Below, one piece after another: positions 1-64,000 of a DNA stretch of 64,000 nucleotides. The notes under the pieces are model-generated. The model ran no database searches. It was given only the letters and a program-made list of their open reading frames with translations, and was not told the origin of the DNA. Source of the DNA: Candidatus Thiodiazotropha sp. (ex Myrtea sp. 'scaly one' KF741663) (GTDB taxonomy: Bacteria > Pseudomonadota > Gammaproteobacteria > Chromatiales > Chromatiaceae); assembly GCA_025655555.1 (NCBI GenBank), contig JAHXIQ010000003.1:310001-374000 (forward strand), written 5' to 3'. A program made the position numbers and the translations under genes. Position 1 is the first letter of the stretch; the number at the start of each line of letters is the position of its first letter.

Positions 1-1164
1 GGCGATATCGTCGGTGCAGAAGGCGTACTGTTCAAAACCAAGACCGGTGAGCTGTCTCTCAAGGTGGATAAAATCCGCTTGTTGACCAAGGCGCTCCGCC
101 CCCTGCCGGAGAAGTTCCATGGATTGTCGGATCAGGAACAGCGCTATCGACAGCGTTATGTCGACCTGATCATGAACGAGGCTGCCCGGGATACCTTCCG
201 GATGCGTACCCGCATCGTTCGTTTCATCCGGCAGTTTCTCGATGATAAGGACTTCATGGAGGTGGAGACCCCCATGATGCAGGTGATCCCCGGCGGTGCC
301 ACTGCACGCCCCTTCGTCACCCGGCACAATGCCCTTGATATGGAGATGTTTCTGCGTATTGCTCCGGAGCTCTATCTCAAGCGACTGGTTGTAGGTGGCT
401 TCGAACGGGTCTATGAGATCAACCGGAATTTTCGTAACGAAGGTTTATCCACCCGGCACAATCCCGAGTTCACCATGCTGGAGTTCTATGAGGCCTATAC
501 CGATTACAATGGGCTGATGGACCTAACCGAAGAGATGCTGAGAAATCTCTGTCAGCATGTGCTTGGCACTACCCAGATAAGCTATCAGGGCGAGAGCTAT
601 GATTTTGCCAGCCCCTTTCAGCGTATGACGGTGAAGGAGTCGATTCTCCACTTTAATCCCGATATTCAGACCTCTGAACTGGATGACCCGGCACAGGCCA
701 GAGCGATTGCCGAGCGTCTGGAGATTCCGTTGAAGGAGAGCTACGGCCTCGGCAAGGTGCTGATAGAGATCTTCGAAAAGACCGTCGAGCATCGTCTGAT
801 GAACCCGACCTTTATCACCGCTTATCCGACTGAAGTTTCACCACTGGCAAGGCGTAATGATGCCGATCCCTTTGTTACCGACCGTTTCGAGTTTTTTGTC
901 GGTGGCCGTGAGATCGCCAATGGTTTTTCAGAGCTCAATGATGCCGAGGATCAGGCAGAGCGCTTTCGCAAACAGGTGGAAGAGAAAGAGGCTGGTGATG
1001 ACGAGGCCATGCACTACGACGAGGACTATGTGCGTGCGCTCGAGCACGGTATGCCGCCGACAGCGGGTGAGGGCATAGGTATCGACAGACTGGTGATGCT
1101 GTTGACCGATTCACCGTCGATCCGTGATGTGTTGCTGTTTCCGCATATGCGGCCAGAGGTCTGA
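1..1164 (+). CDS. lysS: Lysyl-tRNA synthetase, class II (5' end missing)
   Basis: Charges tRNA-Lys with lysine in the cytosol. The reading frame is open from base 1 and the start lies outside the window; the 387 visible codons begin inside the N-terminal anticodon-binding (OB-fold) domain ([15 protein letters not shown]). Class II motif 2 is seen as [15 protein letters not shown] and motif 3 as [13 protein letters not shown], followed by the typical C-terminus FPHMRPE. A GTG at 64 could be mistaken for a start but the family's conserved sequence continues upstream of it. The stop TGA at 1162 is followed by a palindromic repeat. Confidence 0.97.
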
Positions 1165-1200
1165 GTTTTTTAATGCCACAAATGTCAGGGAGTTGTAATG

Positions 1201-1304
1201 GTAGGTTGGGCCGACGCAGGAGGCCCAACGTCACTCTCCGATTCCCATACGTTGATAGTAATATCTAGCCCAATCGTTGGGCCTCCTGTGTCGGCCGAAC
1301 CTAC
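1201..1304. repeat. Imperfect palindromic repeat downstream of lysS
   Basis: A 30-base left arm (1201-1230, beginning GTAGGTTGGGCC) pairs with a right arm (1275-1304, ending GGCCGAACCTAC) at 28 of 30 positions, separated by 44 bases. The GTAGGTTGGGC-type palindrome resembles dispersed REP-like repeats of proteobacteria (recalled, not searched). It could also form a transcript-end hairpin between lysS and the convergent antiporter gene. Confidence 0.75.
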
Positions 1305-1381
1305 GTCAGCTGATACAGGGGGCCTATTCTGAGAATTCGTACGGGAAGTTTTGTGTTCGTGTTGGCCATTCCCTTTCCTGC

Positions 1382-3364
1382 TCAATGTCCATAAAGCAAA
1401 AGCCCCTCTGCGTGCTCCAGACGTTGTGGCGTCCCGGCCAGCACCAATACGTCACCAGCCTGTAACCGGGTCTCAGGTCCGGGGGACTCTCCCCGAATAC
1501 CACCACGGCGTACTGCTGTGACGCTTACATCCCAGTCCCAGAGGTGCAGATCCTCGATGGTGTGATCCACCGCAAAGGCCCGCTCAGGCAATGTCACAGT
1601 ATGTAACCGCTCCTGGAAGGCCTCGTCATGTTCGATATCCATCGCTTCCTCGCCGTGAAAGAAATCACGCAGGAGCTTGTAGTGGTCCTCACGGATCTCC
1701 CGCATGATTTTGAAGATGCGAGATCCCGGTACCTTGAGCAGCAACAGCAATTGTCCACCCATCATGAGACTTGCCTCCACTGCTTCGGGCATGACTTCCG
1801 CGGCACCTGCAGCCTCCAACTCGTCCAGATGGGCATCATCTTTGGTTCGGACCAGTACCGGAAGTGTCGGCGCCTCTTCCCGAACGTGGGCAAGTATCTT
1901 CATGGCACTGAGGTGGTCTTCGAAGGTCAGGACGACTGCGCTGGCACGTTGCAGGCCGGCAGCCTGTAGTATTTCTTGGCGAACGGTATCGCCAAAATGT
2001 ACCGGTTCGCCCGCTTCATGGGCCTCGCGTATGACGCCCGGGTCCAGGTCCAGTGCGATATATTGGAAACCCTCCCGGTCAAGCAGTCTACCGATGTTCT
2101 GTCCGATGCGGCCGTAACCGCAGAGGATGACATGTTTTTCCAGGTCTTTGCTCTCCTCTTGTATCTCTCCAATTTCCCCCGTGCCCGAACTACCACTGCG
2201 TAACGTGCAGAAGGTCTGAGCCAGTTTGCCGTTGTAACGAATCAGAAACGGTGAAGCCGCCATGCTGATGATGATGGCAGCGAACAGTAACTGTCCAGGC
2301 TCTCCGGGCAGTAGTCCGCTACCTAGTGATAGGTCGAGCAGAACGAAACCGAACTCCCCGCCCTGTGCCAAAAGAAGTCCTGATCGAAAAGCGGTCGCAA
2401 TCGATCGCCCAGAGAGGCGCGCAAGTAAAAGAATTACACTGGCTTTGAAGAGAATAAGTGTTACCGAAAGCAGGATAACCCAGTGCAGAATCGGTAACAG
2501 TGAGACAAGGTCCACCCGCATACCGACAGTCACAAAGAAGAGGCCGAGAAAGACATCCTGGAAAGGGCGGATATCCGCTTCGATCTGATGACGGTATTCG
2601 GTTTCTCCTAACATCATCCCGGCGAGAAAGGCACCCAGGGCCAGGGAAAGACCCGCTTCGTGGGTCAGCCAGGCGGCAGCGAGGGATACCAGCAACACCG
2701 TCAGGGTGAAGAGTTCAGCAGAGCGGGCTCTCGCTATCTCATGAAACAGTGGCCTGAGCAGCCAGTGACCCACCGCCATGATGGCGGCAAACACCAATGC
2801 CGCCTTGACCACGGCCTGGATGAGAGGCCAGAACATGCCTGACCCGCTGTCACCGGCCAGAATCGGAATCACAACCAGCAACGGAATGACTGCCAGGTCC
2901 TGAAACAGCAGGATGCTGACGCCCAATCGCCCATGCTCTGCGTTGAGCTCAACCTGTTCCGACAGCTGCTTGATGACGATGGCGGTTGATGAGAGAGCCA
3001 GAATAGCACCTGAGATGACAGCAGCCTGCGGTGAGAGTCCGAGTAACCAGGCACCAATCGCGATAATGATGCTTGTGATAAGTACCTGACTGCCACCCAA
3101 GCCAAACACACTGCCCTTCATGGCGATCATCTGTGGCAGTGAAAATTCCAAGCCAATGGTGAACAGCAGGAAAACCACACCGAATTCCGCAAGAAACCGG
3201 GTGTCTTCAGTGGATGCCACCATGCCGGTTCCAAAAGGACCCACCAGAATGCCAACGATCAAATAACCAAGGATAGGTGGTAAGTGCAAGCGCCTGAAAA
3301 GCGTTACCGTTAATACGGCCACACCAAGCAGGAGCAGGATGATTTGAAGGGTATGGATATTCAT
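1382..3364 (-). CDS. Monovalent cation:proton antiporter, CPA2/KefB type
   Basis: Inner-membrane cation/H+ antiporter or K+ efflux protein. The first ~390 residues are strongly hydrophobic with a dozen or so predicted membrane segments (Na_H_exchanger family). A TrkA-N Rossmann domain follows, marked by HVILCGYGRIGQNIGRLL and an acidic residue after the second strand (ALDLDP), and a RCK/TrkA-C domain ends the protein. The ATG at 3364 (MNIHTLQIILLLL, 660 aa) is chosen because it places the first membrane helix at the N-terminus; an upstream in-frame ATG at 3418 adds 18 residues of unlike composition. No KefF-type ancillary subunit is adjacent, so glutathione gating is not established. It converges on lysS. 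Confidence 0.87.
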   Translation of the reverse strand: MNIHTLQIILLLLGVAVLTVTLFRRLHLPPILGYLIVGILVGPFGTGMVASTEDTRFLAEFGVVFLLFTIGLEFSLPQMIAMKGSVFGLGGSQVLITSIIIAIGAWLLGLSPQAAVISGAILALSSTAIVIKQLSEQVELNAEHGRLGVSILLFQDLAVIPLLVVIPILAGDSGSGMFWPLIQAVVKAALVFAAIMAVGHWLLRPLFHEIARARSAELFTLTVLLVSLAAAWLTHEAGLSLALGAFLAGMMLGETEYRHQIEADIRPFQDVFLGLFFVTVGMRVDLVSLLPILHWVILLSVTLILFKASVILLLARLSGRSIATAFRSGLLLAQGGEFGFVLLDLSLGSGLLPGEPGQLLFAAIIISMAASPFLIRYNGKLAQTFCTLRSGSSGTGEIGEIQEESKDLEKHVILCGYGRIGQNIGRLLDREGFQYIALDLDPGVIREAHEAGEPVHFGDTVRQEILQAAGLQRASAVVLTFEDHLSAMKILAHVREEAPTLPVLVRTKDDAHLDELEAAGAAEVMPEAVEASLMMGGQLLLLLKVPGSRIFKIMREIREDHYKLLRDFFHGEEAMDIEHDEAFQERLHTVTLPERAFAVDHTIEDLHLWDWDVSVTAVRRGGIRGESPGPETRLQAGDVLVLAGTPQRLEHAEGLLLYGH

Positions 3365-3549
3365 CAGATCAAAAGGGCTGCGTTGGAAACATAGGCAGTC
3401 TGCGGAAAAAAGATGCATAAATCCACGATAACGGAGAAAACCTCACCATATGCCCTGGAAATGACTTGTGAGGCAATAATTTACATGGGGTATTCTCAGC
3501 CAAAGTGGTAAAATGGATTTTTAAATTAAGTTAAAGACATCACAAACAA

Positions 3550-5865
3550 GTGGCTAAAAGCAACAAGAGACGATCCAGCCCCCAGGATCCCCATCACGCC
3601 CGCGAGGCGAGAAAATACGACAATCCCATTCCCAGCCGTGAGTTCATCATGGAGACCCTCAAAGAGAAGGGTGTGCCAATGAATCTGGCCGCTATCGCAG
3701 ACGCACTGGCGATGCGTGATGATGAACAGTTGGAGGCGTTACGCAGGCGCCTTCGTGCTATGGAACGCGACGGACAGCTTATCTGTAATCGCAAGGACAA
3801 CTACTGTCTGGTCAATAAACGTGATCTGATCGTCGGCCGCGTGATTGGTCATCCTGACGGTTTCGGTTTTCTCAAACCTGACGATGGGGGTGATGATCTC
3901 TATCTCTCATTCAAAGAGATGCGCTCACTGCTGCATGACGACCGTGCCGTAGTGCGGGTCACTGGAATGGATCGGCGCAACCGGCTTGAGGGTGCAGTGG
4001 TCGAGGTGCTTGAGCGCAATACACAATCGGTCGTCGGTAAGCTCTATCAAGAGAGCGGTGTCGGATTTGTGGTGCCTGATTCAAAACGTCTCAGCAAGGA
4101 TGTCGTGATACCCAGCAGTGAAATCGGTGAAGCCAAAAAGGGCCAGATGGTGGTGGCTGAAATTATCGATCAACCCACAAAGCGTACACCACCTATCGGC
4201 AGGATCGTTGATATTCTAGGGGATCATATGGGTCCGGGGATGGAGACCGATATCGCTATCCGAACCCACAATATCCGTAACAGCTGGCCGGATGAGGTGG
4301 AGAAGCAGATCAAAGGCCTGACGCCCGAGGTGGCTAAAGCAGACAAGGCTGGGCGGGAAGATCTGCGTCAACTACCGCTTGTCACCATCGATGGTGCGGA
4401 TGCGCGGGATTTCGACGACGCGGTCTATTGCGAACCCAAGCCGAAGGGCTGGCGACTGCTGGTCTGCATCGCAGATGTTTCTCACTATGTGCAACCGGGT
4501 ACCGCGCTGGATCAGGAGGCGAGGGCCAGGGGTAATTCAGTCTATTTTCCAGACCGGGTAATACCCATGCTGCCGGAAGTACTCTCCAACGGCTTATGCT
4601 CCATTAACCCCGAAGTCGACCGGCTCTGCATGACTTGCGAACTCTACATCGACAAGCAGGGTGCGGTTAAACGCTCACGTTTTTTCCCCGCCGTCATGCG
4701 TTCACATGCCAGGCTCATCTATGACGATGTGGCTGCGATGCTGGAGGGTGATGCCGGTTTGTGTGAAAAACATGCAGACATATTGCCTCATCTGCATCAC
4801 CTCTATCAGCTCTATCAGATCTTACAAAAGCAGCGTGCTGAGCGGGGTGCTATCGATTTCGATACCACCGAGACCCGTATTGAGTTCAATGATCAGAAAC
4901 GTGTGGAGCGAATCGTCCCCGTTATTCGCAATGATGCACACCGTCTCATCGAAGAGTGTATGCTGGCGGCCAATGTGGCTGCAGCTCGATTCCTGCTGCG
5001 CAAGAAACAGCCGGCACTCTACCGCATTCATGAAGGCCCGGCGGAGGAGAAGCTCACCGATCTGAAGGAATTTCTTGGGGAATTGGGGCTCAGTCTCCCT
5101 GGTGGGAAAAAACCTCAAGCGTCCGACTATGCCATGTTGTTGGAGCAGATTCGTGAACGTCCCGATCGTCATCTGATTCAGACGGTGCTTTTGCGTTCGC
5201 TCTCGCAGGCCGTTTACAGTTCGGACAATGTGGGTCATTTCGGGCTCTCTTATCAGGCCTATACCCACTTTACTTCACCCATTCGCCGTTATCCGGATCT
5301 GATTGTGCATCGAGCCCTGAAGCACGTCATCGAGCAGGGTAGTGTAGATGATTTCGAATACTCTAAGCCTGATCTGCAAGTCATGGGAGAACAGTGTTCG
5401 AGTACCGAGCGCAAAGCCGATGAGGCGACACGGGACGCCCTCGATTGGCTCAAATGTGAGTATATGCAGGATAAGGTGGGCGAGACCTTCAACGGCATCA
5501 TTACCAGCGTAAACTCTTTCGGTGTCTTCGTGGAATTGGAAGAGATCTACGTTGATGGGTTGGTGCATATAACTGCACTGGATAATGACTACTACCACTA
5601 CGATCCCGTCGGCCATCGCCTGACAGGTGAGCGTACCGGAAAGGTGCTGCGCCTTGGTGATCCCCTCTCCATCACTGTGGCTAACGTCAATTTGGATGAT
5701 CGTAAAATCGACTTTCTGCCTGCCCAGGGAGAGGCTGGTGGTGGGAAGAGGAAGGCGAAGCGCCGATCGCCCAAAGAGACCGGATCGAAGGGGGGGAGTC
5801 CTGCAAAAAAACGGGCTTCATCCAACAAAAAGCGCCGACGTAAACCGAAGCCGAAGTCGGATTAA
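3550..5865 (+). CDS. rnr: Ribonuclease R
   Basis: 3'-to-5' hydrolytic exoribonuclease that degrades structured RNA. The 771 aa fit the family. An N-terminal helix-turn-helix region and cold-shock domains come first, then the RNB catalytic domain with TIDGADARDFDDAV at about residues 279-292 (the Asp residues are the metal ligands), an S1 domain (about 640-720; GETFNGIITSVNSFGVFVEL) and a lysine-rich tail. Translation starts at GTG 3550 (VAKSNKRR); no strong Shine-Dalgarno sequence is visible. Its TAA overlaps the rlmB ATG by one base, so the two genes are translationally coupled, as is common in this class. Confidence 0.97.
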   Translation: MAKSNKRRSSPQDPHHAREARKYDNPIPSREFIMETLKEKGVPMNLAAIADALAMRDDEQLEALRRRLRAMERDGQLICNRKDNYCLVNKRDLIVGRVIGHPDGFGFLKPDDGGDDLYLSFKEMRSLLHDDRAVVRVTGMDRRNRLEGAVVEVLERNTQSVVGKLYQESGVGFVVPDSKRLSKDVVIPSSEIGEAKKGQMVVAEIIDQPTKRTPPIGRIVDILGDHMGPGMETDIAIRTHNIRNSWPDEVEKQIKGLTPEVAKADKAGREDLRQLPLVTIDGADARDFDDAVYCEPKPKGWRLLVCIADVSHYVQPGTALDQEARARGNSVYFPDRVIPMLPEVLSNGLCSINPEVDRLCMTCELYIDKQGAVKRSRFFPAVMRSHARLIYDDVAAMLEGDAGLCEKHADILPHLHHLYQLYQILQKQRAERGAIDFDTTETRIEFNDQKRVERIVPVIRNDAHRLIEECMLAANVAAARFLLRKKQPALYRIHEGPAEEKLTDLKEFLGELGLSLPGGKKPQASDYAMLLEQIRERPDRHLIQTVLLRSLSQAVYSSDNVGHFGLSYQAYTHFTSPIRRYPDLIVHRALKHVIEQGSVDDFEYSKPDLQVMGEQCSSTERKADEATRDALDWLKCEYMQDKVGETFNGIITSVNSFGVFVELEEIYVDGLVHITALDNDYYHYDPVGHRLTGERTGKVLRLGDPLSITVANVNLDDRKIDFLPAQGEAGGGKRKAKRRSPKETGSKGGSPAKKRASSNKKRRRKPKPKSD

Positions 5866-6602
5866 TGTCAGAAGATGGATGGATATTCGGACTGCACTCG
5901 GTGCGGTCAGCGTTGCAAAGGCCCAACCAGCTCACTGAGCTGTTGATTGATGCGGGGCGAAAAGATCAGCGTATCCAAGAGATATTGTCACTCGCGAAAC
6001 AGGCCGGCATTGATGTCAGAACAGCAAAGGGTTCGGCGTTGGATGATCTGTCCAATGGTGGCAGGCATCAGGGGGTTATGGCGAGACTACGTCAGCAGCA
6101 GACCCAGGATGAGCCCTATCTGAAGGCATTGCTGAAGCGACTGGAGCATACGCCGTTCCTACTGATTCTGGATGAAGTGCAAGATCCGCATAACCTGGGC
6201 GCCTGCCTGCGTACCGCAGAGGGAGCCGGTGTGCATGCGGTCATTACACCGCGTGATCGATCGGTAGGACTGACCCCAACGGTTAGAAAAGTGGCCAGTG
6301 GTGCGGCTGAGCTTGTACCTTTTATCCAAGTGACCAATCTGGCAAGGACCTTGAAGTGGCTGAAAGCCGAAGGTATCTGGCTTGTCGGCACAGCGGGTGA
6401 GGCGACCCAAGGGCTCTATGAGGCTGACATGTCCGGCCCCTTGGGAATTGTAATGGGGGGTGAGGGCAAGGGTTTACGCAGATTGACTCGAGAACACTGC
6501 GATCTATTGGTTAGTCTTCCAATGTCAGGAACTGTGGAGAGCCTCAATGTTTCGGTGGCAACAGGTGTGGCACTCTATGAGGCGGTTCGGCAGAGAAAAT
6601 AA
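5865..6602 (+). CDS. rlmB: 23S rRNA (guanosine-2251-2'-O)-methyltransferase RlmB
   Basis: SpoU-family (SPOUT) methyltransferase that methylates the ribose of G2251 in the 23S peptidyl-transferase region. The 245 aa contain an N-terminal substrate-binding domain (WIFGLHSVRSAL) and the three SpoU motifs: DPHNLGACLRTAEGAG, GIVMGGEGKGLRRL and SLPMSGTVESLNVSVA. The length is normal. It overlaps the rnr stop codon by one base, the usual rnr-rlmB pairing. Confidence 0.97.
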   Translation: MSEDGWIFGLHSVRSALQRPNQLTELLIDAGRKDQRIQEILSLAKQAGIDVRTAKGSALDDLSNGGRHQGVMARLRQQQTQDEPYLKALLKRLEHTPFLLILDEVQDPHNLGACLRTAEGAGVHAVITPRDRSVGLTPTVRKVASGAAELVPFIQVTNLARTLKWLKAEGIWLVGTAGEATQGLYEADMSGPLGIVMGGEGKGLRRLTREHCDLLVSLPMSGTVESLNVSVATGVALYEAVRQRK

Positions 6603-6644
6603 GGCTGAGTGCATCAGCAATGATCGTAACGAGGGTTTGTGAGA

Positions 6645-7394
6645 ATGATGAAGAAAACGATGATCGCCTTGCTCGCAAGTGCCTGCTCATTGACCACAGT
6701 CCAGGCAGATACCGTATTAGGCGTTACCATGAGCGTTGATGCCTGGTCCATGGACTCCTCAGGCGAACTGGCTGATACCGCCGATCTCCAGACATTCGAT
6801 CTGGGTTCGGAAACACCGGCACTCTTCTCTTTCGCACTGGAACACCCCGTGCCACTGATCCCCAATTTCCGTTTGAAGTTCGCGGACCTCTCGAGTAAAG
6901 GAAATAATGTACTGTCGAGCAACTTCACCTTCAATGGTGTCACGTATCCGTTGAGTACCGCAGTCGATGTCGATTTCGATATCCAGAGTAGCGACTTCAT
7001 TTTCTATTATGAATTGCTCGATAACGATGCCGTCTCGTTCGATCTGGGATTTAACGGGAAGTATCTCGATGGCGATATCTTGATTTCTGATGGCAGCCAG
7101 AGCGCACGTGAGACCTTCAAAGGCATAGTGCCGATGCTGTACGGCGCTGTGGAATTTGGTATTCCTACGACCCGGCTGTCGCTGTTTGGCGATATCAGTC
7201 TACTCAGTGTAGGAGACCATACACTGCGTGATTATACAGCTGGTGCCGCTTATACTCTGGTAGATAACATGGCTGTCGATTTCAGTGTCCGGGGCGGATA
7301 CCGTCGGTTCTCACTTGAACTGGATGATCTTGACGGCATCTATGCCGACTGGTCATTTGATGGTCTGTTTCTGGGTGTCGAGGCAGACTTCTAG
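6645..7394 (+). CDS. Outer-membrane beta-barrel protein, TIGR04219-like
   Basis: Predicted exported protein of unknown function. A signal peptide (MMKKTMIALLASACSLTTVQA) is followed by ADTVLGVTMSVDAW, which resembles the start of the TIGR04219 outer-membrane family. The rest alternates in short beta-strand segments and ends in an aromatic residue (GVEADF), typical of barrels inserted by the BAM complex. ATG 6645 is preferred over GTG 6639 because GAGGG (6631-6635) sits nine bases before it. It is separately transcribed from rlmB or read through; no substrate can be inferred. Confidence 0.75.
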   Translation: MMKKTMIALLASACSLTTVQADTVLGVTMSVDAWSMDSSGELADTADLQTFDLGSETPALFSFALEHPVPLIPNFRLKFADLSSKGNNVLSSNFTFNGVTYPLSTAVDVDFDIQSSDFIFYYELLDNDAVSFDLGFNGKYLDGDILISDGSQSARETFKGIVPMLYGAVEFGIPTTRLSLFGDISLLSVGDHTLRDYTAGAAYTLVDNMAVDFSVRGGYRRFSLELDDLDGIYADWSFDGLFLGVEADF

Positions 7395-7570
7395 GGGTTG
7401 CCGGGTTAGCTGAAAAATTGAGTTCAGAGCTCTTAACCCAGAGTGAGTGGTTATGGCCATAACCTTTTGAATCTATTTGATTACTGCGTATTTCTAGTCA
7501 TTCGCTATTGCTGACTAATTCCCACTTCTCTCTAGCAGTGTCCGATGTGCGCAGGCATTTCAGTCGTAAG

Positions 7571-7599
7571 TTGCGGATATCCGGTCAATTGTGTAGAAT
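7571..7599 (+). promoter_or_regulatory. Sigma-70-type promoter of the rpsF operon
   Basis: TTGCGG (7571-7576) and TAGAAT (7594-7599) are separated by 17 bases. The pair lies just before the structured S6 leader, which is where a promoter is expected. No other good hexamer pair was noticed between 7395 and 7600. Confidence 0.55.
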
Positions 7600-7610
7600 C
7601 CGCGCTCCCT

Positions 7611-7680
7611 GGTGTCCGCCCAAGCAGACACCGCTCCTTGCCTTACCGCCACTGCGGAAGGCTGCCTAACCCGAAAGGAG
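7611..7680 (+). promoter_or_regulatory. rpsF leader, probable S6:S18 autoregulatory RNA
   Basis: The rpsF leader contains a hairpin GGTGTC/GACACC (7611-7616 with 7627-7632) and a second one, CCTTaCCGC/GCGGAAGG (7641-7661). These are followed by GGAAGGCTGCCTAACCCGAA and the ribosome-binding site AAAGGAG before ATG 7686. The GAAGGCTGCCTAA...CCG stretch is what I recall from enterobacterial rpsF leaders, where the S6:S18 complex binds its own mRNA. Assignment rests on recall and position, not a covariance search. Confidence 0.6.
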
Positions 7681-7685
7681 AGACA

Positions 7686-8132
7686 ATGAGGCACTATGAA
7701 GTCGTGTTCCTGGTCCACCCGGATCAGAGTGAACAGGTACCCGCTATGATCGAGCGTTATCGCTCGGGCATCGAATCCAAAGGTGGCGCCATCCACCGTT
7801 TGGAGGATTGGGGCCGTCGTCAACTGGCTTATCCCATCAACAAGATTCATAAGGCACACTATGTGCTGATGAATATCGAGTGCGATAGCGAGGCATTGTC
7901 CGAGCTGGAGAGCGCATTCCGATTCAATGATGCAGTCCTTCGCAATATGGTTATCCGTCGTGATGAAGCTATCACTGAGGTTTCTCAGTTGGCCAAGTCT
8001 CAGGAGGAGGACGAAAGCGCCTCTTCATCCAGTCGGCGCGATGACGAACCTGAGTCCAGGTCTGAGCCTGAAAAGAGCGAATCAAAATCGGAATCTGAAC
8101 CGGAACCGGAAACTTCCGAAGAAGATAAATAA
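7686..8132 (+). CDS. rpsF: 30S ribosomal protein S6
   Basis: S6 binds 16S rRNA together with S18 in the platform of the small subunit. The 148-aa protein starts [18 protein letters not shown] and contains the conserved GRRQLAYPI and VLRNMVIR segments. ATG 7686 is fixed by the AAAGGAG ribosome-binding site and by family alignment. A Ser/Glu-rich acidic tail from about residue 105 to 148 is longer than in many homologues. It is first gene of the rpsF-rpsR-DUF2232-rplI operon; no priB lies between rpsF and rpsR. Confidence 0.98.
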
Positions 8133-8158
8133 GCACTTGTTGAAAGAGGATTAAGCAA

Positions 8159-8383
8159 ATGGCGCGTTTTTTTCGTCGTAAGAAATTTTGCCGCTTCACA
8201 GCAGAAGGCATTACAGATATCGATTACAAGGATCTGAATCTGCTAAAGGCATATGTTAGTGAGAGTGGCAAGATTGTCCCGAGCCGTATTACGGGAACCA
8301 AGGCAAAGTATCAACGTCAGCTGGCAAGTGCTATCAAGCGTGCCCGCTATATTGCGTTGCTGCCTTACACCGATCAGCACTAA
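8159..8383 (+). CDS. rpsR: 30S ribosomal protein S18
   Basis: Partner of S6 in the small-subunit platform. The 74 aa carry the conserved [11 protein letters not shown]-terminus, [15 protein letters not shown] and the basic [11 protein letters not shown]-terminus. An AGAGGA ribosome-binding site (8145-8150) precedes ATG 8159. It lies 26 bases after rpsF. Confidence 0.98.
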
Positions 8384-8412
8384 GGGAGTTTATTGAATAA
8401 CCGGACAGCGGC

Positions 8413-9327
8413 ATGAAGAGGTTGGCATCCTTTGTGATGCAGGGGCTTTCCCAGTCAGTCATGGTAACTTCCGTACTGGCGATGTTCTCCCTGATCTTCC
8501 CGTTGATCGGCATACTCAGCACGGCAAGTGTGGGCTTGGTAAGCCTGCGTCAAGGGGGAAAAGCCGGCGCCATGACGGCTGCTGGATCTACCCTGGCATG
8601 CGGTTTACTGATGTTCCTGATCTTTGGGAATGCATTGCCGGCCATGGGCTTTCTGCTTTTACAGTGGTTGCCTATCGGGTTACTCGCGTTATTTCTGCGC
8701 AATAGTCGCTCGTTGGCCCTGACGACTCAGATCAGTCTCGGATTCGGGCTACTGATCGTGTTGGGGCAGTATGTCAGTCTGGGTAACCCGGCCGAGTTTT
8801 GGCGAGAGCAGTTGGAGCCGATGGCCCAGCGTTTTGTGGAAGCGGGTTTATTCAATCAGGCACAGAGTGTCGAGGCGATCAACCAGCTTTCGGTCGTGAT
8901 GTGTGGTGTGGTCGCAGCGGGTTTTCTGCTACAGCTACTGCTGAGTCTATATCTGGCTCGCTGGTGGCAGGCACTGCTCTACAATCCCGGGGGGTTCGCC
9001 ACTGAGTTTCAGCAGTTGCGGTGCCACAAAGCTTTAGGATTACTGGGTGCTGCTGTATTGACGCTATGGCTGATCCCCGGCATGGCACTGTCTGAGGTGG
9101 TTAGCTGTCTGGGCGCTGTCGTCTTGCCGGTTTTCCTGCTGCAGGGACTGGCGGTTGCTCATAGTGTGTTCGGTAAACTGAAAAGCCCGTTGAACTGGTT
9201 GGTTGCAACCTATGTGTTGCTCCTGGTGTTCATGCCGCAGATGGCGATGGTACTGGTAACCATTGGTCTGTTGGATGTTTGGCTCGATTTTCGCGCCCGC
9301 TATCCAGGCAAGCTTGATAGTGGATGA
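8413..9327 (+). CDS. DUF2232 (YybS-like) integral membrane protein
   Basis: A 304-aa inner-membrane protein with about eight hydrophobic segments, running through nearly the whole chain. Its position between rpsR and rplI is where many gammaproteobacteria carry a DUF2232 membrane protein, and that context drives the call. Molecular function is unknown. ATG 8413 starts 29 bases after rpsR, so it is co-transcribed with the ribosomal genes. Confidence 0.8.
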   Translation: MKRLASFVMQGLSQSVMVTSVLAMFSLIFPLIGILSTASVGLVSLRQGGKAGAMTAAGSTLACGLLMFLIFGNALPAMGFLLLQWLPIGLLALFLRNSRSLALTTQISLGFGLLIVLGQYVSLGNPAEFWREQLEPMAQRFVEAGLFNQAQSVEAINQLSVVMCGVVAAGFLLQLLLSLYLARWWQALLYNPGGFATEFQQLRCHKALGLLGAAVLTLWLIPGMALSEVVSCLGAVVLPVFLLQGLAVAHSVFGKLKSPLNWLVATYVLLLVFMPQMAMVLVTIGLLDVWLDFRARYPGKLDSG

Positions 9328-9409
9328 GTTGATGATGTCACGATCATCTTGGCCATAAGGCTGGATGGCGGGGCATTGAAAAGATTTGACCTATACGAAG
9401 GTGATTACA

Positions 9410-9859
9410 ATGGAAATTATTCTGTTGCAGAAAGTGGATAACCTGGGTGATCTGGGTGAAAAGGTAAACGTTAAGAGCGGTTTCGGACGTAACTTCCTGA
9501 TTCCCTCTGGGAAAGCTGTGCCGGCTACGGAAGAGAACCTGAAAGTGTTCGAAGCCCGCCGTGCTGAGCTCGAGAAGGAGGCATCCGAAAAGCTGGCTGC
9601 CGCTGAAGCCCGCAAGGCGAAGCTGGACGGTCTTGCAGTCAGTATCAGTTGCAAGTCAGGTGAAGAGGGACGCTTGTTCGGTTCCGTAGGGACCAGTGAT
9701 ATCTCCAAGGCTGTTATCGGCGCAGGTATCGAGTTGGAGAAGAAAGAGGTCATGCTGCCAAATGGCCCATTTCGTATCACTGGCGAGTATGATGTCGACA
9801 TTCACTTGCATGCAGACGTCAACGCGATCGTCAAGCTGACCATCGTTCCTGAAGAGTAA
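9410..9859 (+). CDS. rplI: 50S ribosomal protein L9
   Basis: L9 binds the L1-stalk base of 23S rRNA. The N-terminal domain MEIILLQKVDNLGDLGEKV and KSGFGRNFLIP is diagnostic; a long helix and a C-terminal RNA-binding domain follow (149 aa). The start ATG 9410 is chosen by family alignment over an upstream in-frame codon at 9386, and AAGG lies at 9398-9401. It is the last gene before a hairpin terminator. Confidence 0.98.
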   Translation: MEIILLQKVDNLGDLGEKVNVKSGFGRNFLIPSGKAVPATEENLKVFEARRAELEKEASEKLAAAEARKAKLDGLAVSISCKSGEEGRLFGSVGTSDISKAVIGAGIELEKKEVMLPNGPFRITGEYDVDIHLHADVNAIVKLTIVPEE

Positions 9860-9882
9860 CTACTCTGCGGTGATCGGCCCAT

Positions 9883-9918
9883 AAGCCTCGACGGTATTAT
9901 ATGCCGTCGGGGCTTTCG
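9883..9918 (+). terminator. Hairpin terminator after rplI
   Basis: AAGCCTCGACGG (9883-9894) pairs with CCGTCGGGGCTT (9904-9915) across a nine-base loop, 12 pairs with one G-T. Only a short T run (CTTTC) follows, so termination may be partial. The stretch from 9919 to 10160 before dnaB holds no convincing gene; a short open frame at 9901-10152 has no recognisable features. Confidence 0.6.
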
Positions 9919-10160
9919 TGTTCACGGTCCCAAGTGCTGGTGAACCGCCAGGCTTACGCTTGTGATGCGATTCCCCTATCAAGAATACGCGTTGTTAACG
10001 ATAAGGCACTCATTTTGGGTGAGATATTGGCTTTGATATCCATTTCTATCTTGATAGACCGGGTGGCTTGTTTGAGATCTGCTCTCTTTACCATGCCGAG
10101 TCTGTCCCTTATGCTAGCTCATCCCAGGATCATCTTGTTTAAGGCTTGTTGACGAACTCC

Positions 10161-11567
10161 ATGTCAGAAACCGCATACCCAGACGATATCCCGACCTATC
10201 CTGATCTGGATACCCAGGCCATCAAGATGCCGCCACATTCGATACAGGGCGAGCAATCGGTTTTGGGCGGCCTGATGCTCGACAATACCGCTTGGGAGAA
10301 GGTGGCGGATCAAGTACTGGAAACGGATTTTTACCGCAAGGAGCACCGGCTGATATTCAATGCCATCGCCGCCCAGGCGGATGAGGGGCAACCCTTTGAT
10401 GTGGTGACTCTGGCTGAGCATCTCGAGCGTGGCGGAGAACTGGAAGCCACAGGTGGTTTGCCCTACCTGGTCAGGTTGGTGGAGGAGACGCCCAGCGCAG
10501 CCAACATCAAATCCTATGCCACCATCGTGCGCGAATATTCGGTGATGCGTCAGCTGATCTCCGTCAGCACAGATATTGCCGAAAGTGCCTATCACCCCCA
10601 AGGGCGTAAATGTGCAGAGCTGCTCGACGATGCGGAGCGCAAGGTCTTTGAAATTGCAGAGCAGACCAGTCGTGGTGGCGGTGGATTCAGCCCGATCAAG
10701 ACGTTGCTGACACAAGCGGTAGATCGTATCGAGACCCTGTTTCAACAGGATGAGCCCATCACAGGTGTCAGTACAGGATTTACCGATTTTGATCAGATGA
10801 CATCTGGCCTGCAGCATGCGGATCTGGTTATCGTGGCGGGCCGTCCCTCCATGGGTAAGACCACCTTTGCCATGAATATCGCCGAAAATGTGGCGATTCA
10901 GGGAGGCAAGCCGGTGGCGGTCTTCAGTATGGAGATGCCCGGTGACTCCCTGGCCATGCGTATGATGTCCTCCCTGGGCCGTATTGATCAGTTGCGGGTG
11001 CGTACCGGCAAGCTCGAAGATGACGAGTGGCCCAGGCTCTCCTCGGCGGTCAGCATGTTGGCTGAGACCCGTCTCTATATAGACGACACTCCGGCACTCT
11101 CTCCGACAGAAGTACGTGCCCGTGCCCGTCGTCTGAAGCGTGAACACAGCGACCTGGGCCTGATCGTCATCGATTATCTGCAACTGATGCAGGCGCCGGG
11201 GGAAGGGGATAACAGGACCAACGAGATCTCAGCCATTTCCCGTTCCCTAAAGGCGTTAGCCAAAGAGCTGGATGTGCCGGTTATCGCACTCTCCCAGCTC
11301 AATCGCAGTCTGGAGCAGCGTACCAATAAACGCCCGATCATGTCGGATCTGCGTGAGTCCGGTGCCATCGAGCAGGATGCGGATCTGATTGTCTTCATCT
11401 ATCGGGATGAAGTCTACAACGAGGACAGTCCCGAAAAAGGCATTGCCGAAATCATTATCGGTAAACAACGTAATGGCCCCATCGGCACAACCCGCCTTAC
11501 CTTCCTGGGCAAGTACACCAAGTTCGAAAACTATATCGACAACGTCTATAACGACGAGGGCTATTGA
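10161..11567 (+). CDS. dnaB: Replicative DNA helicase DnaB
   Basis: Hexameric 5'-3' helicase that drives the replication fork. The N-terminal helical domain (PPHSIQGEQSVLGGLMLDN) is followed by a RecA-like domain with Walker A GRPSMGKTT near residue 228, Walker B LIVIDYLQLM and the DnaB motif LSQLNRSLEQR. ATG 10161 (MSETAYPDD, 468 aa) is preferred over TTG codons at 10146 and 10149. No intein is present. Its stop overlaps the alr start, so replication, alanine racemase and radA form one unit. Confidence 0.97.
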   Translation: MSETAYPDDIPTYPDLDTQAIKMPPHSIQGEQSVLGGLMLDNTAWEKVADQVLETDFYRKEHRLIFNAIAAQADEGQPFDVVTLAEHLERGGELEATGGLPYLVRLVEETPSAANIKSYATIVREYSVMRQLISVSTDIAESAYHPQGRKCAELLDDAERKVFEIAEQTSRGGGGFSPIKTLLTQAVDRIETLFQQDEPITGVSTGFTDFDQMTSGLQHADLVIVAGRPSMGKTTFAMNIAENVAIQGGKPVAVFSMEMPGDSLAMRMMSSLGRIDQLRVRTGKLEDDEWPRLSSAVSMLAETRLYIDDTPALSPTEVRARARRLKREHSDLGLIVIDYLQLMQAPGEGDNRTNEISAISRSLKALAKELDVPVIALSQLNRSLEQRTNKRPIMSDLRESGAIEQDADLIVFIYRDEVYNEDSPEKGIAEIIIGKQRNGPIGTTRLTFLGKYTKFENYIDNVYNDEGY

Positions 11568-12667
11568 TGGGCTATGCCCCGCAGGCAGTGATCGATCATG
11601 CCGCTCTGCGCCACAATCTTCAGCAGGTGCACCGGTCTGCACCGGCAAGCCGCATTTGGTCTGTCATCAAGGCCGATGCCTATGGGCATGGGATCGAACG
11701 GGTTGCACGCGCCCTGCTTAACACTGACGGTTTTGCAGTTGCCCGGATCGATGAGGCGCTAAATCTCAGGCAAGGTGGCTTCGATCACCCGATAATGATT
11801 ATGGGAGGCTGCTATACGCAAGAGGCGCTGATGCTGGCAGCTCGAAATGGTTTTGAAGTCACCGTCCATGACATCCAGCAGCTCTCTCTGTTCGATGCGC
11901 TCTCTTCCGGCTCTCACACCCTAACGGTCTGGCTCAAAGTGGATACGGGTATGCATCGTCTCGGATTTGCTTTTGATCACATCGATCAAATTATAGATCG
12001 ACTGAGGGCTCACCCCTGCGTAAAACAACTCAATCTTATGACACATCTGGCGAATGCGGATGATCGTGGGGACAGTGCCACTCAGACCCAGTTGGCACAT
12101 TTCGATTCCCTCCCGCTGCATACCTTTTCCCAATGCTCAATCGCCAACTCGGCTGGGGTGTTGGGATTTAGGGAATCACATCGGGATTGGGTGCGCCCCG
12201 GCATCATGCTCTATGGTGTCTCGCCGTTTGTCGATAGCTCTGCCGATGATGAGGGCCTGCAACCAGTAATGACACTACGTAGCCGTGTGATCGCTGTCAG
12301 ACAGTGCCAGCGGAGCGACCGTATCGGTTATGGCGGATCCTATGAATGTCCTGAAGCTATGCCGGTAGCAGTTGTTGCTGCAGGATATGGGGATGGCTAT
12401 CCCCGGCATGCGGTAGAAGGTACGCCGGTCCTGATAGAAGGGCGACGCCTGCCGCTCATCGGCAGAGTCTCCATGGATATGATTACGCTGGACGCCAGAG
12501 ATTACCCGTCGGTAAAAGTGGGTGATGAGGTAGTACTCTGGGGTCGGGGATTGCCGGTGGAGGAGGTCGCCAAAAAGGCGGGTACCATTGGCTATGAGCT
12601 GCTCTGTGGTGTGACTTCTCGGGTCAGTTTTATGGATCAGAATGTAGACGAGGATAAGGAGATCTGA
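11567..12667 (+). CDS. alr: Alanine racemase
   Basis: PLP enzyme that interconverts L- and D-alanine for peptidoglycan. The PLP lysine is K35 in VIKADAYGHG; the second catalytic base is the Tyr in RIGYGGSY, and GRVSMDMITLD marks the C-terminal barrel. The 366 aa are normal length. ATG 11567 overlaps the dnaB TGA as TGATG, which supports this start over TTG 11564. It in turn overlaps radA in the same way at 12667. Confidence 0.95.
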   Translation: MGYAPQAVIDHAALRHNLQQVHRSAPASRIWSVIKADAYGHGIERVARALLNTDGFAVARIDEALNLRQGGFDHPIMIMGGCYTQEALMLAARNGFEVTVHDIQQLSLFDALSSGSHTLTVWLKVDTGMHRLGFAFDHIDQIIDRLRAHPCVKQLNLMTHLANADDRGDSATQTQLAHFDSLPLHTFSQCSIANSAGVLGFRESHRDWVRPGIMLYGVSPFVDSSADDEGLQPVMTLRSRVIAVRQCQRSDRIGYGGSYECPEAMPVAVVAAGYGDGYPRHAVEGTPVLIEGRRLPLIGRVSMDMITLDARDYPSVKVGDEVVLWGRGLPVEEVAKKAGTIGYELLCGVTSRVSFMDQNVDEDKEI

Positions 12668-14049
12668 TGGCTCAGGGCGGGAAGAAAACAGTCAAATCTC
12701 TCTATGCCTGCAGTGCCTGTGGCGCCACCTTTCCCAAGTGGGCAGGCCAATGTTCCGAGTGTCAGGCCTGGAATGTGCTGGAGGAGAGCCTTGCGCCGGT
12801 ATCGAGCAGCAATGCATCCAGTCGTTTTGCCGGTTATGCCGGAGATGGGGGGAGTACCGCTGTCTTGATGCTGACAGAAGTGGAGGTGGAACGAGAGGCT
12901 CGTGCACCCACCGGCAGCAGTGAACTGGATCGCGTGCTGGGCGGCGGCTTGGTTGATGGCTCTGTCGTGCTAATCGGCGGAGATCCAGGTATTGGCAAAT
13001 CGACACTATTGATCCAGACCCTGGCCAGACTCTCCCACGTGATACGGACCCTCTATGTCTCCGGTGAGGAATCGCCGCGTCAGATCTCCCTGCGAGCCCA
13101 GCGTCTGGGCCTGCCGGCTGAGGAGTTGCGGCTGTTACCGGAGACCTGTGTGGAGCGGATTATTGCCAATGCTGAGCGGGAACGTCCACAGGTGATGGTG
13201 GTCGATTCCATCCAGACCATGTACACCGAACTCTTGCAATCAGCACCCGGTTCAGTCTCTCAGGTACGTGAGGCCACTGCCCAGTTGGTACACTTTGCCA
13301 AACGCAGTGGTACGGCTGTATTTCTGGTAGGCCACGTGACGAAGGAGGGTAACCTGGCGGGGCCTCGGGTGCTGGAGCATATGGTCGATACGGTGCTCTA
13401 TTTCGAGGGTGAAGCGGGCAGTCAATTCCGTCTGATTCGGACGATAAAAAACCGCTTTGGCGCTGTCAACGAATTGGGCATGTTTGCCATGACGGATAAA
13501 GGTTTGAAGGAGGTCAGTAATCCCTCAGCCATATTTCTTTCAAGACAGGCTGAATCCGTCCCGGGCAGTGTTATCCTGGTGACACGTGAAGGCACGCGTC
13601 CACTGTTGGTGGAGGTACAGGCGCTGGTCGATGAGAGTCCGTTGGTAAATCCTCGCCGGGTAACATTAGGGCTTGAACAAAACAGACTCTCCATGCTGTT
13701 GGCCGTGCTGCACCGTCATGCAGGTGTCGGTATGTTCGACCAGGATGTCTATGTCAACGTGGTGGGTGGGGTACGCATCACGGAAACGGCTGCGGATCTT
13801 GCCGTGCTCATGGCGGCCTTGTCGAGCTTCCGGGATCGACCGCTGGATCGTGGATTGGTGGTTTTCGGAGAGGTGGGGCTGACAGGAGAAATCAGGCCGG
13901 TGCCCAATGGCCAGGAGCGCCTTAGAGAGGCGGCTAAACATGGCTTCCAGCGGGCCATCGTACCCAAAGCGAATCGCCCGAAGCAGGGCGTGGAGGGGAT
14001 GGAGGTGATTGCCGTGGAAAGTCTGTCTGATGTGCTGGCGGAATTTTAA
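12667..14049 (+). CDS. radA: DNA repair protein RadA
   Basis: RecA-like ATPase that promotes branch migration in recombination. A zinc finger (CSACGATFPKWAGQCSEC) begins the protein, then Walker A GGDPGIGKST near residue 104, the RadA-specific KNRFG motif at 261-265 and a Lon-like C-terminal domain (GVRITETAADLAVLMA). Length 460 aa is standard. The start overlaps the alr TGA as TGATG. Nothing follows on this strand until fleQ. Confidence 0.97.
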   Translation: MAQGGKKTVKSLYACSACGATFPKWAGQCSECQAWNVLEESLAPVSSSNASSRFAGYAGDGGSTAVLMLTEVEVEREARAPTGSSELDRVLGGGLVDGSVVLIGGDPGIGKSTLLIQTLARLSHVIRTLYVSGEESPRQISLRAQRLGLPAEELRLLPETCVERIIANAERERPQVMVVDSIQTMYTELLQSAPGSVSQVREATAQLVHFAKRSGTAVFLVGHVTKEGNLAGPRVLEHMVDTVLYFEGEAGSQFRLIRTIKNRFGAVNELGMFAMTDKGLKEVSNPSAIFLSRQAESVPGSVILVTREGTRPLLVEVQALVDESPLVNPRRVTLGLEQNRLSMLLAVLHRHAGVGMFDQDVYVNVVGGVRITETAADLAVLMAALSSFRDRPLDRGLVVFGEVGLTGEIRPVPNGQERLREAAKHGFQRAIVPKANRPKQGVEGMEVIAVESLSDVLAEF

Positions 14050-14106
14050 CTACTTGTAGGCCGTACCCTATCAGGGCCGATAGCGGCTCAAAAAAAGAAC
14101 AGCAGA

Positions 14107-14475
14107 CTATCCGAGCGCAGCGAGATCCCGCTGCAGTAAGGATTCATCCCCGATGTTCAGTTCCACCAGCCTACGCAACAGAGAGATGCTGTCCATATCT
14201 ATCTCATCACATAGGAATCCCACAGTATCTGCTTCGATATGGGCACAGAGGGCTTGCATGTTGATAACAGTGTCTTTTTCATCCAGTTTGACACTGATTG
14301 ATACCAGCTCTCCCGCTCGTGGTTGCCAGTTAGCCGGAATCTTTGCCAGTGCGCCCTTTAGTGATATATCCAACAGTGTGGTTTGATGAATCACCCCGTC
14401 AGATTTAATTGTGGTCGGTGCATCAAAGAGAATTCGGTGAAAACGCCTGCGTTCGTTTGTTGCTGGATCGTTCAT
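14107..14475 (-). CDS. PilZ domain protein, c-di-GMP receptor
   Basis: Small cytosolic protein of 122 aa. The PilZ signature is present: RRRFHR near the N-terminus and DISLKGA (D/NxSxxG) downstream, the residues that bind cyclic di-GMP in this family. ATG 14475 (MNDPATNERRRFHR) is preferred over a longer frame from 14538, because the extension overlaps the upstream gene and lacks family character. It lies ten bases after the FHA protein gene in the same operon, divergent from fleQ, which suggests a role in motility or surface behaviour; that is inference. Confidence 0.8.
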   Translation of the reverse strand: MNDPATNERRRFHRILFDAPTTIKSDGVIHQTTLLDISLKGALAKIPANWQPRAGELVSISVKLDEKDTVINMQALCAHIEADTVGFLCDEIDMDSISLLRRLVELNIGDESLLQRDLAALG

Positions 14476-14485
14476 GGTTTGAATC

Positions 14486-15115
14486 TCATGCGTGAAACTG
14501 CATTTTTGTGCCACCGACTTCGATAATATCTCCTTCATTCAATCGGTAGCTCTCGTCACCAATCACATGGCGATTGACGATGGGTGGATGTGCGCCCTCG
14601 AGAAAAGAGAGGAAGAAGCCGTCATCTCGTTTGGATACCATGGCGCAATCACCACCTACATGACCGATACGGGTCATATTACGTTTGAGTGGAATAATCC
14701 GCCCAAAGTTCTCACCATTCATGATTTGCAGTATTCCGCTTGCCGGCAAATCGCTATCGTTGCTTTGGCTGCTTTCGTCTTCACGCTGTCTCAAGTCTGT
14801 GCTCAGATCGGCGCCCAACTCCATGACGTCTTCGGAGAAGCTAAGCGTATGCTTGCCGATTTGAATGACATCTCCGTGGGATAGGGGGCTGGTTTCTATC
14901 TTGTCGTGATTCACCAGAACAGGAAATGCGCTGTCCAATGCGGTCAATTCGTGGTTTTCGTCATCAATCTGACGAATTAGCGCCTGCTGTGGGGCGATCG
15001 CCAGACTGTCGATGCGGATATCACATCCTTCATCACGTCCAACACGGGTTTCTTCCTTCTCCAGATGGAAAACATCGATGATATGTCCTTTGAATGAGAG
15101 GGTCAGTTTCGGCAT
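14486..15115 (-). CDS. Tandem FHA-domain protein
   Basis: A 209-aa protein with two forkhead-associated folds that usually bind phosphothreonine peptides. The first has ETRVGRDEGCDIRID and a later GDVIQIGKHTLSF strand; the second has MTRIGHVGGDCAMVS, IVNRHVI and GDIIEVGGTKMQF. A Ser/Asp-rich linker (about 108-127) joins them. No kinase or phosphatase gene is close by. It is upstream of and co-directional with the PilZ gene, with only ten bases between them. Confidence 0.8.
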   Translation of the reverse strand: MPKLTLSFKGHIIDVFHLEKEETRVGRDEGCDIRIDSLAIAPQQALIRQIDDENHELTALDSAFPVLVNHDKIETSPLSHGDVIQIGKHTLSFSEDVMELGADLSTDLRQREDESSQSNDSDLPASGILQIMNGENFGRIIPLKRNMTRIGHVGGDCAMVSKRDDGFFLSFLEGAHPPIVNRHVIGDESYRLNEGDIIEVGGTKMQFHA

Positions 15116-15419
15116 TTCACAAATCTCAGATTCAACCTTTATAAGGTGAAGTATATCTCCATTTTTGTTGAAAAAAACATTCTGACCATATCCATTATTT
15201 TTTTTCCTGAAAGGCCTGGGCGATAGGTGTTTGTCAAGATCTACCCAAAGGCGGAATTTTGCCTAAAAAGTGCCAGTGTCAGTTTTCTGTTAGTGAGATA
15301 GGAATAAAAATCATGCATCAAATATTGAATTCTGTATGACCGGGAAAAATAGCCTAAGATCCTTCCCTAACAGTATGTTAAATAAACTAGTTAAATAATA
15401 ATCTTGGTTCGACGTAATT

Positions 15420-15448
15420 TTGACATTTTACCGATTTGCTGCTTAACT
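15420..15448 (+). promoter_or_regulatory. Candidate sigma-70 promoter of fleQ
   Basis: TTGACA (15420-15425) and TTAACT (15443-15448) are 17 bases apart, 50 bases before the fleQ ATG. The -35 is perfect and the -10 weak. The whole 15116-15497 gap between the divergent FHA gene and fleQ is AT-rich and holds no gene; the FHA-side promoter was not resolved. Confidence 0.4.
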
Positions 15449-15497
15449 TCGCAACATTGAGGCAGGAGCCACATCAGAATGAAGGGACTTACTTGAT

Positions 15498-16973
15498 ATG
15501 GGGCTTCAACACGAGAAAGATCATCCGGTGTTTCCAAATCTTTGCATCTACTTGTTGGAGAAGGACCAAGAACGTCAGAATTATCTGAAACAGGTTCTTG
15601 CTTTCGTGGATGGGGAAATCCTGAATATCGATGGTCCTGAAAAAGTTGTAGAGCAAGTCGGTGCTTCACAAAATGGCTGCATTGCGGTGATGTTGGGATC
15701 CGGGTTCCAGGGCAATGAGCGAGAGAATCTGCTCAAGCAACTTGCCGATGAGAATCCTGCCATTCCTGTTTTTCAAATCTTCGACGATGCAGAAGGTATT
15801 CCGGAGAAAGCCGAAGGCTTTCCCAATGTGATCGGCAATTTGAAGCTGCCGACACACTACGATGATCTGATGGCCCTAGCGCACAAAGCGCAGGTATTCC
15901 GGGAGTCCCATAGCCAATCGGGACCTAAATCACGCCCCGTTGAACTTTTCCGCAGCCTTTCTGGCAGTAGCCGGGCGACGCGCCAGGTCAACAAAATGAT
16001 CGAACAGGTTGCCGACTCCGATGCCACTGTTTTGATACTGGGTGAATCTGGTACCGGTAAGGAAGTGGTTGCACGCAAGTTACATTTTCATTCGGTGCGG
16101 CGGGGTAAACCCTTTGTCCCCGTTAACTGTGGCGCCATACCTGCCGATCTTTTGGAAAGTGAGCTTTTCGGTCATGAGAAGGGGGCCTTTACTGGCGCCA
16201 TCAGTGCCCGCCAGGGCCGCTTCGAGATGGCCGAAGGTGGCACACTGTTCCTTGATGAGATCGGCGACATGAGCATGCCGATGCAGGTCAAATTGTTGCG
16301 AGTGCTGCAGGAGCGTACTTTTGAACGAGTCGGCAGCAACAAGACCATCCCCTGTAACGTTCGCATCATTGCCGCGACACACAGGAATCTCGAATCGGCC
16401 ATCACCAACGGCGATTTTCGTGAAGATCTTTACTATCGATTGAATGTCTTTCCCATTGATATGCCGCCACTGAGAGATCGGGTCGAAGACATCCCAGTGT
16501 TGGTCAACGATCTGATTCATCGTATCGAACACGAGAAGCGGGGCTCGGTACGGCTCACACCGGCAGCCATTGCAGGACTTAGCCACTATCGTTGGCCGGG
16601 GAATGTCCGGGAGCTGGCCAATCTCATGGAACGCCTGGCGATTTTGCACCCCTATGGGGTCGTGGATGTGAACGACCTGCCTGAGAAATTCAAACCGGTT
16701 GGCAACCTGATGGATACTGTTCAGTTGCCCGATGTGTCCCTCTCGGGTGATGAGCCGGGAACCACGGTTACCGCACCGCGTCTACCCAGTGACGGACTCG
16801 ATCTGAAAGCACACCTCAATACCCTGGAGCAGAGTCTGATTCAACAGGCACTGGACGAGTCGGACGGTATTGTGGCGCATGCGGCCAAGCGGCTTCATAT
16901 GCGTAGAACCACACTCGTCGAAAAACTGCGAAAATATGGCCTCCAGCGTCAAAGTGAGTCGACGGGAATTTGA
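15498..16973 (+). CDS. fleQ: Sigma-54-dependent flagellar master regulator FleQ/FlrA
   Basis: Enhancer-binding protein at the top of polar flagellar cascades; in Pseudomonas it also binds c-di-GMP. A FleQ-type N-terminal domain (residues 1-135, without an evident phospho-acceptor pocket) is followed by an AAA+ domain with Walker A GESGTGKE (from 182) and the sigma-54 contact loop GAFTGA at 229-234, then a Fis-type helix-turn-helix ([20 protein letters not shown]). Length 491 aa is normal. It is followed by fleSR and fli genes, which it would activate. Confidence 0.94.
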
Positions 16974-16981
16974 CGCTCTTC

Positions 16982-17002
16982 TAAGTTACGTTCTGTAACT
17001 TA
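16982..17002. repeat. Short inverted repeat after fleQ
   Basis: TAAGTTAC (16982-16989) and GTAACTTA (16995-17002) form a perfect 8-bp dyad with a five-base loop, nine bases after the fleQ stop. There is no T run, so it is a poor intrinsic terminator; it could be a regulator site or a weak transcript end. Confidence 0.35.
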
Positions 17003-17026
17003 TTGAAAATAAAGTAAATATAATTT

Positions 17027-17041
17027 CGGCATGTTAATTGC
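17027..17041 (+). promoter_or_regulatory. Sigma-54 (-24/-12) promoter of fleSR
   Basis: CGGCATGTTAATTGC matches the TGGCACG-N4-TTGC consensus with an exact GG-N10-GC spacing (GG 17028-17029, GC 17040-17041) and an exact TTGC. It lies 47 bases before the fleS start. FleQ-dependent sigma-54 transcription of fleSR is known in Pseudomonas. A 9-bp dyad (CTGTTGTCT 17041-17049, AGACAACAG 17068-17076) overlaps the start-site region. Confidence 0.65.
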
Positions 17042-17088
17042 TGTTGTCTATTGTGTTAAATGACTAAAGACAACAGAGGTCGCAAGAC

Positions 17089-18321
17089 GTGTCACCGAAA
17101 CCCTCGCTTTCAGACAAGCAACATGCGCTTGAATCGGCATTCATGCTGTTCAATCAGCTGTCTGAGGAGCTAACGGGCTCCTACCATCAACTGCAGGAGC
17201 AGGTGCTGGAACTCAGTCAGGAGTTGGCAGCGGCACGCAGTGAGCGGATGGTGCAACTGGCTGAGAAAGAGCGTCTGGCCGACAGACTGGAACGGTTGTT
17301 GGAAACGCTGCCAGCAGCAGTCATTGTCCTTGATGGAGAAGAACGTATCAGAGAGTACAATCCGGCAGCTGAACGCCTGCTGGGATCGCTGCTGTTTAAA
17401 CGCTTCTGGTCTGATCTCTTAAGTGAAGTTGCGCTTAGCGATGGTATTGACGGCAACGAACTGAAGCTCAAGAGCGGACAGTTATTAACGCTCACCTCCA
17501 GTGAGTTGGAACAGACACCCGGACGTATCCTTGTGATGTTGGATGTCACCGAAACCCGTCGTTTACAAGAGCGCTTGAATCGACGTGAACGACTTACCGC
17601 CATGGGTGAAATGTCTGCCCAGCTGGCGCACCAGATGCGTACACCTCTGAGTACCGCTTTGCTCTACACCTCCCATCTTGCGACTGACAAAATAGATCCC
17701 CAAAAGCGTAAACAATTCACCGAAAAACTACGTGATCGTCTGCAACACATGGAGCGTCAAATTCACGACATTCTCATGTTTGCTCGAGGCGATGAAGCCG
17801 GTGAGACGAACATCTGCCTGAGTGAAACACTTAAAGCTTTTATCGCGCTCACACAGCAGACGCTGGAGTCCCCTGATGTCGTTGTGAAGCTGGAAGACAA
17901 GAGTGCGGGTGGAGCGCGCATGATTGGTCGTAGAGATGCCCTGCATGGCATGTTCGGCAATTTGCTGGAGAACGCCCTTCAGCACCAGGCCAGTGAGATT
18001 CGCATCACCATCCGGGTTGCCAGTGAGATTGAGATCGAGTTCATCGACAATGGCACGGGTATCTCCAAGGACCTGCAACAACAAGTTTTTGATCCTTTTT
18101 TCACCACCAGAAGCGGCGGTACAGGCCTCGGTTTAGCCGTGGTACAGAATCTGGTACTTAGCCATGGTGGTGAGATTCATGCAGAACAGGCCCTGACGGG
18201 TGGTGCCGCATTCCGTATTCGATTTCCCCTGGCGATGAAGCCTGTACAGGTTATTTCAGAGGCGTCTGTCATGATGCAACAAAGAAAAATGCCATTTGAA
18301 AAAACAAGGAGTCTTTCATGA
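17089..18321 (+). CDS. fleS: Flagellar sensor histidine kinase FleS/FlrB
   Basis: Soluble kinase that phosphorylates FleR to switch on class III flagellar genes. An N-terminal coiled coil (about 20-65) precedes a PAS domain (LPAAVIVLDGEERIREYNPA), a HisKA domain with phospho-accepting H181 in AHQMRTPL, and an HATPase domain (FGNLLENALQH, FIDNGTGIS, GGTGLGLAVVQN). No membrane segment is seen. GTG 17089 is supported by AGAGGT eight bases upstream. It overlaps fleR by four bases. Confidence 0.93.
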   Translation: MSPKPSLSDKQHALESAFMLFNQLSEELTGSYHQLQEQVLELSQELAAARSERMVQLAEKERLADRLERLLETLPAAVIVLDGEERIREYNPAAERLLGSLLFKRFWSDLLSEVALSDGIDGNELKLKSGQLLTLTSSELEQTPGRILVMLDVTETRRLQERLNRRERLTAMGEMSAQLAHQMRTPLSTALLYTSHLATDKIDPQKRKQFTEKLRDRLQHMERQIHDILMFARGDEAGETNICLSETLKAFIALTQQTLESPDVVVKLEDKSAGGARMIGRRDALHGMFGNLLENALQHQASEIRITIRVASEIEIEFIDNGTGISKDLQQQVFDPFFTTRSGGTGLGLAVVQNLVLSHGGEIHAEQALTGGAAFRIRFPLAMKPVQVISEASVMMQQRKMPFEKTRSLS

Positions 18322-19664
18322 GTCTGGCGACAGTTCTGATTGTTGAGGACGACCCTGCCTTGCGGGAAGCCCTGAGCGAAACCCTGGAACTGGCTGGATA
18401 TCCTGTAAAGGCCGCCGAGGAAGGGAGTGCCGCGCTCGAGATTCTGCAACAGGAACCGGTCGGTATGGTAGTCAGTGATGTACAGATGCGGCCGATGGAT
18501 GGTCATACTCTGTTGCGTCAGATCAAATCGACCCATCCTGATCTACCCGTATTGCTGATGACCGCCTATGGCAGTATCGAAAAGGCCGTGGCGGCAATGC
18601 ATGATGGTGCTGTCGACTATCTGGTCAAGCCCTTCGAGGCTGAGGTGCTGGTCAGCAAAGTGGCTGGACTGGTCAGGCCTATCAATGATGAGCCAATAGA
18701 AGGACCTGTGGCAGAAGATCTGCGCAGCCGAGAGGTGCTGGAACTTGCCCGTCGTGTGGCACTGAGCGAAGCCACGGTATTGCTGAACGGTGAGAGCGGC
18801 ACCGGTAAAGAGGTCTTCGCCCGCTACATACACCAACGCTCGCCTCGGGTGGACGGTCCCTTTATTGCCATCAACTGTGCCGCTATTCCGGAGAATATGT
18901 TGGAGGCGGTACTCTTCGGTTATGAGAAGGGTGCTTTTACCGGCGCCTATCAGTCTGCACCGGGTAAATTTGAACAGGCCCAGGGCGGTACCCTGCTACT
19001 GGATGAGATCTCCGAGATGAGTCTGGCCCTGCAGGCCAAATTGCTGCGTGTACTGCAAGAGCGTGAGCTGGAAAGGCTCGGTGGCCGCAAGCTGATCGAA
19101 CTGGATGTACGGGTGCTGGCCACCACAAACCGTAAACTGCGGGAAGAGGTTTCGGCGGGTCGTTTTCGTGAAGATCTCTACTATCGTCTCAATGTCTTCC
19201 CACTGACCCTGCCTCCATTACGCGAGCGTCAGCGTGACATTCTGCCCCTGGCCCGCTATCTGCTGAAGAAGAACCTACGACCCGGGCAGGTGTTGCCAGA
19301 TTTGAGTAATGACGCGAAGCAGCATCTGCTGAGTCATTCCTGGCCTGGCAACATCCGAGAGCTCGACAATCTCATGCAGCGAGCGATGATTCTGCACGAA
19401 AGTCATCGGATTCATGCGAAGGATCTCTGCTTCGAAGAGCCGTCTTCCCCTCCGCAGCTATCACACGAAGAGAAACCGGTCTCATCGAGTGGCAGACGTC
19501 TCCCCGAAGACCTGCGTTCAGTCGAGGAGCAGATGATCCTGGATGCGCTGGAAGAGGGTAGCGGTAGCCGCAAAATGGCAGCGGAAAAGCTGGGTATCAG
19601 TCAACGCACCTTGCGCTACAAGATTGCTCGTATGCGTGATGCCGGCGTGGCGATTCCCAGATGA
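18318..19664 (+). CDS. fleR: Flagellar response regulator FleR/FlrC
   Basis: Two-component, sigma-54-dependent activator of hook-basal-body genes. The receiver domain has the phospho-acceptor D54 in VVSDVQMRPMDG and the conserved K in DYLVKPFE. The AAA+ domain carries [12 protein letters not shown] and GAFTGA at 205-210, and a Fis-type helix-turn-helix ends the 448-aa chain (AAEKLGISQRTLRYKI). ATG 18318 overlaps the fleS stop as ATGA. The fliE operon with its own -24/-12 promoter follows immediately. Confidence 0.94.
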   Translation: MSLATVLIVEDDPALREALSETLELAGYPVKAAEEGSAALEILQQEPVGMVVSDVQMRPMDGHTLLRQIKSTHPDLPVLLMTAYGSIEKAVAAMHDGAVDYLVKPFEAEVLVSKVAGLVRPINDEPIEGPVAEDLRSREVLELARRVALSEATVLLNGESGTGKEVFARYIHQRSPRVDGPFIAINCAAIPENMLEAVLFGYEKGAFTGAYQSAPGKFEQAQGGTLLLDEISEMSLALQAKLLRVLQERELERLGGRKLIELDVRVLATTNRKLREEVSAGRFREDLYYRLNVFPLTLPPLRERQRDILPLARYLLKKNLRPGQVLPDLSNDAKQHLLSHSWPGNIRELDNLMQRAMILHESHRIHAKDLCFEEPSSPPQLSHEEKPVSSSGRRLPEDLRSVEEQMILDALEEGSGSRKMAAEKLGISQRTLRYKIARMRDAGVAIPR

Positions 19665-19671
19665 GACAAAA

Positions 19672-19686
19672 TGGTACGGATTCTGC
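19672..19686 (+). promoter_or_regulatory. Sigma-54 (-24/-12) promoter of the fliE operon
   Basis: TGGTACGGATTCTGC has GG (19673-19674) and GC (19685-19686) exactly ten bases apart and matches TGGCACG-N4-TTGC at all but two positions. It lies eight bases after the fleR stop and 40 bases before fliE, the expected place for a FleR-activated promoter. Confidence 0.65.
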
Positions 19687-19726
19687 GTAGTAGTGAATAA
19701 CGGAAAAAAGAGTCAGAGAAAAGCAA

Positions 19727-20047
19727 ATGAATACCAACATGAATATTGATCAAGTCTTGGCGCAGATGCGGGTCATGTCCGCCAAGGCTACGAATCAGAC
19801 CGAAGAGGTGCCGGGTAGTGGAGGTGCAGATTTCGGTGCGCTGTTGAAGCAATCGATCGATAAAGTGAATGACATCCAACAAGAGGCCAGCGCCATGCGG
19901 GCTTCGTTTGAGAAGGGTGAAGGGGATATGGATCTGGCGCAGGTTATGGTGGCTGCACAGAAGTCGAGCCTATCCTTTGAAGCCATGGTTCAGGTACGCA
20001 ATAAGCTGATTGAAGCGTATAAAGATGTCATGAATATGCCTATCTAA
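19727..20047 (+). CDS. fliE: Flagellar hook-basal body protein FliE
   Basis: Joins the MS ring to the proximal rod. The 106 aa show the family pattern: FGALLKQSIDKVNDIQQEA, then GEGDMDLAQVMVAAQKSSLSF and the C-terminal VQVRNKLIEAYKDVMNMPI. It begins the fliEFGHIJ run, 23 bases before fliF. Confidence 0.96.
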   Translation: MNTNMNIDQVLAQMRVMSAKATNQTEEVPGSGGADFGALLKQSIDKVNDIQQEASAMRASFEKGEGDMDLAQVMVAAQKSSLSFEAMVQVRNKLIEAYKDVMNMPI

Positions 20048-20070
20048 CATACTGATTGTAAAGTGAAATA

Positions 20071-21762
20071 ATGGCTACAGTAACAACAGCACAAGAATCC
20101 GGCAGCGACCTCCTGGTGGCCAACCGGATACAAGATAATCCTATTGTTCGTCAGATTGCCGTGATGGTGGGTATTGCCGCCAGCGTGGCTTTAGGCGTGG
20201 TTGTGGTGTGGTGGTCCTCGACACCGAGCTATAGTCCGCTATACGGCAATTTGGCACAGAAGGACTCGATGGAGATCGCCCAGGCGCTGCAGTCCGCGGG
20301 TATCAAGTATGAGATTGATCAGGCCAATGGAATTATCATGGTGCCGAGCGGTGATCTGCAAGAGGCACGGATGAAGCTTGCCGGTCAGGGTTTGCCGCAA
20401 TCGGGCTCTGTCGGTTTTGAGCTGATGCAGGAGGACACGGGATTTACCACCAGCCGACTGGTTGAATCGGCAAGATACCAGCGAGCTATTGAAGGTGAAT
20501 TGGCGCGTTCAGTCATGACTATGGCCAATGTGGAATCTGCACGGGTCCACTTAGCGACACCCAAGCAGTCAGTATTTGTCCGCAAGCGTAAATTTCCCAG
20601 TGCCTCGGTGGTGGTTAAGCTCTATGCCGGGCGCTCACTTGAAAAAAGTCAGGTCGAGGCGATTACACATCTGGTCGCCGCCAGTGTTCCGGAGCTTGAG
20701 GTCTCAAATGTCACGGTGGTGGATCAGCGGGGCCGTCTGCTGAGTACCAAGCAGGACTCCAGGGAGATGGAGCTGACCACTAGCCAGTTTGAATATACCC
20801 GCGGACTGGAGACCCACTTCAAGCAGCGTGTCGAAGATATTCTTGCGCCATTGGTTGGCCGAGAAAACCTTCGCGCCGAGGTGACGGCGGATGTGGATTT
20901 CACCATCACAGAGCAGACGCAGGAGTATTTCAACCCGGATGCCAACGCACTGCGTTCGGAGCAGGTTAACGAGCAGCAGAGTCAGCTGAGTGAAGTCCAG
21001 GGTGTACCGGGGGCACTCTCCAATCAGCCGCCTGCCGCAGGAGCGGCTCCCGAAGTGGCTGGCGGTGGGATTAATGGACAAGGCGGTGGAAGCCCACTCA
21101 ACAGCAGTAAACGGGCGATACGAAATTATGAAGTGGATAAGACCATCAGTCATACCCGCCTGCCGAGTAACCGCCTGCGCCGACTCTCTGTTGCTGTGTT
21201 GGTCAATGACCGATATGTGCCGAATGAGGAGGGTCAGGCAATACCGGTAGAGCGGACACCCGAGGAGATTACGCGTATTGCCAACCTGGTTAAGGATGCC
21301 ATTGGCTATAATCTACAACGTGGCGATAGTGTGCAGGTGATTAATGAATCCTTCTTTATTCCTGCTGAGCCAGAGCCATTGCCGGAAGTGCCGCTTTGGG
21401 AACAGGCGAAGTTCTGGGACTGGGTCCGTCAGGGTGGTGGTTGGCTACTAGCAGCACTGTTGATCTTTTTCGTACTCAAGCCGACCATGAGCCGGTTGGT
21501 GAGTCAGGCATCAGTCACCCGAACGACAGATAACATGGTAGCGGCTACTGCAGGTGGTGGTGTGGCGGGAGGCATGGCCGGTGCTCCGGGTGTCGGTGGT
21601 GGTGAAATGGCTGGATTGGAGATGGATGACGACGCCCTCCACCTGCCCGGGCCACGCAGTTATGAGAAGACGTTGGACGCTGCGCGTACTATGATTTCAG
21701 ATGACCCGAAGCGTGTTGCTCAGGTCGTAAAAAAGTGGATTTCAGAAGATGGCAAACACTGA
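20071..21762 (+). CDS. fliF: Flagellar MS-ring protein FliF
   Basis: Forms the inner-membrane MS ring. The 563 aa have an N-terminal membrane segment (IAVMVGIAASVALGVVVVWW), a YscJ/FliF ring-building domain (TPSYSPLYGNLAQKDSMEIAQAL), a periplasmic part with a Gly/Pro-rich linker around residue 320-350, a second membrane segment (GGWLLAALLIFFVLKP) and a cytosolic tail that binds FliG. The stop lies inside fliG (14-base overlap), implying coupled translation. Confidence 0.96.
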   Translation: MATVTTAQESGSDLLVANRIQDNPIVRQIAVMVGIAASVALGVVVVWWSSTPSYSPLYGNLAQKDSMEIAQALQSAGIKYEIDQANGIIMVPSGDLQEARMKLAGQGLPQSGSVGFELMQEDTGFTTSRLVESARYQRAIEGELARSVMTMANVESARVHLATPKQSVFVRKRKFPSASVVVKLYAGRSLEKSQVEAITHLVAASVPELEVSNVTVVDQRGRLLSTKQDSREMELTTSQFEYTRGLETHFKQRVEDILAPLVGRENLRAEVTADVDFTITEQTQEYFNPDANALRSEQVNEQQSQLSEVQGVPGALSNQPPAAGAAPEVAGGGINGQGGGSPLNSSKRAIRNYEVDKTISHTRLPSNRLRRLSVAVLVNDRYVPNEEGQAIPVERTPEEITRIANLVKDAIGYNLQRGDSVQVINESFFIPAEPEPLPEVPLWEQAKFWDWVRQGGGWLLAALLIFFVLKPTMSRLVSQASVTRTTDNMVAATAGGGVAGGMAGAPGVGGGEMAGLEMDDDALHLPGPRSYEKTLDAARTMISDDPKRVAQVVKKWISEDGKH

Positions 21763-22798
21763 ACAAGCCCAAACTTCGCAGCCACCAGCCGTAGCGAATA
21801 CGGTAACCAGGATTGGGGGCGTTCACCGCGCCGCTATCCTGCTGCTGGCCCTGGGAGAGAAGGACGCCGCTGAACTGCTTCGCCACATGGGTCCGAAAGA
21901 GGTCCAGGATGTGGGCTTGGCTATGGCCAGTCTGACCGATGTCACCACCGACCAGATGGAGGCGGTGATGCATCAATTCGTCTCCACCCTGGAAAAACAG
22001 ACCGCACTGGGGTTGGGTTCCGATGAATATATCCGGAACATGCTGACCAATGCCCTTGGCGAAGACAAGGCGGGTGGTGTCATTGACCGTATTCTGCTGG
22101 GACGCAACAGCAAAGGTCTTGAGCAGCTCAAGTGGATGGATCCCCGTGCGATTGCAGAACTGATTCGGCTGGAACATCCCCAGATTATTGCCATCGTGCT
22201 CTCCTTCCTGGAAAGCGATCAGGCGGCACAGGTGGTCAGCCAGTTTCCCGAGCGGGTGCGTACCGACGTGATCATGAGAATTGCCACACTCGATGGTATT
22301 CAGCCAGCAGCACTTCAGGAGTTGGATGAGATACTGGATAAGCAGTTCTCCGGCGCCACCAATGTGAAATCTTCCAGTCTTGGCGGCGTTAAGACTGCGG
22401 CTGAGATTCTCAACATGCTCGACGGTGCTGTCGAGAGCAAGCTGATGGAAGAGATCATTGAGACAGACTCCGATCTTGGGCAGGAACTGCAAGACAATAT
22501 GTTTGTCTTCGAGAACCTGATTGATGTTGATGATCGGGGCATTCAAGCACTGTTGCGCGAAGTCAGTACCGAACAGCTACTGCTGGCACTGCGTGGTGCT
22601 GACGAAGCGCTCAAAGATAAGATCTTCAAGAACATGTCCAAGCGTGCAGCTGAGATGCTGAAAGATGACCTGGAAGCCGCTGCTCCTGCCAAACTGAGTG
22701 ATGTGGAATCCTCACAGAAAGAGATCCTGGTGGTGGCACGCCGCCTGGCGGATGCCGGTGAAATCATGCTGGGAGGTGGTGGTGATGAGTTCGTCTAA
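21749..22798 (+). CDS. fliG: Flagellar motor switch protein FliG
   Basis: Rotor component that transmits torque and sets rotation direction. The 349 aa contain the N-terminal FliF-binding domain (RAAILLLALGEKDAAELLRHMG), the middle domain with LEHPQIIAIVLSFL and the C-terminal torque domain (MFVFENLIDVDDRGIQALLREV, KNMSKRAAEML). A short Gln/Thr/Pro-rich N-terminal extension precedes the usual start of homology. It overlaps both neighbours by 14 bases. Confidence 0.96.
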   Translation: MANTEQAQTSQPPAVANTVTRIGGVHRAAILLLALGEKDAAELLRHMGPKEVQDVGLAMASLTDVTTDQMEAVMHQFVSTLEKQTALGLGSDEYIRNMLTNALGEDKAGGVIDRILLGRNSKGLEQLKWMDPRAIAELIRLEHPQIIAIVLSFLESDQAAQVVSQFPERVRTDVIMRIATLDGIQPAALQELDEILDKQFSGATNVKSSSLGGVKTAAEILNMLDGAVESKLMEEIIETDSDLGQELQDNMFVFENLIDVDDRGIQALLREVSTEQLLLALRGADEALKDKIFKNMSKRAAEMLKDDLEAAAPAKLSDVESSQKEILVVARRLADAGEIMLGGGGDEFV

Positions 22799-23465
22799 CT
22801 CATCTGCCGATGATGACAGAGATGAAGTCAGGCAGTGGTTACCGCCCGATGTTCATGGTGCAAAGGTCAGTGGTCAACGGGTAATTCATCCGCCTGCTGC
22901 ACCACCGACTGCAGCCGCCTTGGAGCAAATTCAAAAGCAGGCCTACGAAGAGGGCTATGAAAAAGGCAAGCAGGAGGGATTTGAGTTCGGTCACAAGGAG
23001 GGGTTAGCGCAAGCCAATCAGGAAGTTCAGCGCTTTACCAGTCAATTTGACCGCCTGCAGACTGCTTTCGAACGCCCTCTGAGGGAGCTCGACGATCAGA
23101 TTGAACGTGAACTGCTTTCTCTGGTGATTGCCATTGTACGCCAGCTAGTCCGCCGTGAGGTGAAGAGCGATCCAAACCTGATTGTGGGTGTGGTCAGAGA
23201 AGCACTCTCCATTCTTCCTGTCAATTCCCGCAATGTACGCCTGATGGTACATCCCGAAGATGCTGAGTTGATTCGCGAGATCTACGCTTTAGGCGATACC
23301 GAGGTAGGCTGGAGTCTGGTGGAAGACCCGGTAATCAATCGAGGTGGCTGCAAGGTGGTGACAGATACTTCACAGATTGATGCAACCCTTGATTCACGAT
23401 TGGCGAGTCTTATCGCGCCCCTATTGGCTGGCGCCAGGGCCGTTGATGACGGGGAGGAGACTTAG
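22785..23465 (+). CDS. fliH: Flagellar export regulator FliH
   Basis: Binds and restrains the export ATPase FliI. ATG 22785 (MSSSNSSADDDRDEV, 226 aa) follows GGGAGGTGGT, a good ribosome-binding site, and is preferred over a longer frame from 22698 that is only fliG read in another frame. The Gx-rich YEEGYEKGKQEGFEFGHKEG segment is the AxxxG/GxxxG helix typical of FliH, and the C-terminal VRLMVHPEDAELI matches the family. The next gene begins at the very next base. Confidence 0.93.
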   Translation: MSSSNSSADDDRDEVRQWLPPDVHGAKVSGQRVIHPPAAPPTAAALEQIQKQAYEEGYEKGKQEGFEFGHKEGLAQANQEVQRFTSQFDRLQTAFERPLRELDDQIERELLSLVIAIVRQLVRREVKSDPNLIVGVVREALSILPVNSRNVRLMVHPEDAELIREIYALGDTEVGWSLVEDPVINRGGCKVVTDTSQIDATLDSRLASLIAPLLAGARAVDDGEET

Positions 23466-24887
23466 GTGTCTCGACCGCTGCTGGGTAAAGACCGCCAAAC
23501 ACTCTGGGCTGAGCGTCTCAAGCGCTATGAGGATCGCCTGGGAGACGATCGTGGTTTGGTGGTTGAAGGTCGGCTGACCAGAATGGTTGGCCTCACACTG
23601 GAATCGGTTGGCTGTCGCGCCGCCATCGGTGGTCAGTGTGATGTGGTCAGCAGCAATGGTGCGCACATCGAGGCGGAAGTGGTCGGCTTTGGTGAAGAGA
23701 GTCTCTACCTGATGCCCACGGGTGATATTCACGGTCTCGAGCAGGGTGCCCGCGTGATTCCTACGGGACGTGTCTGCGAGGCCGTGGTGGGAGATCATTT
23801 ACTGGGCCGTGTGATTGATGGTGCCGGTCTACCGTTGGACGGGTTGGGAGCGATTCACAGCGATGAACATCGGCCGCTGACCGGTAAGAGTTTCAATCCT
23901 TTGGCCAGAACGCCTATCCGAGAACCCCTCGATGTCGGGGTACGTGCAATCAATTCCCTGCTGAGCGTCGGTCGCGGTCAGCGCCTTGGACTTTTTGCCG
24001 GTTCTGGTGTGGGTAAGAGTGTCCTGCTGGGTATGATGACTCGCTACACCAATGCTGATGTCACCGTGGTGGCCCTGATCGGTGAGCGTGGACGTGAGGT
24101 GAAAGAGTTCGTTGAGAACATTCTCGGCAAAGAGGGTCTCAAACGTGCTGTTGTGGTTGCCGTACCGGCGGATAATCCGCCGCTACGCCGCATGCATGGC
24201 GCCATGCTCGCTACCAGTATCGCCGAACATTTTCGTGAACAGGGCAAACACGTCCTGTTATTGATGGATTCTCTAACCCGATTTGCCCAGGCTCAGCGTG
24301 AAATCGCATTGGCGATCCATGAACCGCCAGCCACCAAGGGTTATCCGCCTTCAGTCTTCGCCAAACTGCCGCAACTGGTGGAACGGGCAGGGAACGGCGA
24401 TAAGGGCGGGGGGTCGATCACAGCCTTCTACACCGTACTCACAGAGGGCGATGATCAGAACGATCCCATCGCTGACGCAGCACGGGCAATACTTGACGGA
24501 CATATTGTACTTTCTCGCCAATTGGCAGACAGCGGGCATTATCCTGCCATTGATATCGAGGCCTCGATCAGTCGGGCAATGAATGATATCAGCACCTATA
24601 GTCAGCAAGACGCCGCGCGGGCGTTCAAGCATCTATACTCTCTGTATCAACAAAACAAAGACCTGATCAGTGTGGGCGCCTATGAGCAGGGTAGCAATGA
24701 GCAGATCGATATTGCTATCTCCGCCATGCCGGCACTGAATCGCTTCCTGCGACAGGATATGCATACACCGGTCAATCTGGCTGAGAGCCTGAAGGACCTG
24801 GATGCACTCTTCCCGGAGGAAGAGGAAGCTGTCGAGCTACCGGAAGGCCTCAATCTGCCGCAAGAGATTAACCAGGATATGGGATAA
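23466..24887 (+). CDS. fliI: Flagellum-specific export ATPase FliI
   Basis: Hexameric ATPase of the flagellar type III export gate, related to F1-beta. Walker [12 protein letters not shown] lies near residue 180, with [29 protein letters not shown] (Walker B) and [15 protein letters not shown] also conserved. GTG 23466 directly abuts the fliH stop, and GGGGAGGAG just upstream supplies the ribosome-binding site. 473 aa is normal. Confidence 0.96.
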
Positions 24888-24893
24888 GCAGCG

Positions 24894-25322
24894 ATGTCAC
24901 CTTCCAAACGGCTCAAGCCGGTACAACAAGTCGCCGCATCGAAGGAGCGCAATGCCGCACGCACCATGGGGCAGGCACGCAAGCATCTGGCGCAACAGGA
25001 AGCCAAGTTGCAACAACTAAAGGCATACCATCAGGAATATCTGGAGCGATTTCAACAATCTGCCTCTCAAGGCATCAGCGCCACGCAACTACAGGAATAC
25101 CGTGCCTTTCTTGCCAAGCTCGATGGTGCAATTCAACAGCAGGAAAAGGTCGTGGCCGAAAGCGCGGTCAATCATAGTAGCCGTAAGGACAACTGGAAGC
25201 AGAAGCGCACCCGTACCCAGGCATTGGGAAAAGTTGTTGATCGCTACCGCAAGGAAGAACAAAAAGCTGCTGATCGAAATGAACAGAAAGAGAGCGACGA
25301 GCACAATAATCGTACGAAATAG
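24894..25322 (+). CDS. fliJ: Flagellar export chaperone FliJ
   Basis: Small coiled-coil protein of the export apparatus that links FliI to FlhA. The 142 aa are almost wholly helical and highly charged (ARKHLAQQEAKLQQLKAYHQ, QQQEKVVAESAVNHSSRKDNW). Identity rests on the heptad pattern, the length and the place six bases after fliI. The run ends here: fliK and fliLMNOPQR do not follow, and a c-di-GMP enzyme gene comes next. Confidence 0.88.
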   Translation: MSPSKRLKPVQQVAASKERNAARTMGQARKHLAQQEAKLQQLKAYHQEYLERFQQSASQGISATQLQEYRAFLAKLDGAIQQQEKVVAESAVNHSSRKDNWKQKRTRTQALGKVVDRYRKEEQKAADRNEQKESDEHNNRTK

Positions 25323-25656
25323 TTGATTCACGCTTCCTTGCGTAGGAGCCTCTAACCGCCAGAAATCTGCTTCACCGGCCAGGCAGGGATGAGCTGCTGT
25401 TGAGACATCGCATGCGCTAAACACCCCATACAATTTGATAAAAATCAAACCCAAGACCTAATCTATCGAAAACACTGTCCCGCTTCGAGTGACTGATGGC
25501 TATCTGGAAAAGCCTTCATTATCAGCCCAATCACATTAAGCCATTGATAAAAACTATCCCTTGCAAGTGGAAGCAGTTTTCTCAAGTTACTATGTTCCAG
25601 GCCGATATAAGGTGCTGTAGCAGCTGTGTATTTTTAAATTCATCTAATACCGGAGT
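25323..25656. other. Gene-free gap between fliJ and the GGDEF-EAL gene
   Basis: Apart from the FNR box at 25435, this 334-base gap holds no gene or strong hairpin. A half-site TTGATAAAAAC occurs near 25544. The leader of the downstream gene is AT-rich close to the start (25630-25650). Confidence 0.6.
25435..25448. promoter_or_regulatory. FNR/Anr box
   Basis: TTGATAAAAATCAA is a perfect match to TTGAT-N4-ATCAA, the site of the oxygen-responsive regulators FNR and Anr. It lies 209 bases before the GGDEF-EAL start. If used as a class II activator site, transcription would begin near 25483, but the -10 there (AACACT) is weak. Confidence 0.6.
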
Positions 25657-27756
25657 GTGTCCGGGTACCCAGTGAATATTGTAATCCCTTCAATTCAGAA
25701 TGATGAAAGTCAACTGCGTGTCCAGCTTTGGACTGCTGTCGTTGGTTGGACACTTATTGTGGTTTTGCTCCTTCTGTGGTCTCTGAGAAATGAGGACATA
25801 GAGATGCTGGAGTTGGCCCGACAGGAGGCTGTTGCTAACTTTAACAAGGATCGGACTTTTCGAATTTGGGGCACGACACATGGAGGTGTCTATGTCCCTG
25901 TTACAAAGCGCACGCCACCCAGTGAGCACCTGAGTCATATTCCTGAGCGCGACCTGATAACGCCTTCTGGGCGTCACCTGACGTTGATGAATCCCGCATA
26001 CATGCTTAGACAGATGATGGATGATTATGCCGATCTCTACGGAGTGAAGGGCCGAATCACAAGTCTCAAGCCGCTTAATCCCAATAATGCACCAGATGAC
26101 TGGGAGAGAGCGGCGCTTGAAGCATTCGAAAAAGGTGAGAAAGAGCGCTTTGAGGTGACTGAGATAGATGGCCAGCCTTATTTACGCTTAATTCGTCCCA
26201 TGCTGACGGAAGAGGGCTGCCTCAAGTGTCATCAAAAACAGGGATATAAGATAGGAGATGTCAGGGGTGGGGTGGGTATCTCCGTGCCTATGGACAAATA
26301 CATGACTGTGGCTGCAGGGCAAAAGAAAGAGCTCATGGCTGGTCTGAGTCTGATCTGGCTGATGGGTATCTTCGCCATTTGGCTTTACGGTAAGCGCAGC
26401 CGACAGCGTATCCACGAACGAAAAGACTACGAAGGGCAGATTTGGCACCAAGCAAACTTCGATTTGCTGACTGGGCTTTCCAATCGGAGTCTTTTTTTGG
26501 ACCGGCTGGATCGTGCACTCGTCTTTGCAAACAGGCAACAGTATGAGCTTGCCTTGCTGTTTATCGACCTTGATCGCTTCAAGGATGTCAATGACACCCT
26601 GGGCCATGCCATCGGTGATCTGCTTTTGCAGGAAGCGGCTCGGCGACTGCAGACGTGTGTCAGAGACATGGATACGGTCTCTCGCCTGGGTGGTGATGAG
26701 TTCACTGTGATTTTACCGGCAATCTCTGAAGGAAAGTCTGCTTCCAAAGTGGCAGCTCAGATACTTAATGAGTTAGCCAAGCCGTTTGATCTTAAGGGCC
26801 AGGAAGTTCATCTTTCTGCCAGTGTTGGAATCACACTTTTTCCCCAGGATGGAAATGATTCAGGCATGTTGTTGCAGAATGCAGATACCGCCATGTATCG
26901 GGCTAAAGCAGATGGTCGAAACACCTTCCGCTATTTCACTTGGGAGATGAATAGAGAAGCGGAGGGGCGTGTCTCGTTGGAAGCCGCATTGCGTCATGCA
27001 CTGAAACGAAATGAGTTTGTGCTGCATTACCAGCCCATACTGAATGTTAGGGATGGTGGCCTGGTAGGGGCAGAGGCGCTGATTCGATGGGAATCTCCTG
27101 ATCGTGGCCAAATGAATCCCAACGAGTTTATCTCTCTGGCAGAGGAAAGTGGCTTGATTGTGCCTATTGGCGATTGGGTACTGCAGCAGGCAGCAGACGA
27201 TTTGGCAAGATGGGACCAAGCGGGCCTGATTATAGAAAAGCTGTCTGTAAATGTCTCCATTGTTCAATTTCAGTTGCAGGGATTCACTGGAAAAATGATG
27301 AAGTTGCTGGAGAAGCAGCCAAACCTGACATCACGACTCTTCCTTGAAATTACAGAGAGTGTGTTTTTGGATGAACATAGGGAACCGGGAGCACGCTTAG
27401 GAATGCTGCGTGAACAGGGCGTAGGTATTGCAATAGATGACTTTGGTACCGGCTACTCCTCTCTCAGTTACCTGAAACGTTTTCCCGTGGATATTTTAAA
27501 GATCGATCGCTCATTTATACGTGATGTGACAATTGATCCTGAGGATGCAGCGCTCTGTGAGGCGATCATTGCGATGGCACACCATCTTGGTCTCAAGGTG
27601 GTGGCGGAAGGGGTTGAGACAAACCAGCAATGGCAGTTTCTACGTGACAGGGGTTGCGATTATGCGCAGGGATTTTACCTTGGACGGCCGATGCCAGAGG
27701 ATGCATTTACTGCATTCCTGAATGAAAATTTGAATAGAAATAGTGCAGTTGGCTAG
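25657..27756 (+). CDS. Haem-binding (Tll0287-like) GGDEF-EAL membrane protein
   Basis: Makes or degrades cyclic di-GMP under control of a periplasmic haem sensor. A membrane helix (about 24-42) leads to a periplasmic DUF3365/Tll0287-like domain with a c-type haem motif C188-L-K-C191-H192, then a second helix (about 227-247). The diguanylate cyclase domain keeps GGDEF at 345-349, and the phosphodiesterase domain keeps EAL at 473-475, DDFGTGYSSLSYLKRFP and EGVE, so both could be active. The start is uncertain: GTG 25657 or GTG 25672, neither with a well-spaced ribosome-binding site. A perfect FNR box lies upstream, suggesting anaerobic control. Confidence 0.88.
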   Translation: MSGYPVNIVIPSIQNDESQLRVQLWTAVVGWTLIVVLLLLWSLRNEDIEMLELARQEAVANFNKDRTFRIWGTTHGGVYVPVTKRTPPSEHLSHIPERDLITPSGRHLTLMNPAYMLRQMMDDYADLYGVKGRITSLKPLNPNNAPDDWERAALEAFEKGEKERFEVTEIDGQPYLRLIRPMLTEEGCLKCHQKQGYKIGDVRGGVGISVPMDKYMTVAAGQKKELMAGLSLIWLMGIFAIWLYGKRSRQRIHERKDYEGQIWHQANFDLLTGLSNRSLFLDRLDRALVFANRQQYELALLFIDLDRFKDVNDTLGHAIGDLLLQEAARRLQTCVRDMDTVSRLGGDEFTVILPAISEGKSASKVAAQILNELAKPFDLKGQEVHLSASVGITLFPQDGNDSGMLLQNADTAMYRAKADGRNTFRYFTWEMNREAEGRVSLEAALRHALKRNEFVLHYQPILNVRDGGLVGAEALIRWESPDRGQMNPNEFISLAEESGLIVPIGDWVLQQAADDLARWDQAGLIIEKLSVNVSIVQFQLQGFTGKMMKLLEKQPNLTSRLFLEITESVFLDEHREPGARLGMLREQGVGIAIDDFGTGYSSLSYLKRFPVDILKIDRSFIRDVTIDPEDAALCEAIIAMAHHLGLKVVAEGVETNQQWQFLRDRGCDYAQGFYLGRPMPEDAFTAFLNENLNRNSAVG

Positions 27757-27783
27757 GGCCTGAATAGAACATATACCCTTATA

Positions 27784-28470
27784 TCATTCCTTCAACCGAA
27801 TCATTAATCGTCCATCTTCTACCTGAACAGCAGCAACACCGCTGGAAAATGCCTTCCAGAATCCCTCGTCAGTTCCGAACTCTTCTACCAGATCAATGTT
27901 TTTTAAACCGCCCAGCCAGGCGTTGGGCATGGGAACGCCCATAACAGAGAGACCTTTTAAGCGAACAACAGGTCGTTGGTTCTTGTAGGCAAACTCAACA
28001 CCGGCCTTGACCCGCAGAATCCTGCCGCCAAGCATGGGGAAGTCCTCATCCATCGGCATCAATATCTTTGCACTGATGAGATCATTGGAAAGATCAACGG
28101 CGACTCGCTTTGCGAGATCCGTATTGTTGGCCAGCAGGGCGTTAACTTCACGTTCGCTGAAATGGATCTCCCGGGAGGCGCTGTCTTCACTGTAGGCTTC
28201 TGGTGCCAGGTCCCTATTCTCCTGATTTTCTGTTGATCGCTTGTCTATCTGTGGCGTGGCAGAGTCGAGGTTTTCCAACTTGGTTGAAAGCACCGCCTGT
28301 TCCTTAGCGTTTAATGTGACCGGGGTAAACTCGGAAGGAAAGAGATAGAGTTTAACCAGAAAAAGTGTCAACGCGATTGTGATCAGCATTGCGATACCGG
28401 CGGTCAACAGTAGCTGTGGCCAACCAAAGCGTTTTCCGTCATCAGTTGAAGCCGATGAGTTCGTATCCAT
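27784..28470 (-). CDS. Membrane-anchored protein of unknown function
   Basis: A 228-aa protein with a short cytosolic N-terminus, one membrane helix (about 18-46) and a periplasmic domain. The domain holds IHFSEREVNALLANNTDLAKRV, MPMDEDFPMLGGRILRVKAG and PMPNAWLGGLKN, a pattern I have seen in conserved proteobacterial proteins often given unreliable names. It resembles lipid-binding or membrane-adjacent beta domains but no function can be assigned. The start has AGAGG eight bases upstream. It is divergent from the DUF937 gene. Confidence 0.7.
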   Translation of the reverse strand: MDTNSSASTDDGKRFGWPQLLLTAGIAMLITIALTLFLVKLYLFPSEFTPVTLNAKEQAVLSTKLENLDSATPQIDKRSTENQENRDLAPEAYSEDSASREIHFSEREVNALLANNTDLAKRVAVDLSNDLISAKILMPMDEDFPMLGGRILRVKAGVEFAYKNQRPVVRLKGLSVMGVPMPNAWLGGLKNIDLVEEFGTDEGFWKAFSSGVAAVQVEDGRLMIRLKE

Positions 28471-28568
28471 AGTGTTGCCTCTTTATCTAGGGAACCGTTG
28501 TTGATGTCATCCAACAAGCCAACTAGGCTACAATCTAGCATATTGAATAACATCGAAAGGTAAACATT

Positions 28569-29117
28569 ATGAATATATTGGATATGATGCTGAGTGGACA
28601 GAATGGCAATCAGGTCCAGCAGTTAGCACGGAATTTTGGCATTGGTGAGGGCCAAGCGCAGGCGGTACTTACAAAAATGGTCCCTGCACTGACGCAGGGA
28701 GTTAAAAAGAATATTGCCAGTGAATCCGGGCTGGATGGCCTGCTGCGAGCGCTGCAAAATGGTGGTCACCAGAAATATGTGGATCAGCCTGAGAGTCTGA
28801 CTGATAGTCAAGCTGCCGTGGATGGTAATGGCATCCTAGGCCACATTCTTGGTAGCAAAGATGTGAGTCGTGCACTGGCAGATCGGGCCAGTGATACTAC
28901 CGGCTTGGGTTCAGATATGCTGAAAAAGATGCTGCCAGTGGTGGCTAGCATGATGATGGGATCTCTCAGTAAACAGGCTTCTTCAGGAGGATTATCTGAA
29001 CAGCGGGCTGCTTCTTCAGCAGATATGCCTGGGATGCTGGCAGGGTTATTGGATGCTGATAAAGATGGTTCGGTAGTCGATGATCTACTGGGTATGGCGG
29101 GCAAGTTTTTCCGCTGA
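28569..29117 (+). CDS. DUF937 family protein (YidB-like)
   Basis: A 182-aa cytosolic protein of unknown function. Features of DUF937 are the N-terminal NILDMMLSGQNGNQVQQLARNFGI, a VVDGNGILGHILGS-like core and the Met-rich KKMLPVVASMMMGSLSKQ helix. AAAGG precedes ATG 28569. The C-terminus carries an acidic EF-hand-like DADKDGSVVDD. It stands alone. Confidence 0.8.
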   Translation: MNILDMMLSGQNGNQVQQLARNFGIGEGQAQAVLTKMVPALTQGVKKNIASESGLDGLLRALQNGGHQKYVDQPESLTDSQAAVDGNGILGHILGSKDVSRALADRASDTTGLGSDMLKKMLPVVASMMMGSLSKQASSGGLSEQRAASSADMPGMLAGLLDADKDGSVVDDLLGMAGKFFR

Positions 29118-29181
29118 TGTCGCGATGATGTCTTTCTGACTGAGAAACAGCTCCATCTGATATGAACAGGAGGTCATTGAT

Positions 29182-29424
29182 TTACTTGATGATCAGCAAC
29201 GCCAGATAAGGTATCAAATTAAAAAACAGAAAAAAGATTTTGAATAGACCAAGAAATCCATAAATCAGTGTATCAAAAGTGGCTCTTGGTATAGGAAACC
29301 ACCGGCTTTGTGTTCTATAGACGAGGTCTGGTGTGAACATGATAAAGATCGTCCACAAGATGAATAGGCAGCCATTGATAATGCTGCACCACATAAAAAA
29401 ATCTGTAATCTGCTGGATGTTCAT
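29182..29424 (-). CDS. Small membrane protein, DUF6868-like
   Basis: An 80-aa inner-membrane protein with two hydrophobic helices (about 8-30 and 50-78). The pattern DFFMWCSIINGCLFILW, RWFPIPRATFD and FFLFFNLIPYLALLI fits what I recall of DUF6868. Function unknown. It is convergent with the DUF937 gene. Confidence 0.65.
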   Translation of the reverse strand: MNIQQITDFFMWCSIINGCLFILWTIFIMFTPDLVYRTQSRWFPIPRATFDTLIYGFLGLFKIFFLFFNLIPYLALLIIK

Positions 29425-29596
29425 AGATATTACCCCTGTGTCAGTTCCTTATCCTACGCTCATCCTATCGTGTGGAATACCCGTAGAATCAGACGCTAAT
29501 TGAGTCAAAGCGTTCAGTGCCTGTACCCGATAAGCAGGTCTTTAACCGCAAAGAGATAACGTCCATTCGAGCGGGATATCGTCTACCATTCCCTCT

Positions 29597-29866
29597 ATGC
29601 CATCTCTCTCATTCACTAGCAATCTGACGCGCCATACCCCTTGCCCGGATGGTGAATTCGAGGCAACGACAGTAGCAGATCTTTTTCAGTGCTACTTTTT
29701 ACGTTGGCCTGAAGTTCGAGGTTATGTGCTGGATGATCAGGGTACAGTACGTAATCACGTTATCGTGCTGGTGGATGGCAGAAGTCTGCATGATCGTCAG
29801 AAGTTAAGTGATGCATTGACACCGAACAGCGAAGTGTTTGTGTTTCAGGCCCTCTCGGGAGGATAA
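29597..29866 (+). CDS. MoaD/ThiS-like ubiquitin-fold protein
   Basis: An 89-aa beta-grasp protein ending in the diglycine expected of a sulfur carrier (QALSGG). Inner features are ATTVADLFQCYF, a GYVLDDQGTVRNHVIVLVDG strand pair and LTPNSEVFVFQ. It lies three bases before a propeller protein gene, and no molybdopterin or thiamine gene is near, so a sulfur-carrier role in those pathways is not implied by context. No ribosome-binding site is obvious before ATG 29597. Confidence 0.8.
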   Translation: MPSLSFTSNLTRHTPCPDGEFEATTVADLFQCYFLRWPEVRGYVLDDQGTVRNHVIVLVDGRSLHDRQKLSDALTPNSEVFVFQALSGG

Positions 29867-29869
29867 GCC

Positions 29870-30976
29870 ATGGCCGATCGATTACTGGTTGGGACACGTA
29901 AGGGGCTTTTTCGTATCGAACGGAACGTCAACGGACGTTGGGAAATTGCCGGGAATTGGTTTCTAGGAGATCCGATTTCAATGCTGTTGGTGGAAAGCAA
30001 TACGCCACGCATCCATGCCGCGATGGATCTGGGCCACTTTGGGGTTAAATTACAGCGTACAGAAAATGGTGGCGAAAGCTGGTCGGAAATGCCCGCTCCA
30101 GCCTATCCGGAGAAACCGGACGAGGTGGAGGATAAAGATCCATTCCGCGGGTTGGAGATACCCTGGAGTACCCAGATGATCTGGTCTCTTGTTGCCGGGG
30201 CTCCCGATGAACTTTGGTGTGGTGTTATACCAGGCGGACTATTTCATTCAACAGATAGTGGTGACAGTTGGCAGTTGATACGCACGTTGTGGGATGATCC
30301 TCGACGTAAAAAGTGGATGGGGGGCGGCTATGACTTTGCCGGTATCCATTCAATTCTGGTTGACCCTCGAAACGCTGCTCACGTGACCATCGGAGTCTCT
30401 GTGGGTGGTGTTTGGACAACATGGGATCGTGGTGCGCATTGGGAGCTGATAGGAAGCGGTTTGCGTAGTGAGTATATGCCGCCAGATAAGGCGGGTGATC
30501 CGTTGACCCAGGATCCTCATCGCCTGGTACAGTGTCCAGCTAGTCCGGATCGACTCTGGATGCAGCATCATAACGGGATATTTGTTAGCGAAGACGGCGG
30601 CGTGCATTGGCGGGAACTGAGTGACCTGCCAATTTCGAGTTTCGGGTTTACCGTGGCAGTAAATCCGAACGATCCCGATACGGCTTGGTTTGTGCCGGCT
30701 ATTAAGGACGAACAACGTATACCGGTGGATGCAAAGCTGGTGGTTAGCCGTACGCGAGATGGCGGACGAAATTTCGATCTTCTGCACCAGGGGCTGCCTG
30801 ATGCGCCGGCATACGATTTGGTCTATCGTCACGCACTTGGAGTGTCAGATGATGGAGAGCAGCTCGTGTTCGGTAGCACGACGGGTTCTTTGTGGGTCAG
30901 TGAGGATCAAGGTGATCATTGGCTGGTTATTAGCCACCATCTGCCTCCGATCCTATGTGTTCAGTTCGAGGGTTGA
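29870..30976 (+). CDS. BNR/sialidase-like beta-propeller protein
   Basis: A 368-aa soluble protein, without a signal peptide, built of repeats with the Asp-box pattern (STDSGDSW, SEDGGVHW, RTRDGGRNF, SEDQGDHW). Such BNR propellers include glycosidases and photosystem assembly factors; no sialidase active site can be seen. It is translationally linked to the MoaD-like gene three bases upstream, a pairing I recall from many bacteria. Function unknown. Confidence 0.75.
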   Translation: MADRLLVGTRKGLFRIERNVNGRWEIAGNWFLGDPISMLLVESNTPRIHAAMDLGHFGVKLQRTENGGESWSEMPAPAYPEKPDEVEDKDPFRGLEIPWSTQMIWSLVAGAPDELWCGVIPGGLFHSTDSGDSWQLIRTLWDDPRRKKWMGGGYDFAGIHSILVDPRNAAHVTIGVSVGGVWTTWDRGAHWELIGSGLRSEYMPPDKAGDPLTQDPHRLVQCPASPDRLWMQHHNGIFVSEDGGVHWRELSDLPISSFGFTVAVNPNDPDTAWFVPAIKDEQRIPVDAKLVVSRTRDGGRNFDLLHQGLPDAPAYDLVYRHALGVSDDGEQLVFGSTTGSLWVSEDQGDHWLVISHHLPPILCVQFEG

Positions 30977-31053
30977 TCTGTCCTTATGCAAACCGACGCT
31001 TATGAGAAGGTATACGTGGTTATACGATTTGATATGTCTGGGAAGTTGTAGAG

Positions 31054-31800
31054 ATGGGGAATCAGATGCCTCGTACGGTCTATTTCTTTGCCACCTGTCT
31101 GGTTGATATGTTCTATCCGAATGCCGGCTTGGCGGGGATGGCTTTGATCAAGCGGGAGGGCCTTAAAGTTATCTATCCCCGTAATCAAACCTGCTGCGGT
31201 CAGCCTGCCTATAATGCCGGTTACCGTGATGAAGCACGTAAGGTTGCTGCTGCGCAACTGGATCTGTTTCCCGGTGAGCATCCGATCGTGGTGCCTTCCG
31301 GTTCCTGCGCAGGAATGATGAAGCATCATTATCCCGACCTGTTTTTTGACAAACCAGAGCACACGAAAGCAGTTGATGTGGCTGATAGAGTCTGGGAGCT
31401 GACAGGTTTTCTCACCGACGTACTCAATATCAAACTGAAAGATCTCGGTGAACCATTACAGGTGGCATTACATACCTCTTGTTCCACTCGTCGTGAGATG
31501 GGTATGGCACATGCGGGCGAGAGTCTATTGGCTCAACTGGATGCTGTAGAAGTGGTTGAACAGGCGCATAAAGCAGAGTGCTGTGGATTTGGTGGCAGCT
31601 TCGCGGTGAAACAACCGGAGATCTCCAACGCCATGGTGAGGGACAAAACGGAGGCCTTACGTGCCACTGAAGCAGCCTTGGTGGTAAGTCAGGATAGTGG
31701 GTGTCTGATGAATATCGGCGGTGCAATTGAACACCAGGGTGAAGGACCAAAAACCCAACATATTGCTGAATTCCTCTGGGAGAGAACCCGTGAGCGGTGA
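31054..31800 (+). CDS. lutA: L-lactate oxidation iron-sulfur subunit LutA/YkgE
   Basis: Subunit of the cytosolic LutABC complex that oxidises L-lactate to pyruvate. Two CCG-type cysteine domains are present: NQTCCGQPAYNAGY in the first half and AECCGFGGSFAVK in the second. The 248-aa length is normal. ATG 31054 or ATG 31066 (MPRTVYFFATC) could start it. It overlaps lutB by 11 bases. No lactate permease is next to the operon. Confidence 0.9.
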   Translation: MGNQMPRTVYFFATCLVDMFYPNAGLAGMALIKREGLKVIYPRNQTCCGQPAYNAGYRDEARKVAAAQLDLFPGEHPIVVPSGSCAGMMKHHYPDLFFDKPEHTKAVDVADRVWELTGFLTDVLNIKLKDLGEPLQVALHTSCSTRREMGMAHAGESLLAQLDAVEVVEQAHKAECCGFGGSFAVKQPEISNAMVRDKTEALRATEAALVVSQDSGCLMNIGGAIEHQGEGPKTQHIAEFLWERTRER

Positions 31801-33202
31801 GTTTCACGATGGCGTGGTAAAGGCTTTGGGTGACGATGCCTTGCGGCAGCATCTGCGCCGGGCAATGGATAGTCTGATAGCAAAACGGCTTGCGGTTTTC
31901 CCAGACCAGGATGCACTTCAGGAGCTGCGACGCTACGGGATGGCGATCCGTGGTAATGCCTTGTCAAAATTACCACAATTGTTGGAGCGCTTCGAAGCCC
32001 GCTGTGAGGAGAATGGCATTCATGTTCATTGGGCTGAGACCACGGATGAAGCCAATAAAACCGTATTTGAGATTTTGCAATCCCACGATGTGAAGCGATT
32101 GGTCAAGGGTAAGTCGATGGTCTCGGAGGAGATGGGACTGAATCATTTTCTCGAAGCCAAGGGTATCGAATGCCTGGAATCGGATCTGGGAGAGTTCATT
32201 ATCCAGCTGGCAGGGGAGACCCCCTCACATATCGTAATGCCTGCGTTGCACAAATCTAAGCAGGAGATTGCCGAACTTTTTCATGAAAAGTTTCCCGATA
32301 TTCCGTACAGCGACGATGTGGACGAGTTGACTGCAGTTGCACGCGGAATTCTGCGTGAAAAATTCATGCAGGCCGATGCGGGTATCTCCGGGGTTAACTT
32401 CCTGATTGCAGAGACAGGTACCCTCTGTCTGGTGGAGAATGAGGGTAATGGCCGTATGTCGACAACGGTTCCGCCGTTACATATTGCGGTCACTGGTATC
32501 GAGAAGGTGGTGGAAGAGCTGGCGGACGTACCGCCTTTGTTGTCCCTGTTGACCCGTTCTGCCACCGGGCAGCCGATCACCACCTACTTCAACATGATCA
32601 AGGGGCCGCGACAGCCGGGGGAGAAAGATGGTCCTCAAGAGGTCCATCTGGTGCTGTTGGACAATGGTCGGTCACGCATCTTCGCTGATGAAGAGCTCCA
32701 GGCTACCCTGCGCTGCATCCGTTGTGGTGCCTGCATTAATCATTGTCCCATTTACACTCGCCTGGGTGGTCATGCTTACGGCACCGTCTATCCTGGTCCC
32801 ATCGGCAGTATCCTGGAGCCACAGAAAGAGGGCCTGGAACGTCTGGGTGAGCTGGCTGAGGCATCAACGCTTTGTGGTGCCTGCGGTGAAGTTTGTCCGG
32901 TTCGTATCCCCATTCCAAAATTACTCAACCGGTTACGTTGGGAAGGTGTGCGTCGGGATGGAACGGGTGAGACAAGCGGACAGGGCAGGCGACGTAAACA
33001 CAGTGAATCATTGGCTTGGAAAGCTTGGTCCTCTCTGGCAAGCCGGCCCGCACTTTATCGTATTGCAGTCAAGAGTGCCTGTCGTTTCCGCCGCATGCTG
33101 CCACAGCAGCTGGGGCCCTGGACCCATGTGCGGAAGGCGCCAGAGATTGCAGAAAAGCCACTCAGAGAGCTTGTGGAAGTGCAGGGGTTGACCGATGAAT
33201 GA
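31790..33202 (+). CDS. lutB: L-lactate oxidation iron-sulfur subunit LutB/YkgF
   Basis: Electron-transfer subunit of the LutABC complex. An N-terminal LUD domain (KSMVSEEMGLNHFLEAKGIE, GVNFLIAETGTLCLVEN) is followed by two 4Fe-4S motifs, CIRCGACINHCP and CGACGEVCP. GTG 31790 (VSGEFHDGVV, 470 aa) is chosen because GGGAGAG lies five bases upstream; a longer frame to 31721 has no support. It overlaps lutA and lutC, showing a coupled operon. Confidence 0.92.
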   Translation: MSGEFHDGVVKALGDDALRQHLRRAMDSLIAKRLAVFPDQDALQELRRYGMAIRGNALSKLPQLLERFEARCEENGIHVHWAETTDEANKTVFEILQSHDVKRLVKGKSMVSEEMGLNHFLEAKGIECLESDLGEFIIQLAGETPSHIVMPALHKSKQEIAELFHEKFPDIPYSDDVDELTAVARGILREKFMQADAGISGVNFLIAETGTLCLVENEGNGRMSTTVPPLHIAVTGIEKVVEELADVPPLLSLLTRSATGQPITTYFNMIKGPRQPGEKDGPQEVHLVLLDNGRSRIFADEELQATLRCIRCGACINHCPIYTRLGGHAYGTVYPGPIGSILEPQKEGLERLGELAEASTLCGACGEVCPVRIPIPKLLNRLRWEGVRRDGTGETSGQGRRRKHSESLAWKAWSSLASRPALYRIAVKSACRFRRMLPQQLGPWTHVRKAPEIAEKPLRELVEVQGLTDE

Positions 33203-33842
33203 ATCCAGACGCCAAATCTTAGATCGGCTCCGTGCTGTTAGTCGTGAGGAAGGGGGTGTGTTGCAGCGACGAGTGGATAGGCGGGTTTGGAATCAAGATG
33301 AAAAAGTGCAGAGATTCGCTGAATGTATGTCAGCTGTGCGTGCTGAGGTCTACCGAACCAGTGAGGTGAGTTGGGTTAATGATCTGCAGAGAATTCTAAA
33401 ATCTAAAGGCGCGGGGAATCTTCTCTATGCGCCTGCAAAAGCGCATGGAAAATTGTTACGGGAAGACTTGTCATCTAGTGGTATTGAGCTAGTGCCTTAT
33501 GATCTCGAAGTGGAGCGATGGAAAAGGCGGCTTTTTGAACAGATGGATGCCTCGATTACCGGGTGCCGTGGTGCCATCGCGGAGACCGGAAGCCTGATCC
33601 TATGGCCAGACGAGGATGAACCGCGCCTACTATCCCTGATTCCGCCCATTCATTGTGTTTTGTTGCGAGCCGAACAGATTTACAGCACTTTTTCAGAAGC
33701 GATCGATATACAGGGTTGGGCCGATGGTATGCCCACCAACGCTCTTTTGATTTCTGGGCCCTCCAAATCTGCAGATATTGCACAGGTGCTGGCCTATGGT
33801 GTGCATGGACCGAAATCACTGGTTATTTTGATTATCCCCTAG
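33195..33842 (+). CDS. lutC: L-lactate oxidation subunit LutC/YkgG
   Basis: LUD-domain subunit of the LutABC complex. The 215 aa contain the conserved GCRGAIAETGSLILW and PPIHCVLLRAEQI segments and end in the typical AYGVHGPKSLVILII. ATG 33195 overlaps the lutB stop by eight bases. An AT-rich non-coding stretch follows, before the riboswitch. Confidence 0.9.
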   Translation: MNESRRQILDRLRAVSREEGGVLQRRVDRRVWNQDEKVQRFAECMSAVRAEVYRTSEVSWVNDLQRILKSKGAGNLLYAPAKAHGKLLREDLSSSGIELVPYDLEVERWKRRLFEQMDASITGCRGAIAETGSLILWPDEDEPRLLSLIPPIHCVLLRAEQIYSTFSEAIDIQGWADGMPTNALLISGPSKSADIAQVLAYGVHGPKSLVILIIP

Positions 33843-34064
33843 ACATTTGATCTGCTTGTTCTATAGAGAATATTGATTAATTTATCCTCAGTATGTCCTA
33901 ATGTTTTAGCGGTATTTACTTGTTAAAAAACACTTTTTTCGTTTATTAACTGTTAAATGATGATATAAATTTCTCATATATTTGGCCAGTGAAAACATTT
34001 ACTAAAGTTACACAGTCACAGGCCGTTAAAACCAACAGAAGCATGTAATGATTTGCTTCTAAAC
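33843..34064. other. AT-rich gap after lutC
   Basis: This stretch is strikingly AT-rich compared with the lut genes and holds no gene. It should contain the promoter for the riboswitch-controlled gene, but no clear -35/-10 pair was resolved. It marks a composition change at the edge of the cytochrome region. Confidence 0.5.
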
Positions 34065-34160
34065 GTGTTCGAAAAGGCAAACCTGCCGAAAGGTAGGGAC
34101 GCAAAATCACAGTCTAAGGGTAGCTATATCGCCTATGACCGATGGATTGCCGAAACCGTG
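34065..34160 (+). promoter_or_regulatory. c-di-GMP-I (GEMM-I) riboswitch aptamer
   Basis: The diagnostic parts are present in order. GGCAAACC (34076-34083) leads into a stem CCTGCC/GGTAGG closed by a GAAA tetraloop (34088-34091), followed by GGGACGCAAA (34096-34105). The second arm carries the 11-nt tetraloop receptor as TCTAAG (34113-34118) and TATGA (34134-34138), then GACCGATGG (34137-34145), as in the Vibrio Vc2 aptamer. The base matching Vc2 G20 is G34076, which favours c-di-GMP over cGAMP. The outer P1 stem is less clear. Confidence 0.88.
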
Positions 34161-34240
34161 GCTCGCAACCGACACATCGCTGGTTGGTGTCATTTGTTGA
34201 TCACTGCACTTTCCTGCAGCGCGCGTCTTGTCAATTCGAA

Positions 34241-34260
34241 CTCCTATAACCGAATAGGAG
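34241..34260 (+). promoter_or_regulatory. Hairpin masking the ribosome-binding site (riboswitch expression platform)
   Basis: CTCCTAT (34241-34247) pairs perfectly with ATAGGAG (34254-34260) over a six-base loop. The right arm is the Shine-Dalgarno sequence of the gene starting at 34268, seven bases away. This suggests translational control; whether ligand opens or closes it cannot be told by eye. Confidence 0.65.
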
Positions 34261-34267
34261 AGTACAG

Positions 34268-34654
34268 ATGCGCATACCGACCAAATCACAATTTATCCTG
34301 CAAGGGCTGGCATTGATAATGATCAGTCTGGCAACAAATGCCATGGCAAGCGATAATTTCAACAAGCAAACTGGCAATGCGAATGTTCAAAAGCAATGGG
34401 TATGCGATTATACAAGAGCACAAAATGACGTGTTGTATTTACGTTGCGATGATATGGCAAGCCTACTGAATGATCCACTGATAATGGAAGAAGAGTATCA
34501 GGACAATGCAACAAAATTTATCCCTATCTGGCGCCGTCCGGATAATGAATCTTCTGCAGTCAAACTTGTTGAAGCCGTGTTATGCAACCAAAATATCCAG
34601 TGTAGCGTGCAACTGAAATCGCTATTTTCATCTGGAAGATTTGTTAATCGGTAG
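34268..34654 (+). CDS. Small secreted protein under riboswitch control, function unknown
   Basis: A 128-aa protein with an N-terminal signal peptide (LQGLALIMISLATNAMA, cut near residue 28). The mature part is polar and has four cysteines (WVCDY, LRCDD, VLCNQNIQCS) that could form two disulfides; no haem motif. I do not recognise the family. It is the only gene directly behind the c-di-GMP-I aptamer, so it is probably a surface or periplasmic factor of a c-di-GMP-dependent lifestyle. The ATG at 34268 is fixed by AGGAG at 34256-34260. Confidence 0.75.
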   Translation: MRIPTKSQFILQGLALIMISLATNAMASDNFNKQTGNANVQKQWVCDYTRAQNDVLYLRCDDMASLLNDPLIMEEEYQDNATKFIPIWRRPDNESSAVKLVEAVLCNQNIQCSVQLKSLFSSGRFVNR

Positions 34655-34822
34655 CATTGCGAATGTAGTTAGGTCTGGAGTGATCCTGTCATATGCTTGA
34701 ATTCTCAATAGTAGAAATGCGCAGGATGTTAGATTAAGTCAAAGGGTAAGGATCTAACATAACCTGCTGCATATTTATATCGGCTGAAAAGTTTACGACA
34801 GCCGATACAACCAGTTTTCTAC

Positions 34823-35980
34823 TTAGATATTTAACTTATATATTCCAACTTCCTCATACTCGTTTTCACCTATGGGCATTAATACAAGAAAGTAACCCTT
34901 CTTTAAAGTTTGGAAGGTCAATGCGTTAATATTTGATTCATGGGTGAGAATAACAAGATTGCCCTTGCCTGAAAATGATCCTATTTGCCGTTCTAGTTGT
35001 GTTTCATACGATTCTTTTTGGTCTTCAGGAAGGTTATTAGTGGATGCAAGATATTCCGCAGTTTCAGCCTGTCCGAATGCAGAATCAGCTGTCTCTTTGG
35101 CAAGGCAGTGAGGACTGGTCAAGACTTTATCTATCGGTACGCCTCTTGATTTAAATTGTTTCCCTATACTGACTGCCTGGGTTTTACCCATTTTAGATAT
35201 ATTTTCTGCGCTTCCACATGATGTGTCTTTGAGCAAAGAGCGTGTGCTGTCTTCATTCGTATCCATGGTGGGAGATCTTAATACTATAACAAAGCCTCCT
35301 TCCTCTAATTTTTCCCACACCTGATATAGCAGCCTGATATAGCTGACAATCCCATTAACCTCGCCTTGATTGAGAATGTCTCTCCACGCCGGCATAAAAC
35401 GTCCTTTTCCCTCAAGGATACTGCGGGCAAGATCTTCATTGCTTATCTTGTCAGTCCGTGCGGGATTGGTATGGTCAATAGGCTTCAATCCTATGAGATT
35501 GATCAAAACGCCTTTGCCATCTCCATCCTTACCGTGACAAATTGAACAATATTTCTGATATAGCTCCATACCTAATTCAGGATCACCAGTCAGCGTGTGT
35601 TTCGACGTGCTGAGAAACCGAAGATATGCAATCAATGTGGAGATCTGGTCGTTGCTGAATACATCTTTCCATTTTGGCATGTCATTACTGATCTGACCGT
35701 GACCGGATTCATCAGCGACATTTTCTCTGCCTTCGCCGGTAATGATTTTCATCAGAGCGATGTCACTGCGTGAACGAACGGTAGATGTCAGATCTTCAGC
35801 ATTGATTTCCATTTTTCGTGCGAGAGGCCCATTACCTTTTCCGTCAATCCCATGACAGATTAGGCAATGTGAAACATACAATTTTCTACCTTCAAAAGCA
35901 GGGGAAGCTGCAGCGAATGCGTTAGAGGTCAATGTGACCAGTAACAAGATTGAGGCCAACGATTGAGTCAGAATTTTCAT
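34823..35980 (-). CDS. Dihaem cytochrome c fused to a degenerate histidine-phosphatase domain
   Basis: Exported protein of 385 aa from ATG 35980, chosen because GGGG lies six bases before it and a signal peptide (MKILTQSLASILLLVTLTSNAFA) follows; longer starts at 36037 and 35986 exist. Two class I cytochrome c domains have haem sites C39-L-I-C42-H43 and C145-S-I-C148-H149, with likely axial Met in NDMPKW and RFMPAW. The C-terminal part (about 229-385) follows the histidine-phosphatase fold (VLRSPTMD, KVLTSPHC, VILTHESN), but the RHG motif has become R235-S-P, so the phospho-accepting His is lost. The second His (H347) remains. Phosphatase activity is unlikely. Confidence 0.8.
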   Translation of the reverse strand: MKILTQSLASILLLVTLTSNAFAAASPAFEGRKLYVSHCLICHGIDGKGNGPLARKMEINAEDLTSTVRSRSDIALMKIITGEGRENVADESGHGQISNDMPKWKDVFSNDQISTLIAYLRFLSTSKHTLTGDPELGMELYQKYCSICHGKDGDGKGVLINLIGLKPIDHTNPARTDKISNEDLARSILEGKGRFMPAWRDILNQGEVNGIVSYIRLLYQVWEKLEEGGFVIVLRSPTMDTNEDSTRSLLKDTSCGSAENISKMGKTQAVSIGKQFKSRGVPIDKVLTSPHCLAKETADSAFGQAETAEYLASTNNLPEDQKESYETQLERQIGSFSGKGNLVILTHESNINALTFQTLKKGYFLVLMPIGENEYEEVGIYKLNI

Positions 35981-36549
35981 AACCATCCCCGTAATGGAGT
36001 TATTCGTGTTGGATAAAAACACTCTTTGGACAAGCATTCAGGATAAGCATTATTCTAACTCACTAATATGAAGTCTCTGAGCACAATGCTTTTATCAGAA
36101 ATAAATTCTGATTTGAAAGTTGCAATAATTATGGTGTGCAGAGCAGAGGCCATTTAATGGTTATCCCGGTAGCAAATCACTCGTTTCTTTTTCTGTTATC
36201 CGTACATCAAGGCTTTGATATAACGCTATTTGCTCTTTAGCTATTCTAGCTTAAGAAGATATCTTAAGCTAAACCAAAGCATCTCTGGCACGAATAATCT
36301 ATAACATCAGATTGAACAGTATTTACATTTTATAATGAAGCAGTCGGCTTGTATTGAAATACAATACATACAATGCACTTATCTTAAGATTACATTAAGG
36401 AATTATTTGGTAATCTAAAGAAAGCCCGTTGTGCCAATAATAATTCTTGACCAAAGCATCTCTGCCAGCTATTTTTTCTTCGGCTATTATATATCTCTAA
36501 TGCACTCCATATTACTGAATAGTATCTTGCCAAAGGTTCACATATATAG
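35981..36549. other. AT-rich divergent intergenic region with CTTAAG motifs
   Basis: No gene is visible. A dyad AGCTTAAGA/TCTTAAGCT spans 36248-36270, with two CTTAAG hexamers at 36250-36255 and 36263-36268. A second site, CTTAAG-ATTAC-ATTAAG, lies at 36383-36399. Both are discussed as PmrA-like boxes and could serve either divergent cytochrome gene. Confidence 0.5.
36383..36399. promoter_or_regulatory. PmrA/QseB-like direct repeat upstream of a cytochrome gene
   Basis: CTTAAG (36383-36388), five bases, ATTAAG (36394-36399). The half-site spacing of 11 bp, one helical turn, is that used by OmpR/PhoB-family regulators; YTTAAK-N5-YTTAAK is the PmrA box as I recall it. It lies 150 bases before ATG 36550. 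Confidence 0.4.
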
Positions 36550-36882
36550 ATGTCAATAAAGCTGATAAATCTTACCGCCATACTTGTTATAAGTATTCAA
36601 ACATCCTGCCTCTATGCTGATGGAGGTGACCCTGCTAGAGGTAGAATGCTTGCTGAGAAGGATTGTGCAGACTGTCATGGTGACGATGGATTGGGTGATT
36701 ATGACAGACCACCAATTGCGGGTATGAATCCACAAAAACATTTGAAGGAGTTGATGGATTATAAAACCGGTAAGCGCATAGATGAAAATGATGATATGGA
36801 TGTTGCTGACCTGACTATGCAGGACATGGTTGATTTGGCAGCGTACTACGCTACTTTGCCGCCTCCAGCCAAGAAGAAGTAA
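36550..36882 (+). CDS. Monohaem class I cytochrome c
   Basis: Small exported electron carrier of 110 aa. A signal peptide (MSIKLINLTAILVISIQTSCLYA) is followed by DPARGRMLAEKDCADCHGDDG, giving one CXXCH site, and a likely axial Met in IAGMNPQ. The C-terminal helix MQDMVDLAAYYATLPP matches cytochrome c4/c553-type proteins. It converges on the multihaem operon and diverges from the dihaem fusion gene. Confidence 0.85.
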   Translation: MSIKLINLTAILVISIQTSCLYADGGDPARGRMLAEKDCADCHGDDGLGDYDRPPIAGMNPQKHLKELMDYKTGKRIDENDDMDVADLTMQDMVDLAAYYATLPPPAKKK

Positions 36883-36975
36883 AACAGATTTTATTCTACA
36901 CGCTGTAATTATCATGTTTTATTGAATACTTGGTAAAGATAAATATATTTCATTCTTTGAGTGCCATGGAAGGCT

Positions 36976-38769
36976 TCAATAATCAAAGCCATCATGTACT
37001 TCTCCATGGCAGTTTAGCCAGCATGTGCCATTGTGCACACCATTGTCTATCCAGGTGGGTTCGGTAAAGGCGCCAGCTCCTGTAATCTCTAGAACTTGCC
37101 CTGCCACATTGGAAGAGGTTAAGAAGTTGATCAAGTGCTGATTAGATGCGGAACCGTGTGGATCATGACAATTGATACAACCGGTATTTTGGTCGATGAC
37201 GTGTTTGGTATGGACAAACGATTGGTCCTGGTACAGGTTCCCTGAGTCATGACATTTGAAACAGAGTTCATTCGATAACGAAGTGGCATTTAACGGATCA
37301 AAATCGTAAGCCTGGGCAAGAATTCCTTCCTGAGATGAACCATGAGGACCGGCAGGTCCCGTTCCTCCGGCGGCGGGGGAGACATTGCTGCTATGGCAAT
37401 CGCTACAATAAATTTGGCCGCTGATGGTGCTCAGTGGGACATCAGCACGAAGGCTGGGCACTTCATTATTGTTATTGGGATTGTTAAGTTCGATTGGATG
37501 ATAGGAAACCAGTGCGGGATTTCCCGAGTTGACCTTGTCGCGTATGTTGTAAACACCATCTTGCCGAACCATATTGTAACTATCTGCGGTTGAACAACGT
37601 TGGGTATCACAAGCGCTCTTACCTGGGACGCCATGACATTTAAAGCAGACCTCGTACTCATAGTCTGCTTCAGTCTTAACGCTTCCGTTGATATCGATCC
37701 CTGTTACACCTGCCATGCTGCCGTTAACAAAAGGTGCGGTTGAGTGGTTCATGCTATTGGGATTGGTGGGATCGAATGAGATCATGGGTGGAGAGCTGAA
37801 GCTGGCATGTGGGTTATGGCAATCTTCACACTCTACATGTAGTGGCATGGTCAAGGGGTTTTCCACGCGTGAGGAGTCATGTCCAATGCTAGGCGTCTGT
37901 TCTACCGGATGGTGATAAAACCGCTGCTGTTCGGTCAATATATCTGTCTGCGCTACGGTTCCATTATGACAGAGGTAGCAGGTATCCTCTTCTTGCCCTT
38001 TGATGAGTCGCTCTGCTGTGACTGCATTATGGGGCGCATGACAATTCATGCAGGCATTTTCCTGTACTGTCTGTCCTGCCCATGCTGGTTTACGTTCTGC
38101 CCAGGGACTGGCACCCAATGGTGTGGCGGTTGAAGTCGCATGTGAGCTACCGCTCCAATTCCAACCTGTCCCTGTTGGCAGGTGGCAGGTGGTGCATAGC
38201 TCTCCGTTAAGTGTTGATTTGTGGAGAAAGGGCGGATGTATGTCCTCATGGGCGTCGTGACAGGACGAACAGTGAAGCTCGTTGTTTCTTAGTGGCAGAT
38301 CGACGTTGTTTGGGTGGATCAGGTCCGGATCGGTTGGCAGTAGGCTCGGATTGTATAGTATGGATACAGGATGATCATCGGAAAGATCAGTGCCGACAAG
38401 CGCGCGGCCGGTCACGAATGTACTGCCCAGATCATTGGTTACACTGGGGTTGACCATATCTCCCAGTGCTATGGTGCCGTCATGGCAGGAGAGACAAAGC
38501 ACGGAGGAGGAGCTCATGGTGCCAGCATCCGCATCTTTGGTGCTGCTTTGATAGTCGATATAGCCACCACCAGAGGGTCTGTTCCATAAAGGTGAATCGG
38601 GTGCTGCTGCGTGAGGCGTATGGCAGAAAACACAAATTCGATCTTCCGTTTGGCTCTTGACCAACCCAGGCCCTGAGATCGAGAGGTTATGTACCGTATC
38701 AGCCACACCGCCGAGCACGGCGCCGGATGCGATCATAAGACATACAGTGAGTAGAGAGACCTTTCGCAT
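36976..38769 (-). CDS. Multihaem cytochrome c, 11 CXXCH plus one CX3CH
   Basis: Exported protein of 597 aa, last gene of the operon. The haem motifs in order are CVFCH, CLSCH, CSSCH, CTTCH, CMNCH, CYLCH, CEDCH, CFKCH, CSDCH, CFKCH and CINCH, with CWLNCH at the C-terminus as a CX3CH variant. The first four repeat the layout of the tetrahaem protein at 42916 (HTPH with PLWN; LSCHDGT; GTDLSDDHPVS; CHDAHED with PPFL), so the protein looks like that module plus a longer haem chain. A further CDTQRC is not a haem site. It likely carries electrons at or beyond the outer membrane; that is inferred from the operon. Confidence 0.88.
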   Translation of the reverse strand: MRKVSLLTVCLMIASGAVLGGVADTVHNLSISGPGLVKSQTEDRICVFCHTPHAAAPDSPLWNRPSGGGYIDYQSSTKDADAGTMSSSSVLCLSCHDGTIALGDMVNPSVTNDLGSTFVTGRALVGTDLSDDHPVSILYNPSLLPTDPDLIHPNNVDLPLRNNELHCSSCHDAHEDIHPPFLHKSTLNGELCTTCHLPTGTGWNWSGSSHATSTATPLGASPWAERKPAWAGQTVQENACMNCHAPHNAVTAERLIKGQEEDTCYLCHNGTVAQTDILTEQQRFYHHPVEQTPSIGHDSSRVENPLTMPLHVECEDCHNPHASFSSPPMISFDPTNPNSMNHSTAPFVNGSMAGVTGIDINGSVKTEADYEYEVCFKCHGVPGKSACDTQRCSTADSYNMVRQDGVYNIRDKVNSGNPALVSYHPIELNNPNNNNEVPSLRADVPLSTISGQIYCSDCHSSNVSPAAGGTGPAGPHGSSQEGILAQAYDFDPLNATSLSNELCFKCHDSGNLYQDQSFVHTKHVIDQNTGCINCHDPHGSASNQHLINFLTSSNVAGQVLEITGAGAFTEPTWIDNGVHNGTCWLNCHGEVHDGFDY

Positions 38770-38770
38770 G

Positions 38771-39778
38771 TCACTTATCCACCTTCAGGTATTGAAAAAC
38801 CTGGATGCGTTGATTATAAGAGTCGGCCACAAATATTTTGTCATCCCAGATTGCAAGCCCTGAGGGCATACGAAAATTGCCGGGTTCATCACCGGTACCG
38901 CCGAACTCAAGCAGGAATATGCCGGTCTGATCAAAAATCTGAATTCTATTTGCCAAAGCGTCTGCCACGTAGATATGCCCATCAGAGTCGAGCGCAAGCC
39001 CCTTCGATTGTGTAAAGTAACCGGAAGCGTCGCCTTGTTTGCCGAATGTATGCAGATGGCGTATCTGGCTGTCAAAAGACTGGACTCTAAAATTCATGGT
39101 GTCGTTAACAAAAAGTCGTCCTTTTGAAAATGCTAAATGGCTGGGGAAATTAAACTGGATATCCTGATCGCCGCGTTCACCGATTTTAAATAAATAATTT
39201 CCATCAGAATCGAATACCTGTACTTCATGTGCCAGGGTATCTGCGATAAAGAGTCGCTCTTGTGTTGGATCGAAGGCGAGGCTGGTTGGGCGTTGAAAGT
39301 TCTCGATAACCAGCAACATTTCCAGACTTGAATTCAAAACGAACACTTTGTTCAATTTTGAATCGGCGATAAACAGCCTGTCATTTCCAAGTGAAACGCC
39401 AATGGGTGACTTGAGGCGATGAGTGCCGGCTTGATCGATCCTACGATAGGATTTCTTATCCATCTCAAACAGATGCACAACTGCTGCATCAGGATCTGCT
39501 ACTGCAATCGTTTCATCGTTTACGGCAATAGTGTATGGACGGGAGAGACTGTGCTCTTCACTTCCTGTGAAGAATTCAATAAATCTACGAAAAAAACTCT
39601 TTTTAAGTCCCAGATCCTCAGCATCCTTAAATGAAGTTATGAATTTAATTCTTGCTATTTCAGGTGTTGCTGGCCAAACCAGCTGTGTTCCATCACTCGG
39701 TTTGTCAAATGTCTGGGGTCCGGTTGACGAGCAGGCAACAAGCAACAGTGCGAGTAGCATGCCCAAGAATCTGGTCAC
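38771..39778 (-). CDS. NHL-repeat beta-propeller lipoprotein
   Basis: A 335-aa lipoprotein: signal peptide with lipobox LLVAC, then six NHL-type blades (for example AFSKGRLFVNDTMNFRVQSF, ALDSDGHIYVADALANRIQI and AIWDDKIFVADSYNQRIQVF). It may dock or order the cytochromes at the membrane. It overlaps the barrel gene upstream by four bases and lies one base before the 12-haem gene, so the three are translated together. The protein at 44110 is a paralogue. Confidence 0.88.
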   Translation of the reverse strand: MTRFLGMLLALLLVACSSTGPQTFDKPSDGTQLVWPATPEIARIKFITSFKDAEDLGLKKSFFRRFIEFFTGSEEHSLSRPYTIAVNDETIAVADPDAAVVHLFEMDKKSYRRIDQAGTHRLKSPIGVSLGNDRLFIADSKLNKVFVLNSSLEMLLVIENFQRPTSLAFDPTQERLFIADTLAHEVQVFDSDGNYLFKIGERGDQDIQFNFPSHLAFSKGRLFVNDTMNFRVQSFDSQIRHLHTFGKQGDASGYFTQSKGLALDSDGHIYVADALANRIQIFDQTGIFLLEFGGTGDEPGNFRMPSGLAIWDDKIFVADSYNQRIQVFQYLKVDK

Positions 39779-41790
39779 ATAATTCTCCGTTTTAAGGTAA
39801 ACATCAGCCTATCGTCTATCGTCTCAGTCGTCCCATTGGCAGTTGATCTGTCTACAGTGCGGCGATCGTGATGGTAGTTTAAGTCTAGATCGACTTTACG
39901 ATATCGCCAGCGGGCCCAGAAGCCGGCTGTGATGAATTGGTCATCCCGCTGGCCTCCGGTGATGGCGCTTCCCTCATCACGCCTTTTCCACGCACTTAAC
40001 ATTGGGCGGATTGAAAGGTTTTTACGCGGTTGCCAATTGGCCGTGAGATCGATCCGATAGAGGTCTGTATCCAGTGATTCCTGCTCAGTAAATGATTGCG
40101 TGGCATTCAAGTTCCAATGAATGCCTCTGGATTTGCCGTTTCCGGACGATGTCCAGGAGAAGAGTTGTCTGAAGGTGTATATCGTCGATTCGAATCCACC
40201 TGATAGCGTGAAACGTCTTTCTGCTCCCACAAGCGTGTCGATATTAGCCAGCTTTGAGTGGAATTCAATGTCTGTCAGGGTGTTGCGTGTATTCTGCAGA
40301 AAACTCTCACTGGCGCCGGAAATAAGTTTGTCATCGGATTTACTATCGGAGTGGGAGAAGCGTACCCAGTCATAATCAATTGAAAAATTATAGTGGGTAA
40401 AGGTGGTCGAAAATTCCTGTGACGGTAATTGCAGGGCGCTATAATTGACTAGAATGGTGTCGCCCGTGTTGATTCGTCCACCGGGAATGACTTGTAGTTG
40501 GGTGAGGTCACCTGACAGGCTTATTATGGTGTAATCTGTCCCCTCATCATAAACGACAGCGCCACTGCTATCGGTAACTATGATAGTACTGGCCACAATA
40601 AAGCGTTGGTCAAGAATGACTGCGCCTGTTAAGGGCACCACGTGACTCTCATCGATGATATCTACCAATCCGAGTTTTGAAATGCGATCTGTCTCCTGAT
40701 AGGAGGCCCCGAGCCCCCCCCTGACGTCTGCACCAAAAAGTTGGTTTTTGTTGTATTGTGTCTCAAGCCCAAAACGCCATCTGTCCTCTTCCACATTATC
40801 TGAGTCACGGGTATTGATATTGACATGGGCTGTCGTGTTTAAATTCTTGTAAAGCCGGTGATGCAATTCAAAATCACCACCATGCTCTTCATTCTCAATA
40901 GTCTGAGTAATGGATTGATAGTGATAGGAGGTACGGCTATATAGATTGTCCAGGTGCTGTATTCGCGCTGTTTCGTCAAGGGTCAGGCGCTCATTGGCAT
41001 TAAATCCTGTACGGTCGTAATAGTTGATGAGAGAGTGTAGCTGGCTATTTCTTCCCCAATTTAGATTATGAGAGATATTTGCTTTGTCCAACTCATAATC
41101 CTGATCACGAGTAATCACTCTGTCATCCAGGCTACCATGTTCCAGATGCACACTTAATTTGCTACTACGTCCTTTGAGGATTAAGCTTTCCAGAATTTCA
41201 TCACGCTCTGTCACTGCGCTGTTAAGGCTGGATCGGAATTCTTCATCCAGTGATTTTTTCTCGTAAGTTAAACTTGTGGGGAAAGCTGGATTTTTCCAGC
41301 GAACAGTTGCGTTCTTTGTGTCAATCACCGTGTCGTATCGACTGCCCAGAGAGCCTGTATTCAGGTTAGAACTTTTTTGCGCAGAAAGATCAAAGCCCAC
41401 GGGGCCCGGCGTACCCCGGAGCAGGTTGGTTTGAAAAAGATAATTCAGGAGTTCGCCATCGTTATCCTGCCGGGTATCAGTGGAGTCAAATTCACTCCAG
41501 GTGTAGACAGGCTCGATATCGATCAGAAACCAGGCAATCTCCGGGTCAAGGACATAGCCCATCTGTCCAATTCTCAGACCAGCCTCCCATTCGGTTTCGC
41601 GAGAGTCGCTGCCGTTGCGTCGATTGGTCCCGTCAAACTTGACTATTGCATCAAGCTCGGTTGGGTAGAGAACAATATTCTCCCCAAATTCAGCTTTGAT
41701 ACTCATTGTCCAAAACATGGTGAGCGTGAAAAGTAACCATGGATAAACTGGAGACTTCATGTTTTTTGGCATGGTCTCTTCCAGAGCCAT
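39775..41790 (-). CDS. Outer-membrane beta-barrel, candidate electron-conduit porin
   Basis: A 671-aa protein with a signal peptide (SPVYPWLLFTLTMFWTMSIKA) and long runs of alternating polar and hydrophobic residues ending in a charged strand (RLMFTLKRRIM), as in large outer-membrane barrels. A small beta-domain near residues 390-450 (TIIVTDSSGAVVYDEGTDYT) interrupts the strands. It lacks haem motifs and cysteines. By analogy with MtrB or OmbB it could sheath a cytochrome, but sequence kinship cannot be judged by eye. Start may be 41790, 41772 or 41760. Confidence 0.75.
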   Translation of the reverse strand: MALEETMPKNMKSPVYPWLLFTLTMFWTMSIKAEFGENIVLYPTELDAIVKFDGTNRRNGSDSRETEWEAGLRIGQMGYVLDPEIAWFLIDIEPVYTWSEFDSTDTRQDNDGELLNYLFQTNLLRGTPGPVGFDLSAQKSSNLNTGSLGSRYDTVIDTKNATVRWKNPAFPTSLTYEKKSLDEEFRSSLNSAVTERDEILESLILKGRSSKLSVHLEHGSLDDRVITRDQDYELDKANISHNLNWGRNSQLHSLINYYDRTGFNANERLTLDETARIQHLDNLYSRTSYHYQSITQTIENEEHGGDFELHHRLYKNLNTTAHVNINTRDSDNVEEDRWRFGLETQYNKNQLFGADVRGGLGASYQETDRISKLGLVDIIDESHVVPLTGAVILDQRFIVASTIIVTDSSGAVVYDEGTDYTIISLSGDLTQLQVIPGGRINTGDTILVNYSALQLPSQEFSTTFTHYNFSIDYDWVRFSHSDSKSDDKLISGASESFLQNTRNTLTDIEFHSKLANIDTLVGAERRFTLSGGFESTIYTFRQLFSWTSSGNGKSRGIHWNLNATQSFTEQESLDTDLYRIDLTANWQPRKNLSIRPMLSAWKRRDEGSAITGGQRDDQFITAGFWARWRYRKVDLDLNYHHDRRTVDRSTANGTTETIDDRLMFTLKRRIM

Positions 41791-41794
41791 GCTG

Positions 41795-42139
41795 TTATTT
41801 CTCGTTAATTAAATGACAGCGGTTACAGTTTGCAAAACCGTCATCAAAGGCCTCTGTGCCATTATGGCAAGTAGAGCAGACTTTCCCTTCTTTCATCAGG
41901 TCTTTATTAATCAGTGTAGTGCCTGTTTCCATCCCAAAAATCTTGTTATGGCAGGCATCACAGCGGTAGTTGATACGGTGTATCCAGTGGGGGAAAATCG
42001 AAGGTGGAAACGATTTCAATTTTTCCGGGTCTCCACCCTCGCGTGTATATTGGATATCTCCCGGAGCAGCTAAAAGTGACGTGCTGAATACAATAAAAAT
42101 CAGCAATATCGACAGTGGTTGACATCTATGCATACACAT
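41795..42139 (-). CDS. Trihaem c7-like cytochrome
   Basis: Exported protein of 114 aa with three haem sites, CDACH, CSTCH and CNRCH, arranged as in cytochrome c7-type triheme domains. FPHWIHRINYRCDACHN supplies the typical PH..H before the first site. A signal peptide (LSILLIFIVFSTSLLAAPG) is evident, so it is periplasmic or surface located. It lies four bases before the barrel gene and may deliver electrons to it. Confidence 0.88.
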   Translation of the reverse strand: MCMHRCQPLSILLIFIVFSTSLLAAPGDIQYTREGGDPEKLKSFPPSIFPHWIHRINYRCDACHNKIFGMETGTTLINKDLMKEGKVCSTCHNGTEAFDDGFANCNRCHLINEK

Positions 42140-42190
42140 ACCTTTAGCAATTGCACCGCTAAGCCGACAAAGCGGGTGCGTCGTAATTCT

Positions 42191-42895
42191 TCATTCTTCT
42201 TCTTCATCTTCGTCTTCATCTTCGTCCTCATCATCGCTGTTTAGATGACAGCGATCGCATGCTTTGAGAGAGAAGGACACCTTCTTTTTGCCATGGCAGG
42301 CGCCACAGGATACACCTTTCCTTTTCATCTCCTTCATCGTTGCCGGATTTCTTTTATAGGGATAAAGGGATGGATTGTGACAATTTTTACAGCCCAGCCA
42401 CTGAGTGTGGGCAGAGTGGGGGAAGAAGGCATCGTCCTCAGCCTCTTCTCCTTTGATGACGAAGTCCCACTGAAATGCTGTGGCCCACAGTGAACGGGGA
42501 TCTTTTCCCGGGCGTGGCCGTATCAGTCCCTGATCAAGCGCTGCGGACCAATTGACGTTTTTCTCATCGTCTTTGGGCAACATCTTCTCTACCCGGTCCC
42601 ATTCTTTGATTGACTCAATTTCAGGTCTTGGCGAAGTATCATCAGGTAGATCGAAAAGCATGCCCTTCGATCCGCTGGAGCGACTTTGCTTCAATTCCAT
42701 TGATTGGGCTTCGATTAATGCGGCCTGCTTCTGTAACTCCTGCTCAGCAAGCTCCTTAGGCGTTGGGGGGTGGATATCAAAGAAAATCTGTTTAGTCTTG
42801 GTGCTGCAAGCAGCAATGATCAGCAAGCATGTGAGAACCAGGGCAATCCGTATTACCCTGGTTCCCAGTTTCTGCTCATCCGCCTTGGTACTCAT
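42191..42895 (-). CDS. Trihaem cytochrome lipoprotein
   Basis: A 234-aa lipoprotein: hydrophobic leader with lipobox IIAAC, a polar linker of about 100 residues, then a c7-like domain with CKNCH, CGACH and CDRCH preceded by FFPHSAHTQWLGC. It ends in a run of Asp and Glu. The long linker after the lipid anchor could let the haem domain reach across the periplasm. Its C-terminal domain resembles the neighbouring 114-aa protein, suggesting duplication. Confidence 0.85.
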   Translation of the reverse strand: MSTKADEQKLGTRVIRIALVLTCLLIIAACSTKTKQIFFDIHPPTPKELAEQELQKQAALIEAQSMELKQSRSSGSKGMLFDLPDDTSPRPEIESIKEWDRVEKMLPKDDEKNVNWSAALDQGLIRPRPGKDPRSLWATAFQWDFVIKGEEAEDDAFFPHSAHTQWLGCKNCHNPSLYPYKRNPATMKEMKRKGVSCGACHGKKKVSFSLKACDRCHLNSDDEDEDEDEDEEEE

Positions 42896-42915
42896 AGGGC
42901 GAATCCTTCCTGAAA

Positions 42916-43536
42916 CTACTTAACGTGACAGGCCAGGCACAGCGCACTACCTGCATTACTCATGCGTAGAAATGGCTCATTTGTGTTGTCGTGTACAGAA
43001 TGGCAAGTACCGCACTCAACCTGATCGCCAGTCCCGCCGAACAGTTGTAACCCATTGACCTGTGAGCCCACGGGTGCAACGAAATCTGCATCCTGAGTGA
43101 CGTTGTAGGTCAGGGAGATTGGGTGGTCATTGCTAAGGTCGGTGCCAAGACCACCAACGGTAAAAATACCTGGTCCGCTGACACCGCTTGGATAGTTGAG
43201 AAGTTGGTCTGCAGCCACGGTTCCATCATGACAACTGAGGCATGCAAGAGAGACACCAGCTGGTGAGCCGGCAATGGTCATATCAAGCGAGGGACTGCTA
43301 TACATGGTGTATGTCGCTTGTGTGTCCTCATGGTTCCACAGTGGCGTTGTCGAGTTAGTAGCACTGGCGTCATGTGGGGTGTGACAGTATGCGCAGACTT
43401 GGGTATTACCGGCATTTGTCAACACTGTAGTATTGCTCGTCAAGTCATGAGATGTACCCACAATATCTGCGATTGCCGCAGTTCCAACTAGGCTAAGAGA
43501 TAAAGCAAGGAGCGCTAAGACAACTGTTTTTTTCAT
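42916..43536 (-). CDS. Tetrahaem cytochrome c, OmcE-like
   Basis: First gene of the operon, 206 aa with signal peptide (cut near AIA-D24). Four haem motifs: C48-AYCH, C99-LSCH, C175-GTCH and C200-LACH. Four further His (H30 in TSHD, H55 in CHTPH, H138 in NDHP, H182 in SVHD) are placed to be distal ligands, giving four bis-His haems. The order CHTPH...PLWN, CLSCHDGT, GTDLSNDHP, CHSVH...PFLR, NAGSALCLACH is what I recall of Geobacter OmcE, the tetrahaem protein that polymerises into filaments. Filament formation here is inference. Confidence 0.85.
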   Translation of the reverse strand: MKKTVVLALLALSLSLVGTAAIADIVGTSHDLTSNTTVLTNAGNTQVCAYCHTPHDASATNSTTPLWNHEDTQATYTMYSSPSLDMTIAGSPAGVSLACLSCHDGTVAADQLLNYPSGVSGPGIFTVGGLGTDLSNDHPISLTYNVTQDADFVAPVGSQVNGLQLFGGTGDQVECGTCHSVHDNTNEPFLRMSNAGSALCLACHVK

Positions 43537-43604
43537 TCCGATCCTCCGATTACAGATAGATAATGCACCAGTTCCATGTCAGTGCTGTAAGTCGATTTTT
43601 TATA

Positions 43605-43650
43605 CTTCTACTGCTAGGGGTGCTTCTACTGCTAGGTGCTGCTACTGCTT
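43605..43650. repeat. Imperfect 18-bp tandem repeat, about 2.5 copies
   Basis: CTTCTACTGCTAGGGGTG (43605-43622) is followed by CTTCTACTGCTAGGTGCT (43623-43640) and a partial GCTACTGCTT. It sits in the leader of the tetrahaem cytochrome gene, about 70-115 bases before the start. Confidence 0.7.
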
Positions 43651-43676
43651 TTTTATGATCAGCAGTTTTTTGTTTT

Positions 43677-43693
43677 CTTAAGGTTTGCTTAAG
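43677..43693. promoter_or_regulatory. PmrA/QseB-like box upstream of the cytochrome operon
   Basis: CTTAAG-GTTTG-CTTAAG: two perfect hexamers 11 bp apart. On the coding (minus) strand it reads CTTAAG-CAAAC-CTTAAG, 141 bases before the start at 43536. The flanks extend it to a nine-base dyad TTTCTTAAG/CTTAAGAAA. Confidence 0.5.
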
Positions 43694-44109
43694 AAATGGG
43701 ATATAATTCCCACAACTTTTAAAGAATATTAAGACAGCAATTTGTAATCGTCAATGATTGTTGTGAACTATTTCCTTGATGTTCCCAATAGGCTTTAAAT
43801 TCCTGGATTAAATACAGCGAATGCCAGCAATTGACTGACAATAATACTAGGAATATATATTTTGAATTTCTGACAATGGCGGGTCTTAACTTTCCAAGTT
43901 AATTGGCTTTGACGTGAAAGAGTCAATACAAATTATATTTTTTGTATTTAGCAGATTAGATATTCATTCATGTCGCCCAATTTAATCAACGACAGATAAA
44001 CTTCTCTGGGTGAGATATGCCCAGATCTTTCCTGGCTGTGTGAGATAGTCAGCGATTAAGGTGCGAGTGTTTTGAGCAACCTAACCATCTTCATGTAAGC
44101 CCTTAAGGG

Positions 44110-45201
44110 CTAATCAGAATCTCCCAGATACTCAAACATCTGTATCCTTAGGTTCAGTTGGTCTGCGATAAAGATCCGGTTGTTCTGGTCAACATGTGCG
44201 CCCGCTGGCAGGTAAAATCCACCCGGACCTGTGCCAGACCCACCTAGCGCCAACATCAGCTGGCCCTTCTGATTGAAAATTTGCACATTGTTGAATGCGG
44301 CATCTACCGTATAGATATGACCCTCGCTGTCAATGCCGATTCCTTTTAACCGGCTGAAATGGCCGCGCCCGTCGCCAAGTTTACCGAAGCTATTGATGTA
44401 TAGACCATTTTCATCAAGTATCTGAACACGGAAGTTCATCGTGTCGGCGACATAGAGGCGGCTGTCTTTGTCTATCGCAATATTAGTGGGAAAATTGAAA
44501 TCCCCGTCGTCGGCGCCACGTTTCCCTATAATGAAGTCCACTTCACCTTCCTGGTTGAACACAACTATCTGGTGTTTTTTTGAATCAACAACGTAAAGTC
44601 GTTGAGTCTTGTTGTTAAAAACGAGGCCAGCTGGAGAATCTAAGATATCTTTACCGCCTAGTGCATTCTGGAATTTACCTTCACTATCGTAAACCACTAC
44701 ACGATGATCAATGACATCGCTGACATACACGTTACCTACTGCGTCGGAGGTTACACCCGTGGGCTTCTTCAGCGTACCTGGTCCCGTATTGCCCCAATAA
44801 GTCATACTCTTCTTTTCGAGATCAAATACTACTAGACCAGCAATGCCGGTATCAGCAACGTAAACCCGTCCTTTTGAATCACTGTGTACCCCATAGGGTT
44901 TTGCAAGAACGAGGCGTTCTTCCTCTTTCTTTCCAAGGAACCAGTCGCGCAGACTCTGTTTTTGCTCTCCGGTGACAGATTCGGTCGATTTCAGACTGCC
45001 AAGATAACGAATTCGGGGTTTTTCCGGAGGTGCAGGCCATACAAACTTTTCTGCAGAATCGAGTTCAGTATTGGTGGATGGAGGATGGGAGGCACAGCCT
45101 GAAATCAGGCTGATAATGGCCGTGAGGTAAATTATCGATACCAACATTAGGCTCGGCTGATATAAGAAATTCGGGGAAAGTTTTGTCAGCTTTAGATTCA
45201 C
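44110..45201 (-). CDS. NHL-repeat beta-propeller lipoprotein, paralogue
   Basis: A 363-aa lipoprotein (lipobox LISGC near residue 36) with a short linker and six NHL blades, such as KGRVYVADTGIAGLVVFD, AIDKDSRLYVADTMNFRVQI and DSEGHIYTVDAAFNNVQIF. It shares the FVWPAPPEKPRIRYLGS-type N-terminus and the ADTMNFRVQ blade with the 38771 protein, so the two are paralogues. It is co-directional with the cytochrome operon but separated by 573 bases, so it probably has its own promoter. Confidence 0.87.
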   Translation of the reverse strand: MNLKLTKLSPNFLYQPSLMLVSIIYLTAIISLISGCASHPPSTNTELDSAEKFVWPAPPEKPRIRYLGSLKSTESVTGEQKQSLRDWFLGKKEEERLVLAKPYGVHSDSKGRVYVADTGIAGLVVFDLEKKSMTYWGNTGPGTLKKPTGVTSDAVGNVYVSDVIDHRVVVYDSEGKFQNALGGKDILDSPAGLVFNNKTQRLYVVDSKKHQIVVFNQEGEVDFIIGKRGADDGDFNFPTNIAIDKDSRLYVADTMNFRVQILDENGLYINSFGKLGDGRGHFSRLKGIGIDSEGHIYTVDAAFNNVQIFNQKGQLMLALGGSGTGPGGFYLPAGAHVDQNNRIFIADQLNLRIQMFEYLGDSD

Positions 45202-45431
45202 ATTTATCCTCCCAATGCATAGGGTGTCAACTGTTGTTTTGTATTTGAAGTGCTGATCCAGTACGCTTGAATGTATGGTAGCTTAACTCATGCGAGCCAG
45301 AAACCTAGCATGACATTTATCCATATATATAGGATCGAGTGCAACTGCCAAATAGAAATAAAAAAGCGCAATATCGCGATTGTCTAGTCGTCTGTTAGCC
45401 CGGTTCCAATGTTTTTTATTTTAAAATCACC
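45202..45431. other. Gap before the palindromic element
   Basis: No gene is visible. This stretch should contain the promoter of the 44110-45201 gene; none was resolved. Confidence 0.4.
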
Positions 45432-45700
45432 TAGGGCCTGTTAACACTAATCCAGTACGCCCTGTTGAGCCTGAAAAAGCGCCAATCAAGGCGCGAGGAG
45501 AGAAGTTTGGTTATTCCAAATGAATGACGAGTAACGCAGAGTGGCGCTTTTTCAGGCTCAACCCGAAGGGCTGGGGCTGTTTTTGCGCCCAGCGGCGTTA
45601 TCATTCGCTCATGTAGCCGGGCTACACCACACTCATTCTGCCTTGCTGGGCGCAAAAACAGCCCCAGCAGGGTGTACTGGATTAGTGTTAACAGGCCCTA
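45432..45700. mobile_element. 269-bp nested palindromic element (MITE-like)
   Basis: Outer arms of 32 bases (45432-45463 and 45669-45700) match at 31 positions. Inside are two perfect stem-loops: 20 bp (45464-45483 with 45543-45562) and 23 bp (45571-45593 with 45645-45667), each with an extra hairpin in its loop (TTTGG/CCAAA, GTAGCC/GGCTAC). CCCGAAGGG joins the two stems. There is no coding capacity. The left end reads CTAGGGCCTGTTAACAC. The element at 53115 has the same plan. Confidence 0.8.
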
Positions 45701-45756
45701 ATACTTACACAGAACGTGTCACGAATGGCTTTGTCCAAATGCACTAAGAGATATTT

Positions 45757-46482
45757 ATGAATAATTTTAGACCGATGGCATTATTACTCACTATTTTACT
45801 CTCTTTTTCAGCGGTTGTTGCTGACGAAGTGGGCACTGGATCGGGAACGGTAGCTGAGGTTATCGATGTGGGAAGTTATACTTATGTACAGTTAAGGGAG
45901 CAGGGCGTATGGATTGCGACCAGTCGTTTGTCGGCATCTGTGGGCGATAAAATCGAATATAGAGGCGGCATGGAGATGCGAGGATTTTACAGTAAAAAAC
46001 TGGATAGAAAGTTTGACTCCATTATCTTTGTGCAGATGGCAAACCGGGTAGGTGAGGATGCCGGAAACACTTTACATGGAAAGAAAAAAGGGGAAGGGCA
46101 CGGAACTGAAAGCTTGGTAACTCAAAGATCAACTTCGGTTCAGGTTCCTGTGCCCGGAGAGATTCCCCCGCTGCCTGATGGAATGACGATCGCCGATATC
46201 ATGGCACAAGCAACCCAGCTGAATGAGCAATCAGTGAGAGTTCGGGCAAGAGTCATTAAGGTGAGTCCAAATATTATGGGTAAGAACTGGATTACTCTGC
46301 GTGATGGGACCGGTACAACACCTGACGACAAGCTGATTGCGACATCTAAAGAAATGGTTTCGCCTGGTGAGCTGGTCATCGCAAAGGGTGTGATTAAGAA
46401 TGATATCGATATCGGGTCAGGATATCAGTATAAGGTTTTGCTTGAACAAGCAGAGTTTTCGAAAAGTGAAGCGGCCCCTTGA
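45757..46482 (+). CDS. Exported NrfJ-like / OB-fold protein
   Basis: A 241-aa exported protein with signal peptide (ALLLTILLSFSAVVA). The first domain (GTGSGTVAEVIDVGSYTYVQL, MEMRGFYSKKLDRKFDSIIF) resembles NrfJ-type proteins tied to cytochrome c nitrite reductase; the second (TIADIMAQATQLNEQSVRVR, GKNWITLRDGTG) looks like an OB fold. A His/Lys/Gly-rich stretch links them. It starts a plus-strand trio facing away from the cytochrome operon and may help cytochrome assembly; that is inferred from location. Confidence 0.72.
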   Translation: MNNFRPMALLLTILLSFSAVVADEVGTGSGTVAEVIDVGSYTYVQLREQGVWIATSRLSASVGDKIEYRGGMEMRGFYSKKLDRKFDSIIFVQMANRVGEDAGNTLHGKKKGEGHGTESLVTQRSTSVQVPVPGEIPPLPDGMTIADIMAQATQLNEQSVRVRARVIKVSPNIMGKNWITLRDGTGTTPDDKLIATSKEMVSPGELVIAKGVIKNDIDIGSGYQYKVLLEQAEFSKSEAAP

Positions 46483-46556
46483 TTGTATTGAGAACGCCTA
46501 CGTGAATGAAAGTGGTACAGACTCAGATCAATATCAACTTGCGATGCGAGAGGCAT

Positions 46557-47030
46557 ATGAGATATCAACAGCAGATTGTTTTTTTGATTGCGCTATTCAT
46601 ATTTCCATCCATTGTTACTGCTGATGCACCTGAAGGGTACCCGTTTGTTTCATTTGACCAGGCAATGGCACAGTCACAGAAGGAGTCGAAGCTACTGTTT
46701 GTCTATTTTGGTCGTTACGGCTGTGGCTATTGCGAAAAAACAAACCGGGAGTCTTTTATCGATCCGGAGGTTAAGCAACGCTATTCGGAACACTACGCGC
46801 TTGCCTATGTCGATGCTGAGAGCGGGAAACGTCTTCGTTTACCCAGTGGTGAGAGGATTACAGAACGTGATTTGGGCACACGCTACAATGCCCTGGTGAC
46901 ACCGGTATTTACCTTTCTCAATCCCGGAGGGGAACTCGTGTACCGCATGGTTGGCGTGCAACGTATCGAGGATCTGATCGATGCGGACGATAAGATACAA
47001 GCTGCGTTGGCAAAATCCGGGAAACAATGA
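46557..47030 (+). CDS. Periplasmic thioredoxin-like protein
   Basis: A 157-aa thioredoxin-fold protein with a signal peptide (QQIVFLIALFIFPSIVTA) and the active site CGYC in YFGRYGCGYCEKTNRESF. The cis-Pro loop is VTPVFTFL. It resembles SoxW or DUF255-like thioredoxins that reduce or repair cysteines in the periplasm, which would suit apocytochromes. ATG 46557 is chosen because the signal peptide follows; an upstream frame start at 46506 would bury it. It overlaps the next gene by four bases. Confidence 0.8.
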   Translation: MRYQQQIVFLIALFIFPSIVTADAPEGYPFVSFDQAMAQSQKESKLLFVYFGRYGCGYCEKTNRESFIDPEVKQRYSEHYALAYVDAESGKRLRLPSGERITERDLGTRYNALVTPVFTFLNPGGELVYRMVGVQRIEDLIDADDKIQAALAKSGKQ

Positions 47031-48265
47031 ATCGGATACTGACGCTGCTGTTGGTGGGCTTGGCACCATTGACGAGTGTATATGCCGAGCCGTGGCAATT
47101 CGAAGCCTCAATGGATGTGGCAACTGTAAGATCCGACCAGACTCGCAAGGTGTTCCATCATCTCGATTCTTCGGGCCGCCGTAATATTGCGGTGTCTTCA
47201 CAGGGTGTGGTTGTCGCCTGGGAGGATGATCGCGATGATACACCGCGTATTTATCTTGCATATAAAACTCATGATGCCGATCGTTTCGAAAAAGAGGTGA
47301 TGGTGAGTGGTGACGGCGAGGCCTATGAGCCTTCATTAGTCGCGTTAACGAACGACAGATTTGTGGTTGCCTGGGAAGAGGATGCCCATGTACTTGTACG
47401 AGTTGTTGATTTTAAAAAGACAGTCCATCTTGGACCTGTACATCAGCTAAGTGAGAAATCTGCTGCCCAGGTGCACCTGACAACGCAAAAAGCGGGTGTG
47501 ATCGCCCTGTGGTCAGAACGGGCAGGTCGTTATGGACAGATTCGTTTACGGAGAGTTTCGGTTGATTCAATAGGTTCATTGAAGCCTGGAACCGGCTGTC
47601 CAGTTGATGTGGTCACTCCAACAGATGAGCAGCTTTATCCATCGGCCACCTTAATAAATAACCGCCTGGTGGTTGCCTGGGAAGACCGCCGACCCAAGCA
47701 CACGATTATCATGGCAGCAGTAGAAACAGAAGGTGAGTTTTGTCGCTTTGGTAAGCCGGAACGCATCAGTGAAAAACCCGATGGACGTAATTTGCCTTTT
47801 GGTGCTGGACATGGGGTGTCACGGGTTGTATTGGGTCGGTATCAGGAGAGCGGTGTATTTGCTGCCTGGGCGGACAAGCGCGACTTTCGTGATGGCTATG
47901 ACATCTGGGGTGCGGATTTTTCCCACCAGGAGGAGCGCTTTGGCAGCAATGTTAAAGTGCAGGATGATTTTGGCGGTCTCTCCAAACAACGTCATGCCAC
48001 TCTGGATGGACATGCGAATGGGATGTTGGTAGTTGCCTGGGATGATGAGAGAGAAGGCCATACCGATGTGGCGTTAAGCTGGCTTGAGGGGGGTGAGTGG
48101 AGTGATGATTGGCTGCTGCCTGTGGCGTCTGGTGAGGGTGAGCAGAGTAACCCCAGTATCGTTTTAGATGAAAATGGAAACCTGCATATCGCCTGGGTGG
48201 AACGTACTGAACCCGGTGGTGCCACCCGTCTGAAATACGCCTTCGGAGGGTTAGTGCTCGATTAG
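47027..48265 (+). CDS. Exported beta-propeller protein
   Basis: A 412-aa exported protein (signal peptide MNRILTLLLVGLAPLTSVYA) made of repeats of the form VVVAWEDDRDD, FVVAWEED, LVVAWEDRRP, VFAAWADKRD, LVVAWDDERE and LHIAWVERTE, a propeller of six or seven blades. No enzyme signature was seen. It is translationally coupled to the thioredoxin-like gene. Propellers recur three times in this island, suggesting scaffolding of redox proteins. Confidence 0.75.
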   Translation: MNRILTLLLVGLAPLTSVYAEPWQFEASMDVATVRSDQTRKVFHHLDSSGRRNIAVSSQGVVVAWEDDRDDTPRIYLAYKTHDADRFEKEVMVSGDGEAYEPSLVALTNDRFVVAWEEDAHVLVRVVDFKKTVHLGPVHQLSEKSAAQVHLTTQKAGVIALWSERAGRYGQIRLRRVSVDSIGSLKPGTGCPVDVVTPTDEQLYPSATLINNRLVVAWEDRRPKHTIIMAAVETEGEFCRFGKPERISEKPDGRNLPFGAGHGVSRVVLGRYQESGVFAAWADKRDFRDGYDIWGADFSHQEERFGSNVKVQDDFGGLSKQRHATLDGHANGMLVVAWDDEREGHTDVALSWLEGGEWSDDWLLPVASGEGEQSNPSIVLDENGNLHIAWVERTEPGGATRLKYAFGGLVLD

Positions 48266-48369
48266 TCCAGTCAATGCAACCTTCAGTTTTGTATTGACTG
48301 ATCTTTATATCCGTATGGCTTTAATGTCATCTGCGGGTGAATAGGTTGTATAAGTACGACTAGTGAATC

Positions 48370-48398
48370 AAAAAAAAAAGCCCCGGAAAACCGGGGCT
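48370..48398 (-). terminator. Rho-independent terminator of the 48430-50250 gene
   Basis: Read on the minus strand, AGCCCCGG-TTTT-CCGGGGCT is followed by ten T residues (48370-48379 on the plus strand are A). The eight-pair GC stem and T run are textbook. It lies 31 bases after the stop of the tetrahaem c554-like gene. Confidence 0.9.
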
Positions 48399-48429
48399 AA
48401 ATTGCGTACTTCCTTGCTCTGGAGGAATA

Positions 48430-50250
48430 TTAGCGTCTCAGCCTGATGGTTGTTTTCTTTCTGGCAAACTGTACTGCGGGACCGTGACCGGCTGTGTCGT
48501 AGATTTCATACAGGGCCTCTCCCCAATGTTGCGGGTTACTGGTCATAGAACCAGTTGTAGGTAGGTCGCGTGCATGCCCGCCATTGCTGACGGTTGCTTC
48601 AGTATCCTTTTCAGCAAGAAACTCCACATAGTGATTGCTGAAGGTTTTGTACATCAGCTTGGCTTCGACCTTGATATCACCTCGGGCGTTGGCCGGTACT
48701 GTAAAGGTGTAATCTCGATCGGCCCAGTTCTGGCCATCCGCATATTCATCTTCCGGGACGATAAAGGCACCTTGTGCCATGTAGGCAGCCTTATCATATC
48801 CCTTCGGTGGGATACGGTTGTCTTTGACGACCTTGTTCAGCAAGGCAAAGTGAAACTCCTTCTCATGTTCTGTGACAACGCCGTCATTATCATCATCCAA
48901 CAGGTCTCCATACCCTTCAGCCAAAGCATGAATCTCGAAGATGTCATCGTGATCGGCAACCAACACTTCACCTGTTACGGGATCGACCGCTCCGTCCTCG
49001 AGGATAGTGCCAACTTTGGTCCAGATTTTCACATGAAGCCACATCTGGCGGCCTTCACCATAACCGGTTGGTAGTTTATGCCCTGCCTTATTGATAATTC
49101 TGAAGGTGACGGTGCCTTCATCACCCGGGCGCAGACTTCTCGGTTTGCTCAGTACTTTGATTCTTGCGGTGGCGCCATCTATGAAATCCAGATTGTCGGC
49201 GACCCGTGCATCAAGTGCTGATTGCCTGGAGGCGGTGACACCATAGCCGAGATCGGCCCAGGTCTGATCGATCGGTCCCCAGAGTCGCTCGAGGTTGGAG
49301 AGTAGCCATGTCTGTGCACCAGCGAATCTCATTGGACGATGGCAATCCTGACAACGACCATTGGCCTTGTTGCGAAAGCTGCTGTTGTACCATTCCGTAT
49401 AGGTGCGTTCGATAGGATGAGGAATGTCTTCGGCGATACCATCCCCATCGGGATCGGTCAGCGTCATCAGGAAGGGATTGGTCACCTCATGACAGGTTCC
49501 ACAGAGTTCACTCTCTCTCTGGAAGGGATCCATGACTCTTGGGTCGTCTCTTTCACTATCGGTGAAAGGTTCATACTGGGTGACAAATAGGCCGCCATTT
49601 CCTGCAGCTTTATCTGTGCCGGGGACTTTTTGGTTGTCGATCATGCGATGACAAACATCGCAAGTTACACCATCCATATGTCCTTCGGAATCTTTATGGT
49701 GAAGTGGATCAGGTGCTTGGGCGCTTTGCGGAGACAGCTCCAGCATTTGTGCACCCCAGAAGTCACCCCTCAGAAAAGGCTCCAGTGGATTCGCCGGTTC
49801 AGAGAATCCTTCCAGCCAACCGGCAGGGGAGTGACAGCGAAGACAAAAATCACCGACCACAGGTTGTGCTGATTCATCAAGATCCAGGAGCGTTGGAATG
49901 GTGGTTTCACCCAATTCAGTTAGTGGGGGAAAGACGCCTCCCAAGCTCACATGTTCAAGCAGGTTGATGAAATCCCGGTTGGCAACATTGAGAGCGGCGA
50001 AAAATGAAGGATCCCTCATGGCATGCGACATGATGCTGCCGGACCAGTCATCATATTCGACACCGGGAAATCTTGCGGGACTTCTGAATCCATCAAAAAT
50101 CGGATCCAATATCTGACCATCACCATGAATACCGGGAGTTGATCCTCGGGGTTGGGTGGAGTCACTTTCAGTAATGCTTGTTGCAAAAGACAGGCTGACG
50201 GGTAGAAACAATACCGCGAAAAATAATCCAATAGGCTTTAATGCAATCAT
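48430..50250 (-). CDS. Tetrahaem cytochrome c554-like protein
   Basis: Exported protein of 606 aa with a signal peptide (IGLFFAVLFLPVSLSFA). Four haem sites occur in the first half: CLRCH, CDVCH, CGTCH and CQDCH. The C-terminal half is a beta-rich domain (RSLRPGDEGTVTFRIINKAG) found in multihaem proteins of the c554 type. Two Asp-rich loops (DPDGDGIAEDI, DDDNDGVVTEHE) could bind calcium. It is transcribed alone, with a PmrA-like box 51 bases upstream and its own terminator. The electron partner is unknown. Confidence 0.82.
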   Translation of the reverse strand: MIALKPIGLFFAVLFLPVSLSFATSITESDSTQPRGSTPGIHGDGQILDPIFDGFRSPARFPGVEYDDWSGSIMSHAMRDPSFFAALNVANRDFINLLEHVSLGGVFPPLTELGETTIPTLLDLDESAQPVVGDFCLRCHSPAGWLEGFSEPANPLEPFLRGDFWGAQMLELSPQSAQAPDPLHHKDSEGHMDGVTCDVCHRMIDNQKVPGTDKAAGNGGLFVTQYEPFTDSERDDPRVMDPFQRESELCGTCHEVTNPFLMTLTDPDGDGIAEDIPHPIERTYTEWYNSSFRNKANGRCQDCHRPMRFAGAQTWLLSNLERLWGPIDQTWADLGYGVTASRQSALDARVADNLDFIDGATARIKVLSKPRSLRPGDEGTVTFRIINKAGHKLPTGYGEGRQMWLHVKIWTKVGTILEDGAVDPVTGEVLVADHDDIFEIHALAEGYGDLLDDDNDGVVTEHEKEFHFALLNKVVKDNRIPPKGYDKAAYMAQGAFIVPEDEYADGQNWADRDYTFTVPANARGDIKVEAKLMYKTFSNHYVEFLAEKDTEATVSNGGHARDLPTTGSMTSNPQHWGEALYEIYDTAGHGPAVQFARKKTTIRLRR

Positions 50251-50562
50251 GATAATCCCTCTCTCGTGCGATGCGATAACCCCGGCACACGTAATTGCTG
50301 ATTAAGCTTTGCTTATGAATTTAAGTATTATTAAGGTTTTCAAAAGATATTAGGTAGGTCTAACCCTACCTGGGCCATAGGGATTAACAGGATCATCAAC
50401 TACCGTTTACGGCTGCCAACAGTAGTGCTGGCTTTATCATCAAGCTGATGAGTTCTCTCTGCAGGTCATCAACATGACACTTGAATATTTATTGTTTTTT
50501 AGTGGGAACCTGTTTTACAAATTAAGTGGCATGGTTATTTGTGATGCATTTTTTGACTCGAT
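50251..50562. other. Gap with CTTAAG-type half-sites and small hairpins
   Basis: No gene. It holds the repeats at 50301-50335, a hairpin AGGTAGG/CCTACCT (50352-50358 with 50365-50371) and a six-bp dyad TCATCA/TGATGA (50437-50451). Confidence 0.45.
50301..50335. promoter_or_regulatory. PmrA/QseB-like half-sites before the tetrahaem c554-like gene
   Basis: ATTAAG-CTTTG-CTTATG (50301-50317), then TTTAAG and ATTAAG (50320-50325 and 50330-50335). The 14 bases TTAAGCTTTGCTTA match 13 of 14 at the box before the main operon (43678-43691). The site lies 51 bases upstream of the start at 50250. Confidence 0.45.
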
Positions 50563-51585
50563 TCATCGATTAACTGAAACATTTCCTGCTTCAGTATCGA
50601 GGAGATGGATGACTTTTTTATAATTGGTGTAGATAGGACTCTCTTCAGGAAAATACTCGGCAATAGCTGCATGGTAAGCATCGAAAGGATTGTCGATTCT
50701 ATTGATGCGCAGCCGCTCCTTGAGACTGAGGTCATAAGTATTGAAGAGTACGGTGTAAGGAACCGGGTAATCAGTACCGAAGAGTATCTTGTGATGGATT
50801 TGCGTCTGTTTGGCAAGATGGCCCAGAGCGCGTGCTTTGAGGGGCAGCAGAATGGCTGAGATATCTGCGTAGAGATTCTCGTGCTGTTCCAGTTTTTCCA
50901 GCAACTGATGATAGTCGGTATCAAAGGTCGTGGGATTGCGGGAGAGATTACGCCATACCGCAGGCCATTGGGGTCTGCCCAGGCCCATATGTGCGGCGAT
51001 CACTGTGACACCGCATTCTAAAGGCAGCTTCACCATGTCAAATCGTTCGTATTCAACGTAGGAGTGAATGGTGTACTCGGGGCCGATATGGATGATGACC
51101 GGCAGTTTCAGGGCTTTGAGTTTTTCGTAGTAGGGGATAAAAGCCGGGTTATTTAAATCTGCACCCCAATAGTTCTGTAGAAACTTACTACCCAGGCAGC
51201 CGCGTTCGTGATATTCATCGATGAGATCCAGCGCATCAGCTCGCTTGGGATTGACCGACATGAAGGGGATGAATTGATCGGGATAGCGGGCTGTTACCTG
51301 AAGGACATCTTCAGTCGAAGCACAGACGGTAATATCCTTGTGGGTCTCATCGCCTTTGTTATCAATACGGCTATCTACGCCAAAGAGACAACATTTTTCA
51401 ATCTGTGATGAGTTTTGAATTGCCCGAGCCATGGCTTCAACGTAACTGTTGAATGGATCTTCTCGCAGTTGCCTGGGATCGGCACCCAGCCGTTTGGCAA
51501 AGAAGTGCAGGACGAATCGGTCCAGTGGCCGGTTGAAGCTGACATCCGGACTTAGCAGATGGCTGTGTATGTCAATGGTTTTCAT
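50563..51585 (-). CDS. Amidohydrolase-family metal-dependent hydrolase
   Basis: A 340-aa cytosolic TIM-barrel protein of the amidohydrolase-2 type. The metal-binding HxH is in DIHSHLLS at the N-terminus, later ligands are likely in VIIHIGPEY and VIAAHMGLGRPQ, and the catalytic Asp in KILFGTDYPVPY. Such proteins include decarboxylases and hydrolases; the substrate cannot be told. It is transcribed toward the cytochrome gene but is separated from it by 312 bases. Confidence 0.82.
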   Translation of the reverse strand: MKTIDIHSHLLSPDVSFNRPLDRFVLHFFAKRLGADPRQLREDPFNSYVEAMARAIQNSSQIEKCCLFGVDSRIDNKGDETHKDITVCASTEDVLQVTARYPDQFIPFMSVNPKRADALDLIDEYHERGCLGSKFLQNYWGADLNNPAFIPYYEKLKALKLPVIIHIGPEYTIHSYVEYERFDMVKLPLECGVTVIAAHMGLGRPQWPAVWRNLSRNPTTFDTDYHQLLEKLEQHENLYADISAILLPLKARALGHLAKQTQIHHKILFGTDYPVPYTVLFNTYDLSLKERLRINRIDNPFDAYHAAIAEYFPEESPIYTNYKKVIHLLDTEAGNVSVNR

Positions 51586-51632
51586 CGGTCCCTGATTAGT
51601 ATAAGCGGTCGATTTGAAGTGCCATAAAGGAT

Positions 51633-51923
51633 TCAGGTGGCCTCGAAACCAGGCGGGCGTTTTCCTGACAGCAGGTAGGCGAAGGCGATTACCTCGGCAA
51701 CTGCACGATAGAGTGATTCGGGAATCTCTTCACCCAGCGGAATTTGTGAGAGCAGGGCGGCGAGTTCCGCGTCTTCATGCAGGGGTACATCGTGCTCCTT
51801 TGCCAGGGTGAGTATGCGTTGCGCGAGTTCATCCCGCCCCTTGGCAGTGAGCCGTGGTGTGTTTTCGCCATCATAGTTCAGTGCGATAGCGAGATTGGGT
51901 GTCTTGTGATCGTAGTCAGTCAT
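51633..51923 (-). CDS. FlhB C-terminal-domain homologue (FlhX-like)
   Basis: A 96-aa cytosolic protein equal to the export-switch domain of FlhB/YscU without the membrane part. Features are AIALNYDGENTPRLTAKGRDELA, HDVPLHEDAELAALLSQIPLG and IPESLYRAVAEVIAFAYLL. The autocleaved NPTH motif is absent. It overlaps the FliK-like gene by four bases (ATGA), a pairing known in Pseudomonas and relatives. Function may be to tune hook length or export switching. Confidence 0.85.
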   Translation of the reverse strand: MTDYDHKTPNLAIALNYDGENTPRLTAKGRDELAQRILTLAKEHDVPLHEDAELAALLSQIPLGEEIPESLYRAVAEVIAFAYLLSGKRPPGFEAT

Positions 51924-53056
51924 GCCTTTTCGTGCAGTAACGAGAGATCGGTTGGAATCTCATGATTGTCATCAATAATGCCGACGAAAGCTTCCAGACG
52001 TTTAACCTCCAGCCCTGAATTTTCGTAGCCTTGCCTCAGCCGATCGAGATGATTTCGGACCAGTTTATCTGTCTGGTTGTTTTCCGACCAGATAATGGTC
52101 GAAATAATATCACCCTGCAGTTTCAGTTGTACTCTCATGGCCCCCAGGGTACTGAGGTTCATGTGTAGCGTGAGATTCCATAGTTGTTCATCCGCTTCCT
52201 CATGTGGTGCATTTTCTCTGCTGATACGGAAGTGAAAAAGATCTACGTCCTGCTCATTGCGGATCGGCAATTCAAACTGCCAGACTTGTCGAATCGGGTC
52301 TTCCTGGGGCAGTGAGTTAAGTTGATGTGTCTGAATACGCGCGATACCACCGTCAAGATTTTTCAATAGTCCAATGAGCAATTTAATGCCATTGTCTGCG
52401 ATGCCACCTGTAGTACTACGTTCAGCTTGCGGGAGTGGTTTGCTACCCCGGATCATCGCCAGGAATTGATGCTCCGGCACCAGCTGTCTGACCGCTTGGT
52501 AGAGGCGAACTAGGTTGAGTTTCATATCTACAGATTCGGTCGTCACCTGCCTGAGTAATTTCGACTCTGTTAAAAGACCGCTGCTGGTTATGGCCGATTT
52601 CAGACTGTCTCTGAAAACCGGATCACTGGTCACCGGTGTCAGGCTGAGGAGTGAGGTCGCCTGTGCTTTGATGGCAGGTGGAATGTTGCTTTTTGCAGGT
52701 GCCTGGATGATCTGATTCAGTGCCTTGAATACCTCGGGTAAAGGCTGTTGACGAGGTAGTAGGGTTTTGAGGGCGGCTGCTTTGAGTTCGCTCAGACTTG
52801 GCAGTGTAAGGACACGAAGTTCAGGCAGGTTATCGGTCTTGACCACTTGCAGGGTCAGGGCCTGGCCTGGCCGCACGCTGACTTGGGTCTGTGCAATCAG
52901 GCGGGTAACGCCGATCTGAAGACTTAGCTTGCCGTTGACGTTATCGCTCAGAGCAGTACCTTGCAGGATCTGCCCAGGTTTAAGGTTCTGCAATAGGGGT
53001 TCCCGCAACGCGAGAGTTGAAGGGGGGAGTAAGAGTTTTGTGCTAGGTATCTGCAT
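51920..53056 (-). CDS. FliK-like hook-length control protein
   Basis: A 378-aa protein whose C-terminus follows the Flg_hook domain of FliK (STLGAMRVQLKLQGDIISTI, LVRNHLDRLRQGYENSGLEV). The N-terminal two thirds are Gln/Leu/Pro-rich and variable, as in FliK rulers. The start is uncertain: ATG 53056 (MQIPSTKLLLP) is preferred over TTG 53107, which lies only eight bases from the palindromic element. It is far from the fli operon and coupled to the FlhB-C homologue. Confidence 0.75.
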   Translation of the reverse strand: MQIPSTKLLLPPSTLALREPLLQNLKPGQILQGTALSDNVNGKLSLQIGVTRLIAQTQVSVRPGQALTLQVVKTDNLPELRVLTLPSLSELKAAALKTLLPRQQPLPEVFKALNQIIQAPAKSNIPPAIKAQATSLLSLTPVTSDPVFRDSLKSAITSSGLLTESKLLRQVTTESVDMKLNLVRLYQAVRQLVPEHQFLAMIRGSKPLPQAERSTTGGIADNGIKLLIGLLKNLDGGIARIQTHQLNSLPQEDPIRQVWQFELPIRNEQDVDLFHFRISRENAPHEEADEQLWNLTLHMNLSTLGAMRVQLKLQGDIISTIIWSENNQTDKLVRNHLDRLRQGYENSGLEVKRLEAFVGIIDDNHEIPTDLSLLHEKA

Positions 53057-53114
53057 CAGTTGTTTTCGTAGAACTGCATCCAAGTATAGACCGCACTCAT
53101 CATGCAAACTCCCT

Positions 53115-53384
53115 GCTAGTGGGCCATGCGGTAAATAAGGTAACGATCAGCCGGACCCACAAGCCTCAGCAGCAAGGTGCACGAACGTAGGACTGGCAGG
53201 CCAATTCAAGTGAGTGCAACGCCGCTGCTGAGGCTTGTGGGCCGGCCCGATGGGAGCCCAGCTCATGAGCCAATGCTGCGTTGTACTCCTTGGAAAGGGC
53301 TTGCCATTCCCTGCGGAGCACGCCTTGCCTTGGATCATGAGCTGGGCTCTGATCGTTACCTTATTTACCGCATGGCCCACTAGC
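53115..53384. mobile_element. 270-bp nested palindromic element (MITE-like)
   Basis: Outer arms of 36 bases (53115-53150 and 53349-53384) are perfectly complementary. Inside are an 18-bp perfect stem (53156-53173 with 53224-53241) and a 19-bp stem with one mismatch (53254-53272 with 53331-53349). CCCGATGGG (53246-53254) joins the stems. Ends read CTAGTGGG and CCCACTAG. No coding capacity. Size and plan match the element at 45432, although the arms differ in sequence. About 170 bases follow before the next gene without a recognisable feature. Confidence 0.8.
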
Positions 53385-53553
53385 TCCCGGTTGGAGAGAG
53401 CGAAGAAATAAAGATCCTGATTGAATTTGACACTGCCATTATACCCAATGTGGTGTTCTATTCAGTCGGTGGGTTGCCCATCGGACGGGATGAATTCAAT
53501 TCGTTCCCTGGATTGCCGCTAATATGAACTAAGCAGTGACATTGAGCATATTC

Positions 53554-54342
53554 ATGAAAAAAGAGGACGACAAATCCCCCCCATCCTGGTTTATCCGCCA
53601 TGAGGGTCTGCCAATAGGGCCATTGAGCGGTGCGAAAATCAGGGGCATGCTGCTGGATGGTGAATTGGTCCTCACCGATCAAATCAGTGCAGATAAGAAA
53701 AAATGGGTGAATATCGAGACAATACCCGAGGTCGTACCCTTGCAGGTCAGGGCAGAAGCCGGTGATCGGGAAGCGCAGGAGATGTTGGCTGCGCGCAAAG
53801 TGAGCGTGGCGATGGAGAGTGCGGAGGAGAAGCGCTTTCCGATGGCGGCGGTGTCGATCCTGGTTCTGTTGATTGGGTGTGTGGTGGGGGTGTCGATCTG
53901 GCTCGGCATGCCGGAGGTCATTGATTCACCAGAATGTGATGCATCTCCGGCACCGGGTGTAAATTGGCGCAACTGTCTGCTACCCGGCCTGGACGTGGGT
54001 TCTGCGAGCCTGGCCGGTGCGAATCTTAGCAGTGCAGTATTAAGGCAGGGTAGGTTCAGTGCGACTGATTTTACAGGTGCCGACATGCGTTATGTGAATT
54101 TGTCGGGAGCCGATCTGCACTATGCACAACTCAAAGGTGCGGTACTTCTTGGTGCTAATCTGCAGAATGCCGATCTCCGAGGTAGTGATTTCACTCATAC
54201 CGATCTGCGTTATGCTGATCTTAGCGGAAGTTTGGTTGAAGGTGCTGTTTTTGATGCTGCCAGTCTGCAGGGGGCGATCTGGGTCGATGGTTCCACCTGT
54301 GCTGATAACTCCGTCGGTCAATGTAGAGCATCTACACCTTGA
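53554..54342 (+). CDS. GYF-domain membrane protein with pentapeptide repeats
   Basis: A 262-aa protein in three parts. A GYF_2 domain (SWFIRHEGLPIGPLSGAKI, KKKWVNIETIPE) comes first, one membrane helix follows (AVSILVLLIGCVVGVSIWL), and the C-terminus is a right-handed helix of pentapeptide repeats (LAGANLSSAV, FTGADMRYVNLSGADLHYAQ, LLGANLQNADLRGSDF). Function unknown; the pentapeptide part faces the other side of the membrane from the GYF domain. ATG 53554 is preferred over GTG 53536. Confidence 0.78.
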   Translation: MKKEDDKSPPSWFIRHEGLPIGPLSGAKIRGMLLDGELVLTDQISADKKKWVNIETIPEVVPLQVRAEAGDREAQEMLAARKVSVAMESAEEKRFPMAAVSILVLLIGCVVGVSIWLGMPEVIDSPECDASPAPGVNWRNCLLPGLDVGSASLAGANLSSAVLRQGRFSATDFTGADMRYVNLSGADLHYAQLKGAVLLGANLQNADLRGSDFTHTDLRYADLSGSLVEGAVFDAASLQGAIWVDGSTCADNSVGQCRASTP

Positions 54343-54346
54343 CTGA

Positions 54347-54405
54347 CTTAGGGGCTGTTAACGCTCAATTCAGTGGCCATCCAATTGAATATTTACAGGC
54401 CCTAG
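54347..54405. repeat. Short palindromic remnant with TAGGG ends
   Basis: CTTAGGGGCTGTTAACGCT on the left and ACAGGCCCTAG on the right form imperfect inverted ends around about 30 bases. The left end resembles the terminus of the 45432 element (TAGGGCCTGTTAACACT). It looks like a decayed or internally deleted copy. Its right end supplies the TAG stop of the AMMECR1 gene. Confidence 0.6.
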
Positions 54406-54977
54406 GAAAAGCTCTCAGTTTCATAGCGGAACACTTGCAATTGCTCTGACCAGTAGTCCTCCGGCAGCCCGGCTTTGCGTTTAAGGTGCTGCAGGAATGA
54501 TTTTGGTTCTGGCAGCTGCTCCCAAACCGAGGGAAGAAAGGTGCCGCGACGCATGCCATCAATCAATATCAATCCGTCTTTATAGGGTCTGATTTGTTTC
54601 AGCAGATCGGTTTCAGATGCAAAGGGAAGCTGTACTGATGGCGTCAGGACTGAGATATGAATCTCCAGATCTGCCAACTCGTGACTGGCAAGGGGTGGAA
54701 ATCGGGGGTCATTGAAAGCCGCTGCGAAGGCATTTTCCGCCACATCTTCAACCAGGGGCTTTAGGGCCTCCAGGTGTCCGATGCAGCCACGCAGCATCGA
54801 TTGTCGATTCAGCGTAACAAAGCTGGCCCTCTGCGCCTGCAGTGCCTTCGCATAGTCGCTGGCAACGATCTGTAGGCTAACTCCCTTCTCCAGCTGGTGC
54901 TGAATAGCACTTCTGGCGACCCCAAGCAGGATTTTCCTGTCTGCCTGTGAGAGAGAATGGGCTGATTCAGCGTTCAT
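54402..54977 (-). CDS. AMMECR1-domain protein (AmmeMemoRadiSam system protein A)
   Basis: A 191-aa cytosolic protein with the AMMECR1 signature LRGCIGHLEALKPL and NDPRFPPLASHELADLEI, ending in WSEQLQVFRYET. The family often travels with Memo and a radical-SAM protein; neither is adjacent here. The biochemical role is uncertain. ATG 54977 (MNAESAHSLSQ) is chosen over a 13-residue longer frame because GGAAAG lies just upstream. The last codon and stop lie in a repeat remnant. Confidence 0.87.
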   Translation of the reverse strand: MNAESAHSLSQADRKILLGVARSAIQHQLEKGVSLQIVASDYAKALQAQRASFVTLNRQSMLRGCIGHLEALKPLVEDVAENAFAAAFNDPRFPPLASHELADLEIHISVLTPSVQLPFASETDLLKQIRPYKDGLILIDGMRRGTFLPSVWEQLPEPKSFLQHLKRKAGLPEDYWSEQLQVFRYETESFS

Positions 54978-55183
54978 ATTACTTTCCGTCACGTCCAATA
55001 ATGTCAGAGGGGTCAAGGCTTAAGGAAGCTCTATTAAAAACATGTATCCAGCAAGCGAAAAATGCAAGTCACCTTTGGTTTTTGGGAGATGACCCGATTA
55101 ATTGATCAATCGTGTATTCGGTCCTGGATAACTGTGTCAGGCTTCGCCATAATTCCGCCTCCGACTTTTCAGGGAATTGCCTC

Positions 55184-56107
55184 ATGTGGTTTAAAAATTT
55201 ACGCATCTATCTGTTACAGCAGCCATTCAATCTCACGGCTGAGGCCTTGGAGAGTCAGCTTGAGTCCAAGCGATTCAAGTCTTGTGGCAGCCATGATCCG
55301 ATCTCTTATGGCTGGTATGAGCCTTTGGGTAGACATGGAGAGAGCCTGGTGCATGAAATGATTGGCTGCCAGGTCATTTGTGCCCGACAGGAAGAGAAGC
55401 TGCTGCCTTCCGCCGTTGTCAACGAGATCGTTGATGAGAAGACTGCCCTCATTGAGTCTGAAACGGGCAGAAAAGTGGCCAGAAAGGAACGCACTGAGCT
55501 GAAAGAGGATATTTTTCATCAACTACTGCCAAAAGCATTTAGTCGTTTCTCTACCCAATACGCCATGATCGATAAGCAACAGGGTTGGATTCTGGTTGAC
55601 GCCTCAAGTGCCAATAAGGCAGAGGCATTGATCTCACACCTGCGGGATACTTTGGGTAGCCTGCCCGCCAAGCCGCTTGAGGTCTCACTGGCGCCCAGTT
55701 TCGTCATGACCGAGTGGTTGCGAAGGCCTAACCGTCATGAGGACTTCGCATTGCTGGATAGTTGTGAACTCAAAGATCACGCGGAGGACCCTGGGGTTGT
55801 CCGATGCAAGGGCCTGGATTTATCCGCGGATGAGATGATCGCACACCTGGATGCGGGCAAGGATGTAGTGAAGCTCGGGGTGGCCTGGGATGAGCGCCTT
55901 TCCTGCATGATCGAGTCTGATATGTCGATCAAACGATTGAGATTTCTCGATCTGATCCAGGATGAGGCAGCCGACTATCAGATGGAAAACGAGGCGGATG
56001 CCTTCGATGCCCATTTCAGCCTGATGACGCTGGAGTTTCGCCGCTTTATCCCCCGTTTGATCGAGCTTTTTGGCGGGGCTGTCGAAAAAGAAGAGGGTGA
56101 TCGCTAA
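55184..56107 (+). CDS. rdgC: Recombination-associated protein RdgC
   Basis: Ring-shaped DNA-binding protein that restrains RecA. The 307 aa start MWFKNLRIYLL, the family's usual N-terminus, and contain SYGWYEPLG, RKERTELKEDIFHQLLPKAF and GVAWDERLSCMIESDMSIKRL. ATG 55184 follows AGGGA; a 24-residue upstream extension from 55112 is not conserved. A strong terminator lies 150-210 bases downstream. Confidence 0.96.
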   Translation: MWFKNLRIYLLQQPFNLTAEALESQLESKRFKSCGSHDPISYGWYEPLGRHGESLVHEMIGCQVICARQEEKLLPSAVVNEIVDEKTALIESETGRKVARKERTELKEDIFHQLLPKAFSRFSTQYAMIDKQQGWILVDASSANKAEALISHLRDTLGSLPAKPLEVSLAPSFVMTEWLRRPNRHEDFALLDSCELKDHAEDPGVVRCKGLDLSADEMIAHLDAGKDVVKLGVAWDERLSCMIESDMSIKRLRFLDLIQDEAADYQMENEADAFDAHFSLMTLEFRRFIPRLIELFGGAVEKEEGDR

Positions 56108-56172
56108 TAAAATCGATGGCTGCTCAATAAGATGGGAGATGCTGTCAATAACCAAGTTGATATCGTGGTTTA

Positions 56173-56186
56173 TTGATCTGCGTCAA
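56173..56186. promoter_or_regulatory. FNR/Anr-type box downstream of rdgC
   Basis: TTGATCTGCGTCAA matches TTGAT-N4-RTCAA, the Anr/Dnr-type variant of the FNR site. Both flanking genes end here, so it has no protein gene to control. TAGTCT at 56209-56214 is exactly where the -10 of a class II FNR promoter with its site at -41.5 should lie. Confidence 0.5.
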
Positions 56187-56220
56187 TGTCTGGATCGCAT
56201 GCAGCCATTAGTCTTACACC

Positions 56221-56318
56221 ACGCTCACGGTTGGTCGTTTCCGTGTTAAGCGCTAGTCTAGGCGGGGATTCGAGTACTCTAATATGCCTCCAGAGTCCGG
56301 TCCCCGCCTATTTTTTTT
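56221..56318 (+). ncRNA. Candidate FNR-regulated small RNA
   Basis: A predicted transcript of about 98 bases from the start site implied by the FNR box to the terminator T run. It holds two hairpins: CGCTCACGG with CCGTG-tta-AGCG (56222-56252, loop TTGGTCGTTT) and the terminator stem (56259-56310). No open reading frame of note lies inside. It could instead be only the 3' end of the rdgC message. Confidence 0.4.
56259..56318 (+). terminator. Rho-independent terminator
   Basis: TAGGCGGGGA (56259-56268) pairs perfectly with TCCCCGCCTA (56301-56310), directly followed by eight T residues. The loop contains a smaller ACTCT/AGAGT pair. It would end transcripts from rdgC and from the candidate small RNA. 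Confidence 0.85.
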
Positions 56319-56346
56319 GCCCGATGTTCAGGGCCTGTTAACGGGC

Positions 56347-57624
56347 TTAGAGTCTCCCGTCAACACTCTCTTTAGGAAGGATGTTTTTCACGTCGTACAG
56401 AATGCCTTCGGGTTTGCATAAGGCGCGAATCTTTTCTGCCCCCATCTCGACAAACTCCTCATGCGCAACAGCCAATATGACAGCATCATAGGTATTGTTT
56501 TCGAGGGACTTAACAGGTGCAATGCCATATTCGTGTTCTGCTTCTTCCACGCTGACCCAGGGATCATAGACGTCGACACTGGCGCCGTAATCCTCTAGCT
56601 CAGCAACGATATCTACAACACGTGTATTGCGGAGGTCCGGGCAGTTTTCTTTAAATGTGAGGCCCATGACCAACACTCTGCTATTACCGGAAACCACGCC
56701 ACGCTTCAGCATGAGTTTGACGACGGTGTAAACCACATATGCGCCCATGCTGTCGGATAGACGGCGACAGGCCAGAATAATCTCGGGTTGATAGCCGGTG
56801 GCTTGTGCTTTGTGGGAGAGGTAGTAGGGGTCGACACCGATACAGTGTCCACCCACCAAACCTGGCTTGAAGGGGAGGAAATTCCACTTGCTGCCGGCAG
56901 CCTCGAGTACTTCCGTCGTATCTATGCCTAAACGGTGGAAAATCTGTGCCAGCTCGTTGATCAGGGCGATATTAACGTCACGCTGGGTATTTTCGATGAC
57001 TTTTGAGGCCTCGGCGACTTTGATACTGCTCGCTTTGTGCGTACCGTTTTCCAATATGCTGTTGTAGAGATCATCAACAAAATCGGCTACCTCTGGTGTT
57101 GAGCCTGAGGTGACTTTCTTGATATTGACCAGCCGGTGCTCCTTATCCCCTGGATTGATTCGTTCCGGGCTGTAACCGATGAAAAAATCCTTATTGAAGA
57201 CCAACCCGGAGACTGATTCTATGACAGGTACACAATCTTCTTCTGTTGCACCGGGATAGACCGTTGATTCAAAAATGGCGATATCACCCGGTTTGATGAT
57301 TTGGCCCAGTGTCTGACTGGCCTTGACGAGCGGGGTCAGATCAGGTTGTTTGTGCTGATTGATAGGCGTGGGGACTGTTACTATTAAGACGTTACAGGCT
57401 TTCAGGTCATCCTGATTCGTCGTATAAGTCAGGTGAGCAACGGCTTGCAACTCTTCTGGTTCGACCTCCAGGGAGCTGTCTCTACCCTCTCTGAGTTCCT
57501 TAACCCTTGGCTCGTTGATGTCGAAGCCGATGGTCGGGTACTTCTTACCGAATTCGACGGCCAATGGCAGACCGACATAGCCTAAACCGAGCACACCGAT
57601 ATGTACTTTCTCAAAATCAAACAT
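56347..57624 (-). CDS. tviB: UDP-sugar 6-dehydrogenase, TviB/WbpA type
   Basis: NAD-dependent enzyme that oxidises UDP-N-acetyl-hexosamine to the uronic acid for surface polysaccharide. The Rossmann motif [13 protein letters not shown] starts the 425 aa, and the catalytic C261 lies in [27 protein letters not shown] and [15 protein letters not shown] are also conserved. The substrate (GlcNAc or GalNAc form) cannot be told apart by eye. No other polysaccharide gene is adjacent. A GGGCCTGTTAACGGG repeat fragment lies at its 3' end. Confidence 0.9.
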
Positions 57625-57839
57625 CGCAAATCCTTACGGGAGGAGTTAGAAATTAGCGATAAACAGAGAGTTGAATCGCTTTATTCGAGACGAAATCATA
57701 ACTTGGGGCGTTGTTTAAATCGAGTGATTTTTCACCCACACTGGGAAGCCTTTTCTTGGATTTCTGCTTGAGATCAATAGCCCGAATGTGACATAAACTG
57801 ACCGGATCACAATTTCCAGCCAGACGGATATGAAGCAGA

Positions 57840-59549
57840 ATGATTAGTGTTCCCATCGCTCAGTCAGGAAGAGAGACCATTGCATTGGCTACGCTGCATG
57901 CAGGCTATAGTCACAGCTCTCTCGCCTTGCAGTCGATCCGGGCATATGCGGTCAACGAGCCATTCTACGCTCAGATCCAAATATATGAATCTCTGGTGAA
58001 TACCAACCATCAATCACTGCTGGAACAGCTGGTGTCTTCTCAGCCTGTGATTATCGGTTTCTCTACCTATCTTTGGAATATTCATGCGACTGTCCGGCTA
58101 ACAAAAATCCTTAAACAATTGCTGCCGGGTTGCTATGTCCTCTTTGGTGGTCCCGAGGCTGGCCCCCGGGGTAAAGCGCTGTTACAGACAATGCCGATGC
58201 TCGATTTTGTGGTGGATGGGGAGGGAGAAGCCGCATTCCGGGACCTTGTGAGGGTTTTGCTGTATGGGGAGGGAGACCTCGGTGATATCTCTGGCCTGAT
58301 CTATCGCCAGAGTGGGAAGATTTACGTCAATCCGGTCAGATTATTGCCTGTTGAACAGATTCCCAGTCCTGTCTTGTCAGAGATTCATTCATTCGAAAAA
58401 TCACTGGTCTATTGGGAAACCTCGCGGGGTTGTCCCTTCCGTTGCAGCTTCTGCAGCAGTGCAACCGAGCGACTCAGGGCGTTTCCCATTGAGCGTGTAG
58501 AGTCTGAACTCAAGGTGTTGGAGAGACTGGAAAACAAGACGGTGAAGCTGCTTGATCGCAGCTTTCATCTCGGCAAGGAGAGAACCCAGCGATTGTTGCA
58601 GCGATTCGCCGACACACCACCTGGACTGAGGTTTCATCTCGAACTCAACCCTGACCGGGTCTCTGAAGAAGCCATGGCGATTTTCCAGCGTGCTATCCCG
58701 GGTAAGTTTCAGTTCGAGATTGGTTTGCAGACGTTACATGAACCGGTACTTGATGCCATAGACCGGCAGATGGACATCCCCAAAGCCTTGGGGAATATTC
58801 GCCAGTTGGTGCAAATGCACCGACATCCGGTTCATCTTGATCTCATTGTGGGCCTGCCGGGGGAGGATGCCGCTCATTGCGCGACATCTCTGGATAAGGT
58901 ATTTCAGCTCTATCCAGACCACTTGCAACTGGGTACCCTGAAGCTGTTGCCGGGTACACCTTTGCTCGCTCAGGCGGAACCACTGGGTTATCGCTGGGAC
59001 CGTGAGCCGCCTTACGAAGTCCTGTCGCATCCACTATTGAATTTTCAGGAGATCGCCCGCTTCAAGCTTTATGCCGAGTTGCTGGAGCGTCTATGGAACA
59101 GCGGTTATCTGCGAACGACCCTGGCAGGCCTGGTTTTACACAATTTTGAGGGAAGGCTTTCTGCCTGTTTTGAGGCCATGTTGAATGAGTTGGGTGACGG
59201 GTTGGCCAGGGACAATCTGCAACCGGACAGCCTATTCTCCAGCCTATCCGGTTTTGTCCTGAGCCGTCTGGATCAAAACCCCACACTGGGGGAGTGGCTA
59301 CTTTGGGACTATAGCCACTTTAGCCTGGTCAATCGAAAAACCCCTGAGTGGATTTCTCATCAACTGTTGGGCTGTGAAAAACTGACTGTCAACGGCACCC
59401 GCCGGCGTCTCCCTGTAATGAATCTCTCGGATGGCGCCGTAGATCTGATCAACCGTTTTTCGATGAAGGCCCTTCCGGCAGGCCGCTATGCTGTCTGGCC
59501 CAGACAACATAAGAAGGGAATCCCAGTGGAGATTATTCCGCTGGATTAG
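57840..59549 (+). CDS. B12-binding radical-SAM protein with DUF4080
   Basis: A 569-aa protein. The N-terminal cobalamin-binding domain shows VIIGFSTYLWNIHAT and YVLFGGPEAGPRG. The radical-SAM motif is C198-PFR-C202-SF-C205, followed by a TIM-barrel with FEIGLQTLHEPVLDAI and LIVGLPGEDAAH, and a DUF4080 C-terminal region. Known relatives act in methylation or ring chemistry, but no substrate is evident. Its 3' end overlaps the convergent tmcA gene by 17 bases. Confidence 0.9.
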   Translation: MISVPIAQSGRETIALATLHAGYSHSSLALQSIRAYAVNEPFYAQIQIYESLVNTNHQSLLEQLVSSQPVIIGFSTYLWNIHATVRLTKILKQLLPGCYVLFGGPEAGPRGKALLQTMPMLDFVVDGEGEAAFRDLVRVLLYGEGDLGDISGLIYRQSGKIYVNPVRLLPVEQIPSPVLSEIHSFEKSLVYWETSRGCPFRCSFCSSATERLRAFPIERVESELKVLERLENKTVKLLDRSFHLGKERTQRLLQRFADTPPGLRFHLELNPDRVSEEAMAIFQRAIPGKFQFEIGLQTLHEPVLDAIDRQMDIPKALGNIRQLVQMHRHPVHLDLIVGLPGEDAAHCATSLDKVFQLYPDHLQLGTLKLLPGTPLLAQAEPLGYRWDREPPYEVLSHPLLNFQEIARFKLYAELLERLWNSGYLRTTLAGLVLHNFEGRLSACFEAMLNELGDGLARDNLQPDSLFSSLSGFVLSRLDQNPTLGEWLLWDYSHFSLVNRKTPEWISHQLLGCEKLTVNGTRRRLPVMNLSDGAVDLINRFSMKALPAGRYAVWPRQHKKGIPVEIIPLD

Positions 59550-61755
59550 CAGTTATATTGGTCACAGAAAGGTAATTCTTTTCCGCATCGTGGATCTCAA
59601 TAAGCTTGGCGAGGGTTTTGCGCAATCGCTCTTCGGTCTCTCTCTTTCCGCTTAAGCCACAGGCTCTGGCACACACCTGCCAACTCTGTTTTTGCACAAC
59701 CCGCATGATCAGAAGATCTGCATCGGTTGTTGAAACTTCTCCGTTACCGAGTCCAATCAGGCTTAGCTTTTCTATCGCTGGAAGGCTGGCCTCATAACCA
59801 CGCCGGGCAAAGGCGTATCCGGCCAAGTCGAACCAATCCTGTGGCGTCAGGCAGGTCTGTTGCCGGTTGCCCGAGAAGATCAGGAGTTTTTTCGCTAATT
59901 GGCTTGGCAGATCACGCAAGGTATCTCCCAGCAAGCCAGGTAGATGTTGGGAAAACCTCATTTTGGCCTCATCGGCCATTGTCTTGCCCACAGATGTTAG
60001 CGCCTTGATCAGCATCACCGAGTGGCCGCCACTGCTGGCGCCGGTACGCAGTCCCAAGCGTACCGGATCAAGACCATTGTGCTGCCAGAAGTCAATCAAC
60101 ATCTCATTGGCGCCAAAGCTGGTGCCGATGTAATCGAAGCCATGGTCTAAGGCATAGCAGTGAATCTCATTGACCAGTCGGCTTCCCAGCCCCCGTCGCT
60201 GTATGGCAGGATGTATGGCAATACGCATGATGCGTAAGCCTTTCAGTAAAGGGGCGGATTTCACACCCACATGGGCAGCCAGTGATTGGGCCAGCAGATG
60301 CCCCCTGGGGCGGCGGTAGCCTGCCCAGACCTGATCTGAAAGTGCGGAATCAAAGCTGCCCTCAGATGCCAATAGGGCAACGCCGGCTATTTCCTGCCCA
60401 TGACGTAGGACGAGAGTTTGCAGGTTGGGACCATCCAGTAGCAGCCGAAGGTCAAGCGGGGTCGTTCGATAGTGAGCCAGTATCAAGAGGCCGAAGATCT
60501 GACCCAGATCCGCTTCGTTCTCCAGCAGTTGTTCACCGTTCGGCATCTCCACTGTTACTGATAAGCCACTGGTATTTGACAGCTGATCATCGGATGCAGG
60601 ATTGGCATCCAGCGCCAGCAATCGAAATATCAGGGCTTCCAAGGGGTCATTTGCTGCCCAGCGGATAGGTGCTTTCAGTTGCAGTTCGCGCCAATTCGGA
60701 GTTTCGCGATCGAGATGCGATTTGAATCGAATGGAGAAACCCCGTCCAGTGCCTTCGTAGCCGTGTACAGTCGTGGCGAAAACCAGTCGTGCGTAGCGTT
60801 TGAGAAGGCCTTCAAGTAGGGGTGTGGGGATTGCTGCGGCCTCATCAACCAGCAACAGGTCAGCCGCTTGAGGGTTTGCGAGGAGATGATCGGGTGCTGA
60901 GTAGCGTAAAACACTGCCGTTCAGGGTCAATGAGTTTGCATCGGATGTAGCTTCAGGCAGGAGCCGGCTAGCTTGCTGGAACAGGCTGTCTGCTGCGGCC
61001 TTCCGAGGTGCCGTTACGAGAATCTCTCTGCCTGCTTCAAACATCAATTGGGCTGCAGCAATACCCAAGGCGGATGATTTACCCCGGCCGCGATCTGAGC
61101 TGAGTACCAGAGGTCGTCGCCTGTGCCCCTTGACCACATGCAGGATGGCCTCGACTGCTTGCTGTTGATCAGCTGTTCGGCACACGTCTGAGCAGCTGGA
61201 GACGGAGGCGGGTGTCGGCTGAAGGTTTCTGCGGACGGATGCAAAGGGCTGATCGGCAGTGGCGATTATCACTGAGCGGTCGCTTTGCAGGATAGCGGAT
61301 AGGCGCCGGAGAAAATTCCCCCTGATCGACGAGGACGCATAACCGGCGACTGCGATACGTTCGTGTTCCGGGTCATCAAAATCATGCCAACTGTCCAGCG
61401 GAGGGGCAAGAAGCAGGAGAAGTCCACCGCCACGAAGTGTACCGCTGAGTGCACCGAATGCGTCCGGATCAAAACCGGAAAAGGCATCATAGATGAGAAG
61501 CCCCGTTTCGCCGCCCAGCCGCTCGAGCGCCTGCCTGTTCACCAGAGTATCGATAGCGTCAGGTCCTCCCTCTCCAACCCAGAGGGTATCGGCAACATTC
61601 AATGTTTCAATTAGTGCGTGTGCTTCGGTATGGCACCAGACCCTCTCGCCGGAGAGTACCAGCAATCGTCTGTGACGCAGGGCAAGCGCCTCTTGCTGAA
61701 CCTCGATGACCTGTTCCTTGAGTATTTTAGGTGATGGGTTTTTTTCTGGCGACAT
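59533..61755 (-). CDS. tmcA: tRNA(Met) cytidine acetyltransferase TmcA
   Basis: Makes N4-acetylcytidine at the wobble position of elongator tRNA-Met. The 740 aa contain an N-terminal domain, an RNA-helicase-like ATPase with Walker A SSDRGRGKSSALG and DEAAAIP, and a GNAT acetyltransferase domain (MRIAIHPAIQRRGLGSRLV). ATG 61755 (MSPEKNPSP) is used; a longer frame to 61968 would overlap hypF on the other strand and is not conserved. It is divergent from hypF with 69 bases between. Confidence 0.93.
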   Translation of the reverse strand: MSPEKNPSPKILKEQVIEVQQEALALRHRRLLVLSGERVWCHTEAHALIETLNVADTLWVGEGGPDAIDTLVNRQALERLGGETGLLIYDAFSGFDPDAFGALSGTLRGGGLLLLLAPPLDSWHDFDDPEHERIAVAGYASSSIRGNFLRRLSAILQSDRSVIIATADQPFASVRRNLQPTPASVSSCSDVCRTADQQQAVEAILHVVKGHRRRPLVLSSDRGRGKSSALGIAAAQLMFEAGREILVTAPRKAAADSLFQQASRLLPEATSDANSLTLNGSVLRYSAPDHLLANPQAADLLLVDEAAAIPTPLLEGLLKRYARLVFATTVHGYEGTGRGFSIRFKSHLDRETPNWRELQLKAPIRWAANDPLEALIFRLLALDANPASDDQLSNTSGLSVTVEMPNGEQLLENEADLGQIFGLLILAHYRTTPLDLRLLLDGPNLQTLVLRHGQEIAGVALLASEGSFDSALSDQVWAGYRRPRGHLLAQSLAAHVGVKSAPLLKGLRIMRIAIHPAIQRRGLGSRLVNEIHCYALDHGFDYIGTSFGANEMLIDFWQHNGLDPVRLGLRTGASSGGHSVMLIKALTSVGKTMADEAKMRFSQHLPGLLGDTLRDLPSQLAKKLLIFSGNRQQTCLTPQDWFDLAGYAFARRGYEASLPAIEKLSLIGLGNGEVSTTDADLLIMRVVQKQSWQVCARACGLSGKRETEERLRKTLAKLIEIHDAEKNYLSVTNITANPAE

Positions 61756-61824
61756 GTTGCAATGCAGAGCGTTAAATGTATCAGACCATTTTGACACTAT
61801 GCCGACATCTGCGACACTGCTGTC

Positions 61825-64000
61825 ATGTCTAATGGGAATATTGCCGAGCGTATCTGTGTGCGTGGCCTGGTACAAGGGGTCGGCTTTCGCCCGACAGTCT
61901 GGCGCCTGGCACAAGCATCTGGGTTGCGGGGTGAAGTCTGGAACGATAGCCAGGGTGTGGAGATCCACGTCAGTGGATCACCTGGACAGATTGACGCCTT
62001 CTGCCAACGGCTTACCGAGGCGCCACCCCCTCTGGCAAGAATCGATGCCATCGAACGCAGTCGCGTTGACGCCTTGCCTGAATCTGACGGATTTATTATC
62101 CGGGAGAGTCGCCGTGGTGAAATCCGTACCGGTGTGGTGCCGGATGCGGCTGTTTGCCTCGCCTGCAGGGATGAGATCGACGATTCAATCAACCGGCGTT
62201 ACCGTTACCCCTTCACAAACTGTACCCATTGCGGCCCACGCCTGAGCATCGTCGAGCGGATTCCCTATGATCGCAGCAACACCAGCATGCGCCGCTTTCC
62301 CATGTGTCCGGCCTGTCAGAAAGAGTATGAAAATCCCGCAGACAGGCGTTTTCATGCCCAACCCAATGCCTGTCCGGTATGTGGCCCTAAAGTCTGGCTG
62401 GTGGACAGCAATGGAGTAAAAGTGTCAGACGAGTCGGATACGGCAGATGCTGTAGAGACAGCGAGTTGTATGCTCAAACAGGGAAAAATCCTGGCAATCA
62501 AAGGGATTGGAGGTTTCCATCTCGCCTGTGATGCCACCGATGCAGATGCTGTTTCCCGTTTGCGCGAGCGTAAGGGGCGTTATCACAAACCCTTTGCGCT
62601 GATGGCGGCAGGGCTTTCTGTGATCAGGCGATATTGCGAGGTATCAGATAAGGAAGCAGCGTTGCTGCAATCGCCGGCTGCTCCCATTGTCCTCCTGCAG
62701 AGAGCTGAAGTTGAGCCACTGCCCGAAGGCGTAGCCCCGTCTCAGACCAGTCTTGGATTCATGTTGCCCTATACGCCGCTACACCATCTGCTGATGAAGG
62801 AGTGGGATCGACCTCTGGTCATGACGAGTGGAAATCGAATCGAGGAACCACAATGTATCGACAACCGGGAGGCGGCAGATCGGTTGCAGCCGCTGGCGGA
62901 TGGGTTTTTGCTCAACGATCGGGAAATCACGAATCGGGTGGACGACTCGGTTGCAAGAGTGATGGCGGGTCAACCGAGGCTGCTGAGAAGGGCAAGGGGG
63001 TATGCGCCAGCCCCGATTCCTCTCCCTGAAGGGTTCCCTGAAACCACATCGTTGCTGGCCCTGGGCGGTGAATTGAAAAACACCTTCTGTTTGGTAAAAC
63101 AGGGTGGGGCTGTGGTATCTCAACATCTGGGAGACCTGGAGAATCTCATCTCCTACCAGGACTATCTGAAGAATCTGGACCTCTATGCGGATCTCTACGA
63201 GCACAGGCCGGCCTGTTTGGTGGCTGATCTTCACCCCAACTATCGATCCTCACACAGAGCCAGGGAACTGGCAGACCAGCAAGGCCTGTCGCTGATACAA
63301 GTGCAACACCATCATGCCCATATCGCCAGTGTTCTGGCTGAAAATGGGTGGCCGCTGACAGGTGGGAAGGTATTGGGTATCGCCCTGGATGGTTCAGGCT
63401 ATGGTGGCGACGGTACTATTTGGGGTGGGGAGTTTTTGCTTGCCGATTATCATGTCTTTCATCGTCTGGGATCACTCAAGCCGATTGCATTACCAGGTGG
63501 CACACAAGCGATACGCCAGCCCTGGCGGAATGCTTTCAGCCATCTTCACACGGCGTTTGGATGGGAGCGGGTTGTGAGTCAATGGGGTGAACTTGAGCCG
63601 GTCCAGTGGCTAAACCGTCAGCCGGTCAAGACATTGACGCAGATGATAGCGGGCGAGATCAATTCACCTCTCAGCAGTTCCTGTGGCCGTCTGTTTGACG
63701 GGGTGGCGGCGCTATTGGGTATTTGTCGGGAGTCGATCAGCTACGAAGGACAAGCGGCTATTGAGTTGGAAGCCATGGCATTGGCTGGACGACTGCATGA
63801 TGTGACGGGCTATATGCTAAAAATCGATGAGTATCAGTCGGTTTGGCAGCTCGATGCTGCAACGCTCTGGCAGATGCTCCTTGAGGATCTGGAGGATGGG
63901 ATTGCAACCGAGATTCTCGCATGGCGCTTTCACTTGGGGCTGGCTTCGGCCGTCTCAGAAATGGCGATTCAGCTGGCGGAGAGATCGAATGTTGAGACCA
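61825..64000 (+). CDS. hypF: Carbamoyltransferase HypF (3' end missing)
   Basis: Makes the carbamoyl group that becomes the cyanide ligand of [NiFe] hydrogenase. The visible 725 codons run open to the window end. They hold an acylphosphatase domain (GLVQGVGFRPTVWRLAQ with R22 and N40), two zinc-finger pairs (CTHCGPR, CPACQKEYENPADRRFHAQ), a YrdC domain (LAIKGIGGFHLACDAT, RYHKPFALM) and the start of the Kae1-like domain (ALGGELKNTFCLV, HHHAHIASVL). No other hyp gene is in the window. It implies hydrogenases elsewhere in the genome. Confidence 0.95.
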   Translation, partial: MSNGNIAERICVRGLVQGVGFRPTVWRLAQASGLRGEVWNDSQGVEIHVSGSPGQIDAFCQRLTEAPPPLARIDAIERSRVDALPESDGFIIRESRRGEIRTGVVPDAAVCLACRDEIDDSINRRYRYPFTNCTHCGPRLSIVERIPYDRSNTSMRRFPMCPACQKEYENPADRRFHAQPNACPVCGPKVWLVDSNGVKVSDESDTADAVETASCMLKQGKILAIKGIGGFHLACDATDADAVSRLRERKGRYHKPFALMAAGLSVIRRYCEVSDKEAALLQSPAAPIVLLQRAEVEPLPEGVAPSQTSLGFMLPYTPLHHLLMKEWDRPLVMTSGNRIEEPQCIDNREAADRLQPLADGFLLNDREITNRVDDSVARVMAGQPRLLRRARGYAPAPIPLPEGFPETTSLLALGGELKNTFCLVKQGGAVVSQHLGDLENLISYQDYLKNLDLYADLYEHRPACLVADLHPNYRSSHRARELADQQGLSLIQVQHHHAHIASVLAENGWPLTGGKVLGIALDGSGYGGDGTIWGGEFLLADYHVFHRLGSLKPIALPGGTQAIRQPWRNAFSHLHTAFGWERVVSQWGELEPVQWLNRQPVKTLTQMIAGEINSPLSSSCGRLFDGVAALLGICRESISYEGQAAIELEAMALAGRLHDVTGYMLKIDEYQSVWQLDAATLWQMLLEDLEDGIATEILAWRFHLGLASAVSEMAIQLAERSNVET

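Follow-up and report, generated by a model that had tools for sequence, protein, structure and literature searches.

The window, a 64,000-nucleotide stretch of a gammaproteobacterial genome from Candidatus Thiodiazotropha, a genus of clam symbionts, carries six tightly packed open reading frames (ORFs), all on the minus strand, with intergenic spacing of +20, +51, +4, -4 and +1 bp (Table 1). In operon order they contain 4, 3, 3, 0, 0 and 11 CXXCH motifs, and the last ORF also has one CX3CH (CWLNCH). A six-gene operon had been described here in an earlier note, and the ORF check bore out its genes, coordinates and haem counts. The unit does not end where that note had placed it, because the gene of a second NHL lipoprotein, 573 bp upstream, also belongs to the conserved unit. 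Gene order was kept in 7/7 named relatives fetched (complete in five and interrupted by contig ends in two), and the block NHL-tetrahaem-3-3-barrel-NHL-J was present in Thiodiazotropha, in tubeworm symbionts and in one Xanthomonadales MAG. The upstream NHL gene adjoins the unit at loci L031-L034, L036 and L037, while L035 ends at a contig edge there. Both cytochrome neighbours lie beside the unit in L031-L033, L035 and L036, and no monohaem cytochrome was seen there in L037. The dihaem neighbour also gave PRK06193 and SixA matches, both below cut-off. Promoter-like sites showed no excess (15 versus 15.6 in shuffles); terminator-like sites numbered 13 versus 7.7 in shuffles (sd 2.7) but were scattered, and were given no weight. 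Genome-wide, C-x-x-C-H DNA patterns numbered 348+430 versus 99+84 for the reversed control, an excess not specific to the operon.

Table 1. Genes of the conserved unit and two cytochrome neighbours, in window positions
Feature	Coordinates	Strand	Basis
Dihaem cytochrome c with histidine-phosphatase-like C-terminus; neighbour, possible periplasmic carrier	34823..36037	-	PF13442
Monohaem cytochrome c, neighbour in convergent orientation; may be a periplasmic carrier	36550..36882	+	PF00034
597-aa 11+1-haem cytochrome, UetJ-like; eight haem sites follow an OmcE-like four-haem module (about residues 1-196)	36976..38769	-	7TFS match
NHL six-bladed-propeller lipoprotein, UetI-like; lipobox LVAC	38771..39778	-	NHL, E 2e-28
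Candidate outer-membrane barrel of 671 aa, cysteine-free; remote relative of UetC	39775..41790	-	Profile match to UetC-position barrels
Soluble trihaem c7 protein, UetD/E/G-like	41795..42139	-	TIGR04257, E 2e-17, above cut-off
Long-linker trihaem c7 lipoprotein, UetD/E/G-like	42191..42895	-	TIGR04257, E 9e-16, above cut-off
206-aa OmcE-like tetrahaem cytochrome, UetA-like; candidate filament subunit	42916..43536	-	7TFS match
UetH-like lipoprotein, NHL six-bladed propeller; lipobox ISGC; heads the unit	44110..45201	-	NHL, E 5e-26

HMM searches of each subunit returned NHL for both propellers and TIGR04257 for both trihaem proteins and left the barrel with no Pfam family. Together with the lipoboxes, these matches agree with the identities proposed earlier for the trihaem lipoprotein, the trihaem c7-like protein and the NHL lipoprotein. 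Scored by a simple pattern, on rows that include the window itself and some repeated genomes, a lipobox was present in 17/18 rows of the trihaem lipoprotein, 16/18 of the in-operon NHL protein and 10/11 of the upstream one. Over 165 positions the trihaem lipoprotein was 31% identical to one of the trihaem proteins in a congener's cluster (E 9e-19), and over 105 positions the soluble trihaem protein was 37% identical to one from locus L062 (E 7e-20).

The barrel ORF contains no cysteine, as had been noted. A 13-row profile of the barrel, two rows of which are pieces of one interrupted gene (L036), was compared with 34 UetC-position barrels and gave a probability of 97.4% (E 1e-11), the control giving 0.6%; a smaller comparison, in which a profile of seven rows was set against the one UetC of the congener, gave 1.5%. 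Its strand-periodicity z of 2.5 was weakly above the controls (up to 1.9), the congener's UetC scoring 1.5. The last residue was F in 8 of the 13 rows of its own kind, and M in the window. The MtrB/PioB models of Pfam and NCBIfam did not match the barrel at E 0.01. In a search for MtrB neither its own genome nor the control genomes gave a match, and this result was given no weight. The only NCBIfam match of the barrel, a phage tail-tube model, reached 28.7 of 60 bits, far below the cut-off, and was disregarded. AlphaFold models of the barrel and of the tetrahaem protein, each from seven aligned proteins, were unusable (mean pLDDT 39.3 and 34.8, respectively).

The likeness of the tetrahaem protein to OmcE, first noticed from its motif order, proved to be full-length homology with the OmcE ligand set retained. 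Residues 5-206 aligned with residues 7-232 of OmcE (PDB 7TFS) at E 7.1e-35, with 78 of 183 aligned positions identical (about 43%). The only other related solved structure was 9YUQ, the next match having E 0.8. The distal ligands H30, H55, H138 and H182 and the four haem-motif histidines are the same in OmcE and 9YUQ. Seven rows, which were five-haem proteins or matches to another part, were removed before the tree was built and the tails of 26 stand-alone rows were counted; in these as in the other row sets the window itself is present, and a few genes appear twice because two collections hold them. Seven of OmcE's eight ligand histidines were present in all 26, and the N-terminal one, which from OmcS we take to be the ligand that crosses the subunit interface, in 25 (the miss is contig-cut). 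The C-terminus is CHVK, so that the chain ends two residues past haem 4, as in 26/26 stand-alone rows, OmcE and 9YUQ included, and in 49/50 of a wider four-haem set, whose exception is a contig-cut fused protein. OmcE polymerises, and one haem takes as its ligand a histidine from the adjoining subunit (PMC9473688). Judged from these sequence features, the tetrahaem protein is a candidate subunit that likely forms filaments.

A second OmcE-like module was found at the other end of the operon. Residues 7-196 of the UetJ-like protein matched 7TFS (E 2.4e-26), and, as far as our limited literature search shows, an OmcE-like module at the N-terminus of such a protein is new. The protein has 11 CXXCH motifs and one CX3CH, the latter invariant in seven aligned proteins, in keeping with the 11/12-haem cytochrome first described. 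It is 27% identical to the congener's UetJ (E 2e-51); its residues 373-541 match PF22113 (MtrC/MtrF domain II/IV; 39.2 versus a 30-bit cut-off), and the decahaem DmsE-family match fell below cut-off (65.2 versus 192.2 bits). J proteins were those with at least eight haems that also matched either the OmcE-like profile or that of J, and the presence of the module in 51/51 of them is thus partly by construction. All 51 fused proteins continue beyond haem 4 and gain a W-x-H histidine there, a count free of this selection effect, though these proteins share descent. In the tree, stand-alone and fused kinds clustered apart, with each kind in one piece in only 21% of 200 bootstrap trees.

These parts resemble the Uet (undecahaem electron transfer) pathway, uetABCDEFGHIJ (PMC12575090), which is described as an extracellular tetrahaem UetA, a barrel UetC, trihaem UetDEG, NHL proteins UetHI and an undecahaem UetJ (PMC10734462). 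The UetA-like protein, two NHL proteins and the UetJ-like protein all lie in one cluster here, as in Uet. The A, D, E and J proteins are homologous to parts of the congener's cluster (order A-PPIase-barrel-3-3-F-F-3-3-NHL-J), and the barrel is related by profile. The operon is thus a compact relative of the published pathway, and its gene set is not new in kind. The PPIase and F proteins of the congener had no match in positions 30001-50000 of the window, and the whole window held only two three-haem ORFs. Among type-2 loci, defined by J plus a PPIase or F match, the PPIase was present in 29/33 and the F protein in 32/33; because both are absent from the cluster, the operon was filed as a Uet-like variant and not as Uet proper. 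The F position is named TPR after the papers; Pfam gave one below-cut-off match and one null result for the congener's F proteins.

The suggestion that such a set would be unusual in a gammaproteobacterium did not hold. Of the 369 gammaproteobacterial genomes sampled, 52 have an OmcE-like domain and 22 have, by our own labels, the exact Uet gene order. Among the 33 type-2 loci, 22 keep this order on one strand. Loci of the class sample were retrieved mostly where a J-like frame had shown up, and the barrel of exact-order loci was often an unmatched ORF of suitable length. The pairing of a filament-type subunit with a fused-module protein occurred in three cluster types.

The electron conduit proposed in the earlier note gains support from homology, namely to the Uet conduit, itself described as a prediction in the papers cited, and from the remote likeness of the barrel to UetC; we consider it quite probable that these genes specify a compact extracellular electron conduit of Uet type. 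In its favour too, three trihaem genes of Ca. Tenderia, taken by locus tag to be uetDEG, were among its most expressed on the cathode (PMC5371394). From gene content, order, conservation and homology to Uet and OmcE, we infer the following path. Electrons would be exchanged between cytochromes of the periplasm and the trihaem c7 pair, one member of which is a lipoprotein, and would then cross the large barrel, which is likely occupied by the UetJ-like protein with its C-terminal eight haems. From there they would reach the OmcE-like module of that protein and, outside the cell, a polymer of the tetrahaem protein. Both NHL lipoproteins probably serve as outer-membrane assembly or docking factors. 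A further idea, which we hold tentatively and consider rather unlikely, is that an OmcE-type nanowire is seated on UetJ. The first four haems of UetJ would form an OmcE-like subunit joined in cis to the haem chain that crosses the membrane. Its W-x-H histidine past haem 4, which lies in the same chain, would stand in for the histidine given by a filament neighbour. The N-terminal histidine arm, left free, would serve as ligand to the last haem of the UetA filament, making UetJ a membrane-side adaptor that carries the filament.

The conduit may be real with the OmcE-like protein serving as a soluble or surface-bound tetrahaem carrier that forms no polymer. Homology tells the fold and not the assembly, stand-alone relatives range from 205 to 309 residues as open frames, and the unusable monomer model (pLDDT 35) offered no interface. 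On the other hand, 7TFS is described as the OmcE filament (PMC12954529), the 9YUQ entry holds 16 chains, and both the ligand set and the chain end past haem 4 match OmcE; a non-polymerising carrier is therefore possible but doubtful. The direction of transfer is more evenly balanced: we lean towards uptake by an autotroph, with discharge nearly as likely. Uet is known from a cathode electroautotroph and is also reported in iron oxidisers, Ca. Thiodiazotropha are described as sulfur-oxidising chemosynthetic symbionts, and Cyc2 is reported in lucinid symbionts (PMC12442345). Geobacter OmcE, however, takes part in passing electrons to insoluble Fe(III) and Mn(IV) (PMC9473688), and undecahaem cytochromes are also reported in a manganese-reducing Dechloromonas (PMC13264449), so that discharge by anaerobic respiration of Fe(III), Mn or through a partner cell falls just short of an even chance.

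A conduit of MtrCAB/Pcc type that has an unrelated small cytochrome as its neighbour would also combine a barrel and multihaem cytochromes in one operon, and the PF22113 and below-cut-off DmsE-family matches of the J protein point that way, though the PF22113-matching protein itself begins with an OmcE-like module. The barrel lacks an MtrB/PioB match at E 0.01 and the whole block fits Uet parts and order instead, which makes this reading improbable. That the cluster is a decayed or non-functional Uet remnant is, if anything, slightly less probable still. It has neither uetB nor uetF and no third trihaem gene, 8/22 same-genus genomes had no OmcE-like match, and the barrel frame is interrupted in one tubeworm-symbiont copy (L036), but all operon frames in the window are intact, with gaps of at most 51 bp and conserved ligands, and the same compact set was found again in the distant genomes L037 and L048.

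A predicted Uet-type conduit operon is thus now placed in Ca. Thiodiazotropha and in tubeworm symbionts. In a limited search of the Thiodiazotropha literature, 'multiheme' was not among the matches listed, and among those listed for 'extracellular electron' was a single paper, on mangrove communities. One operon holds a filament-type subunit, a protein in which this module is fused to further haems, and a barrel, and the joint between them is directly testable. If UetJ were indeed the nanowire seat, one operon would encode filament, adaptor and conduit, and would show in what way a cell connects to its cytochrome nanowire.

Compared with Uet of Ca. Tenderia electrophaga and Gallionella, the A, C, D/E/G, H/I and J parts are homologous, but the operon lacks uetB (PPIase) and uetF, has two trihaem genes instead of three, follows the order H-A-D-E-C-I-J and has a remotely similar barrel; its J protein has a twelfth haem site of CX3CH type and 597 aa, versus 798 aa in the congener's cluster. 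With MtrCAB and other porin-cytochrome systems it has in common a barrel, multihaem cytochromes and the MtrC/MtrF-like part of J, whereas the barrel does not match MtrB/PioB and the unit lacks a decahaem MtrA-like gene. OmcE of Geobacter sulfurreducens shares whole-length homology, four CXXCH, four distal histidines and a CHxK C-terminus with the tetrahaem protein, which is known here from its sequence and differs in that its gene shares an operon with barrel and conduit genes. The OetABI cassettes of ANME partners, with OmcX/OmcS-like filaments, are described as likewise joining a porin-cytochrome conduit to a putative filament cytochrome (PMC10553843); compared by description, the filament cytochrome is of OmcS type there and, as a candidate, of OmcE type here.

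The six minus-strand ORFs proposed in the earlier note were all found in place, separated by intergenic gaps of 20, 51, 4, −4 and 1 bp. Besides its 11 CXXCH motifs, the last product (J) carries one CX3CH. The lipobox was kept in 17/18 rows for the trihaem lipoprotein and in 16/18 for the in-operon NHL protein. Because the gene of a second NHL lipoprotein precedes the operon in window-type relatives with contigs reaching that far, the unit is extended from the six genes claimed to seven. Next to it, in five named relatives as in the window, lies a gene for an unusual fusion of two class-I cytochrome c domains with a histidine-phosphatase-like domain. A further tetrahaem protein, with a Cytochrome_C7 match, is encoded some 3 kb from the unit; its four CXXCH are followed by a long C-terminal part without haem motifs.

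Features of the conduit unit, its surroundings and one related locus
Feature	Coordinates	Strand	Length	CXXCH
Operon	36976..43536	minus		
Tetrahaem protein (first in operon order)		minus	206 codons	4
Trihaem lipoprotein		minus	234 codons	3
Soluble trihaem protein		minus	114 codons	3
Barrel		minus	671 codons	0
NHL lipoprotein		minus	335 codons	0
J		minus	597 codons	11
Second NHL lipoprotein	44110-45201			
Neighbour, possible carrier	36550			
Cytochrome c/phosphatase-like fusion, possible carrier	34823-36037	minus		
Further tetrahaem protein	48430-50250	minus	606 aa	4
Interrupted barrel frame, Escarpia laminata symbiont	L036 10851-11049			

The tetrahaem protein was compared with solved structures by phmmer. 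Over its whole length it matched the OmcE filament (7TFS, E 7.1e-35) and 9YUQ (E 5.6e-29), and the third-best match was at E 0.8. It shares 78 of 183 aligned positions with OmcE and keeps all eight ligand histidines, which upholds the claim of an OmcE-like cytochrome. The predicted structure had a pLDDT of only 34.8. 9YUQ, a second solved OmcE relative, is a 16-chain PDB entry named putative multiheme cytochrome c; the literature search found no paper naming it.

Residues 7-196 of J also match OmcE (E 2.4e-26), so the first four haems of J belong to an OmcE-like subunit. This module stood first in 51/51 J proteins, partly due to selection. Between haems 4 and 5, a W-x(1-6)-H pattern was present in all 51, and it recurred after haem 9 in 37/51 and in 0 to 3 at the remaining gaps; shuffled haem 4-5 segments contained it in 37% of cases. 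The chain of the stand-alone proteins stops two residues past haem 4 (CHxK), in 26/26 of one set and 49/50 four-haem rows of a wider one, the lone exception being a contig-cut row in which haem 4 is followed by W-A-S-S-A-H, as in the fused proteins. Since all four distal histidines were kept in J modules (22/22 rows) and the W-x-H histidine is added to them, the fused modules have one histidine beyond the need of four haems. In a tree of 46 modules, stand-alone and fused labels changed 2 times, compared with 15.4 by shuffling (0/500 as low), and OmcE and 9YUQ fell among 24 stand-alone rows with support 86/88. The misfit was a contig-cut row on a very long branch, and a single origin of each kind appeared in only 21% of bootstrap trees. 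We read the two kinds as probable old partners persisting across cluster types. In the accessible parts of the literature, no discussion linking OmcE with Uet or undecahaem proteins was found; an OmcE-like UetA, or an OmcE module in UetJ, may be described in the primary Uet paper. In the available text of PMC12575090 OmcE stands only among the references, and in that of PMC13264449 it is mentioned only as not investigated; PMC12203936 contains the terms OmcE and undecaheme.

With the barrel as query, seven named loci were obtained. Best-segment identities were 97, 85, 83 and 73% for four Ca. Thiodiazotropha loci, 66% and 67% for the tubeworm symbionts of Lamellibrachia anaximandri and Escarpia laminata, and 46% for a Xanthomonadales MAG. 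The order NHL-tetrahaem-3-3-barrel-NHL-J was complete in five, the other two being cut by contig ends. The interrupted barrel frame of the Escarpia symbiont may reflect either misassembly or gene decay. Thiodiazotropha is placed in the Sedimenticolaceae (Gammaproteobacteria). Among 22 same-genus genomes searched, the window's included, 12 had a close tetrahaem gene (at least 68% identity), G006 and G017 had only more distant kinds, and eight gave no tetrahaem match. G006 (loci L066, L067) also encodes stand-alone OmcE-like proteins that carry five CXXCH, among them a closely similar pair from a single contig. The literature search turned up a single paper on Thiodiazotropha and extracellular electron transfer, and the matches listed contained no multiheme work on the genus.

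The earlier note had considered such a set unusual in a gammaproteobacterium. This was not borne out by counts in 369 sampled gammaproteobacterial genomes, because 52 carried an OmcE-like domain and 22 the exact order of the undecahaem electron transfer (Uet) pathway. The window-type barrel profile was matched in 10, one marginally. Of 58 labelled loci, the window among them, 33 were type 2, where J is accompanied by PPIase or F (31/369 genomes), eight a third type (tetrahaem-NHL-barrel-NHL-J; L050, L052, L053, L054, L056, L057, L068, L070) and four the window type, while six had J in a type not assignable and seven no complete J. The labelling covered 47 of the 52 genomes with an OmcE-like domain (all but G111, G121, G127, G224 and G009): J was present in 43/47, and tetrahaem protein and J lay within one stretch in 38/47. 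Both also occur in the endolucinida locus L032, to which G009 corresponds. In L052, L053, L054 and L057, 8-, 7- and 3-haem proteins come after J; L056 and L057 belong to the window's genus.

Beyond gene content and homology, the mechanism is our inference. Periplasmic carriers, perhaps the two neighbours so marked in the table, would pass electrons to the trihaem proteins, and these to a barrel containing the eight-haem part of J, from which they would reach the OmcE-like module of J and then a putative filament built from the tetrahaem protein. OmcE and OmcS filaments contain a haem whose ligating histidine comes from the adjacent subunit (PMC9473688 and PMC12954529, available parts). The extra histidine of J may stand in for that of a neighbouring subunit, and J may thereby act as a one-ended subunit on which the wire is seated. 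Electrons may flow in either direction. Uptake is favored by the source of Uet, an autotroph of the cathode whose trihaem genes, by their locus tags taken here to be uetDEG, are strongly expressed (PMC5371394, available part), and by the occurrence of Uet in iron oxidisers (PMC10734462, available part); discharge is favored by the undecahaem cytochromes reported from a manganese reducer (PMC13264449, excerpt). Cyc2 orthologues have been reported in lucinid symbionts (PMC12442345, excerpt).

The Uet cluster is named uetABCDEFGHIJ in PMC12575090 (available text). According to the accessible text of PMC10734462, its parts, described in Tenderiales, are the undecahaem UetJ, the extracellular tetrahaem UetA, the trihaem UetDEG, the PPIase UetB, the NHL proteins UetHI and the barrel UetC. 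Congeners G004 and G010 (loci L062, L063) hold a cluster A-PPIase-barrel-3-3-F-F-3-3-NHL-J elsewhere than their window-type genes; two ORFs that resemble ResB/CcsA by eye come after this cluster in L062. In single comparisons with the congener's cluster, matches were found for the soluble trihaem protein (E 7e-20), the trihaem lipoprotein (E 9e-19) and J (E 2e-51). The barrel matched barrels at the UetC position as a profile only (97.4% probability, E 1e-11; control 0.6%); an earlier, smaller profile test gave no match to the congener's UetC. Part of J also scores above cut-off with the MtrC/MtrF domain II/IV model, which counts against a clean Uet reading. Compared with Uet, the window's cluster is without UetB, UetF and the third trihaem gene, and we therefore call it, from its gene content, a Uet-like variant.
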